A DNA stretch of 64,000 bases from Macrocystis pyrifera (Eukaryota; Sar; Phaeophyceae; Laminariales; Laminariaceae): the NCBI GenBank assembly GCA_031763025.1, contig JASSKH010000007.1, positions 11,514,454-11,578,453 of the forward strand. The letters run 5' to 3'. A program made the position numbers and the translations under genes. The notes beneath the pieces are model-generated. The model did no database searches and was not told the DNA's origin. It saw nothing but the letters and a program-made list of their open reading frames with translations. Positions 1-64,000 of this stretch are shown piece by piece. Position 1 is the stretch's first letter. Each line of letters starts with the position of its first letter.

Positions 1-80
1 GCCTCATGTTTCCGGGTGGGACCCGCGCAAACCTGCATGATCTAATACTAGTTGGACACCTGGACCTGGTATGTGCTAGC

Positions 81-188
81 ACGGGGAACCATGGTAAATA
101 GGACCTACGGCACACACACAAAAAACCTATATATTTTGCTATTTTTACTAACAATATTTGGTCCTATTTACTGTGGTCCCCTGTAATA
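81..188 (+). mobile_element. MITE-A copy
   Basis: About 108-bp near-palindrome. Family layout: TTACGGGGGACCATAGTAAA.. arms of about 28 bp, an AT-rich centre, TA target sites. Confidence 0.75.
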
Positions 189-320
189 TGCAGATCCTGC
201 ACAACCTCTCACAGCGGCAGGTGATGGAGCTACTAGTAGATGATCTACGTACTACAGTAGACAGATAGATAGATCACGTTCTACCCCGAGGTGTACATAG
301 TTGTGTAAAAAGCTACTATT

Positions 321-535
321 CCTGGGGACCATAGTAAATAGGACCGAATATTATTATTACAGGGGTCCATAGTTAACGGGACCAAATTTTGTTAGTAAAA
401 ATAGGAAAATATATAGGTTTTTATGTACACCATAGGTCCTGTTGACTATGGACCCCCGTAATAGTAAAAATAGATAAGTATATATAGTTTTTGTGTGTAC
501 CATAGATCCTATTTACTACGGTCCCCCGTTATATT
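321..535 (-). mobile_element. MITE-A copy split by another MITE-A copy
   Basis: Halves at 321-355 and 462-535 rejoin into a family-typical centre when the inner copy and one TA are removed. Confidence 0.75.
356..463 (-). mobile_element. MITE-A copy nested in another MITE-A
   Basis: TTAC(A)GGGG..CCCCCGTAA flanked by TA on both sides within the host copy's centre. This shows a 2-bp TA duplication. Confidence 0.78.
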
Positions 536-852
536 AACATTACAGTAATCAGAACCCACGATGGACCCTAGAACCATTATATCTTCCTATGTCTACCCAC
601 CACATTTAGTTATAATTACTACTGCATTGAGCAGCACGAAATAGTAAAGTATTTATGCATGCTGAGATGATAGTAGGTGCGCAACTACTATGTTCCGAAG
701 CTGCTTGTTCAAGGGGCTCTGTACCCCGCCCCCCCTCCCCTCCCCGACCCACAACCTGGCCTCCTTGGGAACAATGTACACGCAACCCGATAAACAATGC
801 CCAGGGCCCAAGCATACATACCTGGTGGTAATTTAAAAAATAGCTTCAACAA

Positions 853-952
853 CCCTTTCAAAGACCGTTCCGTTTCGGGGGACAAACTACTTAGAATTTG
901 AGTAGTTTTTCACCAAAACGGGACTGCAGTTTGACCTACAGTAAATGGGTTA
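853..952. mobile_element. piggyBac-like MITE (pB), diverged
   Basis: CCCTTTC..CCGTTTCGGGGACAAACTAC..ACGGGACTGCAGT..GGGTTA. CCC/GGG ends with degraded TTAA flanks. Confidence 0.42.
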
Positions 953-1326
953 GACGCGAATGACATCCCAGCAACGCCCTTAAGGAGTCCCGCCAATCAG
1001 AAACGTGTTGGCTGTACCCCTATCGTAGCAAGCCTCCATACCGGTACGTTTTTTGCCGGATGGACGTAGCCCCTGGGGTTGTGCCCTCCCAACTTGTTGC
1101 TAAAGGTGGATGGTGGTCTGCGATGCATGTTTGTACATTCCCAGCCGAGTTCTTCCGGTGTAGATTCAAGCACTGACTGGAGCTGTGAATGCTCTGGTGC
1201 TACTGCTATGCTCGACACCTGAACAGACCGGGCTATTTACACCCGGTGCTTCGTATGTATGTATGTCTTCAAGTTTCCCGGGACAGCGACTCAGCACATG
1301 GAACCCCCCCCCCCTCCTCGCATTCT

Positions 1327-1606
1327 GGAAGTGGCTACACCGGAAACTAAACTAACTCATTGAAGCTGTCATCCATATGCAAGTCCGCCTCACAAGCGGT
1401 TCTTAGTAGGATGCAGCTCACCCTTCATGCGACTCGCCGGACACCTCACGGCGCTTCGCGCTTGGTGCAAGCAATGTCTGCCTGGTCGGTGAAAACCCGA
1501 CATGCTCCGTCCCGGCATTGTAGGGATGCGAGGGTCTATGGTCATACGACTACGGCCACGCATGAGATCGAGTACATCCCTCCTATCGAGTACACCCCCC
1601 CCCCCC
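1327..1606 (+). mobile_element. Cn-SINE, 5'-truncated copy (S1)
   Basis: Reads ggaagtggctacaccgg .. to the SINE 3' end ..GAGTACACC-C(n). Flanked by a 20-22 bp duplication CCCCCCCCCTCCTCGCATTC at 1304-1325 and 1598-1619: the C-run itself is duplicated with its unique right neighbour. Confidence 0.75.
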
Positions 1607-1619
1607 TCCTCGCATTCGT

Positions 1620-3384
1620 ACTCCTGAACGCGCGACCAGAGACGTGCCTCTGCCTGCCTCTGCTGTATAGATGTACGTATGCCTACTGCATGATCGAATT
1701 TTGTCCTACCCGTCTACCTGTGCCTGCTTGTCTACTACTGTAAGTACACACCTACCATCTGAACGTCTCCATACCCCAGCGATCCTCACGTTTCCGTCCG
1801 GAGTAGTACACGGGAACAAAACAAGCCGAACCGCCGAAAAAAATATTCAACAAGTTCCGAACATCTCGTCGGCGGTCGGTGCGCGGTTAAGTCCTACGCG
1901 AACTCTCGCCACGCGAGACAACTAAAAACGCTACGTATACGTTCGGCCAATGCCCACGTCCGGTCAAACTATCGATACCCTCTTGACTTTCCCGTCTCCA
2001 TCAATTCGACAAGTCCTTTCGCTGCACGATATTTTGGACGGGGCCTGTTTCAAGCGTTCAGCCCCGACCGGGACCGGACCGCACTACCCAAAGACGGACT
2101 GAGCGAAGCAAAAAAATAGAGTCGACTCTACACGCACTTCGAACGCGAAAACAATTCATTCTGCGGCCAACTATGTTTCTATATTCGTTACTCCTGACGT
2201 GGACAGATTAATTTTCGTTCCCACACCAACAATGCCTCAGACGTGAAAATACTATAACAAAGTTGCGCTTTTTTGCCGCCTACCAGCACAATACCTGGTG
2301 CATCCTATGAACACGTTCTGGCAGGCAGTAAAAACTGGCGAGTAGACACCATCCAGCTCGTCAATGAAGTATGATACACAAGACACCAACAGCACGGCTC
2401 CCTTTCCTCGCCACCCATCGAAAGCCGATAATCCTGTTGCGTATTGCCCCGCCGTCCTTTGACTTGTCCCCTCTCACCTCCATGATTTCACTACCAGCGG
2501 GATCGCTTCACGCCCAGGCTCTGAATGTCGGTACGTGCTCCATGAAATAGTATGTTACATGACTGACATGCCATTATATCATGAAGCGGTGCTATTTCAG
2601 AGCCGCGTGACGTGGTTCAGCCCGCACGACTGCCATGTGTGAAAGCATCTCGGGGTGGCACAGCAGTAGCAGTCCCTTCGTAGGTGCTGACGCTGCAATG
2701 GGTGCTGACGCTGCTATGGGTGCTGACTAGGTGCTGACGCTGTGCTGTAGCCCGGTTAGCCTAGCTCTCGGCATTTCCTAAGAAGAGTACATCGAATCGA
2801 CCACCATAGGGTAAAAGCGTCAACACGCTCGTGGGACTTTCCCACTCACGCCCACCCGCTGTCATCCTCCGCTCACACCTCTACCAGCCAACGAGCCACC
2901 TTGTCAGTCGCAGTAAAGCTATCTATCGGTTGCCCGAAGAAAGAAACTTCCAACAAATCGTCGCGCTGCTTTTATCTGGGGGTGGTTTAGGGAGCGTAGG
3001 GGTTCCAGTTGGTGTTCTTAAACGCCTGTCTGCCTGCCTGTCTGCCTTGACTGCCTGCTTGTGAAGTAACCGGAGTAATAATTAGAACAATGCAGAAACA
3101 CCGAGAAAATGGCTTGAGCCTAACGTACATCGACGTCTTGAAGTATTGAGATACACTACTACTATGCCTTGATCTTCATGTCCGTATCGACGGGTAAACG
3201 ATACCAGTGGTCACTACTGTAGAAGTACAGCAAGGTGATGCGGGAGAAGACGTTTATTTTTTATTTTGTGGCGTAACGTTTTTGAGCTGCCGACGTGAAG
3301 CCCATAAACCGCAGCAGCTCGAGGTTTTCCAGCCGATCACCCGCGCGGTAAAAAGACAACACTCCATCGTCTCCTAACAAACAA

Positions 3385-3417
<33 letters not shown>

Positions 3418-3700
3418 AACACTCGAGTTTACAGCAGTATCAACGGATTAACTGTTGTTTTGTTGCTGTAGGAGACGAAGTATTCCGGGTACATAGCAAG
3501 CAACTTCCTGGGAAACGATCCAAGGCCAGCAGGACAATATGACGAGGAGGAGAAGTACCCTCGATTTACCTGCTGTGTGTTGAAATAAACTACGTTTGAT
3601 GGAGGGGGAAAGCCTTCCAGCCAAACGCCAAGCGAGGGTGTGGTCAAGTCCCCCGTGAGAAAAACGTGTTGTGTCGGGGCCCGTATGAAACCATCCCTCC
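1620..3700. other. No gene recognised
   Basis: Unique-looking sequence with a short GGTGCTGACGCT tandem (about 2688-2752) and a CTGCCTG tract near 3030. Open frames here (for example 2831-3064 plus) show no family features. Confidence 0.5.
3384..3420. repeat. CAA microsatellite
   Basis: (CAA)n, about 11 units. Confidence 0.9.
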
Positions 3701-3961
3701 TGTTGACGGCCGATCGCGAACGACCGCTTAAAGCCCCGAACGACCGTTTCAAACAAAACAAAAAAAACGAACCGCTTAAAACCCACGAACGAACGGTTGT
3801 CTAGACCCAAGAGAAAAATCGCGTAAAAACCACCAACGAACCGATTAAAACCTACGTCAGTAAAACGATCGTTTTGAAAACTACAAACACACGATCGTTT
3901 AATACCACGAACGAACGGCGGCCGCTCAGAACCAACCAAGCTTTAAGTTTGGCAAAGGGTC

Positions 3962-4219
3962 TTACTGCACCATAGGAGCAACATCGACCGGCTGGCGCAC
4001 AACCACGTGCGCTTCAGGCAGGGTGTATACGGCAGGCACGTTATAGGCTCCTTGGCCAGGGACAGGGGGATTGGAACCGCCCACACAGTGGCCGGATTGG
4101 TAGCTGGATTGACGACTCACGGGGGCGGCAGGCCATTTACTGGATGGCGTCGGTCCACACTCGGACCACCCCGCTTGCCGACCGCTGTGCTTGCCCCAGG
4201 CAAACAGGTGACGAGCCAC
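3962..4219 (-). CDS. PLAC8 gene, last exon
   Basis: This 86-codon terminal exon follows an acceptor ending CGGCAG (4222-4220) and ends at TAA (3964-3962). It begins VARHLFAWGKHSG, which continues the second PLAC8 Cys cluster of the previous exon (CNCCVATQ) in phase 0; the Q-x-ARH continuation is typical of the family. The rest is a Pro/Ser/Gln-rich hydrophilic tail (APVSRQSSYQSG, PPVPGQGAYNVP) likely to be cytosolic. The downstream 3' flank (about 3700-3930) is a degenerate AACGAACG-type repeat and may be 3' UTR. Confidence 0.82.
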   Translation of the reverse strand: MARHLFAWGKHSGRQAGWSECGPTPSSKWPAAPVSRQSSYQSGHCVGGSNPPVPGQGAYNVPAVYTLPEAHVVVRQPVDVAPMVQ

Positions 4220-7200
4220 CTGCCGATTACGAATGCGAATGGTTGCGTTCTCTCGTAAGAACTTTTTGTTAACATTAAGAAATCGAGGCTCGTTTTCTCT
4301 GACTACAAACAAGAAATTTTGACCGAATAGACAAATGATGGATCTGGGTCGGGTGCCGTACTGAATGCTGCCGACACATAATAACAGGAAACAGTAGCCT
4401 GCGCTCATTCGTCAATGATGGCAACATAAGACGAACTCAATTTTAAGGCCTCGACGCCAGATGGACGTTTTTTTTTTGTTGTTGCTACAGCAGTTGCGCT
4501 TTGGGGATAAACTACGTACAGTAGGATTCGAGTGGTATGTCTCGGACCGCAGGCTTATAAAGGGTTAGGTAGCGGGCTCCTTCTGTATGCGTTTCGTTTC
4601 GCGCAGAACGGAACACACGTACGTGGTGGGTGGTGACCGAGAGCTTCTTCAACCGTTAAGGAAGACATGCGGCGCAACGCAAACCCTGCTCCGTCGTGCA
4701 TAATACTCATATATACATTATGTATATATGGTAGCACGCCACGTTCAGTACCGGCCCCCTAATAATAAGAAACAAGGATAGTTGCCCAGGCTGGGTTTCT
4801 TCTTTTGAGGAAGGGGGTGCTCCACACTAACTTCAATGTAACTTACTTGCCGGCGGTATTTCCTGTGAGAGAGCCGGCAGCGCATACTGTACTACACTAT
4901 TACATATTAATCGTGGCAGGAAGGGGAGTTGGGCGAGTTTTAGTTGACACCCTACTTACACCGTGGATCCTCCTCCTCCTCGCCGAATGGCGAGAATTTT
5001 CTCCCTCTCTCTCTATCCCCCCGTCCGTTTCACGCATACGAGACGAGGCGAAACAAGCGCGACAAGTTTAGGATCTCCAACTCCGATGAAGGTCCTTCAG
5101 CACGCTCGTGGGGGGAAGCGTGTTTACCCCAGCAGAGCGCGATGCGAAGTACACCGCAACTAATAAACAGATGTATATATATGTATATAATTCGCGGTCT
5201 GACATCCAAAGTTACACATAACAGATAATTAAAAAAGAACAGCTACTCGTACTGTGAAAATTCAGGTGGAAAAAGAGGAGGCCACGATTCTGGCGCGGAA
5301 CCGATCGCGCCAGTGGCCGTGAACGAGGACACACGCGGTAACTGATCTGTCCGCGTAAGGCATGATCCGCCCGCGCAAGGCATGATCTGTACCGTACAGG
5401 TATGGTGTGTCCTCCAGCGTTCTGTTTGTTTTACCTGGGTCGCCACGCAGCAGTTGCACCACAGAGACAGGCACCAGTTCTCGACCCGACTGAGCGGTAT
5501 GTCGTAGACCTCGGCGATTCTAGCGCGAGACACCGCCACAGCGTACGTGGCGAAAATTATCCACATCCACCCCTCGAATCCAAGCATGAGATCGAAAACG
5601 AAGACGGCGATGCTGACGTAGAACACACCTTTGAAGAGCCGGGCCCCCTCGGCCACCTTATGGGATTTTGGGTGGGGTGGGGTGGGGGGGGTGTACTCAT
5701 TATCATACATGGACGTAGTCGTATGATCATAGAGGTGGGGTGGGAAGGGGGGGGGGGGGGGGGGGGGGGGGGGTATTCATCTGTTGCTTGCCTTAGTCAT
5801 TTGACCATTGACCACGCATCCCTTTCGAGACGGAGCACCGTTCCTACTCCTAATAGAGACACCTCCAACAATTGGGCGCTCATTACGTTGTTTCCATAAA
5901 TTACATCGAAACTTTTTGCTAATCTTGTCCCCTTCCTGTTTGGCCTCCTGTGGCCACCATCTATCTCCTAGGATAGCGATCGTTTTCTCGCTGCTATTCA
6001 TTGTATCAAACTCCTCCATGTCACATTCGTCTATTTTCCTCATCTCCTCTTCCAACACATCCCGTTCCTGGGGCGTACTCATTTGTTGCTTGCCTTAGTC
6101 ATTTGACCATTGACCACGCACCCCTTCGAGACGGAGCACCGTTCCTACTCCTAACAGCCAACAATTGGGCGCTCATTACGTTGTTTCCATGTATTACATA
6201 GAGACTTTTTTGCTGTTCCTTATCATGCATGGCCGTAGTCGTATGACCATAGACCCTCGTGTCCCTATCATACCGGGACGGAGCACGTCGGGTTTTCACC
6301 GACCAGGCAGGCATTTGCTTGCACCAAACGCAAAGCGCCGTGAGGTGTTGGGCGAGTCGCATGCAGGGTGAGCTGCATCCTACTAAGAACCGCTTTTAAT
6401 GTGGACTATCTTGCATACGGGTAACAGAGTCAATGAATTGATTTATTTTCTGGTGTATGGCCACTTCCACAAACAGCAACGGGTTCAATACGTATCTGCC
6501 TCGTGGGTGCCTTACCATATACACACTACGTGATACGATCATCCCCCTTGTGCGGAGTTAAGATTCTCTCCGCACAAAAATGATCTACTAACCCGACCGC
6601 CAGCCGTGGTGACCGCCGGAAAAAAAAACACGGTACCCTGGTTATATACTGTAGCTCACGCATTGAGAGGCGTGTTTTACAGTACCGTGTCGCCAACCTA
6701 CGCCAATCCAACCTATATATATACCAGGTACCAGGTATATGGCATAGGGGGTGGGGAGGCAGAGAAGAAGCTCCTTCGCAAAAGCCTTGATGGGTACGTA
6801 GGCGTTTCGCTCTTGCTTCGCTTTTAGGGAACCGTCCGGCTAGCTCTCTGCACCTGTCCTGCACTCTGTCGGTCGCGAAGTAACCACTCTGTAGGCCAAG
6901 GCTTACAGAGGACACGACAGAACGCGCATCAACGAAACAACTTTTGTATCGACCAAAAATTTGACACCCTGGCGTCCATCAACACCAAGAGCATGCCTCC
7001 TGTGTCGTGCCTCCTTTGAGCCGTGCCCCGCACGGTATACTATACAGGGGTTGCCGTGTAGGGGCAATCGCACCTCTGAGCCCCAAAACGTTCACCACTG
7101 AAAAACCGGGGGTTCTCGACTCTTCAAAAAAACTATTACGGGGGACCATAGTAAATAGGACCTGCGGTACATACAAAATCCTATACATTTACCTATTTTT

Positions 7201-9078
7201 ACTAACAATATTTGGTCCTATTTACTATGGTCCCCCGTATTACCCACCGTATGTGGGGGTTCAATGTCAATTTTTTCTGAACACACGTAACACAGCCCAT
7301 GCGATCTGTGCATCAACCACATTTCTGCACAGACTGTCTACCCACTTGACTCACTTAAAATCCCTCTGGGACCCCTCGGTAGCGACCGAAACAATGGTTG
7401 GTCACCCGTTCAGGAACGGCGTGAGCGCCCCCCCCCCCAGCAGTACGTACCGGTGGCGTAGGATCATGATGCTTGCCCCCCCCCCCCCCCCCCCCGTCCC
7501 CCCGTGCCGCACGCCCCCTCGCACTGTAAAACTCGAACACACCTATTCGTGTCATCAATTGCCCAATCACGCAGCGGCCTTCATCTTATGCGTCCCTTAC
7601 ATTTTGTCCTCCGAAGCCCCAGGAGGGTTCCTCAGGAGGCCTGCGTACTGTACACACCCCAACCCAAAACCTGACTCTCTCGAGGACAACTGTGAAAGTG
7701 GGAGAAAAAAAAAAAACAAAAAAAAAAAACGGTGAACGATGCTATTCGCCAGAGACAAAACAGTGAAAAAACGCTAAAACTATATTCCAGCGGCAAGGCA
7801 TGCCTTGTTGGCGTAAAACATCCTCATTTTGAGGAGCCCACCCCCGCCGGTCAGAAATGTTTGCCTTATAGGGCAAAAAAGTACCACCCAAAAAACGACT
7901 AACAATGCTATGAATACCAGGTATTGCTGTAGTAAAAAAAACATAGTGCCAAAAACACAACTTGTGTTCCAGCGACAAGGCATGCCTTGTTGGCGTAGAA
8001 ATTCGTCAGGTGAGGAGCCCCCCCCCGTCCGGCAGAAATGTTTGCCTTGCAAGGCCAAAAGTGCCACCTCCGATATTTGCCTGATAAGGCGAAAAGTTCC
8101 ACCCCCGACTCGACTCATCCCGCGTTATTAGGGGCTGGCACTTTCTTTTTGGCCCCAATACTTTTCTGACCGTTTTTTTTTGGGCTCCTCGAACGTGAGC
8201 AACTACTAATACGGGAGTCCATAGTTAACAGGACCTATGGTAAACATAAAAACCTACATATTTACCTGTTTTTTCTAACAATATTTGGTCCTGTTAACTA
8301 TGGACCCCCGTGATACTGGTTTGATATGATAATTTAATTTACCAGGTAAGTAAGAGTACGTTCGTAGTATGTAGGAATACGCACCTAGCGTGTGGGGGTT
8401 TTGATCGGGTTGCTCGACCAAAGTTCTTTCCAAAGTCACGTTTTCGGGTTGAGATGTATCGAGCTCCTTCCTTCATGCGAGAGGAGCTCCTCATGTTACG
8501 GGGGCCCATAGTAAATAGGACCTACGATGCACACAAAACCTATATATTTCCCTATTGTTACTAACAATATTTGGTCCCATTTACTATGGCCCCCCCGTAA
8601 TAGTAAGGCAACGGCCCTACTGCTGTGGCGTGGCACGCGCGTCCTCAGGTCCTCCGAGGTTGTGTTCGTTTTTTGTTGGAAAACTCGGCTACTATTGGAG
8701 GCGTTCTGCGATGCAGGTTCACCTTAAGTTTTCTGAGGCTCCTCGCTTGACCTTAAGGAGCTCCACTCCACACCTTACCCGAAAAACTGACTTCAGCAAA
8801 AATCAGACTGCATCGCCATGAATAATCCCATGGCCCCAAGTATACAGTCACGTCTTTTTTTGTCGAAACAACGTTTGTCGTTCCGACGATTTTAGGTTAA
8901 GGAGTGCTGTCAATTCAGAAACCATTTCTTCAGCGAAAATGTGCTCCCTCTATCGTAAAAACGCATCATTATTGGTTGAGTGAGGCAATGTGCTAAAAAA
9001 AAAAAAAGAAAAGTGCTGCCTCCCTTGTACTCGTAGACGACGACGTCGCACCTTTCTGTCATAAAAACATTTTACTGT

Positions 9079-9129
<51 letters not shown>

Positions 9130-9436
9130 GGGGGTTCGTCGAGAGGAGGAGCTTTCTATGTAGGAACATCAACCACGGCAATCGACGCGCAAACAAAAAA
9201 AAAATCTTGTTTCTCTCATTTTTTTCAAAAACAATCGCCAAGCGTCCCCTGAGACATGAAATGCACGAGGCGTCAGAAGCACTCTCTGCTGCAATTGTTA
9301 TTACGGGGGTCCATAGTTAACGGGACCAATTTTTTTTTAGTAAAAGTAGGCAAATATATAGGTTTTTATGAACACCATAGGTCCTGTTAACTATGGACCC
9401 CCGTAATAGCATAACTATTAAGGCTCTAAAACTCCC

Positions 9437-9470
<34 letters not shown>

Positions 9471-10082
9471 GCCGACCAAAAAAAAACAATGACGGAAAAA
9501 AAAAAAAACAAACAACCCGAGCCAACGATACTGATGTCACTCGCAGGAGTGCCGCGATTGGTGTGCAGGCAGCAAACATCACCCGCCAGCCGGCTACGGG
9601 TTGTTCTTGTCTCAGTGACACGATGGAGAATCGCAGTTGGCAGCTGCGTGCACCCGTCCCCCTTTTTCAAGCCGGGGGTAAGTCAAAACGCCATTGCTTT
9701 CGGATGTTTTTGTGGCTGCTCGGCAGGTCTGCCCGAACGTTAGGGCCCACTCACCCCAGAGAGAGTCGTCGGCCCGCGGTTGACCGACAATACGCAGTGA
9801 AAGGTAACGCATCTGTGTCATTCTCAGATGGGTCCGCACTGGAGGGAGTGACACGCGCACCACGATGTCGAGCTTTTGGTTAGTGCCGAACCGCTCTCGT
9901 TCCAACGTGCAGGTGTGAGCGCGTGTCCAACGGACAAGCTTCGAAGTGCAGAGCTTGATACAATATGTACAGCCATACATACACGAATATATATATATAT
10001 ATATGGTTGGCATTGAGCAAGCAAGTTGGACACGGGTGATTGACTAAAATCAGCAGATAGATAGGTGCAGCTCGATACTACA

Positions 10083-10138
<56 letters not shown>

Positions 10139-11208
10139 TGGAGTTTACCTGGCCGATGGTGATACACGAGCAGAAACACGCTGTCACACACGATGGAATG
10201 TGCTCGAAGCAGTCGAAAACCCCCCCGTACTCCACCGACCACGAAGGGTTTCAGGGAAGTCCTCCTTCGGTATCTGAGAGTTTTCGAGAAACTCCTGCGA
10301 TGTGATTTGATCGGGCTTCAGACGTCCGGACACAGCCTTCCATGCCACGGTTGAGACATATTCGATACCGGGGTAAGGAAAGAGAGGAGGGGAGGGGGGG
10401 GAGGGGAGGGGAGGGGAGGGGGGGGGGGGCGACTTGTTTAATGCCTCGTTAAGCGATGTGCACGGTGTGTGCATTCTCGGGGGGCTGAGGTGTTAACCCC
10501 CGTGAAGCGAAAAAAAGAAGACGCGTGTCCGCGCAACCTCAGCTGTGGGGCGACTCTTTCGTGCCGCCCCAAACACGCACCAAGTAGTACCGTGCTCAAG
10601 CCGCGAATTAGCCTCAACGACAGTTTTTAGTTGTTGAGTGACAGCCGTGACGACGCTCTGATGCTCACTGGGTCATCGCTCGACCGTACATAGCCTGCGC
10701 GGGAGAATGACCCAGGGGGAACAATACCAAGAAATGCGTCGTCCCTCTAATTGCTACTTATTGTTCGTAAAAATCGAAAAAAATACACAGGTTTTTTTGT
10801 GATAGTTATGCGTCTCTAACCCCCGCTCGGGCCAAAAGGTATGAAGCCGGGGGGGTGAACCGAAGAGATATTTACCATGCCCTGTGCGCGTGTTTGTTTG
10901 CTCCTGCATTAGCGACACCGATACGTCCCCTCTCGACCCCCTGACTCAACTGCGGTCGAGGAAAAAGGGCACAGCTGCTACTACTGCAGTGCTTCACCAG
11001 GGGGGGGGGGGGGGGGGGGGGGGAGAGGGACGTACTCATTCGTTGCTTGCCTTAGGCATTTGACCCTTGACCACACACCCCTTTCGAGACGGAGCACCAG
11101 TTTTCTACTCCTGACAATAGAGACACCTTCAACAGTTGGGGCGCTCATCACCTTGTTTCCACATATTGCATGGAAACGAATACTAGTGTTATCCCCTCAT
11201 GCCATTCG

Positions 11209-11248
<40 letters not shown>

Positions 11249-13686
11249 TGGAACCGCGACTCTCTTGTTTTCGATATTCTGATGATGGAGTGGCGAATCA
11301 TATAAAACATATACATATATATTACATATATGCTGCGAGGCTAAAAGCTCTCACTACTACTGCACTGCCGTACACAAATCAGGAAGCCCGTCCACATCCA
11401 ACGGGATGAGCCTAACGAAACAAAGCGAACAAAGGGAACACACACGGAACACTGTTTACCCTTGAGTCCGAAACCCTGGGCCGTTATCGGCAAAAACGCC
11501 GCTGGTCTTGACGAGGCCGTCCGTCCTTTCAAAACGAAAAACCGGTCGCAGGGAGGGACCCGACGCATTTTCTCGAGCTAGATTGTTGTCCGAAACATGT
11601 GCGAGAGCATATATATATATATATATATATAGGTACTGCTGTTTCCACGCAAAACAAAAAAAAGGGCGGATTGTGGCAATAACACACGATAAATTGCTGG
11701 TCTCTGTATACCCCCCCCCCCCCTCGGGCTTCTGGTGTTGTTTTCATTCCAGGCCATTTTGCTGAAAATGAAAACTTCCAGCCAGTCAGTCAGACGGATA
11801 GTTCACTTCACGTCGGCGGCAGATGTTCGTTTTGCTTCTTGCGCCATTTATTTGATTTTTTCGTGCGTGCGTGCCGACGGCAGCAGTATTCGGATTAAAT
11901 TTGACGTTGGTTCCGCCTCTTCGTTTTTATTGTGATTTTTGTTGTTTTCTGTTTTTTCCTTCAGTACTGTTTTATTTATTTATTTTTTTGTTTTCATTTT
12001 TTTGCCTTCATTTTGTTCTCTTCATTTTAGGTCTCTTCATTTTTTTGTTCTTTTGAGGCGTTCTACGAGAGAGGTTCACCCTAATTTTTCTGAGGCTCCT
12101 CACTTGACCTTAAGGAGCTACATACCTCACCCAAAAACTGACTTGAGCAAAAAATCAAATTGCATCCCGATGAATAGGGGGGGGGGGGGGGGGGGGGGCG
12201 TCTTACTACCCATTGCTATCGTTACCGCTTTGCCATTCGACAACATCCAGCAGCATGGTGAGTTTCGACGTATAATCCCTCGAGCGGTAAACATCCCCAG
12301 AACTACCGCACCGCACCGCACCGCGCCGCGCCGCGCCGCGCCGAGCGTTGAGCTATGAAAGGAGTGCGATCGTTTTTTTTTTCATCCCTCGTTTTTTTTT
12401 TTTTTCGTACAACGTTAAAGAAGGGTGTTGAGCTCGACCATTTACATTTTCGGAAAGGCTCTCTCTCTCTCTCTCTCGGCCAGACCTTTCCGAAAACTCC
12501 TTTGTTTGGTGTTAGGCATCCTTTCCGAGCGCTAAAACAAAAAAAAAAAAACGAACGACCGCACCACCTGCTATGCGAACTCGACGCTTTTTTACGGTAA
12601 GAAGGAGTACTACTGCAGGTAACGTTTGTTTAGTTGTTCTTGTTTGTTTGTTTTCCTGTTATTACGGGGGACCATAGTAAATAGGACCTACGGTACACAC
12701 ACAAATCTATGTATTTAACTATTTTTACTAACAATATTTGGTCCTGTTTACTGTGGACCCCCGTAATAGTTTGTTTTCCTGTTTGTTTGTTTTTGTTGTT
12801 CCTGTGTTTGCCATCTGTCAACACGCACGAGTAGCATTCATGAGCTTCGAACGTTGAGCACTCACAAAAAATCAAAACTCCTGTTTTCTTTTTCCTTCAA
12901 ACTCAACTTTTTGAATACGGTTCCAGCTCAATTAGATCGCAGCGAGACGAGTCTGGAGCTGAAGTTTGTTGCTGTTGCTTCTCACCTCGTACGCTTGGGC
13001 GTAGAAGCGTTTTCTGTCATCGCCCGAAGGGAACGGTTGCGCCGTAACGACAGGTATCGCCTCGCCGCTTTCGGGATCGGCGCCCACGGATCCGGGGGCT
13101 TCCTTCTTGTCGATGAGAAGGCGGTTCTTCCGCGCCTGTGTGCAGAAAGACGAACCACCGGCGGCAAAATAAAACAACGCAAACAAAGAACGTTTACGGA
13201 GCAAACGCAGCCGAAGAAACCAAGACGTAAAACACATGTTGTTCCACGGAGCAAACGAAGCCGAAGAAATAAAAATGGGTAGAACAACAGGTTGTTCTGG
13301 AATGAAGTGAGGGGATGGGGGGAGGTGTACTCATTATCATGCATGGTCGCAGTCGTTTGACCATAGAATGAAGCGAGGGGAGGGGGGGGGGGGGGGGGGT
13401 ACTCATTTATTGCTTGCCTTAGTCATTTGACCATTGACCACGCATCCCTTTCGAGACGGAGCACCGTTCCTACTCCTAATAGAGACACCTCCAACAATTG
13501 GGCGCTCATTACGTTGTTTCCATAAATTACATAGAAACTTTTTGCTAATCTTATCCCCTTCCTGTTTGGCCTCCTGTGGCCACCATCTATCTCCTAGGAT
13601 AGCGATCGTTTTCTCGCTGCTATTCATTGTGTCAAACTCCTCCATGTCACATTCGTCTATTTTCCTCATCTCCTCTTCTAACATAT

Positions 13687-13722
<36 letters not shown>

Positions 13723-16700
13723 CGATTCTTACGAGCTGAAGCGCTCGAGGTTGAAAAAATATCGCACAAGGCCTCAGAGCCCTACGAGTACCCTCCGGGC
13801 CGCCCCTGAAAAAAAAAAGTGGCCGGGACATGTTTTACACCCTACGTAGACGCGTTCTACGATAAAGGCAACACATTTCCACCGAAGCGGTTTCTGAATG
13901 ACGGGGTTCCTTAACCCAAAATCGTCGGAAATGATGCCAATCTTATTTCGAAAAAAAGACGTAATTGTATACCTGGGCCTTGGGATTATTCATAGGGATG
14001 CAATCTGATTTTTGCTGAAGTCAGTTTTCGGGTAGAGGTGTGGAGCTCCTTAAGGTCAAGTGAGGAGCCTCAGAAAAATTCAGGATGAACCTGTATCGTA
14101 GAACGCCTCCGTAGTTTAGGTACTCTCTATCGTATGTGGAGTCGTTTCTATGCCGCCGCACACTACTGTAATTCATATCATAGGCGGACAAGCAGTATTC
14201 CAACCTGTCGTCTGCTGCGACCCCCAGGAGCCGGACCATGCCCGCATGTACGACGGCGCACGCGGGAAAAGAGGGGAGGGGCGGTGGGAATGACGGCTCC
14301 GAGTTTTGAAGCCAATCCAAACCGAACTGCAAGCTGCAGCACAACAAGTGTTTTGGCCCTCCACGGCGGCCCCTCTTCGTGAAGATTTTCAGTGCGACTC
14401 GATGCGGCTCAAGAGAGCTGGTTGCTTCCTGTCAACTATATAACCACGAAAACCACATCTACTAGCGGTTTTGCACAAGGGCATCGGTTCAATCTCGGGA
14501 AAAAAAGAAAAAAAAAAATGCTTCCCGCGCAAGCAGCGAGACTTGTGCGACGCCAACAGTATCGCACAAACTTAGAAATTGCCTTCGTTCTTAGAGATCC
14601 AGCCAGAGGAGACATAAAAACGCGTTTTGCTTTCAGGCTGGTTCGTCGAGGGGGAACACCTTTTGACCGCAGTCGCGGAGACAAAAAAAAAAAAACAACA
14701 CGCCCCCGAGATTGGCGTGATGGTCGGCGATGATTGACAAGCCAACACTTTCGAGACGACGAGATAGTCGGCGGGGCCGAACGAACGAACCAACCCTTTC
14801 GGTACTCGCGACCCGGCTGGTGATGCGAAACAGTGAGGCCTCTGACCTTTCTGGCCACCAAGCTGCTGGCGAGTATGGACGGTAGCGTGACGATGATCAA
14901 CCCCGGCGCCGCCCCCCCCGAGGAGTCCGCAGCAACCTGCTCGAAGGAGGTGGGTGGGAGAAGGGTGTATTCATGGTCACGCATGACCGCAGTTGTATGA
15001 CCATAGACCCTCGTGTCCCTACAATGCCCAGGCGGAGCACGTCGGGGGGGGGGGAAGAGACCAGGGCTATAATTAGGCGGCCAGTGGCCCCCCTCCAGGG
15101 GTCGCGGAGGGCGCCCCCGGGCGCCCGCCGGAGGCCCCCAGATTGCCAAAATTTGGACATGTAAGCCTAAACATACTCAAAACATGCATCACAAAAACAA
15201 AAAAGAAAACGCCTTCACGCGGGAGAAAAGGATCCCCAAAGCGTGTTCGCCAGCGTATACGGACAACACTTTTTCGTTTTGTTTCTGGGGCTGTGCGGCC
15301 CCCAAACACACAAAATAGGAGGGCAGCAAGCCAGCCAGCCGCACACTGTCTCCAGCGGATGGTGCGCTGAGAGGAATTCCGTTGCGCGAAGCGCTTGCCG
15401 CATCCCATTAAGACCTTCTGCCACATGTGGAAGGGGTGGGGGGGGGGGGGGGTGTACTCATTGTCATGCACGGTCGTATAGTCGTATGACCGTAGACCCT
15501 CGCATCCCTACAATGCCGGGACGGAGCACGTCGGGTTTTCACCGACCAGGCAGACATTCTCTTGCACCAAGCTTTGCGAAGCGCCGTGAGGTGTTGGGTG
15601 GGTCGCATGAAGGGTGAGTTGCATCCTACTAGAGAAAAACCGCTTGTGAGGCGGATTTTCTTGCATGCTATATAGGATGACAGCGTCAATGAATTGACTT
15701 ATTTTCTGGTGTGGCCACCTCCAGAGCCAGCAATGGGTTTACTACGTAAACTGCCTCGTGGGTGGAGGGGGGGGGGGGGGGGGGGGGGGGTGCAAGTTTT
15801 CACCAGAATCTCTCTTCATGAACTAAAAAAGAAATCTAGCAGGGGCAGGAAGAAGTAGTCCTCGGAACGGAGTTGTACGTATCTTCTTTCTCACGCGTGG
15901 TTTTGGGTTCGAGGGCCTGTTTGGCGAAGCCATGCCACCACAGGCATTTTATTTTCTTGTCTTGGAGGTGTGTGTACCAGGTGTGGTGTTCTTTCAGTCG
16001 GTACAAAATCTGTCCAATATCCTATTTTAACTTCGTTTCTTGGAAAGTTTTTCACCTCACTCTCACCACTACCGCTCCGGAATTCTTGGAGGAAAATTGT
16101 CCCGCGATCGACCGCGGGCTCTTTTTTTGTTTTGTTGTTTTGTTGTTTTGTTTTTGTGGAAAATGGGCCATTCGTACGAGAACAACAGCAGCAACAACAG
16201 ACAGGGTATGCCTCATTTCCTCACTGACTTGTATTACGGGGGGGACCATAGTTAATAGGACCAAATATTGATGGTAAAAACAGTTAAATATATAGGTTTT
16301 TATGTGTACCATAGGTCCTATTAACTATGGACCCCCGCAATAGCACGTTTTTGGCCTTTTTTAGTTTTTTTTTTTTTGTCATTCGAGACAGGTGGAGCTC
16401 CTCCCCGAGGCCGGGAGAAAAACTACTCAGTAAGGCGTGCCTTATCGTTTGCTTGCACAGCATTCTTCGGCATAGATAGACCTCGTCGGGTTAACCCTTT
16501 TAGTACAGCAGTCCCGTTTTGGGGACAAATCACTTGGAATTAGACTGGTTTGTCCCCAAATCGAGACTGCGGTCCTGATCGGGTCCAGGAGACCGTTTTA
16601 GGGCAAACTGCAGTCCCGTTTCGAGGAAAAACGTCAAGTGTAAGGCAGTATTGGACCTAGGGACCGACTACTGCTAGCAGGTTGATGCCTTTGGCTCTGC

Positions 16701-19700
16701 TCTGGTCACTCGCACGAGGTGCTTGACGATGTTAAGAGGTTATAAGCTCTTGTATTAGTTGCTGTTTTGACCTCGCCGGATGTCTTCTGAACGAAGGGAC
16801 GAAGCGCTCTATCAGAAAAGCAGGCGATAGCGCCTGCCAGGTATGATGAGGGGACGATTGCTACAAACCATAATGCCGCAACAGAGGAGAGGGGATATCA
16901 TAACACTAACCCACCCTGAAGGGCCGTATATGCAGATTCATAGAAACCTCAGGCACGAACCAAACCGATCCGGAGAATTCGGAGAATGGATCGAAGATGC
17001 GGCACTTCACAACCGACTCCCACACCTCCAACTCGCGAGGCTGTAGCCGATTACACGTGGACACTGAAACAACTCAAAATTCTAAGTAGTTCGTGTCCAA
17101 GTTGGGACTGCAGTTTTCAGAAAAATTTAGGCGCACCCCCCTGTCGTGGCCCCTTTTCTACTTAAGGCCACGTGACGTCGCCCCATTTTTCTCAGGTTCC
17201 TTGGCAATAAAATAAGCTATTACGGGGGTCCATAGTAAATAGGACCAAATATCGTCAGTAAAAATAGGTAAATATATATGTTTTTATGTATACCATAGGT
17301 CCTATTAACTATGGACCCCGGTCCATAGTAAGTAGGACCAAATATTGTCAGTAAAAATAGGTAAATGTATAGGTTGTTATGTATACCATAGGTCCTATTA
17401 ACTATGGACCCCCGTAATATATGCGTACACATCCTTACGCTTCAGGCCCAAAAACGTTTTTTTTTTTTTTTTTTTCAAGAAACAAATACGTATATATACG
17501 TACACGTGCAACCAGATGAAAACAGCGACAACCATGTAATTACGTACCTGGTATATAGTAGTATTGCGTTTGGCGTCCTCGACAATGTGCGGCCCGAGCT
17601 TCAACGTTGATCACTCAGAAACATTCCCCGAAAGGAGAAGAAAGTGGGGAAAAAAAATATGTTGTGATAAACCAAAAAATGGGGTTTGCCAATGTACCAA
17701 GGCTGTTGCGCGGTTCCCTCTATCGAGGTGGGTCGACCAGAAACACACGTGCCTTGCGAGCAACCCCCCCTCCCCTGCCCCGGGGGGGCTGGCTCTGTGC
17801 GGTACCGCGACATGTTTGCGCGCTGTCGCGATTACTCTGTATTTTTTATCATCACACACCCACCGGGTGTTTCGGAGAGGGTAGCGGTGGTCTCACCTTG
17901 CCAAAGGCGTGCATGACCCTCGGCCATCATCCACTGGAAGCCAGTCTTCTTTTGCGCGGTGACCCCGGAACATAGCCCCAGACAGCTCCTGAAGGAAAGC
18001 GAACTGCCTTGGTAAAGTCTGCAGGTACATGTATATTATTGTTATATATAACAATATATATGCCGTCACACAAGCACGAGAAGGGAGGAAACGTGGGAGT
18101 GAGTGCTTGTTTTCAATCAGAACAGTAACTATTAATAGTGCCGGTATAGTATACAGGGGTACAGAGCACTTTTTGTCCAAAATATATTTGTGGCTTACTG
18201 TTATTTACGGGGGGGGGGGGGCATAGCAAATGGGACCAAATTTTGTCAGTAAAAATAGGGATATATATAGGTTTTTGTGTGTACCGCAGGTCCTGCTTAC
18301 TATGGCCCTCCGCAATAGCTATATCCCTCATCTGCAAGGAAACACCCAATACGGCATGACCCTTACGAGGCATGCCTGATCGCTGGGATAGGTATACTTG
18401 TATACATATATATACATCATTATCATTTTTTTTTTCTTGCACCATTTGCTTTCGGCATATACACCTACCGCAGCTTCTCATGATGGCGGTCGTTGTTCGC
18501 TTCTTTCACTTTTTCCCAATACAAGGTCGGGGTTTGGGTGGAGCTTCCCGCGGGAGAAAGAAGCCTTAGAAGAAAGTATCGGGCCTACCCGACGCTCGGG
18601 TGCTTTGCCTCACAGGGACAGCATCTATAGCTTTTGGTCCGAGGCTCCTCCTCGTCTTGAGAGGCCCTGTACTCCCCCCCACCCAAAACCCGATTGTGAT
18701 GAAAGCCAAAAACGCAACCCGATGACAAATATATACCAGGTAGTCCCAAAGCCTACTTTAATAGTAGGTATATGCATCTCGAAAACTAGTAGTGCCGAAC
18801 AATAACGGCATTCGAACGATGCTGGATTGGGTCAAGGAGTCCGGTCAGTCCCAGTGACAGTTTGGCCGAAAAGTGCTATAAACACCCTACCCCCTATCGT
18901 AGAACGCCTCCCTCCTGTTGTAGAACCCTTAGGAAACGTTCGGCGTCTATGGTCAAGTACAAACCGTACACGCGTACACACCCGGGGGGATCGAGACGAA
19001 CAAAAGATACAAAAATTTTACCGTATATTCGGCGAGGCGGGCAGATCTGTGCGCTATATAAACTGACTGACTAGCAACGGCCCTAAATATCACGTGGGTC
19101 GAATCTAACGGAACGGAAAAGCTTGCGAAAACGCGTCGAAACGAGGCGAAAGGCGCTTCATCTATACGCTCACTGTGTAATCCACGAATTGTCGCGCGTT
19201 TCTAGCGTGAATTCGTATACGCACGGAATGGAAGGCGTGCGAAAATGCGTCTGAAATGAGGGAGCAACCGTAGATGCGTGGGGAGCGAGCTTGACCGTTT
19301 CGAGACTGCAGCAGTCCGCTTGGAGAACAGCCCACTCAAATTCTAAGTAGTCTGTCCCCAAGACGGGACTGTGGTTCTAAGAGGGTCACGTTATTTTTCT
19401 TTACTTTACCAGTCCGCCGGAGGATGAAAAAAAAAAAAAAAAAAAAACAAAACAAACAAAATATGGCATATATCCACGAAATCAGCACGCGTGTGTCTGT
19501 CTCCTTTTCGATCCCTTCGATCGGGGGCGGGGACCCGAACCCATCACAACAGACCTGAACAACGAAAACAGCAGCCCGCAGAATGGCAAGGCGTAGGCCA
19601 GCGCCTCGTCCGCCACGCAATATTCGGACATGTCGAAGCACGCGCAGACCGAGCTGAAACAGCTCTTGGCGTGCCCTAGGCCTTCTTCCGCTCCACCCGC

Positions 19701-20292
19701 GAAATTATCGGTTGTGTCTGCCGCCTGGGCGATGATGGATGTCACAGCGAGCCGGTAGTAATTAGGGAAGGGGGAAGGAGGGGCTGGGGGGGGGGGAGGA
19801 GACGTACTCATTGGTTGCTTGCCTTAATCATTTGATCATTGACCACGCATCCCTTTCGAGACGGAGGGGAGGGGGGGGGGGGGGGGGGGGGGGGGGGTAC
19901 CTGCCTATTGCTGTTCAGAAAGCATTCTACTATTAATAATGCTTTCCTCTCGGCTTCCTACGGGAAGGCCATAGCAATTTTAACCCACGATGAACCCCAG
20001 CAAAACATATTATATTGTTAAGAATATTAGTCATTTTTTCACTACTAATGAACCATGTTTGGTTATGTGGCTGACTATAACCATGTTCAGATATGATTAC
20101 TACGTTTCACGTTTGTTTTCGTTACGATTACTATTCATACTGTAATATTATATAATGAGTTTCGACGAGCTCACAGCTGCTGTTTTTTAATTTTATAAAG
20201 AATAACACGTGCTCGGACCTTGCGATCAACGTATACCTACCTGATATTGGGTTCACGCCACACAATTTTACGCCTTTTTTAGTATGTATGCG

Positions 20293-20323
<31 letters not shown>

Positions 20324-22572
20324 CTTCCCGCCTCACGACGATTTCGTCAAAGCCGCTCTCCATATGGCTAGACCACCACTCAACGAATAAAATCACCCAC
20401 CACAAAAAAGCCTACCTGCACGCTACGAACTCGCATTTGTACGCATTGACGTACGCGTGTTTGATGGGTGTGGCGGCTTATATCGTGCTAGCGTTCGCTG
20501 TATTGCACCCCACGTGCTGCTTCATCTCCTCCTTAACCCTTTTTATGCTGCACTGCACACAAACATATATCTGGCTCTAATTCCAAGTAATAGCACCCCA
20601 AATTCCCCCGGAACGGAACTGCAGTCTTAAAAGCGCTATAACCCCTTCAGGAATGCGCTGCCGTTTGTGGCGACGGATCGGTTGGAAGGAGACTCAGCTA
20701 TACGTGCATGCTGTCAAGGCCAGCAAGCATCTCCTTTTTTTTATTTGTGTGGGCGGTTTAAAACGTTTTCTCCTGTTGAAAAAAGATGACGTGCCGCTGT
20801 CAACCAAAAGGGAACTTTCCCTCCCCCCCCCCCCCCCCCCCCCCCCCCCCGCCCCCTCCAAACGAGCCCTTGACCGCATACCGGTAGTTGAGAAATGATT
20901 AGGCGTATGGCTCGGTACCTGCTGCTGCTACTGAGAGGTGTCGAGAGACATGTCAAGCAAGGGGAGTTCGTGCGCCGCCAAGGGCACATATAGGGCCGAG
21001 TGTTCCACACTAAAACAGAGTAGTTTTGGTGTTCAGTAAAGTCAAAATATAAACGATATTCGCTGTTTGTCAAGGGGGGAGAAATTATGTCTCCCTGACA
21101 CATTTGGCTCGCACGGGTTGCTCCTTACGTTTCTACAACCGTCATCTTATCGATTTGACGAGCTCACCTGCCTTGCGTTCTCGACGTTTTCGCTAGCTCC
21201 GTTGCTACAGAAGCAGCGGCAGCAGGTACGCCCGATGCATTCGTACATGGGCACCGCGCATTCCTCCGCGACACACTTCACAGGCGTCTCGAGGCAGGTA
21301 CCGTCGATGCACCTGTCGCGGTAGAAAACGCAGAGACAGCAAGGGGGGGGGGGTGTATTCATCGTCGCGCATGACCGTAGTCGCGTCGCGAGTATAGAAC
21401 GCAAGAGACAGTAGAGAGGGGCGGGTGCATGAGGGGGGGGGTTGCATTCATTGACACGTGTGACCGCTGACCCTCGCATCCCTATATACAATGCTGGGGC
21501 GGCCAATGAGAATTCCCATCGGTTTGTCAAAAGAGGCTAAAAAGCCCCCATCAGTTTGGCCAAAAAGGCTGCAAGCCTCATCAATTTTTGATCAGAAAGG
21601 TGAAGAAGACTCATCGGTTTTGCCAAAAATGCTGGATACGCCTCATGTCAGCTTGGCTAAAAAGGCAGAGAAGCCCCCCAGCAGTTTGGCCAAAAAGGCT
21701 GAGAGAAGCCACATCGGATTGGCCAAAAAGGCCGAGAAACCCCTCTCAGTTTGGTCCAAAAGTCTGACAAGCCCCAGCAGGCTGGCCGAAAAGACTGGCT
21801 GAGAAGCCTCCCATCAGTCTGGACAAAAAGGCTCAGAAGCCCCCATCAGTTTGGCCCAAAAGGATGAGAAGCCCCATCAGTTTGGCCGAAAAGGCTTAGA
21901 AGCCCCATATCAGTTTGGCCAAAAAGGCTGAGAAGCCCCATCGATTTGGCCGAAAAGGCTGAGAACCCCCATCGGTTTGGCCAAAAAGGCCGAGAGAAGT
22001 CCTATCAGTGTGGCCAAAAAAGGCTGAGAAACGCCACATCAGTTCGGCCAAAAAAGCTGAGAAGCCCCATCAGTTTGGCCAAAAAAGGTTGAGAAGCCCC
22101 CCATCAGTCTGGCCGAAAAGGCCGAGAAGCTCCATCAGATTGATAAAAAAAAGCTAAGAGGCCCCCCATCACTTTGACCGAAAAGGCCGAGAAGCCCCGG
22201 CAATTATTAGACCGAAAAGGGTTTTTTTTACTTATATCCTATTACGGGGGGACCATAGTAAACAGGACCAAATATTGCTAAGAAAAAAAAAGCGAAATAT
22301 CTAGTTTTTCTGTGTGTGTGCCGTAGGTCTTGTTTACCATGGTCCCCCGTAATAACACGCGTCCACAATGTCATACGTACTTACTCGTGGTATTCGTGAC
22401 CCTCAGCGATGTTCGTGGCGGTCGCGTTTCCCATCGCGTTCGTGGCCTCCTCCGTCACCTCCGCGATCGCGGGATCCCCCGCAATGTCCTGCACGCCCGC
22501 GTCCACTTGACTGGTGGTCAAACCGCTGAGTTCTGCAGAGGCTTGGAAAGTCTCCGCCCCCGTCTCAACGGC
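3962..22572 (-). CDS. PLAC8-family Cys-rich membrane protein, multi-exon host gene (overall span)
   Basis: The C-terminal part is a PLAC8 (DUF614) domain. It has a FDCF..C..CFC.CITIGQ motif followed directly across an intron by VAEGA, two hydrophobic segments, RARIAEVYDIPLS, and a second Cys cluster CNCCVATQ followed by VARHL. These match the family's CPC..FGQ.AE and C.CC...Q..RH positions. Family members are small membrane-associated proteins linked to metal homeostasis, cell size or channel activity; the substrate here is unknown. Upstream exons add an Ala/Glu/Thr-rich segment, a nine-Cys segment and a hydrophobic stretch. Phases agree from 22572 down to 12986, which favours one long gene, but two adjacent genes cannot be excluded. 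The start codon was not found and lies above 22572. The stop is TAA at 3964-3962. Introns carry MITEs, SINEs and LINE tails. Exon 10370-10149 has a G-run that breaks its frame, so the gene is either mis-assembled there or damaged. Confidence 0.72.
5435..5656 (-). CDS. PLAC8 gene, penultimate exon (membrane segments and second Cys cluster)
   Basis: The exon is exactly 74 codons, phase 0 on both sides. The acceptor is CCCATAAG and the donor is CAG/GTAAAA (5434-5429). It starts VAEGARLFKG, completing the GQ-VAE signature begun in the upstream exon. Two hydrophobic segments follow (GVFYVSIAVFVFDLML and GWMWIIFATYAVAV), then RARIAEVYDIPLS, the YGIP-like family motif, then the Cys cluster WCLSLWCNCCVATQ. 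The pyrimidine tract of its acceptor carries a truncated SINE whose 3' end is only about 30 nt away. Confidence 0.85.
5687..5731 (-). mobile_element. Cn-SINE 3' fragment (S2)
   Basis: The last about 45 bp of the SINE. GGTGGGGTGGG occurs on both sides (target duplication). Its C-tail forms the pyrimidine tract before the 5656 exon acceptor, about 30 nt away. Confidence 0.7.
5774..6069 (-). mobile_element. Cn-LINE 3' fragment (L1)
   Basis: Matches the last about 95 codons of the LINE ORF (ERDVLEEEMRKIDECDMEEF .. GCVVNGQMTKASNR) and its 3' end, followed on the sense strand by a 30-base C-run. It lies in the PLAC8 intron 5657-10148, on the gene strand. Confidence 0.8.
6073..6215 (-). mobile_element. 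Cn-LINE 3' fragment (L2), fused to a SINE
   Basis: A second, shorter LINE tail directly upstream (sense) of L1's neighbourhood. Its 5' end is joined without a C-run to the SINE at 6216-6745, which lacks its own terminal GAGTAC. Confidence 0.72.
6216..6745 (-). mobile_element. Cn-SINE, near full-length copy (S3)
   Basis: About 530 bp and colinear with the copy at 25339-25854. The 5' part carries an AT-rich ACCTGGTATATATATAGG-like head and a hairpin (TGTGCGG..CCGCACA, about 6560-6590). No tRNA A/B boxes were recognised. The 3' end is replaced by a LINE tail. Confidence 0.68.
7134..7242 (+). mobile_element. MITE-A copy
   Basis: Both arms carry the AGTAAATAGG variant. In the PLAC8 intron 5657-10148. 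Confidence 0.75.
7778..8105. repeat. Two-copy tandem repeat
   Basis: A block with CAAGGCATGCCTTGTTGGCG, GAGGAGCCC and CAGAAATGTTTGCCTT occurs at about 7790-7890 and 7972-8060. Confidence 0.7.
8207..8315 (+). mobile_element. MITE-A copy
   Basis: Both arms carry the AGTTAACAGG variant. Confidence 0.74.
8495..8603 (+). mobile_element. MITE-A copy
   Basis: TTACGGGGGCCCATAG..CTATGGCCCCCCCGTAA arms. Both share the same change beside the CCATAG core. Confidence 0.74.
8697..8962 (+). mobile_element. MITE-B copy
   Basis: About 265 bp. Termini GGCGTTCTRCGATR / CTATCGTAAAAACGC form inverted repeats. Inner landmarks are TTTTCTGAGGCTCCTCGCTT, AAAACTGACTTCAGCAA and CCAAGTATACA. Confidence 0.7.
9079..9128. 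repeat. Uninterrupted G-run, about 50 bases
   Basis: A (G)50 homopolymer followed by TGGGGG, with no adjacent LINE/SINE tail. In the PLAC8 intron. Confidence 0.9.
9299..9408 (-). mobile_element. MITE-A copy
   Basis: Both arms carry the AGTTAAC variant. TA flanks. Confidence 0.75.
10083..10137. repeat. Uninterrupted G-run, about 55 bases, beside a splice donor
   Basis: On the gene strand a C-run starting about 11 nt downstream of the donor of exon 10149-10370. Confidence 0.9.
10149..10370 (-). CDS. PLAC8 gene exon with first Cys cluster; frame conflict at a G-run
   Basis: The upstream part reads GIEYVSTVAWKAVSGRLKP..ENSQIPKEDFPETLRGRWST and the downstream part reads VFDCFEHIPSCVTACFCSCITIGQ, ending at a strong donor CAG/GTAAAC (10148-10143). 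The two parts lie in different frames, separated by a 7-G run (10217-10211 region). With five G the canonical WSTG-VFDCF of the family would be read, so this is a homopolymer assembly error or a real lesion. The 5' edge is uncertain: the region before GTATCG is a long C/T tract (10371-10430) with no AG, so either the acceptor is non-canonical or the tract is altered. The donor is followed almost at once by a 55-base C-run on the gene strand. Confidence 0.75.
10381..10430. repeat. GGGGA/G-run tract at a predicted acceptor
   Basis: C/T-only tract on the gene strand directly before exon 10149-10370, with no AG. Confidence 0.8.
11031..11209 (-). mobile_element. Cn-LINE 3' fragment (L4)
   Basis: LINE tail with the GTACTCAT(rev) terminus, flanked by G-runs on both sides (10999-11023 and 11210-11247, plus strand), as expected if the homopolymer is part of the target duplication. 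Confidence 0.75.
11460..11525 (-). CDS. PLAC8 gene, candidate exon
   Basis: The acceptor TTTTTCGTTTTGAAAG is followed by 66 bp, ending at AAGG/GTAAAC. The protein-like frame is TDGLVKTSGVFADNGPGFRTQ. It needs two incoming bases and leaves two, so it does not join directly to the exon at 12986-13135, which ends in phase 0. A small exon is probably missing between them; one weak candidate lies near 12.2-12.3 kb. Confidence 0.45.
12058..12176 (+). mobile_element. MITE-B, left half only
   Basis: Runs from GCGTTCTACGAGAGAGG to CCGATGAATA, then is replaced by a G-run (12177-12198). Confidence 0.68.
12660..12768 (+). mobile_element. MITE-A copy
   Basis: Inserted in a TTTGTTTG-rich stretch. TA flanks. 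Confidence 0.75.
12986..13135 (-). CDS. PLAC8 gene, candidate exon
   Basis: A 150-bp exon between acceptor TTTCTGCACACAG and donor GAG/GTGAGA, phase 0 to phase 0. It encodes 50 residues beginning ARKNRLLIDKKEAPG and ending DDRKRFYAQAYE, hydrophilic and with GC-rich third positions, unlike the AT/homopolymer-rich flanks. No domain is recognised. Confidence 0.6.
13198..13296 (-). CDS. PLAC8 gene, possible exon
   Basis: A 99-bp stretch between acceptor TCACTTCATTCCAG and donor TCC/GTAAAC, phase 0 to phase 0, fitting between the exons at 13733-13805 and 12986-13135. It encodes 33 mostly hydrophobic residues (NNLLFYPFLFLRLRLL..). It contains a short internal direct repeat, so it could be repeat-derived. 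A SINE 3' end sits 28 nt upstream of the acceptor. Confidence 0.35.
13325..13366 (-). mobile_element. Cn-SINE 3' fragment (S4)
   Basis: About 40 bp of SINE 3' end. Target duplication AATGAAGTGAGGGGA / AATGAAGCGAGGGGA at 13301-13315 and 13367-13381. The 3' end lies 28 nt from a predicted acceptor. Confidence 0.7.
13399..13687 (-). mobile_element. Cn-LINE 3' fragment (L3)
   Basis: Nearly identical to L1 over its length, truncated within the same codon region, and flanked on both sides by G-runs (13382-13399; 13688-13722). It lies in a PLAC8 intron, on the gene strand. Confidence 0.8.
13733..13805 (-). CDS. PLAC8 gene, candidate exon
   Basis: The acceptor is a T-run ending TTTCAG, the donor is CTC/GTAAGA, and the length is 73 bp. 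With two incoming bases it reads GGPEGTRRALRPCAIFFQPRALQL and ends in phase 0. The donor is followed within 5 nt by a 35-base C-run (gene strand) that is the 5' flank of a truncated LINE. Confidence 0.42.
13848..14112 (-). mobile_element. MITE-B copy
   Basis: Full-length inverted copy with both GCGTTCTACGATA-type termini. In a PLAC8 intron. Confidence 0.72.
14205..14326 (-). CDS. PLAC8 gene, weak candidate exon
   Basis: A 122-bp frame after acceptor GCTTGCAG, phase 0 in and two bases out, which suits its neighbours. It reads FGLDWLQNSEPSFPPPLPSF..HAGMVRLLGVAADD. The donor GTTGGA is poor and part of the frame is a pyrimidine tract, so the true acceptor may lie inside it. Confidence 0.28.
14847..14936 (-). 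CDS. PLAC8 gene, candidate exon with hydrophobic segment
   Basis: A 90-bp exon, phase 0 to 0, acceptor CCTCCTTCGAGCAG and donor AAG/GTCAGA. It encodes 30 residues with a hydrophobic core APGLIIVTLPSILASSLV, a possible membrane segment. A SINE fragment ends 28 nt upstream of the acceptor. Confidence 0.5.
14965..15043 (-). mobile_element. Cn-SINE 3' fragment (S5)
   Basis: Truncated SINE tail with a G-run on its 5' side (15043-15052) and GGGAGAAGGG on its 3' side. It ends 28 nt upstream of the acceptor at 14937. Confidence 0.68.
15347..15417 (-). CDS. PLAC8 gene, candidate exon
   Basis: The acceptor CACATGTGGCAG follows a C-rich tract that is the 3' tail and target duplication of a SINE. The exon is 71 bp, takes one incoming base and ends in phase 0, fitting both neighbours. 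It reads EGLNGMRQALRATEFLSAHH. The donor ACA/GTGTGC is weak. Confidence 0.42.
15453..15763 (-). mobile_element. Cn-SINE, 5'-truncated copy (S6)
   Basis: About 310 bp. GTGGA(A)GGGG..G(n) flanks both ends (15426-15450 and 15761-15790). The 3' end is 35 nt upstream of the predicted acceptor at 15418. Confidence 0.75.
16232..16342 (-). mobile_element. MITE-A copy
   Basis: Arms AGTTAATAGG / CCTATTAACT. Confidence 0.74.
16491..16583. mobile_element. piggyBac-like MITE (pB)
   Basis: TTAACCCTTTTAGTACAGCA opens the element. Inner arms GTTTTGGGGACAAA / TTTGTCCCCAAA are inverted. TTAA plus CCC is the piggyBac signature. A second half copy follows to about 16660. Confidence 0.5.
17218..17420 (-). mobile_element. 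MITE-A head-to-tail dimer
   Basis: Two copies in the same orientation joined at GGACCCCGGTCC, sharing a fused terminus with no intervening TA. Confidence 0.76.
17897..17988 (-). CDS. PLAC8 gene, candidate exon
   Basis: A strong acceptor (GCTTTCCTTCAG) and strong donor (AAG/GTGAGA) flank 92 bp. With the two bases left by the upstream exon it reads SCLGLCSGVTAQKKTG followed by FQWMMAEGHARLWQ, leaving one base as the next exon needs. No family is recognised for this segment alone. Confidence 0.58.
18203..18317 (-). mobile_element. MITE-A copy, diverged
   Basis: Expanded G-run at the left terminus and substitutions in both arms. Confidence 0.66.
19555..19724 (-). CDS. PLAC8 gene, candidate Cys-containing exon
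   Basis: A 170-bp exon, phase 0 in and two bases out, between CATCATCGCCCAG and CAG/GTCTGT. It encodes AADTTDNFAGGAEEGLGHAK, then CFSSVCACFDMSEYCVADE, then a hydrophobic end ALAYALPFCGLLFSLF. The composition is clearly protein-like. A LINE tail with its C-run lies about 78 nt upstream of the acceptor. Confidence 0.62.
19803..19866 (-). mobile_element. Cn-LINE 3' fragment (L5), very short
   Basis: Only the last about 60 bp of the LINE remain, between G-runs at 19784-19797 and 19867-19897. The 3' end is about 78 nt upstream of the exon acceptor at 19725. Confidence 0.72.
20292..20323. repeat. C-run
   Basis: (C)30 with no recognisable element next to it. Confidence 0.85.
20533..20640. mobile_element. 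piggyBac-like MITE (pB)
   Basis: TTAACCCTTTTTATGCTGCA at the left, AACTGCAGTCTTAAAAGCG at the right. Confidence 0.42.
20822..20855. repeat. C-run
   Basis: (C)28 followed by GCCCCC, with no adjacent element. Confidence 0.85.
21168..21312 (-). CDS. PLAC8 gene, candidate nine-Cys exon
   Basis: The acceptor TTTTCTACCGCGACAG and donor CAG/GTGAGC enclose 145 bp. It takes two incoming bases, as the 22385-22572 exon leaves, and ends in phase 0, as the next exon needs. It encodes CIDGTCLETPVKCVAEEC, then AVPMYECIGRTCCRCFCSNG, then ASENVENARQ: nine cysteines in about 33 residues. This could be a disulphide-rich or metal-binding segment (inference). A SINE fragment ends 40 nt upstream of the acceptor. 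Confidence 0.65.
21353..21397 (-). mobile_element. Cn-SINE 3' fragment (S7)
   Basis: About 45 bp, with target duplication GAAAACGCAGAGACAGCAAG / TAGAACGCAAGAGACAGTAG on the two sides. The 3' end is 40 nt from the acceptor of the nine-Cys exon. Confidence 0.7.
21441..21502 (-). mobile_element. Cn-SINE 3' fragment (S8)
   Basis: A more diverged SINE tail directly upstream (sense) of S7, next to a short G-run (21433-21440), so the same tract was hit twice. Confidence 0.55.
21530..22215. repeat. Minisatellite, about 33-bp unit, roughly 20 units
   Basis: Unit like CATCAGTTTGGCCAAAAAGG + CTGAGAAGCCCC. The first third is open on the plus strand (repeated LAKKAEKP) but the frame is lost later, so it is treated as non-coding. 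Confidence 0.85.
22240..22354 (-). mobile_element. MITE-A copy
   Basis: Arms AGTAAACAGG / CTTGTTTACC. It ends 31 bp before the PLAC8 exon at 22385. Confidence 0.74.
22385..22572 (-). CDS. PLAC8 gene, most upstream well-supported exon
   Basis: 188 bp between an acceptor ending ATCGCAG and a near-perfect donor GA/GTAAGTACG. It encodes an Ala/Glu/Thr-rich acidic segment (AVETGAETFQASAELSGL .. EVTEEATNAMGNATATNIAE). It leaves two bases, matching the nine-Cys exon. An in-frame ATG lies just before the acceptor, so an unspliced start here is possible but less likely. Confidence 0.58.
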
Positions 22573-22675
22573 CTGCGATTTCATTTGTTTCAGTTGTTTT
22601 CATTTTTTGAAACGGTGTTGTATAGTACAAATGGGTCGGCTGTGAGTTCGTTCGAATCGATAGAGCAGTTGTGAG

Positions 22676-22919
22676 GATAGGTTCACCCTATTTTTTCTGA
22701 GGCTCCTCGCTTTTTGACCTTGCGGAGCCCCACAGCTCACCCGAAAACTGACTTCAGCAAAAAATCAAATTGCATCCCGGTGAATAACCCCATGCCCCCA
22801 AGTATACAATTACGGCGTTGTTCGAAACAAGACTGGCGTTCCCAACGATTTTGGGTTGAGTAACCCCGTCATTAAGAAAACATTGTAGCGGAAATGTGCT
22901 ACCTCTATCGTAAGACGCG
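22676..22919 (+). mobile_element. MITE-B copy
   Basis: Full-length. The right terminus is CCTCTATCGTAAGACGC. Confidence 0.68.
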
Positions 22920-23359
22920 CCTTGTGACTCAATTCCTATATATTGGCGGGCGCGATCACAGCATTCATTCATATGCCGTAAGGATGCGGGCTTTCTATCG
23001 CACGGAGGTGCGATCGTTTCTATCAGAAAACGGGAAGGCTGCTGCCATTATACCGAACAAGGTGTGTGTTTTCGGAAAAATCCGATCGGAAGAGAGAGAG
23101 AGAGAGAGAGAGAGAGCCCCCCGGAAAGATAGCGCTCGACGATTGTATAGCAGCCTTCCCGTTCACTATCGAGAAAACGAGAGAGCGCTGGAAACCGACC
23201 ACACTCCTGCACGATAAAACTCGCATCGTTACGGTGTTTGTCGTGACGCCGGTGGGTACTTCCTTGACAATGCCGTAGGGATTTATTTCATTTTTGAGCC
23301 CAAGTAATTCTCACCGCCGGGGGGGGGGGGAGGTGGGAGGTGGAGTGGGGTAGGGGGGG

Positions 23360-23512
23360 TACTTATATGTTGCTCGACTCAGTCATTCGACCGTTGACTA
23401 CGCATCCTTTTCGAGACGGAGCGCCGTCCCTGCTTCTATGTAATAGAGACACGTCGAACAGTTGGGGCGCTCAGTACATTGTTTCCACATTCTACATAAA
23501 AAAAACTTTTTT
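23360..23512 (-). mobile_element. Cn-LINE 3' fragment (L6)
   Basis: LINE tail beside a G-rich tract (23323-23359) and, on its 5' side, a GGA microsatellite (23513-23590). Confidence 0.68.
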
Positions 23513-23590
23513 TGAGAGGAGCAGGAGGGGGAGGAGGAGGAGGAGGAGGAGGAGGAGGAGGAGGAGGAGGAGGACGAGGAGGACGAGGAG
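23513..23590. repeat. GGA microsatellite
   Basis: (GGA)n beside a LINE tail. Confidence 0.9.
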
Positions 23591-23591
23591 G

Positions 23592-23890
23592 GATTTTAAG
23601 ACGCGTGCTACGTACAGGTCGCACATCATTCGTTTCTCAGAGCTCCCTTCGTTTGAGGAGCTTAATAACCTCACACCGCCAAAATGTTTTTTTCTGAATG
23701 ACGGGGGGTCCTTAACCCAACCCAACAATGGTCGGGAATTATGCCAATCTTGTCTCGAAATATATATATATATTTTTTGTATGCTTGGGTCTTGGATTTA
23801 TTTGTCCATCAACCATTGCACGTTGATTGTTGGAGAAAGTCAGTTTCCGGGTGAGGTATGGTGTACCTCTACTGTAGTCTGCGAGTGTCA
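23592..23890 (-). mobile_element. MITE-B copy, strongly diverged
   Basis: Shares CTGAATGACGGGG..CCTTAACCCA and AGTCAGTTTCCGGGTGAGG with the family. Termini are eroded. Confidence 0.5.
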
Positions 23891-24941
23891 CGACCGCTTA
23901 CCGTACGTAAGACCGATATAAAAATCCCAATCCTACGGCGGGCTAGATTTTCTGCAGCAGTTAGAATGTCACAGTATTATTTGTGTTGCACCTATATATA
24001 TATACTATATGCTACATACCATATATAGGCTACGGTGTTGTTCGTCGGGTGAACTACCCCTTTGGGACTTCAGAGGGGGAAATATGACGATTAAAAAAAA
24101 ACGTCGGTTGCGGCATCGGCCACCGCATACCTGTAGTTGGGGGGGGTATTGGAATTAGGTGTCACGAGTTTACAAATGTAAAATAGTTCACACGGGACGG
24201 GCGTCACATGACCCTCTGCCCGGACTGCTGGGTGCTCACTCTTCTTGCTCACAGGCGGGTTGATAGAACCAAAGTTGTCGTTGCTTTTTGGTCGTTATCT
24301 CGGGGTCCCAAAACGGATTAAGCATTCATTTTTTTCTTCTCAAAAAATCGTTTTTTTTTTTTTTTTCAGCACTGGTCGAGGAAACGCACATATATACATG
24401 CAAAAAAAAAAACGTTTATTGACCAGGCTATATAATTTTTAAGCAGGGTTTGTGGTTCAGGAAAAAAGGGGAGATTTTCTATCGGCGCACGGATAGACAA
24501 AGAGTTGTCAGCGTGCACGGCTGGCTCAAAAATATCGGAAGTGCGCGAAATCCTTACTGTGTGGCATCACCGTGGGTGTAAAACGGGGCCTAGAAGCTCA
24601 TAACACGAACAGGTACCAGGGTGTAAAACAAGATCAGACGTGACTCTGAGATTTCAGAAGTACAAATGCCACAAGTATTGTCCAACCGCGAACCAATCCC
24701 CGCCCTTTAGCCCGTATGGGTCCATTGATCCATTTCCTAGCGCATTTCGTGCACAATATCGTGACCTCAGAAGGGCGATAGACCACGGCATCACAAACCA
24801 CCCCAACCTGCCACCGCCCCCCGCCCCACGCCTCCCTGCACGCCTAGAACGACCGTTTAGCCGTGGCTGATCATGGGACGGTTTGCAAAAACGTTCGCTC
24901 TCCCACGCGTCTATGAACTGAAAAGAGGTACAGGTCTATAC

Positions 24942-24989
24942 CTTTTGTATGCTGTTACAGTTTCGACGTACGAGTTGCGCCTCTGCCTG
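24942..24989 (-). CDS. Possible upstream exon of the PLAC8 gene
   Basis: 48 bp, phase 0 to 0, between acceptor GCCCTCCTGCAG and donor AAG/GTATAG, reading QAEAQLVRRNCNSIQK. It is compatible with the exon at 22572 but too short to be convincing alone. Confidence 0.22.
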
Positions 24990-25338
24990 CTGCAGGAGGG
25001 CCTCTGACAAACCACGCCCCTTCTGCGCGTACTGGTTTCAGCAGCTATAGGTCGTTGGTGACATGGCGGATCCTGCCACAGCCACTGCTGTGTATACAGT
25101 GGCCGTCGCAACCCACAGTCAGGCAACATGGATGCCTGAAACGAGCACTCTTTTGTTTTTTGCACACTGGCTTGCCACGTCTCGCTGCGCAGCGTCGATT
25201 CGTGACTACCGAGTCGACGGCATTGCGGGAAAACCAAGCTGACCACCAGAGAAGGCGCGTATGTTGCACCACCGTCTTGACAAAAACTATCCTATAGCTG
25301 ACCCTTTTCACAGGACCCCCCCCCCCCCCCCCCCCCCC

Positions 25339-25854
25339 ATACTATATACCTGGTATATATATATAGGTTGGGTTGGCGTCGGTTAACGACGACGCTGTAA
25401 AACACGCCTCTCACTGCGTGAGCTAGACAGCCAGGGTACCGTTTTTTTTTAGTTGTTTGTTTTTTGGCGGTTACCACGGCTGGCAGTCAAGTTAGATCAT
25501 TTTTGTGCGGGGGAACCTTTACGCACAAGGGGGATGATCGTATCACGCAGTGAGTATATGGTGAGGCACCCACGAGGCAGTTACACAGTAAACCCATTGC
25601 TGTCTCTGGAAGTGGCCGCACCAGACATGAAATCAATTCGTTGGTGCTGTCATCCATATGCAAGAAAATCCGCCTGAAAAGCGGTTCTTAGTAGGATGCA
25701 GCTCACCCTTCATGCAACTCGCCCAACATCTCACGGCGCTTCGCGCTTGGCGCAAGCAATGTCTGCCTGGTCGGTGAAAACCCGACGCGCTCCGTCCCGG
25801 CATTGTAGGGATGCGAGGGTCTATGGTCATACGACTACGGCCATGCAGGATAAT
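25339..25854 (+). mobile_element. Cn-SINE, near full-length copy (S9)
   Basis: Preceded by a C-run (25316-25338). The head TATACCTGGTATATATATAT, the hairpin TTTGTGCGGG..CGCACAAG and the conserved GACTACGGCC 3' region are all present. Outside the PLAC8 exon chain and in opposite orientation to it. Confidence 0.68.
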
Positions 25855-25866
25855 GCCCCCCCCCCA

Positions 25867-25936
25867 GCATCGTAGATCGTAGGGATGCAAGGGCATACCG
25901 CCATACGACTACGGCCATGTATGATATCGAGTACAC
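25867..25936 (+). mobile_element. Cn-SINE 3' fragment (S10)
   Basis: A second SINE 3' end placed after S9's C-run, ending ATCGAGTACACC followed by C-rich sequence. Confidence 0.62.
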
Positions 25937-26294
25937 CTCCCCGCCCCCCCGCCCCCCGCCGCTGTGGCATGGTTCCTCGAAAAAAAAAACGAGTGTCACT
26001 CAGGAATAACGACGGCACACTTCATCAGAAGTTTGCTTGCGGCGCGATACTCTCATTGCCGCGGGGACAAAAAAGCGCTGAGAATGCACATGTTCGCACT
26101 GTTCAGTTGACGTATGCTACCATAGCTATTAATAGTAGTATTCTTTCGGGGCCAAGAAATTTCTGAGGCACTAACCCAATATCGTCGCAATGCCATGTCG
26201 ATTTTTTTTTTCGACAGTATTTTGCGTGTTGTATCTACAGCAGGACAGTAAGCCATGGGGTTGTTCACCGAGTAGCGCTTCCATTTTTTTTCTC

Positions 26295-26390
26295 TTAATG
26301 TTTCAGAAATGCAGTCCCGTTTGGGAGACTATCCACACAAAGTCCAGGCAGTTTGTCCCCACAATTAGACTGCAGTCCTAAAAGGGTAAA
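26295..26390. mobile_element. piggyBac-like MITE (pB)
   Basis: TTAA at the left, GCAGTCCCGTTTGGGAGAC inside, and GACTGCAGTCCTAAAAGGGT at the right end. Confidence 0.45.
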
Positions 26391-26444
26391 TGCCCCTGCA
26401 CGTGTTGGGGCGTAGAGCGCCTCCAGCGAGGCACCTCAGAGGAC

Positions 26445-26723
26445 TTAGGTGCCACCTCCTACCGCTCGTACGTAGCGCGCGCCAGTTATGAACCCGCATG
26501 CAGTAAACATGTCGACGGTATTACAGAGCAAACACACGCGCTCCAAAATAGCGTGTGTATCGACTGCACGTCGTGTGCGCGCGTGTGATCGACTAGACAA
26601 GGGCGTCCCTGCCGTGCATGCTTTCGCTATTTCCTTCAATGCAGCGACTACGTTGCGGACATGCGTTGCTTCCTTTGCCTCATAATGCTGGAGGACTGGT
26701 GGCGTTTTTTCTGAGTCCGTCAC
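26445..26723 (-). CDS. Hypothetical 92-residue open frame
   Basis: Starts MTDSEKTPPVLQHYEAKEA and contains a helix-like VRNVVAALKEIAKACTAG. Composition is plausibly coding, but no homologue is recognised and the flanks are piggyBac-like MITE fragments. It could be a chance frame or a stray exon. Confidence 0.22.
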   Translation of the reverse strand: MTDSEKTPPVLQHYEAKEATHVRNVVAALKEIAKACTAGTPLSSRSHARTRRAVDTHAILERVCLLCNTVDMFTACGFITGARYVRAVGGGT

Positions 26724-27144
26724 ACGAGGAGATCAACATCTCGCCCGAAAAAATGGCTTGCAAGAAGCTTGTTTCGCGCGGCCCGACGAACAATTTTCTA
26801 CGCGCTAGTCCTAGACCTGATGTACTACTGACCCTCTTGTTCCTTTTAAGGCAAACCGCAGTCCCGTTTTGAGGCCAACCACTCCAAACTTCCAAGTAGG
26901 TAGTCTCCAAAAGTATCGATAATGAGCGGCAGTTTGTTCGCTGGAGGAGGAGCTCAACCGGTCAGAAAATACAGGGCAAAAAAGTGGGTCTGGGTACCGC
27001 TATCATGGCACTGCTCTTGAACCCCATTTCTCACCTGGGCCCCCTCCTTTATCATTTCCGCGTTGCCCTGCCATTGGTCCGCGTACTCTGCGCCATTTAT
27101 TGCATATTCTATGCACTGCGCCTTGTTTCTGTGGGGGGGGTGGC

Positions 27145-27690
27145 AACAGCATTGAAAGGCATGACGACATTGGAAGGTATGACGGCATTGAAGGGAATGA
27201 CGGCGTAGGAGGCGCATGACGGAATGGAAAGGCATGGCATGACGGGATAGAAAGGCATGACGGCAGGTGTCATGAGGGCATGCCAGCATGGAAACGCATT
27301 GCGGCATGGAAAGACATCGAAAGGCATGGGAAGGCATGTGCCGGTACGGAACGGCATGGCGGTAGGAAAAGACATGCCGGCATGGAAACGCATGCCTGCG
27401 TCGAAAGGCATGACGACATCGGCAGACAAGACGGCATTGAAAGGCACCTTCCGACACGGAAAGGCATGCCAGCATTGAAAGACGTGCCGGCATTGCCTTG
27501 AATGAAGGGCATGACGGCATAGTAAGGCATGACGGCATTGAAAAAATACTACGGCATTTGAAACGTATGACAGTATTGAAACTCGCCACGACATTGGAAG
27601 ACAAAGCGGTAATCAAAGGCATGACTGTATTAAAAGTCATGGTGGCGTTGGAAGGTATGCACGCATGCAAAGGCATGGTGGCATTTTAGT
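27145..27690. repeat. Minisatellite, about 18-bp unit
   Basis: Units like GGCATGACGGCATTGAAA, many degenerate, about 30 copies. Confidence 0.85.
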
Positions 27691-28525
27691 AGGCGTGCGT
27701 GACGCACCACGACGTCAAGACGCACGACATATAACTGCGCGAGGAGTAACGCATCGTCATAGGTTTTGTACACCTCTTCCGGCGCTCTTTACATACGCCA
27801 AAATTTACACCAGTCACCATCTAATAGCCTGAATTTTTTAAACGGTGGCCATCACGTACTCCGTAAAACAGAGGTTCGACAGCGAGGCACTCCAGTAGGT
27901 ATCCTACATGACTCGACGAGGTAAAAACAAAGCGGACAAGAAGATCTTGGCTTTTGGATGTGGTGTCATGCAGCACACGCATGGGTGCAGTGCGTCTTCT
28001 TCGATATCGTCTCGCAGGAACGCTCTAAAGGCTCAAGTATGTCGAAGGGGTAGAGCGAACACAGCATACGGTGGTGGTGGCCGATGAGGACAACATTACA
28101 TAAAAACGAGAAGGAATTTTTTCAAGACGAAAGGCAAACACGGTATCGCCACAAACACAGCATTCGTTGTTCCTCCGGCACAAGACGGCGAGTAAAAACT
28201 GTGTCGATTAATGTTCAGCAGTTTGACAACGATGTTCCGGCTATATAGGGTAAATGCCGGAAGACTGAATGACGAAAGTTTTTTGGTTACACTTGAATTA
28301 TGTACAGTTCGACGGAAAATCCCCAGACTCTATCCAATTACAGAAGGGGTTGTCTACTGTACACACCTTGGTTCTTGTCGAGACTATGAACAAGATCTGT
28401 GGATATACAGTAGTTGATACTTCGCGCGGAAGAAACTAAACGGCACCGGAATCGTACTTGGAATAGAAAACAGCTATCGAACGACATGTTTCTACAGACC
28501 GATATAGACTCCGCACCATCCTCGC
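27691..28525. other. No gene recognised
   Basis: Nothing supported. Possibly the 3' flank of the proline-rich gene. Confidence 0.5.
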
Positions 28526-28530
28526 TCAAC

Positions 28531-29316
28531 CTACGTCTTCTTCTGCAGCTTCGACATCCGTTCTTCTAGCTTGCCCTCCCCATCGGGCGTCTTGCAGTCG
28601 TCGCCGCCCTCGCCGTCGCCGCCGCCGTCCTCGACGTCGCCCCCCGAACATCCTACCAAACTTGCTGGAACCCATGGAGAAAAGGCCGCCGCTGCCACCG
28701 CGACCTATCATCACATCATCGTAGCTGGGGGGAGGCGCCGTATCACTGCCGTTGGAAGGGCGCATTTGTGGCGATCCCGAGTCGTGTATGCCTGCTGGAG
28801 CAGGGCACACGCCGCCCGTCCTGTTTTCCCCTTCGGCCGCTCGATGACGAGGGGCTGACCCGGGGGAGCTGGGCATGAGATCCGGCCTACGGGGGAGTCC
28901 TGGGGGTGCCTGGCCTGCGGAATGTGTTGGAAGGCTCTGTGCGGTCGCGTGTTCCCTGGGGGGGAGCGCTGGGGGTGCCCCGGCCGTGCCGATCGGTGGA
29001 GCGCTCTGCATTGCCCCGTGTCCCCTGGGAGGAAGCGCTGGAGGTTCCTGATCCGCACCCATAGATGGAGCGCTCGGCAATTCCATTTGTCGCCGGGGGG
29101 AGTGCCTTGGGGTTGACTGGCCCACATTAGTTGTTGGAGCAATCTGTACTGCCTCTTGTTGCCTGGGGGGGAGCGCCGGCGGTGCTTGTCCTGCGGTCAT
29201 CGGCGAACTGCCCTGCACTTGCATTTTGCGCTTGGGCGGGAGCGCCGGTGGTGCCTGGTCTGTCCCCATTGGCGGGGCTCTCCGGACTCCGCACTGTCGT
29301 GTATTAAGTTTAAGTC
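28531..29316 (-). CDS. Proline-rich adaptor-like protein, terminal exon (SH3-ligand repeats and PPxY)
   Basis: Begins after acceptor ACGCTCCCGCAG and reads through six tandem 23-residue units, each carrying (Q/G)(A/E)PPALPPR or a decayed form. PPALPPR fits the class II SH3-ligand pattern PxxPxR. A PPPSYDDV motif near residue 190 fits the PPxY WW-domain ligand. The C-terminus depends on a 6-G run at 28645-28640: the uninterrupted frame ends in an Arg-rich tail (stop 28528-28526), while a one-base shift gives an acidic MFGGDVEDGG.. tail ending KLEERMSKLQKKT (stop 28533-28531), which looks more natural. Upstream exons beyond 29316 were not identified. It could be a membrane-trafficking or signalling adaptor; no homologue is recognised. 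Confidence 0.55.
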
Positions 29317-30890
29317 CTGCGGGAGCGTCGTGAGGGTCGGGAAACGAAACGGTGGGTGTCTCTTGTGCTATAACTCTTTGCCGTGTCCTACGATAGGAAG
29401 TGGGCAGTAACTATAGTTCAGAGACAAATAGTTGACGATGTTCAACGCTTGTTTGGACAGTCCATGTTATTGGATATCACGCAAAAAAAAACGCCTTCTT
29501 GGTATATGCCCCTGATATGGAATATAGTAAGCGGGCGTGGCCGTGCTACGTACAGCGCCTACCCAGGAGCAAACGCTTGCTCTGCTCTGTTTCGTTCCGC
29601 GGTCCGGGTTTACCCTACAGTAGGTCTCGCTAGGAACCCATGCTGTCAAAAGGATGAATCTTCCCACATCGGAAAGATACAATCGGAATTATAGTGGTTC
29701 TGCTAAGTAAAAACTGTTGGATGGTGTCATCTCAAAGCGTTCGATCAAACGTCTAGCAAGGTTCAACGCCTGTTAACTCCCCCACGTGATACCACTACGT
29801 TTCATTGCCCCATCCGTGAGTCCCGTACATGCCTGAAGTTAAATACCATCAGGCGGGGTAGATGAAAAAGTTGCACCTCATCAGAGTTGTATGCGTACAA
29901 TACATTCACATCAAATCAGCGTCCACACGGCACCGTCCATGGCCACTAAGAACTCCACATCACACACGAGCTATTGGCACCAAATAACGTTGACCATCAC
30001 TTCAATCTCTGCGTCCTCGTTTCTCCACTTTTAGCCTTAAGGCCGACCGCTTCGCCTAGTAGGGGTTCGGTCACACCCTCAACACGCTAGAAATCTTTGA
30101 GTTGAACCTCGCTGATACATGTTCTATTATTTCATAGGAGCACTGCGCCGTGCCGAGCGGGAGTATGCACAATGCATCGTGAATCGACCAGCGACGGGAG
30201 TTCTTTCATGACCCAAAACACAACAAGGTCAAGGCGCGTAACGTAGCCGGGAGGGTGGGATGGGGAGATGATCCCTTCTTTGAAAACCCAGATCTGAATT
30301 ACTACAATAGACGGGCAAGGGTTAGAGCTACGGGCTTGTAAGAGGACGACAAAAAAACGACCCGTGCAGGAGAGAGTGCAAACTGTTCATGCACAGGGCT
30401 CTCTGTGAACGGAAGCCTGGCCGATGTCTTCTACTGAAAAAGTCAACACGAACACGGCCATGCAGAGAAATATGGTCGTCACGTGGGTTCAGAGCAACTC
30501 ACCTGCGCGCTTTTTACTATCGGGCGTTTGCGTTCGAAACTTCATAGGTCGGGGGTTGTTGAGAATATCCTGGAAGGCAACAAACAGTAACCTCTCGTCG
30601 TGATCAGTGTTCAGTAGCGACTACAGTAGTACAACAACCTTTCTAGTCAACAAGTAGTAGCACTGTGGACTATTGTTATTAATATTGATGAAGAATCATA
30701 ATATACATCAATACGTGCTTGGCACATTTGTAGTGGAACGACTACCAGGTAGTGTATACTGCAGTCTGGTAGCCAAGACGGCACAGTAATTTTGGTAGTT
30801 CAGCAGTGCCTGCTGTGCAGGACTCGTATGTAAAGATACACGCACATAGCGAGAAAATATCGACCTGCACAAGCAAGAACCCAGGAAAGT
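29317..30890. other. No gene recognised
   Basis: Upstream of the proline-rich terminal exon. Its further exons should lie here or beyond, but none was convincingly seen. Confidence 0.45.
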
Positions 30891-30894
30891 TGCT

Positions 30895-31045
30895 TTGGGT
30901 CGGTCAGTACAATTTCCCCGTAGGGCATATCTAGCCGTTGGGGTGTATATCGCAGAGTAGATCGAAGACGGCATCGCTCACCCTGGTGATCCTTCTGACA
31001 TGTTGCTATCTGCATTTATGGCCCGCAAGCGGCATATACAACGCG
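30895..31045 (+). repeat. Dispersed repeat R3, copy 1
   Basis: Shares GGGTCGGTCAG..CATCTAGCCG..GATCGA(A/G)GA..GGCCCGC(A/G)AGCGGC with 35328-35475. Confidence 0.55.
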
Positions 31046-31190
31046 ATCCAGCGGGGAGAGAGGGATGACACCTGTGACCACGGCTTGTCCAGAATATCGC
31101 TGAGGGTGAAAACCTCCTACGAGTTAAGTTGGAAAGTGTGACAGTGATGCTATAAAAGAAATAGTATACCTTGTAAGAGTGAGGCCGGTA

Positions 31191-31514
31191 CTACACCACA
31201 TTGTGGCTGGGAAACCCGAGCGCGATTCCCGGATTGAACATCATGTTACGAACGAGCGTGGCGTGCGAATCAGGCATAGAAGCGATAATTCTCATACTGA
31301 TGACATCGACGACATAGCCTAAGAACACCTCTTGAATGTTGTTCCCATCGATGATATTACCTAAGAACACTTCTTGATCGTTGTTCCCGGTCGGGCGCGA
31401 AGCAGTATACCCATGACCCGGTGGCACACCTGACTTAAATATATCAAGCCTCGTCACGTCCGCCCTCTCCCCGTACGCGCAAATGCCTACTGTAGACAAA
31501 TTCGTTCTCCTCAA
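31191..31514 (-). CDS. Hypothetical 107-residue open frame with internal duplication
   Basis: Reads MRRTNLSTVGICAYGERADV, then a duplicated NNxQEVFLG unit (42 bp repeated in tandem), and ends NMMFNPGIALGFPSHNVV. Composition is protein-like but no family is recognised. A possible acceptor (TTGTCTACAG) lies near its start. It may be an exon or part of an unidentified mobile element. Confidence 0.25.
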   Translation of the reverse strand: MRRTNLSTVGICAYGERADVTRLDIFKSGVPPGHGYTASRPTGNNDQEVFLGNIIDGNNIQEVFLGYVVDVISMRIIASMPDSHATLVRNMMFNPGIALGFPSHNVV

Positions 31515-31964
31515 GACGGTCGGTGCCCCTCTACCCTACTGGTCAGAGCTAAGACCAGAATAAGAAGTGGGACGGGCAACAGAGCAAGTGCCATTCACAT
31601 GGGGGCTCGACGCTTGTTGCTCGTACTGAGGCAGGAAACCTTGTTACCCCCGGGTTGGGTTCATCATTCCTCCCCCCACCCAAAATGCTACCAGTATGCT
31701 TTAACCGTAAACCCTACAGGGATCTATCCACACGGTCGTGACATGAACGCCTGAAATGAATGCGTGCGCCACGTACGAGAAACCATCTGCACAGCGCGTC
31801 GATCGATCACTGGTTCGAGGCGCGAGTATTTTGCGTTCGTACATGAACGAGTTGAGGGTTTGCAAAGACCACGATCATTGGGGTGACAATTGAAACTGGT
31901 GTGACGTCCGCGAAATGACCACAACCACGTGGCTGAAGCTCGTACCAAGAGGAGCCCGTGCATA

Positions 31965-32270
31965 CCGTAAAATTGCGGTGTCTCACGCTCACAAAGTTGT
32001 GACTGAAATCTCGCACTAAGTGCGGCAAAGAAATCCGCAAACTTTTGGCGCCACACGTACCAAGTGCAGCAAAGTAATTTCCGTAGATATTGTGGAATTC
32101 GCAAAGTTGCGACACGCTCGTAACAAGTGGAGCAAAGCACGTTCCGTAAAGCTGCGGAATGAATGTGGAAAGTTGCGCCACCCTCGAAGCAAGTCCGCGA
32201 AGACAATTCCGTAAAGTTGAGGAATTCTCGAAGTCACGGAACGCCCGAACCAGGTGCTGCACAGTACAAC
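31965..32270. repeat. Tandem repeat, about 64-bp unit, five units
   Basis: Unit like TTCCGTAAAGTTGCGGAATT..CACGCTCGAACAAGTGGAGC-AAAG. Long open frames here follow from the repeat. Confidence 0.7.
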
Positions 32271-32559
32271 GTGTTCTAATAACGTGAAGGACACCGGCAC
32301 CAACAAAGCTACGACACAGGAAAAATATCTCCTGCGGTTCGGCGGGAAGGACAGCGCACTTGTAGCGACTGGAATCACGGGTCAAGGTCCACATGGACGT
32401 GTCAGCCCCTGGCGTACACGACTTACTTGCGACGGTCAAGTGGCAACGTAACTACGCCAACTTGTACTCTATCTTCTTGCTGACTACATATGGGGTAACC
32501 AATGTAGTTGCGCGGCGCCACAAGAGAAGCACACCGGAAGATCGGCTCTGAGATGGACA

Positions 32560-33430
32560 GCCGTATTGGAAGTCGCTCCAGAGAATTACGATGATGTCAG
32601 CAACGCTATTCACCAGGAGCTTTACGAGGGACTGGCAAAGACCATAAATTAAGCAGGGTTAGGGCACATACTATGGAGACAACACGCTTTCATGATATGG
32701 GGGATCACATGTCCCCCGAAAGGTTTGGCGATCTTCTACGTCATGTTCTCACACCCGATTACAACTGTGTCCGCCGCACCAGCTTCAGGGGTCGTGAGTC
32801 CTCTTCGGGAGGACACCATATTAATGATGTGTAGTATATATGTACGCAGACTCCTCTCACGCTCTTCGAGCACGCCGTCTGTTGCGGACTGCAGTGTCGC
32901 TATGCAAGCGCAGGGGGACCTCAGCGATGTGCGGTGCTACATCTGCAGGCAGTTTAGGCACCGCAAGAATGAATGCTCCAGGTACGACCTCAACTACAAG
33001 AAGACCGGGATCGAAGGGTCCCCCAAGTGGAAAAACAACGTTCCACTCCGACGACGAGTGCAAAGTAACGGGAAAGGAAGATCAACCGAACCAACAGAAC
33101 AAACAAGGCGAAGGAGGAACCAAGTGGTGCTCACTTGACGACATGTTATTCAGACGACGAGTGCCAGCTCCAAATGAAACAGGCCGGCAGCGGCAGCGTC
33201 AACTTCGCCACGAACTTTGAGGAGCACCACCCCACAGCACCAGGCGAATGGAATTTCCAAGGAGGATATTCGTTCATGACCACCACAGCCACGCTCGACG
33301 CCAAGCCTATTGGTGCGGCATCGAGGAAGCAGCTCCACATGTGCGGGACAGCGGCGCGCGAGCACGAAAATCATATCCATAAACTCTCGATCGCGACGCT
33401 TGGGGTGTTTGAGCAGACACTCTAAAACAG
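32560..33430 (+). mobile_element. Ty1/copia-like gag remnant, broken fossil
   Basis: A gag-like region with a retroviral-type zinc knuckle (CYIC..H....C, spacing CX2CX4HX4C) at about 32935-32976. Basic and Gln/Asn-rich sequence follows it. The element is broken by several interruptions and no protease, integrase or reverse transcriptase was recognised downstream, so only a fragment remains. The family assignment rests on the knuckle type and general layout. Confidence 0.45.
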
Positions 33431-34404
33431 AAAATCTGCTCGGAGGGGGGGGGGAGTGGTGGTAACTCGGAACACTCTCCAGAATCCATGGGACTACCGG
33501 AGGTGTGGTTCTTTGAATTTAGGGTAGGACAACGAGATGGAAAGCCTACATCAGCCCCACGTCTACGGTCCAGCTACGTATACTCCAAAGAATACTGCTG
33601 CTGTGACTACCACAGCGAAGTTGCGTGCTACATACACTGTGACTCCTTATTCGTTCCCTCCATAAGGCACCAGCTAATCGCTCATCGTGCGCCAGCGCTA
33701 TCATCGTCACGCCCATCAACTTTGTAGTGACTACCGACAATAGTGCTCCCAGCCGGTCAAAGCACGGATCAAGCACCTTCGTCACGATCATTTGAAAATG
33801 GGACAATCGCACAACGGGAGTTATCGTCATCATCACCGTCATCATCATCGCTATCGCCATCCATCGCGTCATCAGTTCCCTGGTCTACGAGCGACAGCAT
33901 ATTCTACATACAGTCGCAACTACTTCAGCAACACTATCGATAAGGGAGACGGTTTTCTATGCAAACATGATAGAGAAGCTGGGTTCGGAGAGATGTTCGA
34001 GCGTATCCCGCTTCAAATCGTATTGGCCTCACTTCAATGATGCGGCGTTCGCCGCAGAACCTTGTAGTGTACCTGGTACACAATAGGCATCCTGGACGCT
34101 CGGTTACACTCCTTGAGCTCTGCATGTGGTCGGGACCCACACCTTCAGCTCCCATGCTACGCACGTGGCTCTGGGGTGTTCCTACATAATCCGCAAGATC
34201 ATGCAGCAAGACTAAAAGGTTAGTATCAATAATGTGCCGACTGAGCACAATATCTTCGATCTGGGGGCCGAATTTCGCGCAAGCATCGCCACCGGCACCT
34301 CATCGGTCTGAACAAGGATATCAGGGCCTGACCTAACACCACCCTAATATCACCGACTCGAAAGCGACGCTCTGACGACAGAACAGAGCTAGTCTGGGGT
34401 AGCA

Positions 34405-34560
34405 ACATCAGCTACACCAACTGCACCAGCTGCATCGGCTACATCAACTTCCTCGGCTACTTCACCTTCATAAGCTGTATCCACTCTACCCACTACATCA
34501 ACTGGTACACCGGCTTCATCAACTACATCAGGTACACCAGCTACACTAGCCTTGGTGGCT
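34405..34560. repeat. 12-bp tandem repeat (ATCAGCTACACC-like)
   Basis: Degenerate units encode Thr/Ser/Ala/Pro-rich frames in some readings. No gene is apparent. Confidence 0.6.
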
Positions 34561-35327
34561 TCTTACAGTCGACTTGTGTTATATTTGGAGCATAGAGTGT
34601 ATTCATGGTGACGGGTACTAACAGCAGTACAAGGTACCAGGTACGCTGTAAGACACATATGACCATTATCATAGGACTGTTGATACGTCGTCGCGTTCAG
34701 TGAGATACATGGTAGACTTTGAACTGGCGCATTTTCCTTCTGAGACGCAATTGTTCCAACGCACGTTTGTATGGATCATTGATGATGTTCGACTCAAAAC
34801 ATATATAATGATCCAGAGTGACTTGGTGGGCCATGAATTTTCATGGAGATGATTGGGTTCACAAGCTCATCAGTGAAAGAGGACACATGATGCAGCACCA
34901 TTTCACTGCACAGGATGTAAGTAAGGCGATGGCCCAGAGGTAACAATTCCAAGTAACGAAGGAATTTGTTTGCGACATGAACATTATTGGCAGATGCAGC
35001 TTCTATTGGAGGGAGGTGCTAAGAAAGAGGCAGCGGCAGCCTGTCTAGACAATAGTCAGGAGTAGCATTGACTACTGCTGAAGATGAAGCATAGCAGACA
35101 AAGTTGTGGAACCTATCCACGCCTTTCTTGGTAGTGAAGCGTACGAGTCTCGTAATCAATATGCCGCACAACTATCAGCTCACTTATTGCTCACTTATTA
35201 ACGTGCAAGCACGCTACGATAAGAACCATCGTGGCCAATGGTCGGTGCGCTGGCAATATAACAGTGTAGCTATCTTGACACCAGCAAGTGTCAACCTCCA
35301 CGAGAAAGTATCAAGGAACTTTGTTGT

Positions 35328-35600
35328 GGGTCGGTCAGAGCAATTACCCTTAGGGTACATCTAGCCGTAACGCGTGTATATTGCCGAGTTGATCGAGGAT
35401 GGAAACGCTGACCCTTATCACTATCTCTCTCGTCTTTTATTTTTGTCTTTCTGGCCCGCGAGCGGCACATTCAACCGTAACTATCTTCTTAGAACTAATG
35501 TTCCACACGCCAGCCAGATCTTTTAACCACTACCAGCGCATACGTGCGCTACCTCCTGCCAAGGGGGTACCAACACCAATAAGAAAGATTGTACATGAAC
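35328..35600 (+). repeat. Dispersed repeat R3, copy 2
   Basis: Also shares its 3' part (AACCACTACCAGCGCA..GCTACC..GCCAA) with 39610-39810. Confidence 0.55.
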
Positions 35601-36141
35601 AGGTGCATCTTGTCGACTGTTGAGGCTGCCAACGAACAGAACAACCTGGGCTTTTAAGCTTTTAGTCAACATTACAGGAGCAAGAAAACCTGCAACTCGT
35701 GTATCTTTACCTGCATCCTTCGGTCTGCTGGATTTCCCCTTCTGTAGGGGACCCAAAAGCAATTTAATAGTTTGTTGTTTGCCATGCCCTAAAAAGGCGT
35801 CTTTGTTGTTTTTCTGCAAACGAGCAACACAACAAATGTAAGGCGTTTTTACGTGCTTATGTTACACCATACTGGGGACTCCTGCTGTAACGCTAGCACT
35901 CTAATGCCTTTCTCGATGTCGTCGCGATTATCTTGTTCGGAATTATGGAATTACCGACATGCGCGGGTAAGAGCATCGTTCACGGAAAGGGCCTACGTAC
36001 CTGGTATATGATACGTAAGAATAATGTTTTAGCGAAGCACAACCCGACGCAGCGAGTCGGAGAGAGATCCAGGGATGCTGGACCCAACACTCTACCAAAA
36101 TGGAAAGTCAGTTAACCAGGGTAGGCGATGGGGGGGGGGGG

Positions 36142-36296
36142 TGTTGGCCACAAATACACCGCCAACGGGGTATGAGGCTCGGTACTGGGGCTGGTTATCT
36201 ACCTTGTGCCCGGGAGAAGAGCGTGTTGGCCACACATAGGTTATGAGCCTCGGTGCTGGGGTTGCTTCTCTACCTTGTGTCCGGGAGAAGAGTGTA
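36142..36296. repeat. Two-unit tandem repeat (about 77 bp)
   Basis: GTGTTGGCCACA..CGGT(A/G)CTGGGG..CCTTGTGYCCGGGAGAAGAG twice. Confidence 0.7.
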
Positions 36297-36837
36297 CTTA
36301 AACATTTCGTAGTAATCACATCTACGAAGACCCACGATGTGAGAGCTATGGAATTACGCCCACCGAAACGGCCAGCCTTATCGGACGGGCAAGGGCAGTA
36401 GTCAGACAAAACAACGAGCGCCTACGCGCTTTCAGTACCTTTCTATGTGATATTCGACACCGGTTGGGAGACCACATGCACGACCAAACAGGCAGATCAC
36501 CACACCACATATCTAGTCTACTACACGATAGAGTTATACCGGGTGTCTGTAAGGAAGTCGAGCGAACGACTTGCGAGTGTTCCGAGCCGTCCAGGGATAC
36601 TTAGGCACTCTCCATCGATCGATATTTGGAGTTGAGAGTGCACTGCTCCGTGGTATGAACGGCAGCGCCGAGACCGAGGGGCATGTGGAGCAGGGGGGCG
36701 GAGGAGCTGGACTCTCGCCGCGCACATGTCATAGGCAAGAGGTGGTGGCGAGGACCCGTGTGCACCACGCAAAACAGGAAGCTCATAATGTGCCAATAGT
36801 AGCAGTTGCCCAAATTGGGAGGAGGGCGGGGGGGAGG

Positions 36838-37125
36838 GTGTACTCGATAGGAGAGATGTACTCGATTTCATGCATGACCATAGTCGTATGACCATAGACC
36901 CTCGCATCCCTACAATGCCGGGACGGAGCATGTCGGGTTTTCACCGACCAGGCAGACATTGCTTGCACCAAGCGCGAAGCACCGTGAGGTGTCCGGCGAG
37001 TCTCATGAAGGGTGAGCTGCATCCTACCAAGAACCGTTTGTGAGGCGGACTTGCATAAGGCGGACTTGCATATGGATGACAGCGTTAATGAGTTGATTTA
37101 ATTTTCGGTGTGGCCACTTCCGGAC
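36838..37125 (-). mobile_element. Cn-SINE, 5'-truncated copy (S11)
   Basis: About 290 bp with G-rich tracts on both sides (36819-36838 and 37126-37142). The 3' end has the doubled CGAGTACA motif also seen in S1. Confidence 0.72.
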
Positions 37126-37142
37126 CGGGGGGGGGGGGGGGG

Positions 37143-37836
37143 GTGGCAGCGGCAGCAGGAGCAGCGGTAAATGTTGCTTGCCCACAAACAGAGTGAAAGG
37201 AGATGACATGCCGTGTGCGATGTTCTAGTTTGATTAACACGTAGCTGTGGTTGAATGAAGGGGGGCGGATGGTGCTGGTGCCGGTGGTGCTGATGGTGCT
37301 TATGACGGTGCCGAGCAATGCTACTACGGCAGGGTTCACACTTCTAATGTTTCTCATTGACCAAGCTCCCCAACCGAGGAGAGCAGCTACGCACGTACCC
37401 ACCAAGATCGTCGGATCCGTTGCATGTTCCAAAAAGAGTGTTCGTTCTATACCTACCTACCTAGCAGAGGAGGGCGGGCGGGGGAGGGGGGGTGGCAGCG
37501 GCAGCAGGAGCAGCGGCAAATGTTTCTTGGCGGCAAACAGAGTGAGAAAGGAGATGACATGCCGTCTACAATACTCTAGTTTGATTAACATGTAGCTGTG
37601 GTTGAATGGAGGGGGGACGGGTGGTGGTGGTGGTGGTGGTGGTGGTGCTGCTGCTGCTGCTGCTGGTGCCTCTGACGATGCCGAGCAATGCTACTACGGC
37701 AAGGTTTACATTTCTAATGTTTCTCATTGACCAAGATCCCCAACCGAGGATAGCAGCCACATACGCACCCATCAACATCGTCGGATCCGTTGCATGCTTC
37801 AAAAGGAGTGTTCGTTCGAAACCTACCTACCTAGAT
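37143..37836. repeat. Tandem duplication of about 345 bp
   Basis: Two units (37143-37470 and 37490-37836), each from GGCAGCGGCAGCAGGAGCAG to ACCTACCTACCTAG. The second has an expanded GGT/GCT microsatellite. Antisense frames are conserved between units but unrecognised. Confidence 0.75.
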
Positions 37837-38335
37837 CATGGGGAGAGGGTTGCGTATCGGGATTATGATACTATGGTATCTTTCATTTAAAATAAAATCG
37901 GTTGTTGGAGCTACACAAGCGAGGAGCCCTTCAGAAACACTATCAACAGGCGCTCCCAGTATGTGGGCGAGAACGTAAGGACCGTTTGAAGCTAAATTTG
38001 AAGACCAAGTAGTCCTTCTATTGACGCCAGATTGGTATAGTACGCCCCTATCGTAGCACGGGCCTGCCGCCTGCTGTGTTTTCTCCATTTCGAGTCATGC
38101 TACGGTGCTAGAGGTAGCACCGAATGTTTCTGGAGGTCCTCACTCGATGAGCTCCTTAACTCCATACCTCCATACCTGCAGTAGTAGCACCCCAAAAACT
38201 GATGTTGAATTTTTTAAAAATAAGCAACAAAATACTGGTGCGACCCGATGGACAATCTCAAAGCCAAAGAAAAACAATCAGAAAACTGCCATACCTCCAT
38301 ACCTGCAGTATTAGCACCCCAAAAACTGATTTTGA

Positions 38336-38673
38336 TTTTATAAATTTTGAAATACGTCAGCTGTGAGTTCGACTGATAGTTGATACTCAACTTTGCAAGC
38401 TGCGTAATACGTCTCGTCTATATTCCATTATTACCGAATTTTACAAGTATGGTGATAAACCGAACGCGCGTGTTCTATATGTAATTCCTCGTCAAAGATA
38501 TAGGCCAGCGGCTCTCCTGGATGTTGCCCGGGTCAACAGGACAATTTTAGATCATCATTCTGCGCACTGATACTATATAACCCGAACAAGGGGTAATGAT
38601 GTGATGTTGCAACATGTTGAAACCTTTTCATTTCACAAATACTCATAGATTGATTGAGTGCTATTGATTTTTT
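38336..38673. repeat. Dispersed repeat, copy 1 (about 340 bp)
   Basis: TGAAATACGTCAGCTGTGAG .. AACATGTTGAAACC..CATTTCACAAATA. About 90% like 43672-44012. Confidence 0.72.
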
Positions 38674-38689
38674 AGGAGGATGGTACGGT

Positions 38690-38900
38690 TCTAAGTGTGA
38701 ATAATTCTTCCGGAGATGAGCTGTTGCTGTTCTTGCTGCTGCTGTCTTTGCTACTTCTGTTGTTTTAATGGTATGGTTCTAAGTGTGAATAATGCTGCTG
38801 TTCTTGCTACTTCTGTTGTTTTAATGGTGTGGTTCTAAGTGTGAATAATGCTGCTGTTCTTGCTGTTGCTGTTTTTGCTACTTCTGTTGTTTTAATGTCT
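38690..38900. repeat. Three-unit tandem repeat
   Basis: GGTTCTAAGTGTGAATAAT followed by CTGCTGTTCTTGCT..TTGTTTTAATG, repeated. Confidence 0.7.
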
Positions 38901-39609
38901 AGATATTATTTTAGATTTAAAAAAAAAAAATCGTAGTGCAACCCATGGACAATGCCAAAGCCCCCCAAAAGGACCAGATCAGAAAACTGCGGGTACGAAA
39001 TGTCTTTCTCTTGTACTACTACTACTAGCGAATGAATGTATCACGAAAAATATTGTAAAGCACTCTTGGTATTCTTACAATGAGTTAAGAAGCCCGATCA
39101 GTCAGAAACGTGTTGGCCAAAGAGCGCTACGTATAACCCTATCGTAGAACGCGCCCCCCCCTCTCTTGTTGCAGAAAGTGTTTTCTTAGGCATTTTTTTT
39201 TCTTGCGGGTTCTTCCCCCCCCCTCTTCACGTACAGCGTCGTGCAAATTAATATTACTATTGTTAGTAGCAAGACGCGACGAACGGAAGAACCTGTTACA
39301 GAAATACCGTATACGCAAGAGCTGAAGAACCTATTGTCGTGATAAAACGTTCAGTACGACTGCAGTGCAGCAACTATGTAGTCAGTAATGGAACATAGAG
39401 GTTGAGATTCATATCTACGTTGATGTGCAGTCACTACACACGAGTACGAGTAGTTTGGCTGTTCGGGTAAAGGCAATACGCGGCGAGATTACGTTGTTTT
39501 TACTCGTACACAGTTCGGTATGCTGTACATTCAATGCATCAACATCAGGAACCATGCTTGGAGTGTTGGTGTTGGTCGACAAGTGCAACGACTCGTGGGG
39601 CACATCTCC

Positions 39610-39815
39610 GTCGTCACAGATGTGAGTTGATCGAGGATGGTTGCCCCCGCCCACATCGCTCTCACTCCCTTTTCTCCCTTCTTTTTTTGCCTTTCTTGCC
39701 CGCAAGCGGCTATTTTCAACATCTGCTGCACTTTCTAAGTACCGGTAAGGTACTTTGACCACTACCAGCGCAAGCCTGTGCTACCACTTGCCAACGGTAT
39801 ACCAACCAGATACCT
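39610..39815 (+). repeat. Dispersed repeat R3, copy 3
   Basis: GAGTTGATCGAGGATGG..CCCGCAAGCGGC..GACCACTACCAGCGCA. Confidence 0.52.
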
Positions 39816-40090
39816 TTACACCGGTGGGTATTGAGTTGGTCCGATTTTCATTTGTGTTTCTCCTTTTCTTGCGTATAGTCTGGTTACTTGCGTTTTGTTT
39901 ATTCTCCTTTCGGATAGTCGCTTCTTTTTCAAGTGAGGCGTCCTCACTACGAGGTGTGGGGCAGATCTATCGCCTCACTTCTTTGTTGAATAGCCGCGTC
40001 TGAGATCTCGCTTCCCGATTTTGGGATGACATGGTCGTCATCCTTTTATCGTCGTGTGATCTGCATCTACGACTATTCAGGGTGGGCTAA

Positions 40091-40715
40091 TGTGATGGAG
40101 TAGCACATCTACCTTATTGGAATATACCCGTATGTGAATCTTACATGGTCGCACGTAGCGCTTCGGGGATGTATCCGTATGCGGATATTATATAGTTGCA
40201 CGTAGCGCTTTGGGAATATACCCGTATGCGAATCTTATATGGTCACACCTAGCGCCTTGGGAATATTCAGTATTGAGTGGAACCCGTGTAGAAACCCTCT
40301 TTCGAGTGGAACATTCTGCCATAGTTTAGGAATCTTCTTTATGGGAACGTCCCCGGTACACTCGTACCTGCATACAAGTTAGTTTTGGTCAACGTTTGGG
40401 TTGAGTTGTGTTCCCGGCGAAGCCCACCCTCGCTCACTCGAGTTCTCTCCCTCCCTCTCAACTCACTTGAGGAGCAGTAAAAGAAGATCGTGAACTACAA
40501 GCAGCGTGCCCTATCTAGCATATCTGTCTTTTACCAGCTTATATATCTGCACTATATCTTCACATAACCTTGTTATTTTGAGTTTTTTGTTTGCCTTTTT
40601 CATCTGTAATTTGAATTTTTCGCTCTCTGCGTCACCGTACAAGCTGATTTAAGTATATCGCCTCAGATTTCGTCAACCACGAATGCAGCATTCAATAGCA
40701 ACTCAAATGTAACGT
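40091..40715 (+). mobile_element. Possible LTR remnant (copia-like), fossil
   Basis: A stretch starting TGTGATGGAG after a purine-rich GGGTGGGC and followed at about 40720 by TGGTATCA, which resembles a primer-binding site complementary to initiator Met tRNA. It contains a three-unit tandem repeat (40116-40266). No second copy was found in the window and both ends are uncertain. Confidence 0.28.
40116..40266. repeat. Three-unit tandem repeat (about 52 bp)
   Basis: Unit like GGAATATACCCGTATGCGAA + TCTTATATGGTCGCACGTAG. Within the possible LTR remnant. Confidence 0.72.
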
Positions 40716-40732
40716 ATTTGGTATCATACTGA

Positions 40733-43660
40733 CCCGCCATGAATAGTGGAAGAGGGTGACATAACCAGTTTGTGTTTTGAAGGATCCAGGACTGGCGCTG
40801 CCACCGAAAACGTGATCCAACCAATCACACGCCTTCAAAGAAATCAATAATAGTCAGGCGTTTCCGTACGAATACTTAATTCCCCCCCCCATTTTCTCTC
40901 AACGAGCCGCTTCTAAGTGGTCCAAGGCATGTTTGTACAAAGTTTCACGCAAATATTCCAAGATCTGACTGCCTATGTATGATCAATATTAACCCATAAC
41001 TAACGCCCATAATCGACTATATACTGAGTAATTCCGAGGCGATGCCGGAATTTGCATGTTTACCGCACAAAGAGCAAGGACAGCTCATCGAGTAGATAGA
41101 GCTCAAGCCGGAAGTAGGTGCAGAAGGGAGTTGAGATTGTGTGCATAGGGCTCCTTTGGCTTTTTTCCGTAGTTTTCTTCTTTCGGGGTGCTTTCGAGAG
41201 ATCAACGTCGAAGCTCATTCCACCTACACGTTGTTGGATGGCAAGTATAATAATAATAAGGTCCAAATATCCACGCCGTTTCTAAGAGATGAACCCTGAA
41301 CTTTTGCACACGTGTTCTACTGTATACTATGCGCCTCTGCCGAACCGTTGACGAATATGTGTCCAAAAAAAACACACACACACACAACACAACCACGACA
41401 CAACCGTTAACGAGTCGGCAGGGGGTCGTAGAACATATGTGCCAATTTTCAAGGTCTGTCTCCCAAAAACGTCGTGGACATTGGACTCTTGTGAGGAATT
41501 TGGGGCGGTATATGCTTGAACCAGCCTGTAGTAGCCTGTGACCACGCAAAACTCCTGTCCACGAAACCCGGGTGTACGTAGCGGGTGTGCTCGATGTCTT
41601 TCGTGCATGGTTGCGGCGAATAGCATCAATAACATGTAGTTATTATAGTTAGTGCATTGGTATGTGATAGTATAATCTGTTTGTTATGTTTGACATATGT
41701 ATACGTGTATTTGTCAAATTTTCGTACTTTTGCCAACTTTTCTCTTCGCACGAGCACTTTTAGGCAAAACACTAAGTACACGGACACGGGAAGCCCTGCC
41801 GGACACATTGGTCTATGTCTCGGCGCGATCCGTGCACTCTGAAGCGCGTGGCGGGCGCTCAAAGTTTTTTTTTTTCCGGCGGGAGTGGATAAGACGATTT
41901 CCCTGGTTTCAGTATAGAAGCCTTATTTTGTACGTACGTATCGGTACATTCACGTTGTCATGCTCTCTCAAGCTCTGTTTTCTCCCCCCGGCTCTCATGA
42001 GCTGTGAGCACACAGCTCAGGCATATACCAGGTACACAACAGACAACATGCACAGATCCCATCGTTCCAACGCTGCCGCCCACACGCCGTGCGTGTTCGG
42101 CACGCCCATGTGCGCAGTGTTGCTGTGGTTGGTTGAGTTTGTTGGAGCCTGCCGTCCGCATTCCACGGTCTGTTTTTTTATCTTTATGTACCCAGGATGA
42201 CGTACAATATCCCTGTACATTTTTTTTGGGTTGTTGCAAGGAGCACAGACCACCGCCTAGAGAACAATACCCACAGCAGTGCACAGAGCGTGCTTACCTC
42301 CAGCTTCCTACAGCACCACAACCAACCCTGCTGCCCAGCAGCAGCAGTGGACACACCTTGCGCGTGTGGATGGTCGTACTGCGGCCCACATTCGTACAGC
42401 AGCGTTCGTACAAAATATACTTGTGGCAGTACTACAGCAGTAGTTCTGGTTGCAGTGTGTCCCACATTACTGGCCGATAGATCCTAGAGCCAGCTGAAAG
42501 GGGATCAGTACACGTACGTTCCTCGCGTTGCATTTTACAGAAGTACTGCTGAATATGCAGTCGTACCTGGACAAGCTACTCTATTGCTGTAGGATATCGT
42601 GCAAAGTGTTTTAGATTATTATTGCGTAAAAAACACGACAAAGCCAGTTGTACGACCACTGTTCTAGCGTACACGTTTATACTGCGCTGGATATATAACA
42701 TTTTCGTTTCCGAGGTTCGACTCGCACCATCCACGTTTATTTTTTTTATTTTCACTTTTGACTATTTTTGTACCAGGACTACAACAGAGTACTACAGGCA
42801 GTAATAAAAATAGTACATTCGTCCACACCTTGCTTTTCTGAACGTATAATATGATAGTCTAAGAGTACATGTTACTTGTGTTTTAGCCCAAAGTAAAGAG
42901 TTTGGGCGCGCTTGAGTGGGAGTTTGCAGCAAACTACTTTCGCTGGAGACAACTTGAGCACTCAGAGCAGTCTGCCAGTAAATTTTCGATATAATAATAT
43001 TATGCATGACGGCGAATGCTCTCAGTATCTCGAGGTTCTGTACTGCACATATGTTGCCTTCACCCCAAGTATTTATTTCGTGTTTCGATACTACTGCGGG
43101 TACATACGTTAAGCAACCTGTATTCTCGGGGTTCGGTACTGCTCACACTCTTTACTCTCAGTATTTGGGCCTTCTCAGTACTCGCAGTAGTTTTGCCGCC
43201 AGTACTCCAATACTCTCAGTACTCGGACTACGATTTGTTCTCGAGCATGTACCTGTGAAACCTTGATATTATACAGTATACTCTGAGCATCACCAAGAAA
43301 CTTTTTATTTTGGGGGAACATATATATTGTAGTACCAGTATGTATGTACCAGGTATGTGCTGCACCTTATTACTCAGCCGGTCATAAATTATGGCGCAAC
43401 CTCGACCTCGCGCAACTTTTACGTACTGGTACTTATTATTTACGAATTCATCGCCGCGAGTCAGCTGGATCAATATATCTCCACTCTTACCGATACCCTA
43501 TTATATATTATTATTGTAGTAATGATCCCACACTAATTCCGCGAACAGCAGCATATTATAGTCTGTCCTCGAAAATATGTTGTGTGTGTTCTTCACGCAC
43601 GTTAAAATGATGGGTGGGTGCAGATGCTACTTCTAAACAAGTGTGCAGGGTTTCATACGA
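40733..43660. other. No gene recognised
   Basis: CAGTA/ACTGC-rich sequence with many short overlapping frames but no motif or convincing splice-bounded exon. Confidence 0.5.
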
Positions 43661-43671
43661 GTACGAGTATT

Positions 43672-44012
43672 TTATAAATTTTGAAATACGTCAGCTGTGA
43701 GTTCGACTGATTAAATAGTAGATACTCAACTTTGCAAGCTGCGTAATACGCCTCGTCTATATTCCATTTTTACCTAATTTTACAAGTATTGCGATAAACC
43801 GAGCGCGCGTATTCTGTATGTGATTCCTTGCTTGTCAAAGATATAGGCCAGCGGCTCCCCTGGATGCTGCCCGGGTCAACAGGACAATTTTAACTAATCA
43901 TTCTGCGCACTGATACTATATAACCCGAACAAGGGATATTGATATGATGTTGCAACATGTTGAAACCTTTGCATTTCACAAATATTTATAGATTGATTGA
44001 ATGTTGTTGATT
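43672..44012. repeat. Dispersed repeat, copy 2 (about 340 bp)
   Basis: Partner of 38336-38673. A short related end also lies inverted at 46745-46780. Confidence 0.72.
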
Positions 44013-45920
44013 TGGTTTCGCTCTTGCGCCACTCCCCTATTAATACGGCACCTCCCGGAGGGGAACCTTGTACATCTTATTATTACCTGTCCGATTGTGT
44101 ACCTGGTTCGTACTGACTGTATGTGGATATGTGGACGCATTATTAAAGAATTGTGGGTTCCAGGTTCTCGACCAGACCGTCGCATGGGTATTATCCCGCG
44201 GAGGTCCCACCATTCGCCGAGGTCGTGGTACGACTGTGGTCACCCATATTCCTGGACTACTTGTTGTCGTTACGCGTAGCAGTATTATCCCGTGACAAGT
44301 AATCACTGCAGATTGGAATGCAAGGCCGTGCCTCACACACACTCTTCCTCTCCATCATCGTGAATGGTCGTTTCGTGGGATCGTCCGTATCGACCCTATT
44401 CGTATACAACAAAACCTGGCGTGTCCTACACGCTACTCTCTTAAGAAAGGGAAGCGCCATAGATGTCGAGTCGAACGGGATGGGGGTCCTCCCCACATTT
44501 GGCGTCGAGGTACATACGTACATTGTTTTATGTGTATAGCAAGCAAATACACACACGCACGCAAAACGACACAATTGTGATCAGAATAGTGTAACCAACC
44601 GAGAGCGACCGATTGTGATCCGATGGATTGCCCTCATTCATCACATTCGTCAGTCGCCGACGCAAAAGCCACAAGCCGATTCGTAAAACTATAGTTTTTC
44701 GACCGTTTGTGATACGAGTAGAGTATTCATGGGCTATAGATATAGATAATACATTGCAGTCTTGTAGTCTCACGAGTACGAGAATAATCCAAAGAATGGA
44801 TTAACCCGGCGGATATTCCGTTCAGAAGAAGCGAGCACTGCTTTCCAGCCGCCAGAACCACCTGCGTCCCTTACCACTACCCTTACCGCTACCCTAGAGC
44901 GGCCTCCGCTTCACACGTTCCCGCGGGCAAAAACAAATCACCGATTACTTGGCGGCAACTCACCCATTTTTTTTTCCCCCACACATGCAAGCATATTATA
45001 TTCGTCCCCCTCTTTTTTTTCCCCATGCAAGCATATTCATTCGTCCCCCGATGTCGGGGGGGAACGTAACGTGCCCACACAGGCACAGCAGTGCGTACTC
45101 GTACATAAATATCGCGAATATTAAGCGATTCTCTGGCACAGACGAACTATTAATATTATATGCACTGCCGTAGGCTAGTGCAGACAGTTAGGCATGGGAA
45201 TGGATTCGTTTTAGACGTAAAAAAAATTCCAGTCTATTCGAGAATCTGTTCAAAAAAAGTCGAAAGAACAATTTTTTTAAATAGTCTGCCCACCACCCCA
45301 TTTACTTGGTTTTAGACTACATTCACGTGTAGCACCGAGCATCTGATTACTCGACCAGGGAAACGAATTAGATGATAAAGTTCGACAGATACCTCCCATC
45401 GATGGAGAATGATCCACTGACAGGTTGTGTTTTGATCTGCAGATTTTTTCTCCACTATGTTTTTGTGGAAATACGCTCCAAAGCTCGATTTTTTCAGGTT
45501 GTATTCGTATCTTTCCGTCTATTTGACTATCGTCGAAAATCGAAACCAGTCAATCGATGCGGAATGACTTTGCACACACAGCAATGCAATCCGCACCTGA
45601 ATCCGACAAGTAGCCGACATGAAATCTGTTTCACGAGTTGACCCTCTTTTGAAGAGTCAATTGTTGATGGGAAATCCGACACAAAATATCCCGAGATAAA
45701 AACAAAGGACGTCCAGTCTTCATGGTATCGGGCAAACGGTGCCGGACATGGAAGCGGCCGCACGCCGAGCGATCGCCATCACATCCGGTGTCATCGCAGC
45801 AGCGAAGACCATCTGTGATCGGGCCTTGATGCAGCAGGAAGCGAGTTACCCCTAGCGTTCAGATGCGAACGCATCACTATTGTTGTCTCACGTGAGAAAA
45901 CGACGGAGTAAAAATACTCT
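44013..45920. other. No gene recognised
   Basis: Frames at 44001-44540 on both strands are open but unrecognised; the rest appears non-coding. Confidence 0.45.
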
Positions 45921-45922
45921 AG

Positions 45923-46009
45923 CGTACCACCCTGTCCGGAAATATAGGAATGGTTCAATCATAAATGTGAAAATAAGCTGTTCTTTACATTTCCGGACAG
46001 AGTGGTACG
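45923..46009. mobile_element. Small Tc1/mariner-type MITE
   Basis: 87 bp with 21-bp inverted repeats differing at one site (CGTACCACCCTGTCCGGAAA type). TA-CC..GG-TA ends resemble mariner/Stowaway termini. Confidence 0.6.
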
Positions 46010-46324
46010 ACGTACGTACGAGTACATACAGCAGCAGCATGCAGATATCAGGCGCGAGGTGAATGCAGCCTTGGCCGCAAGGCTCAAGCCTAACTGCACG
46101 CACAACAATAACTTGCCCGTGAGCTAGAAGTGGGGCGCGCTGCCACAGAGGTGCAGGCAGCGCCGTCGATCTCCCGGTCTCGGCCAAGTGCAGTATAGCA
46201 ACACGCAGCCGAGTGTCGATGCTCTGTGTGTAGGTACGAGGTATGTTCTTCTTGTTTACTTGTTAACAGTAAAACAGGACCGACCGCATGCTGCGACTTA
46301 ATCTGTACAAGATGTGTTTCACAG

Positions 46325-46485
46325 GGGGGAGCAGCTTTCTCGTGCTGCCGGTCGCCAATCCCAAGGCCTCCCCAGGAACGTGCGATTCGTTCACGCTCGC
46401 GCGTCCGTGTCTACGCTGCAACTCCATCCTCTGGGCTTGGTTGTGCGCTGTCCTGCAACACGTGTCGTGCAAAAAGCAAGGCTGA
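46325..46485 (+). CDS. Candidate terminal exon, unidentified
   Basis: Follows acceptor GTGTTTCACAG and ends at TGA. The frame with good third-position GC reads GSSFLVLPVANPKASPG, TCDSFTLARPCLRCNSIL, WAWLCAVLQHVSCKKQG. Cys-rich with a short hydrophobic stretch. No family recognised, and other frames are also open. Confidence 0.22.
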
Positions 46486-46792
46486 CATTTTTCCAACTAC
46501 AGCTCAACGCCACAACATCGATGCCGGCACTGCTTTTTATTTTATTTTTGAGAGGCAGCATCATAGAACGGAGTTTTTGGTTGCAATTTGTTTTTTACCA
46601 ATCACGGATTGGTTAATTTCCTAAAGATTTTTTCCCCCCGATAACGACCATGCGACATCCTTTGTTTTTTTTTACGTACTAAAAGGAATCCATTTCCATC
46701 CCTAACAGTTACTGTAGACGGTAAGTACTGGTTAGCTCTCCACGAACTCACAGCTGACGTATTTCAAATTTTATAAAATAGTACAACAAGCA

Positions 46793-46902
46793 GTATTACC
46801 GGGGTCCGTAGTTAACGGGACCAAATTTTGTTGGTGAAAACAGGTAAATATATAAGTTTTTATGTATACCATAGGTCCTGTTAACTATGGACCCCCGTAA
46901 TA
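46793..46902 (-). mobile_element. MITE-A copy
   Basis: Both arms AGTTAAC. TA flanks. Confidence 0.75.
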
Positions 46903-47926
46903 GTACATTTTTACCGGTTGCGACATGGCGTTCTACACAAACATAAAGGAAAACCTACTATTATTAGTACGAGTATATAGGACGTGTTGTGCTGGTGACT
47001 TGGTGGACTCCACATAGAATACACCACACGGTTGGCCCCAGCATACTATGGTACATAGATAGATGCCGACAGTGGAAGAATACACGCGCGTAGCAGTTAT
47101 AAACCAGCCATTTTGATGGACAGCGGGTTTTTGGTAGATGCCTCTCAGGGGGGGTGCTTAAGGAGGGGGGGAGTGGTCGTGTTTTGGTGGATGAGATGGA
47201 GGGATGTTGGTTGTATTATTAATAGTAGTCTTCATGAGCGTCGCATCAGTTTTGAAATTGTCGGATGATGCTGCCGCGCTTTTGTTCTGGAGAGTCCTTT
47301 ACTTTCTGTTAGTCTTTCTTAGAAAATACATCGTTCTTATCAAGGGTACACGAAAGAAACAAAAAACAAAAATCGACACCCAAGCGACACACACCACTTT
47401 TTTTTTATGTCTGAGTGCCCCAGACAGGGGGGGGTGGGTATTCTAGAATCGAGTAAAACAAACTGAAAAAAAAAAGATGTTTTAGTTACTTTCTGACAAA
47501 AATCCCGCAACCCGCCACTGCTGTATATACAAACGAGTACAAGTATACGAGTCAAACGCGTAAGTTTGTTTTCAATTATACGATATGGTGGCGGCGAGTA
47601 TGGCTCCGTTTTCTATTAATTACAAACAGTATTGTTTTTTTGGGTATCCCTGTGTTCTCCAGTAGCACTATTTTGATAGCGGGCAAATTAATTTAAAAAT
47701 CTTCTGATGATACTCGTAGTGAATATACTTTCCTTCTTATACGAGGTGTGTCCGCACGCTGTTTTCACTCCGGGTTGGCTATCTAAGGAGTTTATTGCAC
47801 GCGGCTCAATCGACCTAGACTTTTTTCAAGCCACAGCATCCCAAGCCGGCCGAGTCAACCTTCTACAGGTGGAGTCTTTCCAAGCACAGCAGTAGTATCC
47901 AAGCTAGCCGAGTCAACCTACAGTAG

Positions 47927-48038
47927 TATTACGGGGGACCATACATAGTAAATATGACCAAATATTGTTAGTAAAAGCAGGCAAATGTACGGGATTTTGT
48001 CTGTACCCTAGGTCCTATTTACTATGTTCCCCCGTAAT
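47927..48038 (-). mobile_element. MITE-A copy
   Basis: AGTAAATA / TATTTACT arms. The left arm has a small duplication (CATACATAG). Confidence 0.72.
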
Positions 48039-48188
48039 AGTCAGAATCTTACCAGTCGGGCACAGCATTTATTATTACATCACTGATCACTGGCAAAGCA
48101 GGGTTCGGGTCAAGGTTAGGGGTATATAGGGTTCGGGTCGGAGGGTCGGCTTAGGCGCCAAAAGCACAGAACCTCCGTGAATACTCAC

Positions 48189-48242
48189 TTTACAGCAGTA
48201 TATATTAGCATGTGCCCACGCCTCTTCTGTTCCAGTTAGTTG
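48189..48242 (-). CDS. Candidate small exon
   Basis: 54 bp between acceptor CATTTCACAAAACAACAG and donor AAA/GTGAGTAT, reading QLTGTEEAWAHANIYCCK in phase 0 to 0; the other two frames contain stops. Supported by splice signals only. Confidence 0.27.
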
Positions 48243-48391
48243 CTGTTGTTTTGTGAAATGTGGGCACAAACATACCTCCTGTGGGAACATCCTCGAAAAA
48301 GAACAAAAAAACACATCATCATTGAGAGGCGGTCGACTCTCTCGCCATCACGGAGGCACATCAGGCCTACAATCCACCCTCCCTCCCTCAC

Positions 48392-48479
48392 CTGTTGTTG
48401 CAAAGCCTGCCGTGCCGAAAGTCGGCGCGGCTGCTGGTTTCGCTTCTTCCGACGGACCTCGCCCGGGACAAGAACCTAT
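48392..48479 (-). CDS. Candidate exon of an unidentified gene
   Basis: The acceptor TATCTCCTCACAACAG and donor CAG/GTGAGG flank 88 bp reading IGSCPGRGPSEEAKPAAAP then TFGTAGFATT. Splice signals are good but no family is recognised. The phase does not fit the nearby candidate at 48189-48242. Confidence 0.33.
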
Positions 48480-49770
48480 CTGTTGTGAGGAGATAGTATA
48501 CGTAGTAAACTTCCCCCGATACCCCCTCCCCGGCAATGAGATTCGCTGTATGTAGGAGTACTTGATGCGGGCACCAGTACACCAGGTGCCGGCGTGGTAC
48601 GTGTGATGCGTACCCCCGGTACCCGTACCGGTATTTGTTAATACACAGATAGTAGTATAATATTGACAGCAATTAATTCTATAGGTTTCTCTGCTGCATA
48701 TAAGCCAATCATTTTGATGCAGATCGACAATATTAATATAGTACCTTTAAAATTTGCTGTTTTGAGTATTTAATAGTAGCATTAATAATAGTGACTTTCT
48801 GGGAATGCCACACGTACGCAGGCGCGCAACGTTGTCCCGCATTATACACCCAGAACGGTATTACTATTAATACTACTACAGGAAGTGATTGATTGCCGGA
48901 TGGCTAATAAGTGGTGGCACCAAAACGCGCGGCTTTCTTCACATACATATACGGTTGCTTGTAAATTACTTGTCCGTATAATTTGTCGGCAAGAATGATA
49001 CTGGTGCGCACGTAATAATAACTCTTGTCTTGTAGTCAGTCGTTATTCACCATAATAATATATACCATCAGGTAGGTAGTGTTTGTTTTTTCCCTCCCCG
49101 AAAATCTGGGTGCGTGCCTCCGTACTTCATTCTACCGCTGTTTAGGTGCATGTAGGGGGTATATGCATACATGCGTTGCAGCACGTGACTCGCACGCGTT
49201 TGGCGGTGATCCGCAGATAGATGTATCGTTAGTGAGCAGCCAATAACTATTTGCCCGTTGACTTGCGTATGTATATATATGTGGAGCGCGCAGGACGCAC
49301 GCGTGCTTGCGTTTGGTGTCGACCAACGTAGGCTATACACTGCTACAGCAGTAATAGTGTGACCCAATAGACTTCGTATGTGTAATAAAGTGCGGCCAGT
49401 TTTCTTGCTTTTTTTGGCCGCAGGCAGCCGTATATATATGCTCGTATTTTTCAAACAGCGACAATCGATCGTCACAAGGGCGGACAGGACCCGCCCTCTA
49501 AACTGCGGCAGGGGGGCGGAGTATACTCGACCCCACCAGCTGACCCCACCAGCTGAAAACAACATCAGGCTGCACAAAACGCCTACGATATATATATGTT
49601 CAACATATTGAAACGCTTGCGAGATTACACAGAAACGTCCGAGTGTCCCCCGACGACCTTGTGGGATATCTTGTTGTCGTCGTGTGAATCACCACACCAC
49701 AACGCGTCCCCGTGCAACGGTGGGTGCTCTTGATCACATGGATGGGCGCGTTGCCAACAACGTCTTTACC

Positions 49771-49885
49771 ATTACGGGGGGCCATAGTAAATAGGACCAA
49801 ATATTTCAGTAAAAAATTAAGGAAATATAGGTGTTTGTGTGCGCCGTATCAGGTCCTATTAACTATGGTATGGTCCCCCATAATA
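49771..49885 (-). mobile_element. MITE-A copy
   Basis: Followed immediately by the tRNA-like palindrome at 49886. Confidence 0.72.
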
Positions 49886-49948
49886 GAGATACACCCAACC
49901 CGCTGAGCTGCCAGTCAGGCAGCGCTGACTGTCAGGGTGTGTCTCTAA
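49886..49948. repeat. Palindromic tRNA-like element, copy 1 (partly deleted)
   Basis: AGAGATACACCC..GGGTGTGTCTCT ends. The reverse strand contains CAGCTCAGCGGGTT, like a tRNA D-arm. Confidence 0.5.
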
Positions 49949-49967
49949 TAACAACACAATCCGGGGT

Positions 49968-50100
49968 CCACTGGCTGTTATGCCGCAACCTCGGATTTAG
50001 CGAAGGGTTGCAATCCCTTTAGTCAGCGCTGGTTGTTCACCCGCGACCTCGGATGTAGTCGAGGGTTGCACCCCCTTTTTAGTCAGCACTGGCTGCCCCC
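49968..50100. repeat. Two-unit tandem repeat (about 68 bp)
   Basis: ACCTCGGATxTAG..GAGGGTTGCA occurs twice with flanking AGTCAGCRCTGG. Confidence 0.5.
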
Positions 50101-50250
50101 AACAGCAGGCACTAGGGCGCTTCTTCTTGCCTGGAAGCGTGTACCTTGCCTTTCGGGTGAACATTTCGGTAATCTTCCTGACTTCCTTCCAGGAAACATG
50201 TCCAGAAGGACGTCGGATAGTCGCAACCCCCCCCGATTGTGTGCTTAGTT

Positions 50251-50370
50251 TATTTCGGGGGACAATAAATAGTAAATAGGACCAAATCTTGTCAGTAAAA
50301 ATAGCGAAATAGATAGGGTTTTGTCTGTACCGTAGGTCCTATTTACTATGTATGATGGTCCCCCGTAATA
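50251..50370 (-). mobile_element. MITE-A copy, diverged
   Basis: Followed immediately by the tRNA-like palindrome at 50373. Confidence 0.7.
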
Positions 50371-50372
50371 GT

Positions 50373-50470
50373 AGAGGTACACACCCTAACCGCTGAGCTA
50401 TCAGTCAGCGCTGAGCTAGCAGTCAGCGCTGACTGTTAGCTCAGTGGTTTTTGGGGTGTATCTTTAGTAT
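50373..50470. repeat. Palindromic tRNA-like element, copy 2
   Basis: Inverted arms of about 42 nt. Each arm carries TAGCTCAGYGGTT, an A-box/D-arm-like motif, around a CAGTCAGCGCTGACTG core. Confidence 0.55.
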
Positions 50471-50669
50471 AGTATTTGCACCCACAATAAGGATACTGCT
50501 GCTGCTGTACAAACTTGAAACGTTGGCTGAAATCCCGAGATCTGATGTAGTAGTGAAATTCTCAACGTTACCTTCATTTATTTGATGACCTCGATCTGTA
50601 CGCTATCGTTTTTTCCTTGTCGGGGCCTTGAACAGGGGCGGGGGGGTGGGGGGGGGGGGGGGGGGGGAG

Positions 50670-53076
50670 CGTACTCTTTTGTTGCTTGCCTTAGTCGTTC
50701 GACCATCGACCGCGCATCCCTTTCGAGATGGAGCACCGGTCCCACTTCTAATAGAGACACCTCCAACAGCAGTTGGGCGCTCATCATGTTGTTTCCATGT
50801 ATTTACGTACTGCAGCTTTTTCTACTACAAAATAATCTTATCCCCTGTTTCGCCGCCTGTGGCCACCATCTATCTCGTAGGATAGCGATCGTTTCCTCGC
50901 TGATATATAGTAGTGTGTCAAACTCCTCCACGTCACATTCGTCTATTTACCCCATCTCCTCTTCTAACACATCCCGTTCTTTCTTGTACATTCCACATTC
51001 TCCTACTGCGTGAACTCTACTCTCTATTGCTTTGCCACACGCGCACATCTGTGCATCTACTTCCTCCTCCTCCCGGCTACTGGTATACCTATTTCTTCTT
51101 TATGGCAGGTCCAGGTCCCCTACACGAAATCGCAGTTTCAGCGTTTTCGCGAAGTCCATTGGGCCGTGCGAATACGTTGTTCATTTCTATCCATTTGCTT
51201 AACCCCTGATGCACCTCTAAGTGTTTCTCCGATGTCACCTCATTTCTCAGCGCTAGCCTTTCATTTATTTCTATCCTTCCTTCTACTCCGTCTTGTACCT
51301 CCCACACTTCTCTACGGACATCACCCCTTCTTGGTTTCCTCCTATGTACTTCCATGCTTTCTCGACTACGCCATCCTACCTTATTCCAGCTCGCTCTTTC
51401 GTTGCTTGCTCCCACACAGCTCTATCGACTATGGCTGGCAACCTCTTTTTTGGCATGTTCCTTACTTTGTGTTGCGATAGCAGCTTTCTCACGTCTATGT
51501 TTGTTTTGAGTGGATACATCTTCAGTTTTGCTCTCAGTACTGTACTTCGAAGTATTACTCGTCGTACCTGAGCATCGAGCCATCCCACGGTAGGGGTGCA
51601 GCAGAAGGTCCTTAGCGCCTCATACTAGGAGCTCAATATCTCTCGTACTATTTTTTTAGCTGCTGTCATCTGTACTGTTTTCAACTGTTTTACGAACGTC
51701 GTGTTCCTTTCCCATGCTTCTCCTGCAGAACATGCTAGCTTTGGTACTATCACATTCATCAGGATATTTCTCTTGATCCTAGTGTCAAGGTGCGAGTCTG
51801 CTATTAATAGGATCGCATCCATCCTTCTTACCTGTGCTTTGACCTTTCCTATTGCTTTTGCTATGTGCGTATCCTAAGAACAGTATTTTGACATATCTAC
51901 GCCAAGGTAAGTATACTTGTCCAAGATCGGCAATTCATCTTCTCTCCACTTCCAACTGAAACTTACCGGGTTCACCATATCTTCGATACATACAACTACT
52001 GCGCACTTCTTGACGTTCATCTTTACCCCCCACTTCCTAGTGTATTGTATTAACAGTGCCTTCTCTGCTTGTTTCTGCAATCCTTCGGGTGTTTTTGATA
52101 TCCCCACAAAGTCATCCACAAACATCAATCCTGACACCGTATCTCCCCCACCGTGGCTCCTTGCTTGGCTGCTTCGACTGCTACTATCAAGTCGTTAATA
52201 TATACCTTGAATATGTTAGGTGATGACGTATATACCTGTGCAACTCTTTGTAAAATATCAACATACTTCAATGTTTGCCCGTCTCGCATCGCAGCACTTC
52301 TCGCACATTCCGTCATATTTTTCATCATTCTCGACATCTTTCCTCTGATCCCTGTTTCCCACAACATTTTCCACAACCCGCTTCTTCAAGTTGTGTCGTA
52401 GGCCTTCTGTACATCTAGAAAGAAACAGTACGTTCTAAGCCCCGCGTCGTTTCTACCTTGGATCATCCTACCTAATGTGTACACATTGTCTACGCAGCTA
52501 CGGTTTGGTCTAACCCCTGCTTGTCCTTCGCTTTGTTGTCTTCCTTCTCCATCATTGTTCCCATTATACGAAGTATTGTTCAAACTATTTCAAAGTGTTT
52601 CGGCTACTGTGCTTGGTAGCGTCATCCATCCAAAATTTCCCGGGTCAGCCTTATTCCTTTCTGGATAAGTTTATTACTGCTGTTTCTCTCCACCTCCTAA
52701 GCGCGTTCTCGTTTGTCCATGTCCAGTGATACAACATAACCATCATGGTAACCATTTCTTCTCCGTACTTAGTGAATTAATTCATTATTTGGTCTGCCCC
52801 TGCTGCTTTTCTATTCTTAAGTTCAGCGACACACTTCTTTACTTCTTCCCCCTTGTGAACTATCTCTGTAACCCTTCTGAACCACTGTCTTCCCTTTCTG
52901 ATGTATCTACGTTCGCCTCTGCCCACGCGTAGATTTTCTTCTCGAATTCCGCGTCGAGCGTTTCGTTGGCTGTAGGCGTTCCTAGCTTCCGGTAATGCTC
53001 TAATTGTAGTACTTCCTTTTGCCCCGTCGAAATACTACCCATTGTACCGTTATGTGCTCTTGAGCTAGCTATTCCC
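50670..53076 (-). mobile_element. Cn-LINE: 5'-truncated non-LTR retrotransposon (longest copy)
   Basis: In sense order (right to left): a pre-RT segment (LEHYRKLGTPTANETLDAEF, about 53.0-52.87 kb); RT motifs GVRPNRSCVDNVYTLGRMI and FFLDVQKAYDT (about 52.5 kb); VYINDLI (about 52.2 kb); the active-site FVDDFVG (about 52.1 kb); thumb TYLGVDMSK (about 51.9 kb); a C-terminal Cys/His cluster CACGKAIESRVHAVGEC (about 51.0 kb); and the 3' end ..ATGAGTACG-C(n). Several frameshifts and stops make it non-functional, and no endonuclease domain is left. Target duplication: GAACAGGGGCGGGGGGGTG-like at 50630-50649 and GAACAGGGAGGGGGGGGTG-like at 53077-53094, about 18-20 bp and including the G-run. Confidence 0.8.
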
Positions 53077-53092
53077 GAACAGGGAGGGGGGG

Positions 53093-53306
53093 GTGTACTC
53101 CATATCGTGCACGGCCGTAGTCGTATAACCATAGAGACCCTCGCATCCCTACAGTGCCGGGACGGAGCAGATCAGATTTTCTCCGACCAGGCAGACATTT
53201 GCTTGCACCAAGCGCGAAGCGCCGTGAGGTGTTTGGCGAGTTGCACGGAGGGTGAGCTGCATCCTACTAACAACCGCTTGCGGTGCGAACTTGCATATGG
53301 ATGACA
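53093..53306 (-). mobile_element. Cn-SINE, 5'-truncated copy (S12)
   Basis: Inserted in the G-run of the right-hand target duplication of the LINE at 50670-53076. A GACAGGGGGGGG flank lies on its 5' side. Confidence 0.72.
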
Positions 53307-54257
53307 GGGGGGGGAGGGGGTCCGTCCACCCGTGCGTTGTAGCGGAAACGCATGCTACGAGTAGGGGTGCACCTGTTTTCCGGGGCTCCTAACTTAGTCC
53401 CTCCAGATATTATCAGAACTCTCAAAATCATGGTCGACACGCTTTGGCAAGGCTTGCTGCACCCACATGCGAACAATCGTCAAGGATGCACGCAATTATC
53501 TGGGATGTAGTGCCACGACACTGCCACGTTGGCCCCTCATGACAGTGGCATGGCGCTGCCAAGGACTTTCATGGCAATGCCTCCATGGCACATCCGCCTG
53601 TCACAGCACAACCGTGACGGTGCTATGAACACCCACGACAGTTGCCATGTGGCCTTAGTGCAAGAGCCGCCGGAGGAGGCTCAGTACCAACTGGGCTATA
53701 CCCCCTGAAGTGGGTGACTTTTGTTTGAAAGCATCTTGTGGTGTGGCGACACCCGAAGATCGTCAAGAAGAGCCGGGTCAATAGCTCGTTGTCGCATCCA
53801 TCGGTTCAGTTGGGGGGTCGTTTTGTGACGTACCACCAGATGATAGAGAGAGAGAAAGAGAGCAGGGGACGACGAACGATTGATGTTCAGCGGCTGGTGG
53901 CATAACGGGCGTGTACATAAGTACCGCTTGGTCTTCATGTTAGCATCTTAACGGTCTTTGTATTGCCGCCCAGAGTGGGTATTCAATACCGTTGTGTACG
54001 TATTGATGGTAAAAACAGTGATGATGGTGTTCAAATGGATCTTTGGTTCGATCCTGTCATGATATAGTTGTTGAACTCCGGCTGCTTCCCGAGCGCCACG
54101 CGACCTTTCACTACGCCCTCACCCCGACACGCTAGCCCTCGCGATGGCAGCCCTTGGCACCCCCGGCGAAAGAAGGGGCGCCGCGGCCAAACTCGGCGAG
54201 CGGAAAGGGCCGAAATGTGGCGCCCTGGGGTTGGAAAATCATCTCTATTTTGGTTTT

Positions 54258-54330
54258 CGGGTCAGCGGTAGAGCGCTCGACTCTGGAGATCAGAAGCGTG
54301 GGTTCAAATCCCACACTTTTCTGCCTTTTT
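54258..54330 (+). tRNA. tRNA-like pseudogene
   Basis: It has a D-arm-like GTCAGCGGTAGAGCGC, an anticodon region GACTCTGGAGATCAGAAG resembling Trp tRNA with an altered loop, and a perfect T-arm GTGGGTTCAAATCCCAC. The acceptor stem does not pair and the anticodon loop is irregular, so it is probably a decayed tRNA or a tRNA-derived retroposon head rather than an active gene. Confidence 0.38.
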
Positions 54331-54454
54331 TGTTTTTGGGTGGGGTGAGTGTGGGAGTATGGGAGTGTGTGAGTTGATGGATGAGTGGGTGGATTGGTAG
54401 TGGGTGAATGGTATTGGGTCGAAGGGATAACCTACCACTCCACTGAGTCAGCCC

Positions 54455-54530
54455 TGACTTGGTGGTCTAGTAGGTATTCTCTTCTGATCGTGAACACAAA
54501 ATGTTTGTGATTTCGACTCCGTCTCAGCAT
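54455..54530 (+). other. A-box/B-box-like pair (tRNA-derived remnant)
   Basis: TGGTCTAGTAGG fits the A-box consensus and ATTTCGACTCC is 9/11 to the B-box, at tRNA-like spacing. No acceptor stem. Confidence 0.25.
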
Positions 54531-55614
54531 TATCTTCGGGGCGAACCCCTCGCCACGCGCTGCAGGCCAGAATAGGGGCCTTCCCACCAATTAGCGGGTG
54601 AGTGGTTGGATGGTTCGGTGGGTTGGGGGACTAGTGGGTGGGTGGAAGTGGGTGGTCGTATTACGTTTCATTGCAGTTTGTTCAGCCCGCTGGTGTCGCA
54701 GCTATATTTTTATCGTACTGCCTTCCCTCCTCCCCCCCCCCGATACTCCTACAGCAGTAGCGTGGGTGACATGACCATGGCTCTGATCTACAGCAGACTT
54801 GCTTGGTGTCGACCGCTGCGAACCTACACTGCACGGCGCTCCTATAAATAGCAATCGCAAGCGCAAGGGTAGAAAGGCAAGCGTGAAAACGAAGAAGAAG
54901 TGCGACCACGGGCGAAGCAGCACGTGTGACCCCGGGCGAAATAACCAATGTGATATCTGGCCAGCAGAGCCCACATTAGTCAGTGCAGCCGTAAATTGCT
55001 TTTCGTGATGAAACTCCAAGTCAGCAATGGCAACGCGGGCGCGGTGAGTACACCTTAGAGGCGCGGGGCGGAGTGAGACTGCAGTAGTAGATTGTCGCCG
55101 TCCTGCGCTACTGTACTTATACTGCGGACGTTGTGTGTCAGATAGGTGATGTACGGATAAACAGCAGCGGCATTTTTTCTACCGGTCGGTGTGTTTTGTT
55201 GGTGTTGCTGGTGGGCATGCATATGTTTTTTGTGCAACCAACTCACAGTTCGCCTGCCTATGCATCCAAGTAATGACGCGTCCAACGCTCTATGTGGTAC
55301 GAGGTGTGTAGGTCATCTCGCTGCCAGAGGAAGTTGAAAGCTATTAGCAAGAAGGCACAGGTCTATAGCACTGCGTCTGTCTGCGCTTCCTACATACCTA
55401 GTACAAGAAGCACAGACCGAGTAATTTGTGCTGTGTGGGTATATACTCGAATGTGATACAAGTTGTAGGTGTGATCTATTTGGCGCTCTTCTCGTGGACG
55501 AGTTTTTGCCGTATGGAGGATTAGTTGGCCACTCTGTTTTCCGGGAAGCAAACACAACCGGCGACGACAGCAACCAGAGACATAATACAACATAACCTAA
55601 CCCCCTTCCCCCCC

Positions 55615-56180
55615 CCCGTCACAGCTGGTGATCGAGTTAGATCATTTGTGCGAGGTGAAGAACCTTTACTCCGCACAAGGGTAATAATCGTATCGCGTAA
55701 TGTTTATGGTAAGGCACCCAAGAGGCAGTCACAATCAGAGACATAATACAGCATAACCTAACCCCCCTCCCCCCCCCCGCCACAGCTGGTGGTCGAGTTA
55801 GATCATTTGTGCGAGGTGAAGAACCTTTACTCTGCATAAGGGGAATGATCGTATCGCGTATTGTTTATGGTAAGGCACCCAAGAGACAGTTACATAGTAA
55901 TCCCATAGCTGTCTCTGGAAGTGGCTACACCGGAAATTAAATTAACTCATTGAAGCTGTCATCCATATGCAAGTCCGCCTCACAAGCGGTTCTTAGCACG
56001 ATGCAGCTCACCCTGCATGCGACTCGCCGGACACCTCACGGCGCTTCGCGCTTGGTGCAAGCAATGTCTGTCTGGTCGGTGAAAACCCGACATGCTCCAT
56101 CCCATTGTAGGTATGAGAGGATCTATGGTCATACGACTACGGCCATGCATGAGATCGAGTACATCTCTCCTATCGAGTAC
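55615..56180 (+). mobile_element. Cn-SINE copy with tandemly duplicated 5' part (S13)
   Basis: A block of about 170 bp (AGAGACATAATACARCATAA .. C-run .. GTGCGAGGTGAAGAACC ..) occurs twice in tandem (about 55563-55732 and 55733-55905). The second runs on into the rest of the SINE, ending at 56180 in a C-tract. Confidence 0.68.
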
Positions 56181-56551
56181 CCCCCCCGCCGTCACTACCC
56201 TCTAAATCTGGATAGGTTGTCGCCGAGTGGCAATAACGCTGTAAAACAAGCCATCAGACACTAGACATGCAATGAACAGACTGCCCCTCCCCGCACAAAT
56301 GCCACATAGACCAGGCACAGACGCCATGCAAACAACAGATCAATAGCCAAAAAAACACAGTAACTTTCCTGTAGTATTATGCCTCGATGTCCTGGATCAT
56401 TCGATGTAAGTACTGGATTTTTGGATGAGGCCTCCTGTGTCGACCCGCGGTCTCGCCCATACTTCGTTGCGTCGTTGGATAGTATGTTGTGCTCTTAATG
56501 GACCTCTGGTCGGATACGTAGTTGTCGCACCCAAACTTCCTTGCCCTTGCC

Positions 56552-59500
56552 TCAACCCTTTCTCACACACGCTGCGAAATCGTTTTCAAGCTCGGGAGAC
56601 AGAGGAAGCCGGCTAGTGTCCGCGAAGCTCTGCCCGCGTTTTTTCTTACCATCCCGGACCTGCCCACTAGAAGTGGCCTCGATGTAGTATTTTGTTGTTG
56701 ACTCTATCTTCCAACCACCAATCTCCATGATCTCGTCCACCTTCGTCCTGGCCAGGGGTCTGGTGCGGGAGCCTCCCACTCGAAAGGAGTGCATATTGGA
56801 GTGGTTCGGCAGGCCTGCCTCCCGCGAATGGCCTTGCAGGGAGTCGGTCATTCGGGCTGCTGGGAGGGGCTGAGAACCCCGGCCACCCTCCGTGGTTACG
56901 GGGAAAATATTCCCGGCGGTTACATCCCACCCAATCCGCTGCGCGGCGGGAATGTACGCCGTAGCCGCCCGGCACGTGCAAATCTACGGGCAGTCCCTGT
57001 TTGCCAACACTACAACCGCCTCGCTAGAGACCTGAAGATCCTTACCAAACTGAAAATCAAAGATCAAGCCCCCAGACTCAGTGAGCCTCAGAATTTGCGA
57101 GCCCAGAGTAAACGAGAGGTCGTAAGCCCTACGCATCGAATGGTGCCGCCTGATTGACCGGGACCCTGACCTGAGTTTTGTTCCCGGGACACAAAGTTGA
57201 GGTACGAATCTACTAATGGACTCGCGCCAGGGTTGCCTACCCGGCGGACGGGGTCTCATTCTTCTCATTTTCCATGTTCTTTCATGGCCATTTTCATCCT
57301 AGAGACAACCCCTTTCCGGATTGATTGCCGCGTGCCGTCTTGCGCATGAAGACCCCACCAGACACGCGTCGTTGCCTGCACGGTCTACGCCTGGGCAAGA
57401 CGTTGCATCCACCACTTTGGCGCCTGTTTCCTGAGTGTCAAGGTAACACGGGAAGTCGAAGACATCGTCCGCCGTGGCTATCGTCCAATCACGGGATCCT
57501 GCTGAAATGACGTGGGCGAACGCGTCAAGCTCGTCGGCTACCCTACTTTCCCGTATTTGCCCGGGGCACCCTTCCATCGCCGCCAACACGTGGTGTCGCC
57601 GTGCCTGCAGCTTCTGGACATCCACGATGACCGGCGGCCGCTGTGGGTACCGCAGGGCCGGCAGAACCCGAACCGGCTGAACGTCGCATTTCCAACAGAA
57701 ATTAAACTGCGCAAGGTTTTCTTCTTGGCACGCGGAACAAAGCGCAAACCGTACCAAGTCCCGGGTCGTGAGGAACCCTCCGCGGGCTTTAGCGCCCTGA
57801 GGGGGTCTCCCGCTGGCATCGTTCTGTGCACAGTCAATACAAAGAATGTACCATGATGCCCATTGAGCGCTCGGAAGTGTGTGAGCACGTCATCTTGCGA
57901 TGGTTACCGACAGAGGGTGGTCGTTATCGCCAGAGGGTGGTCGTTATCGCGTGCGTATCATCATAAGTATCTTGCCGAAATCAGGTAAATACTATTCCCC
58001 AACTGCGGAAATCCACCTCGTACGCTATCATCCCCCAGCGAGGGTACCACCAATGTTTTAGGCCAGCATCAGCACTGGGCCACTGAAAGCACCCGTCCGC
58101 GGCCACAGGGGCCACCTTGATAGACCTTACCGTGGCGAGCTGCAACAAAAGGAACCAATACGCCTTCACATCTGGCAAGAGGGCAACCATATGAGCCTTA
58201 CATTCCGCCATGTTGTGGACAATGTGTCCTGTCATGATAGGGGGTGGAAAACATAACCCAAAGGCCGGGACTCTAGTACCCGGCACGATCGAAATATCCT
58301 GCGCAAACACGTATGTCCCTACGGAATCTGCACAGTCGTACTGGGAGAAAAGGGGCAATGCCTCACCGCGCGAAGGGGATCGGAACACCGACACCGTACA
58401 TGCCATGATGTCTACGTAAAATGGGCCTATCTCTGTCCATGTCACCTTGAACGCTGCGGGCGCTATGCGAATAATGGCTTCTCGTGACGGCCACAAGATC
58501 TCATCCTCGAGTCAGTTCTCCGCCGTCGGCATCTTTTTCAATGATAACATGAAGTCGTGTTTTTCCTGCGGCTCGGACGGCTACACCAGCAGCACGCAGT
58601 TCTTAGCACGCCCACGATTAAACGCACCCACTACCGAGTGGTTGTCCACGTCGATGAGCTTTGCGCTCGCCTCAACACGTCCGGGTGGTGGTGTAACTAC
58701 CGTAGGAGGTAGTAGAGGCCGTACATCTCCTTCTGGTAAATATTCTTCGCCAACCAGTTTGGTGGGAACACCTCCCCCGCGGGGAAGGTCCCCGCGGCCG
58801 TTTTGACCACCCCCCCCCCCCCCCATGCGGCGGGAGACGCATCCGACGATCCTTTCGTCAAGGCAGACGAGAAATGCCGCGCCCGATGCCACGGTCCCTC
58901 TTGCGAGGTGGCCATAATGCCCAACCACTGCTTGAACTCACCTGACAGATCAGCTCGTGAGTCTTGCGTAAGGTCGACGGTGCACCGACCTGAGTTCTCG
59001 AGGTCCTCGATCACTGCAAACATCGCGTGCGTCCACAGCGATGCCGACCGAATAGCCACCGTCATGCTCATGCACTTGTCCGCGATCCGCTGGAGCGTAC
59101 GTAAATATAGCTGTCTCCCGTCCACGGCTGCTGGCAGCAGCAGCTGCAACTTATCCAGCTTCTCCTGCGTCACTCGGAACGTAGCAGCGTCCGAGTCACA
59201 TACCATACCGAGGTATCGCTGCTGCCTAATCGGCCGGAAGTCTTCTTTGACGACAGGAATTGACTGCACAGCAACAACGCCAGCATAGCTACGTGTGTCG
59301 CCTCTCCCGCCGCCAGCCATTGCCCACGCGCCGCTCACACGTGGGAGGCCCGGAAGTTGCTGAGCCACGAGTTATCGACGTATGCCAACGCCTGAATTCT
59401 TTTGGAACGAAAATAGGCTGCCTTCGCCTCACTGAGAGTATGGTAGCACCATGGACTCAAACTGAAACCGAAAGGAAAAACTCTCGAACAGAAATCGATG

Positions 59501-60250
59501 CTGCTGTACGATAAACCAAAGAATGGCCAGGATGATGAGCGCAGGAGAACATGATAAAAGGCGAAGGAGTCATCTAGCGAGGTCATGAAACACCCCTGCG
59601 AGGCGACGCTAGTCACTGGCACCACCGTATCCATCAAAAACGGGATCCTCTTGCACCGCTTGTTCAACGGTCTCGCGGCGTAAATTAGACGCGGTTTTGT
59701 CTCTTCGAACGACAGTGTCATGGCTAAGCGGGGCCATGGCGGCCCCCCAGGGCCTCGGACGTCAGTCCACTTCGCGCCAAAGTTAGACGCCGTTGTGTCT
59801 CTTCGAACGACAGCGCCATGACTAAGCGGAGTCGTGGCAAACCCCCGGGGTCTCGGACGTCAGCCCACTTCGCGACACACCCACGATTGACGAGGGCCTG
59901 CACCTCGGCGTCTACCAAACTAGCGAAGGCTGGCGGAATTACGGTTTTTGAACACGCTCCAGGCAACCGGCCCACGACAGTCGATTGACGGGCCCCTGTA
60001 TTCCCTGAGGAGAAGGTCGTGGAGGCCCACCCCTTCGCGTATGTACGACACCCGCGTGCCCCGAAGCGGATGGTCCTGCAGGATGAAGTCGTGCCAAAGT
60101 CCACATGTCGGCGGACAAGGCCCCCGCATCCCACACCGGGGCATCCCACGGTATACATCGCAACGGGCGCTGCATGGGATCACGAACGACGTCCGCCACA
60201 GACGGCCACAGCCTGGGAACGGCGGGCAGAGCCCCCGAGCGCACCTACTC
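56552..60250 (-). mobile_element. DIRS-like tyrosine-recombinase retroelement, broken fossil
   Basis: Parts in sense order (right to left) are: an unclear gag/linker region to about 59.9 kb; reverse transcriptase about 59.7-59.3 kb (KPRLIYAARPLNK and a YVDNSW active-site-like motif); an RT connection/RNase H region about 59.3-58.7 kb (RYLGMVCD, SDASPAAWGG); a conserved linker about 58.5-58.0 kb; a Cys-x2-Cys zinc-ribbon-like segment about 57.7 kb; and a tyrosine-recombinase C-terminus at about 56.85-56.55 kb with HSFRVGG..GGW..TxxYY. RT plus RNase H plus tyrosine recombinase and no integrase is the DIRS architecture. It is broken in at least half a dozen places. Terminal repeats were not delimited. 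Age is moderate, since motifs are still easily read. Confidence 0.72.
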
Positions 60251-60699
60251 ACGTTCGACGGCGCCTAGAGGCGGCGCGGGGAAAAGAATGGGCCGCACGT
60301 GGGCGTGGCGTCTATCATGGCGCTGGAGCTAAACGTCGGAGACTACCTTTAGCGCCACGCGGCAAAAGAGTGTACGGATGTATACGTATATGTATTTAAA
60401 TAACTTTTGTTTCCTTGGCATGCTGCTCTCCGGCGGCCGAGAGTTTTTTCTCGCACTTTTGGCTGAGGGGCAATCAAGAGGGCCGTAGGTACATTACGGC
60501 GCATGTCTGGATCCCGCCCGAGCTCCGTGGCGGTACTCGGGGAATTTAACGTCGCCGAGCTGGCTCTATTTGAAAAGAGATTGCTTTCCGCCTCGCCGAG
60601 CCGAGTAGGTACCATGGAAAACCCCATATTTGTTTTTGCTTTTTTTCATAAGTAAATAACCTGCTACCCTTGAACACTTTTTAAGCCCCCTCTGCTCTA

Positions 60700-61640
60700 C
60701 ATATGTTTTCAATCTCAGCAGAAGAAGTAGCAGTAGCAGCAGCAGACATACAGCAGCAACAGCAGTAATCATCTGTCGGCCGTCGTATCTGTTGCACCAA
60801 GCCCTTTGACGGGTGGTGCACACCTAACACCGAGCACGTTCGTGACCGCAAAACTACCTGCTTCGGTCCGTCTACCTGGGAGAATTTGATGCCAGGTATT
60901 GATGCATACCTAGCTAGCTGTCCAGCAGCAGCAGCAGCAGCAGCAACAACAACAACAACAACAACAACATACAGCCGCAACTGTACACATCTGTCGGCCG
61001 TCGTAACTGTTGCACCAAGCCATTTGATGGGTAGTGTACACCTAACACCGAGCACGTTCGTGACCACAAAACTGCCTCCCTCGGTCCGTCTACCTGGGAA
61101 AATTGATAGGTACACTTGGTGTCATACCTAGCTAGTTATCCAGTCGCACGCTACATAATCGTAACGGGCAAGAGCCACAGAGCCACGCACCTCCCGTCTC
61201 ACTGTACTGCCCCGGTGTGGCACCGGGCACACAGCCCACACTGCCCGACTGCCTGGCTGACATTCCATTTGTACTAAAATTCCAGGGCACGTATGATACG
61301 ACGAGCTGTGTGAACTTTCAACGACGAAGAATTTTCTCCGCTGAATTTTCTCTGCGTTGAAAATCTCAAACCATTGCGAAATTGCCCGCTTTTATCTGTC
61401 CAGTTTGGTTTTCTTATCAACCTCAGCAGCAGCAGATACAGCAGCAGCAGTAAACGTCTGTCGAGCGTCATGTATGTTTCACCTAGGCCTTTGACGTACA
61501 CCACACACTTCACACCGAGCACGCACGTGACCACTAAACTGGCTCTCTCGGTCCGTTTACCTGGGGGAAATTGGTACCAGGTATGTACTGTATATGTAGG
61601 TATATCATACATAGCGAGTTGCCCAGTCGCACGCTCTCAG
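60700..61640. repeat. Three diverged copies of a CAG-tract-bearing block
   Basis: Blocks at about 60720-60913, 60920-61140 and 61425-61640 each run from a CAG/CAA tract through CTGTCGRxCGTC, ACACCGAGCACG and GGTCCGTxTACCTGGG. The antisense peptide around VLGV(R/K)C is conserved between copies, though not in one continuous frame. Confidence 0.72.
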
Positions 61641-61734
61641 CAGCAGGTAATCGCACCGGGAAAGAGCCACAGAGCCAGGCCCATTATGCCGCCTGTCCCC
61701 ATCTACCCCCCGCTGTCTCTGTGTGCATCTGGCA

Positions 61735-61853
61735 TAGTAGTTGTAGTAGTATAGTAGTAGTATAGTAGTAGCAGTAGTATCAGCATTAGTAGCATTATTA
61801 GTAGGGGGGGGAGTAGTAGTAGTCGTATTAATAATATTAGTAGCAGTAGTAGC

Positions 61854-61894
<41 letters not shown>

Positions 61895-61975
61895 CAGTAG
61901 TAGTAGCAGTAGTTGTATTTAATAGTAGTAATCTTTAACAGTAGTATTAGTAGTAGTATTGGTAATAGGTAGTAG
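61735..61975. repeat. TAG/AGT microsatellite
   Basis: (TAG)n with interruptions. Confidence 0.9.
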
Positions 61976-62429
61976 TGCTGCCGTTGCCACGAGTCTGCTG
62001 TTGGAACCGTAAGTACATTTTACTGCTTTCGACAGTCATTAATTTGAACGTAGAGAAAACGTTTCATGACAAGTGCAGATATTTTTTCATGATGCCCTCA
62101 ATCGTATGTAGACCTGTTGCTGCCTATTGATGTTAGTAGTGTAGAGTTCTACTGCTGTTGCCACGAGTCTGCTGTTGTCGTGAGTACTTATTTGACAGTC
62201 CTTAGAAATTTTCCATGACTAATAGATGCAGACGACTATTTCATCGTGCCCCAACCGTACGTACACCTGTACGTGAAATAAAAAAAGAGAAGCTGCTTCC
62301 TATTAATAGTGATGCTTGTTTTTTTGGCCTTTCTGTACCATTGACGCCGTTTTTGACACGCAGGTATACAGTAGATTCTTAAGTAGTAAATATAGTATAT
62401 AATAGTTGAAGTTGTAGTTTGAATGGTAA

Positions 62430-63195
62430 TAGTAGCCCGTGGTACCGAGTGCATGCTGCTTCCATTAATGCCTGTCCAATAGCAGTAGTAGTACCTGTAC
62501 TATAAGTAGTAGCAATAGTCGTAGTCGTTGTGGTGTCCGCTATTGCTGTTGTTGCCGTCTGCATGCCGCCTGTACCTGGTTGATAGCAGTAGTAAATGCC
62601 CTCAACCGTATATATTACGTAGCCTGTACATTTACAAAATCTTAATAGTCGTCGTGGTAGTATACCGGTAGTATTTTGTAGCGTGCATGCTGCTACCTTT
62701 ACTACAGTACATCTATCTGCGTAGTAGTGGTAGTGGTGTACATTAAGAGTAACGGTATAGTAGTCATGCTCCAACCCATGGTACCGCATGCTTGCTACGT
62801 TGCCGTCGTATGAAAGTCGGTGCTATAGCAGCAGTAGTAGTAGGTAGTAATGTAGTATTATTTATGCTGCTTCTACCTGCACTGCATCTACGTATTACTG
62901 GCAGTGGTGTATAGTATATCAGCATATTAATAGTAGTAATGCCCCCACCCATGGTACCACGTAGTTCTTTGACCTCTCTGTTTACCATGAGATTGTCTGT
63001 ATTGTATGAGCGATTGGGCATGTTCCAGCAAGTAGCACGTAGTAGTAGCATAGGTTGTAGTCGTAGTAGTGTACCAAGTAGTATTTTGTCGAGTGCATGC
63101 TGCTTCTACCTGCACCACATCTGCGTGGTAGTGGTAGTGGTGTATAGTAACAGAATAGTAGTCAACCCATGGTACTGCGTGCATGTAGCAGTGTA
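62430..63195. repeat. Degenerate tandem block repeat
   Basis: GTGCATGCTGCTTCTACCTG..AGTGGTAGTGGTGTA..CCCATGGTACC occurs about four times at 130-240 bp spacing. Confidence 0.65.
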
Positions 63196-63199
63196 GTAT

Positions 63200-64000
63200 T
63201 CACCACAGGAAGAGTAGCACTCAGTTCCTGCTGACTAATATTACTCTTTCCTTCGAGCAATACGCTAACCCATGGCCCACGTTTTCGCCAAGAACAGCTA
63301 TACGTGTGTTACCTGTGACTCGCTCTTCGCCTTGCGACGCCCCCGGGATTTCACGTTACCTTCATCCCGAAGGGGAACCTTGTATATATATAAATCACTA
63401 CTGTAAACTGAAGGGAATATCGCTGCCGCTGAGGGCGCTGCGATATGTCGGGTCCCGGGAATGGATCGGAGTGCGGACAGCGGTCACAGGCCCCCCACTC
63501 AACTTTGTATAGCGATACGAGGAGCGCGCGAAACTTGCGTGTACACCGCGGTGAGATAAATCGGTTCCACGCAGGGGCGGGATTTTGCCACCCTTGGTGC
63601 ACAGTTTTTTTTATTTTTTTTTTTTGAGCTGAACGTCGAAGCGATGCTGTGCATCCAGAGGGGTCATCAAGGAAACATGACGATTGCAGCAGACACTAGC
63701 AACGCAACTCCTGCGAATCTACAAGTATGTCAAGATACAGTAAGCATGAATTCGTTGAAAACGAGTTGCGCTGGTATCTGAGTACTTTAGATCCGTCACC
63801 AGAAACAAGGATAAGAAGGCACGTTAGTGAAAGAGTGGATGTGGGCGTGTCGTGAGCCGTAATAAAAACCGGGGCATTCCGGTGAGCCAATAGTAACGTG
63901 AGTCAAGCGAATCATTTATGTTCTCTCTCCCCCTCCCCACCGACGTCCAGCGGACGCAATTCATAGCCAAAGCCTGAAGAGGGATGCGCTAAAGCCGCCC
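63200..64000. other. No gene recognised
   Basis: Two overlapping frames near 63306-63602 look mildly protein-like on both strands; no family seen. Confidence 0.4.

Follow-up and report, generated by a model that had tools for sequence, protein, structure and literature searches.

A LINE and a SINE-like element, both directed to runs of C, probably use both ends of introns in the giant kelp Macrocystis pyrifera, with the 3' end of the element turned toward the exon. The evidence comes from the window, i.e., the whole 64,000-nucleotide stretch of DNA that was analysed, and from a sample of loci outside it. That the 3' end faces an exon, at either intron end, is held with moderate confidence to be better supported than a niche confined to splice acceptors, as had been proposed in a sequence-only reading of the window.

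Most of the elements in question lie in one gene on the minus strand. Its joined exons encode a 376-residue protein, for which six homologs were found, some of them labelled Ectocarpus, Laminaria digitata, and Undaria. PF04749, which we take to be PLAC8, is present in three of these homologs. Judged by these homologs, the PLAC8-family gene that the sequence-only reading had placed on this strand is genuine. The exon model was corrected by tblastn of the six homologs on the window, except that exon e1 was set from frame, splice sites, and alignment. The exons are as follows, in the direction of transcription.

28526..29269, minus strand: possible N-terminal exon region, a proline-rich ORF, with a weak match of the Undaria homolog at 28644-28537 (E 3.6)
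27035..27128, minus strand: probable upstream exon, with a weak Ectocarpus match at 27130-27020 (E 5.4) and edges read from the sequence
22385..22572, minus strand: exon e1, from frame, splice sites, and alignment
21168..21312, minus strand: exon e2, tblastn E 6e-13; SINE C-run 30 nt from the acceptor
19555..19724, minus strand: exon e3, tblastn E 8e-27; LINE C-run 61 nt from the acceptor
17897..18018, minus strand: exon e4, tblastn 18020-17895; acceptor with no adjoining element
14847..14936, minus strand: exon e5, tblastn 14937-14917 and 14915-14841; acceptor 26 nt from the 3' CCC of a SINE (first CCC of a broken tract)
12986..13135, minus strand: exon e6, alignment and tblastn; acceptor 13135 in place of the claimed 13296
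10149..10336, minus strand: exon e7, tblastn
5435..5656, minus strand: exon e8, tblastn E 1e-23 (P0001) and 2e-38 (P0004); SINE C-run 27 nt from the acceptor
3962..4222, minus strand: C-terminal exon, tblastn 4222-4070; frame open to the stop at 3962

For exon e4, a boundary at 17988 was replaced by 18018 on the tblastn match. The two weak upstream matches fit the gene in order and strand, and the exon at 27035..27128 resembles the Undaria N-terminus by eye. By this weak homology, the gene probably reaches about 29 kb. Frame breaks were found in two homolog-supported exons, i.e., at a G8 run in e5 (14912-14919) and at G-runs in e7 (approximately 10220-10241, with one run at approximately 10220-10226). 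The assembly comprises 537,376,219 bases in 223 contigs, and the published giant kelp assembly is described as 537 Mb in 35 scaffolds and 188 contigs, built from PacBio reads with Canu and polished with Racon (PMC10498591). Because a Canu assembly of PacBio reads polished in this way may plausibly carry homopolymer errors, the frame breaks at G-runs are likely assembly indels. Possibly, they mark a degrading gene.

The LINE and the SINE-like element have approximately their last 70 bases in common, with an alignment score of 61.5 against a maximum of 30 in 500 single-base shuffles. This 3' end terminates in ATGAGTAC plus a C-run. Its exact 18-base form, ATGAGTACACCCCCCCCC, occurs at least 2,856 times genome-wide (1434 and 1422 on the two strands), whereas the reversed control occurs 1 and 0 times. 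The short element thus shares its 3' end with a partner LINE, as a SINE does, and the LINE carries a reverse transcriptase of the non-LTR type. Of the five pieces of the LINE copy in the window, two matched RVT_1 with scores under the curated cut-off, and two close relatives, P0007 and P0008, matched it with scores over the cut-off; P0007 also matches R2 and LINE-1 structures. No endonuclease family was matched in the window LINE pieces or in a 655-aa relative, the latter seemingly incomplete at its N-terminus. For one full-length SINE copy, an Rfam search to E 1 found no family, and a tRNA scan was likewise unproductive.

Copies in the window were catalogued by BLAST with three queries. The reading of 13 LINE/SINE copies on the minus strand was borne out, 12 being listed by BLAST and the fragment 21354-21395 being read by eye. 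They lie between approximately 5.69 and 23.49 kb and form eight clusters, listed below with three further features.

5684..6515, minus strand: cluster of a SINE fragment (5692-5733), LINE tails (5773-6067 and 6073-6195), and a SINE (6217-6515); BLAST
11031..11167, minus strand: LINE tail, mid-intron; BLAST
13326..13687, minus strand: cluster of a SINE fragment and a LINE tail, approximately 190 nt from the supported acceptor; BLAST
14966..15046, minus strand: SINE 3' fragment adjoining the e5 acceptor; BLAST
15453..15765, minus strand: SINE S6, mid-intron, with a C-run at each end (15438-15452 and 15767-15790); BLAST
19803..19866, minus strand: LINE tail adjoining the e3 acceptor; BLAST
21343..21502, minus strand: two SINE 3' fragments adjoining the e2 acceptor; BLAST, 21354-21395 by eye
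23359..23487, minus strand: LINE tail upstream of e1; BLAST
25561..25935, plus strand: antisense SINE cluster, copies 25561-25855 and 25876-25935; BLAST
50668..53082, minus strand: degenerate LINE copy with reverse-transcriptase pieces and 33 stops in one frame
1304..1606, plus strand: SINE with a C-run plus TCCTCGCATTC at both ends, i.e., a target-site duplication

Many element 3' ends in the window are flanked by C-runs. In the set of 102 element clusters, window included, a C-tract stands at the 3' side of 80, at the 5' side of 77, and on both sides of 66, which supports the targeting of C-runs claimed earlier. Later copies would have landed at the C-runs of earlier copies, giving the clusters. 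The further claim, that the C-run is duplicated together with downstream bases, stands at a few sites (1304-1314/1595-1606 and 13326/13399) and did not emerge as a clear general rule. In the cluster at 13326..13687, TCCCCTC[AG]CTTCATTC follows each of the two C-tracts. Among 103 real pairs, a duplication score of at least 9 was reached by 12 vs 4.8% of shuffled pairings, and at least 10 by 5 vs 2.7%; at the high end, the figures were 2/103 vs 1.7% at a score of 11 and 0/103 vs 1.4% at 12. Duplication beyond the C-run is weak overall and clear at a few sites.

The starting observation was that SINE 3' ends lie just upstream of five acceptors in this gene, and it was partly confirmed. The acceptors at 5656, 14936, and 21312 agree with the proteins of relatives, as does the one at 19724 near a LINE tail, so element ends do lie near genuine acceptors. 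The acceptors at 13296 and 15417 disagree. Relatives begin the exon of the former at approximately 13135, so the SINE end lies approximately 190 nt upstream. At 15417, an exon derived from S6 had been predicted; relatives P0001-P0003 pass from ..ARLWQG (exon ending 17897) straight into CCGLLGAAPGLIIV (exon starting 14936). The rejected exon had fitted the frame only as a result of the frame break that the G8 run (14912-14919) introduces into the exon after it. In all, an element end lies within 45 nt of three of ten homology-supported acceptors (21312, 14936, and 5656) and 61 nt from a fourth (19724), with 27128 among the ten weakly supported. Two others, 27128 and 10336, have C-runs but no element: a C8 run (27133-27140) stands 4 nt before the former, and a C-rich tract (10381-10429) approximately 45-90 nt before the latter. 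No introner-like structure was found at the four supported acceptors with elements, where the exon begins 26-61 nt past the C-tract, outside the element.

It had also been stated that every copy within the gene shares its strand. This is probably false. The plus-strand cluster at 25561-25935 is flanked by the weak exon at 27035 and by e1 at 22572, and it is probably inside the gene because homolog N-termini match upstream of it (27130-27020 and 28644-28537). In the gene so extended, eight clusters are sense and one is antisense (two-sided sign test, 0.039).

The sample outside the window consisted of 20 stretches of 10 kb, two of which adjoin the window, and 30 loci found by similarity to SINE S6; one of these loci was excluded because it belongs to the window. 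Exons were predicted, without RNA-seq, by a codon model self-trained on the PLAC8 exons with homopolymers masked. At 12 bits, it called 133 segments as coding in the 360 kb that include the window, and exons of histone H3, SNF2 helicase, and kinase genes were recognized by eye among its top segments. The library used for clustering was free of C-runs, so bare C-runs were not counted as elements. Loci L014 and L015, which have identical flanks, were collapsed in segment calling and kept separate in the 102-cluster set; neither is an exon-edge case.

Outside the window, 14 of 65 clusters had a predicted exon no more than 90 nt from the 3' end, i.e., six sense elements before acceptors and eight antisense elements after donors, against 1 of 62 at the same distance from the 5' end (Fisher p 5e-4). 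The 14 cases are spread over 12 of 36 loci; the single exon of L003 enters twice, once from each side, and the case at L010 is doubtful. A locus bootstrap put the 95% range of the 3'-minus-5' difference at 0.09-0.31. At random points, the exon-edge rate was 2.2% for sense and 2.1% for antisense. This sample thus supports a greater-than-chance association of the elements with intron ends. The kinase case is visible from coordinates alone, with the exon at C223:3867119-3867343 and the element starting from 3867379. At L003 (approximately 1048-2005, oriented), the predicted exon stands between two C-tailed clusters whose 3' ends point inward, sense upstream and antisense downstream.

The base composition of intron ends that carry no element has a matching polarity. 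Upstream of element-free predicted exon edges, runs of at least 8 were C in 8 of 86 and G in 2 of 86; downstream, they were G in 9 of 85 and C in 1 of 85. If an element must find a C-run on its own strand, it would therefore be expected in sense orientation upstream of acceptors and in antisense orientation downstream of donors, in both cases with the 3' end toward the exon. Element-free C-runs themselves had an exon near the 3' side in 11 of 94 and near the 5' side in 4 of 94, a weak asymmetry (bootstrap P 0.088), and two lyase-family exons adjoining such runs matched Pfam. Homopolymers of G or C of 28-55 nt without a recognised element were also seen in the window at 9079-9128, 10083-10137, 20293-20322, and 20823-20850; possibly they are relics or empty targets.

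Splice-like motifs were counted genome-wide 3' of GAGTACVCCCCC, with near as 20-80 nt and far as 250-310 nt for ACTYACC, and a first-order composition prediction was made from 71 flanks. The antisense donor ACTYACC occurred 245 times near vs 131 far, a ratio of 1.87, where composition alone predicts 2.05. The reversed control CCAYTCA, which overlaps the donor motif in places, occurred 240 times near, with a prediction of 1.12 times ACTYACC. For the acceptor-like TNCAGG, the counts were 1105 near vs 1377 far, a ratio of 0.80 where 0.84 is predicted. The single clear departure from composition was a shortage of the sense donor GGTRAGT, with 58 near, approximately half of the prediction relative to ACTYACC. 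These counts are low in power, GGTRAGT being matched by none of seven homolog-supported donors. With this low power and the confounding by base composition, they did not confirm the exon-edge association, and they gave no sign of a sharp acceptor peak at 20-45 nt.

In the proposed mechanism, the LINE and the SINE-like element with its common 3' end would insert into C-runs. Target-primed reverse transcription may be used, with the terminal C-run of the RNA pairing with the nicked G-run strand, and the strand that carries the Cs would set the orientation of the element. At intron 3' ends, a pyrimidine tract that is C-rich in the sense of the gene would receive sense elements. Past donors, the intron would be G-rich and its C-run would lie on the opposite strand, giving antisense elements. 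If the C-run is duplicated, in places together with a few more bases, a pyrimidine tract or a G-run would be left at the exon, so splicing would probably be tolerated; we infer both preserved splicing and lengthening of the intron. The full form of this proposal is tentative and falls somewhat short of probable. It holds that both ends of kelp introns are docking sites for C-tailed LINEs and SINEs, that pairing of C-tail and G-run sets orientation, and that duplication restores the tract next to the splice site, so that introns grow from their ends with splice signals kept.

The model offered by the sequence-only reading was a niche at acceptors, on the strand of the gene only, at 20-45 nt. 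The three homolog-supported acceptors in the PLAC8 gene and the six sense cases elsewhere agree with it, so the interpretation is partly supported. However, it is too narrow. The eight antisense cases on the donor side already contradict its strand rule in the sample, where cases at donors are no rarer than those at acceptors, and the probable antisense cluster in the PLAC8 gene and the two unsupported acceptors among the five claimed weigh against it further. As a complete account, this model is very improbable. A placement without any real preference is more plausible than that and still unlikely. The elements are very frequent, and their C-rich flanks could raise the coding score and fall close to GC-rich exons; proximity would then come from composition and gene density. 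The motif counts, which track composition, favour this, and so do dinucleotide-shuffled flanks, which gave a mean of 3.1 of 60 cases at the 3' side vs 0.9 at the 5' side, the latter against 1/62 observed. However, 13 cases were observed at the 3' side, where 20 rounds of shuffling gave at most 6. The excess also remains at a cut of 20 bits, with four sense and six antisense of 65 at the 3' end vs 0 of 62 at the 5' end. Moreover, four of the 11 exon-edge exons submitted to Pfam, out of 13 distinct ones, were matched, i.e., SNF2 and PDZ on the sense side and kinase and COG6 on the antisense side, with kinase and PDZ scores under the curated cut-offs; the other seven had no Pfam match.

Selection in place of targeting is a rather remote explanation, less probable than the absence of preference. 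It supposes insertion at any C-run, followed by removal where the 5' end near an exon disturbs splicing. The rarity of 5' ends near exons (1/62) is also expected under it. However, the C/G polarity is already present at element-free intron ends, and selection alone leaves the excess over random points without an explanation. The use of C-runs at both intron ends, with the 3' end toward the exon, remains the preferred reading.

In stringent recognition, LINE/SINE pairs are mobilised via a common 3' end. The kelp pair resembles such pairs in its common 3' terminal sequence, 5' truncation, simple-repeat tail, and LINE reverse transcriptase. Unlike them, both its tail and its target are C-runs, and the full-length SINE copy searched falls in no Rfam family. 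It is also similar to sequence-specific non-LTR retrotransposons, i.e., R2 and others, in that DNA sequence sets the targeting, whereas the kelp target is a C-run at host intron ends and not a dedicated multicopy gene or repeat.

In Ectocarpus, RTE-X, RTE, and CRE LINEs, abundant LINE-dependent non-autonomous short elements, and a high intronic TE content have been described (PMC12477816). The likeness lies in a brown alga with abundant LINE-dependent short elements and much TE content in introns; the portion of that account covered here, however, describes no C-run targeting or exon-edge placement (PMC12477816). In human and mouse, SINEs are reported to be depleted in the 100 bp next to exons, and retrotransposons to be fewer near acceptors than near donors (PMC3088655). 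Mammalian intronic TEs share with the kelp elements a distribution set relative to exon edges, with biases of orientation and splice site (PMC3088655). The kelp elements differ in an apparent enrichment close to exon edges, where human and mouse SINEs are depleted. Among the matches listed in a literature search, no title or abstract opening dealt with C-run-targeted kelp retroelements, which is not proof of absence. If the proposal is true, it describes the reverse of the mammalian exclusion zone at exon edges. A family that accumulates at exon edges, oriented by C/G polarity, would tie transposon targeting to splice-site composition, and such accumulation would provide a way in which the long introns of brown algae could arise.

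Other features were seen in the window by eye. A short element that recurs often and has palindromic ends (TATTACGGGGG..CCATAGT ... ACTATGG..CCCCCGTAATA) is apparently MITE-like; its sites include 121-200, 300-540, 7137-7240, 8206-8320, and 12660-12770, among others. A PLAC8 intron holds, at 21530-22220, a degenerate tandem array with a unit of approximately 35 nt resembling AAGCCCCATCAGTTTGGCCAAAAAGGCTGAG. On the minus strand at 56700-60300, a long run of adjoining ORFs looks like a decayed retroelement polyprotein.
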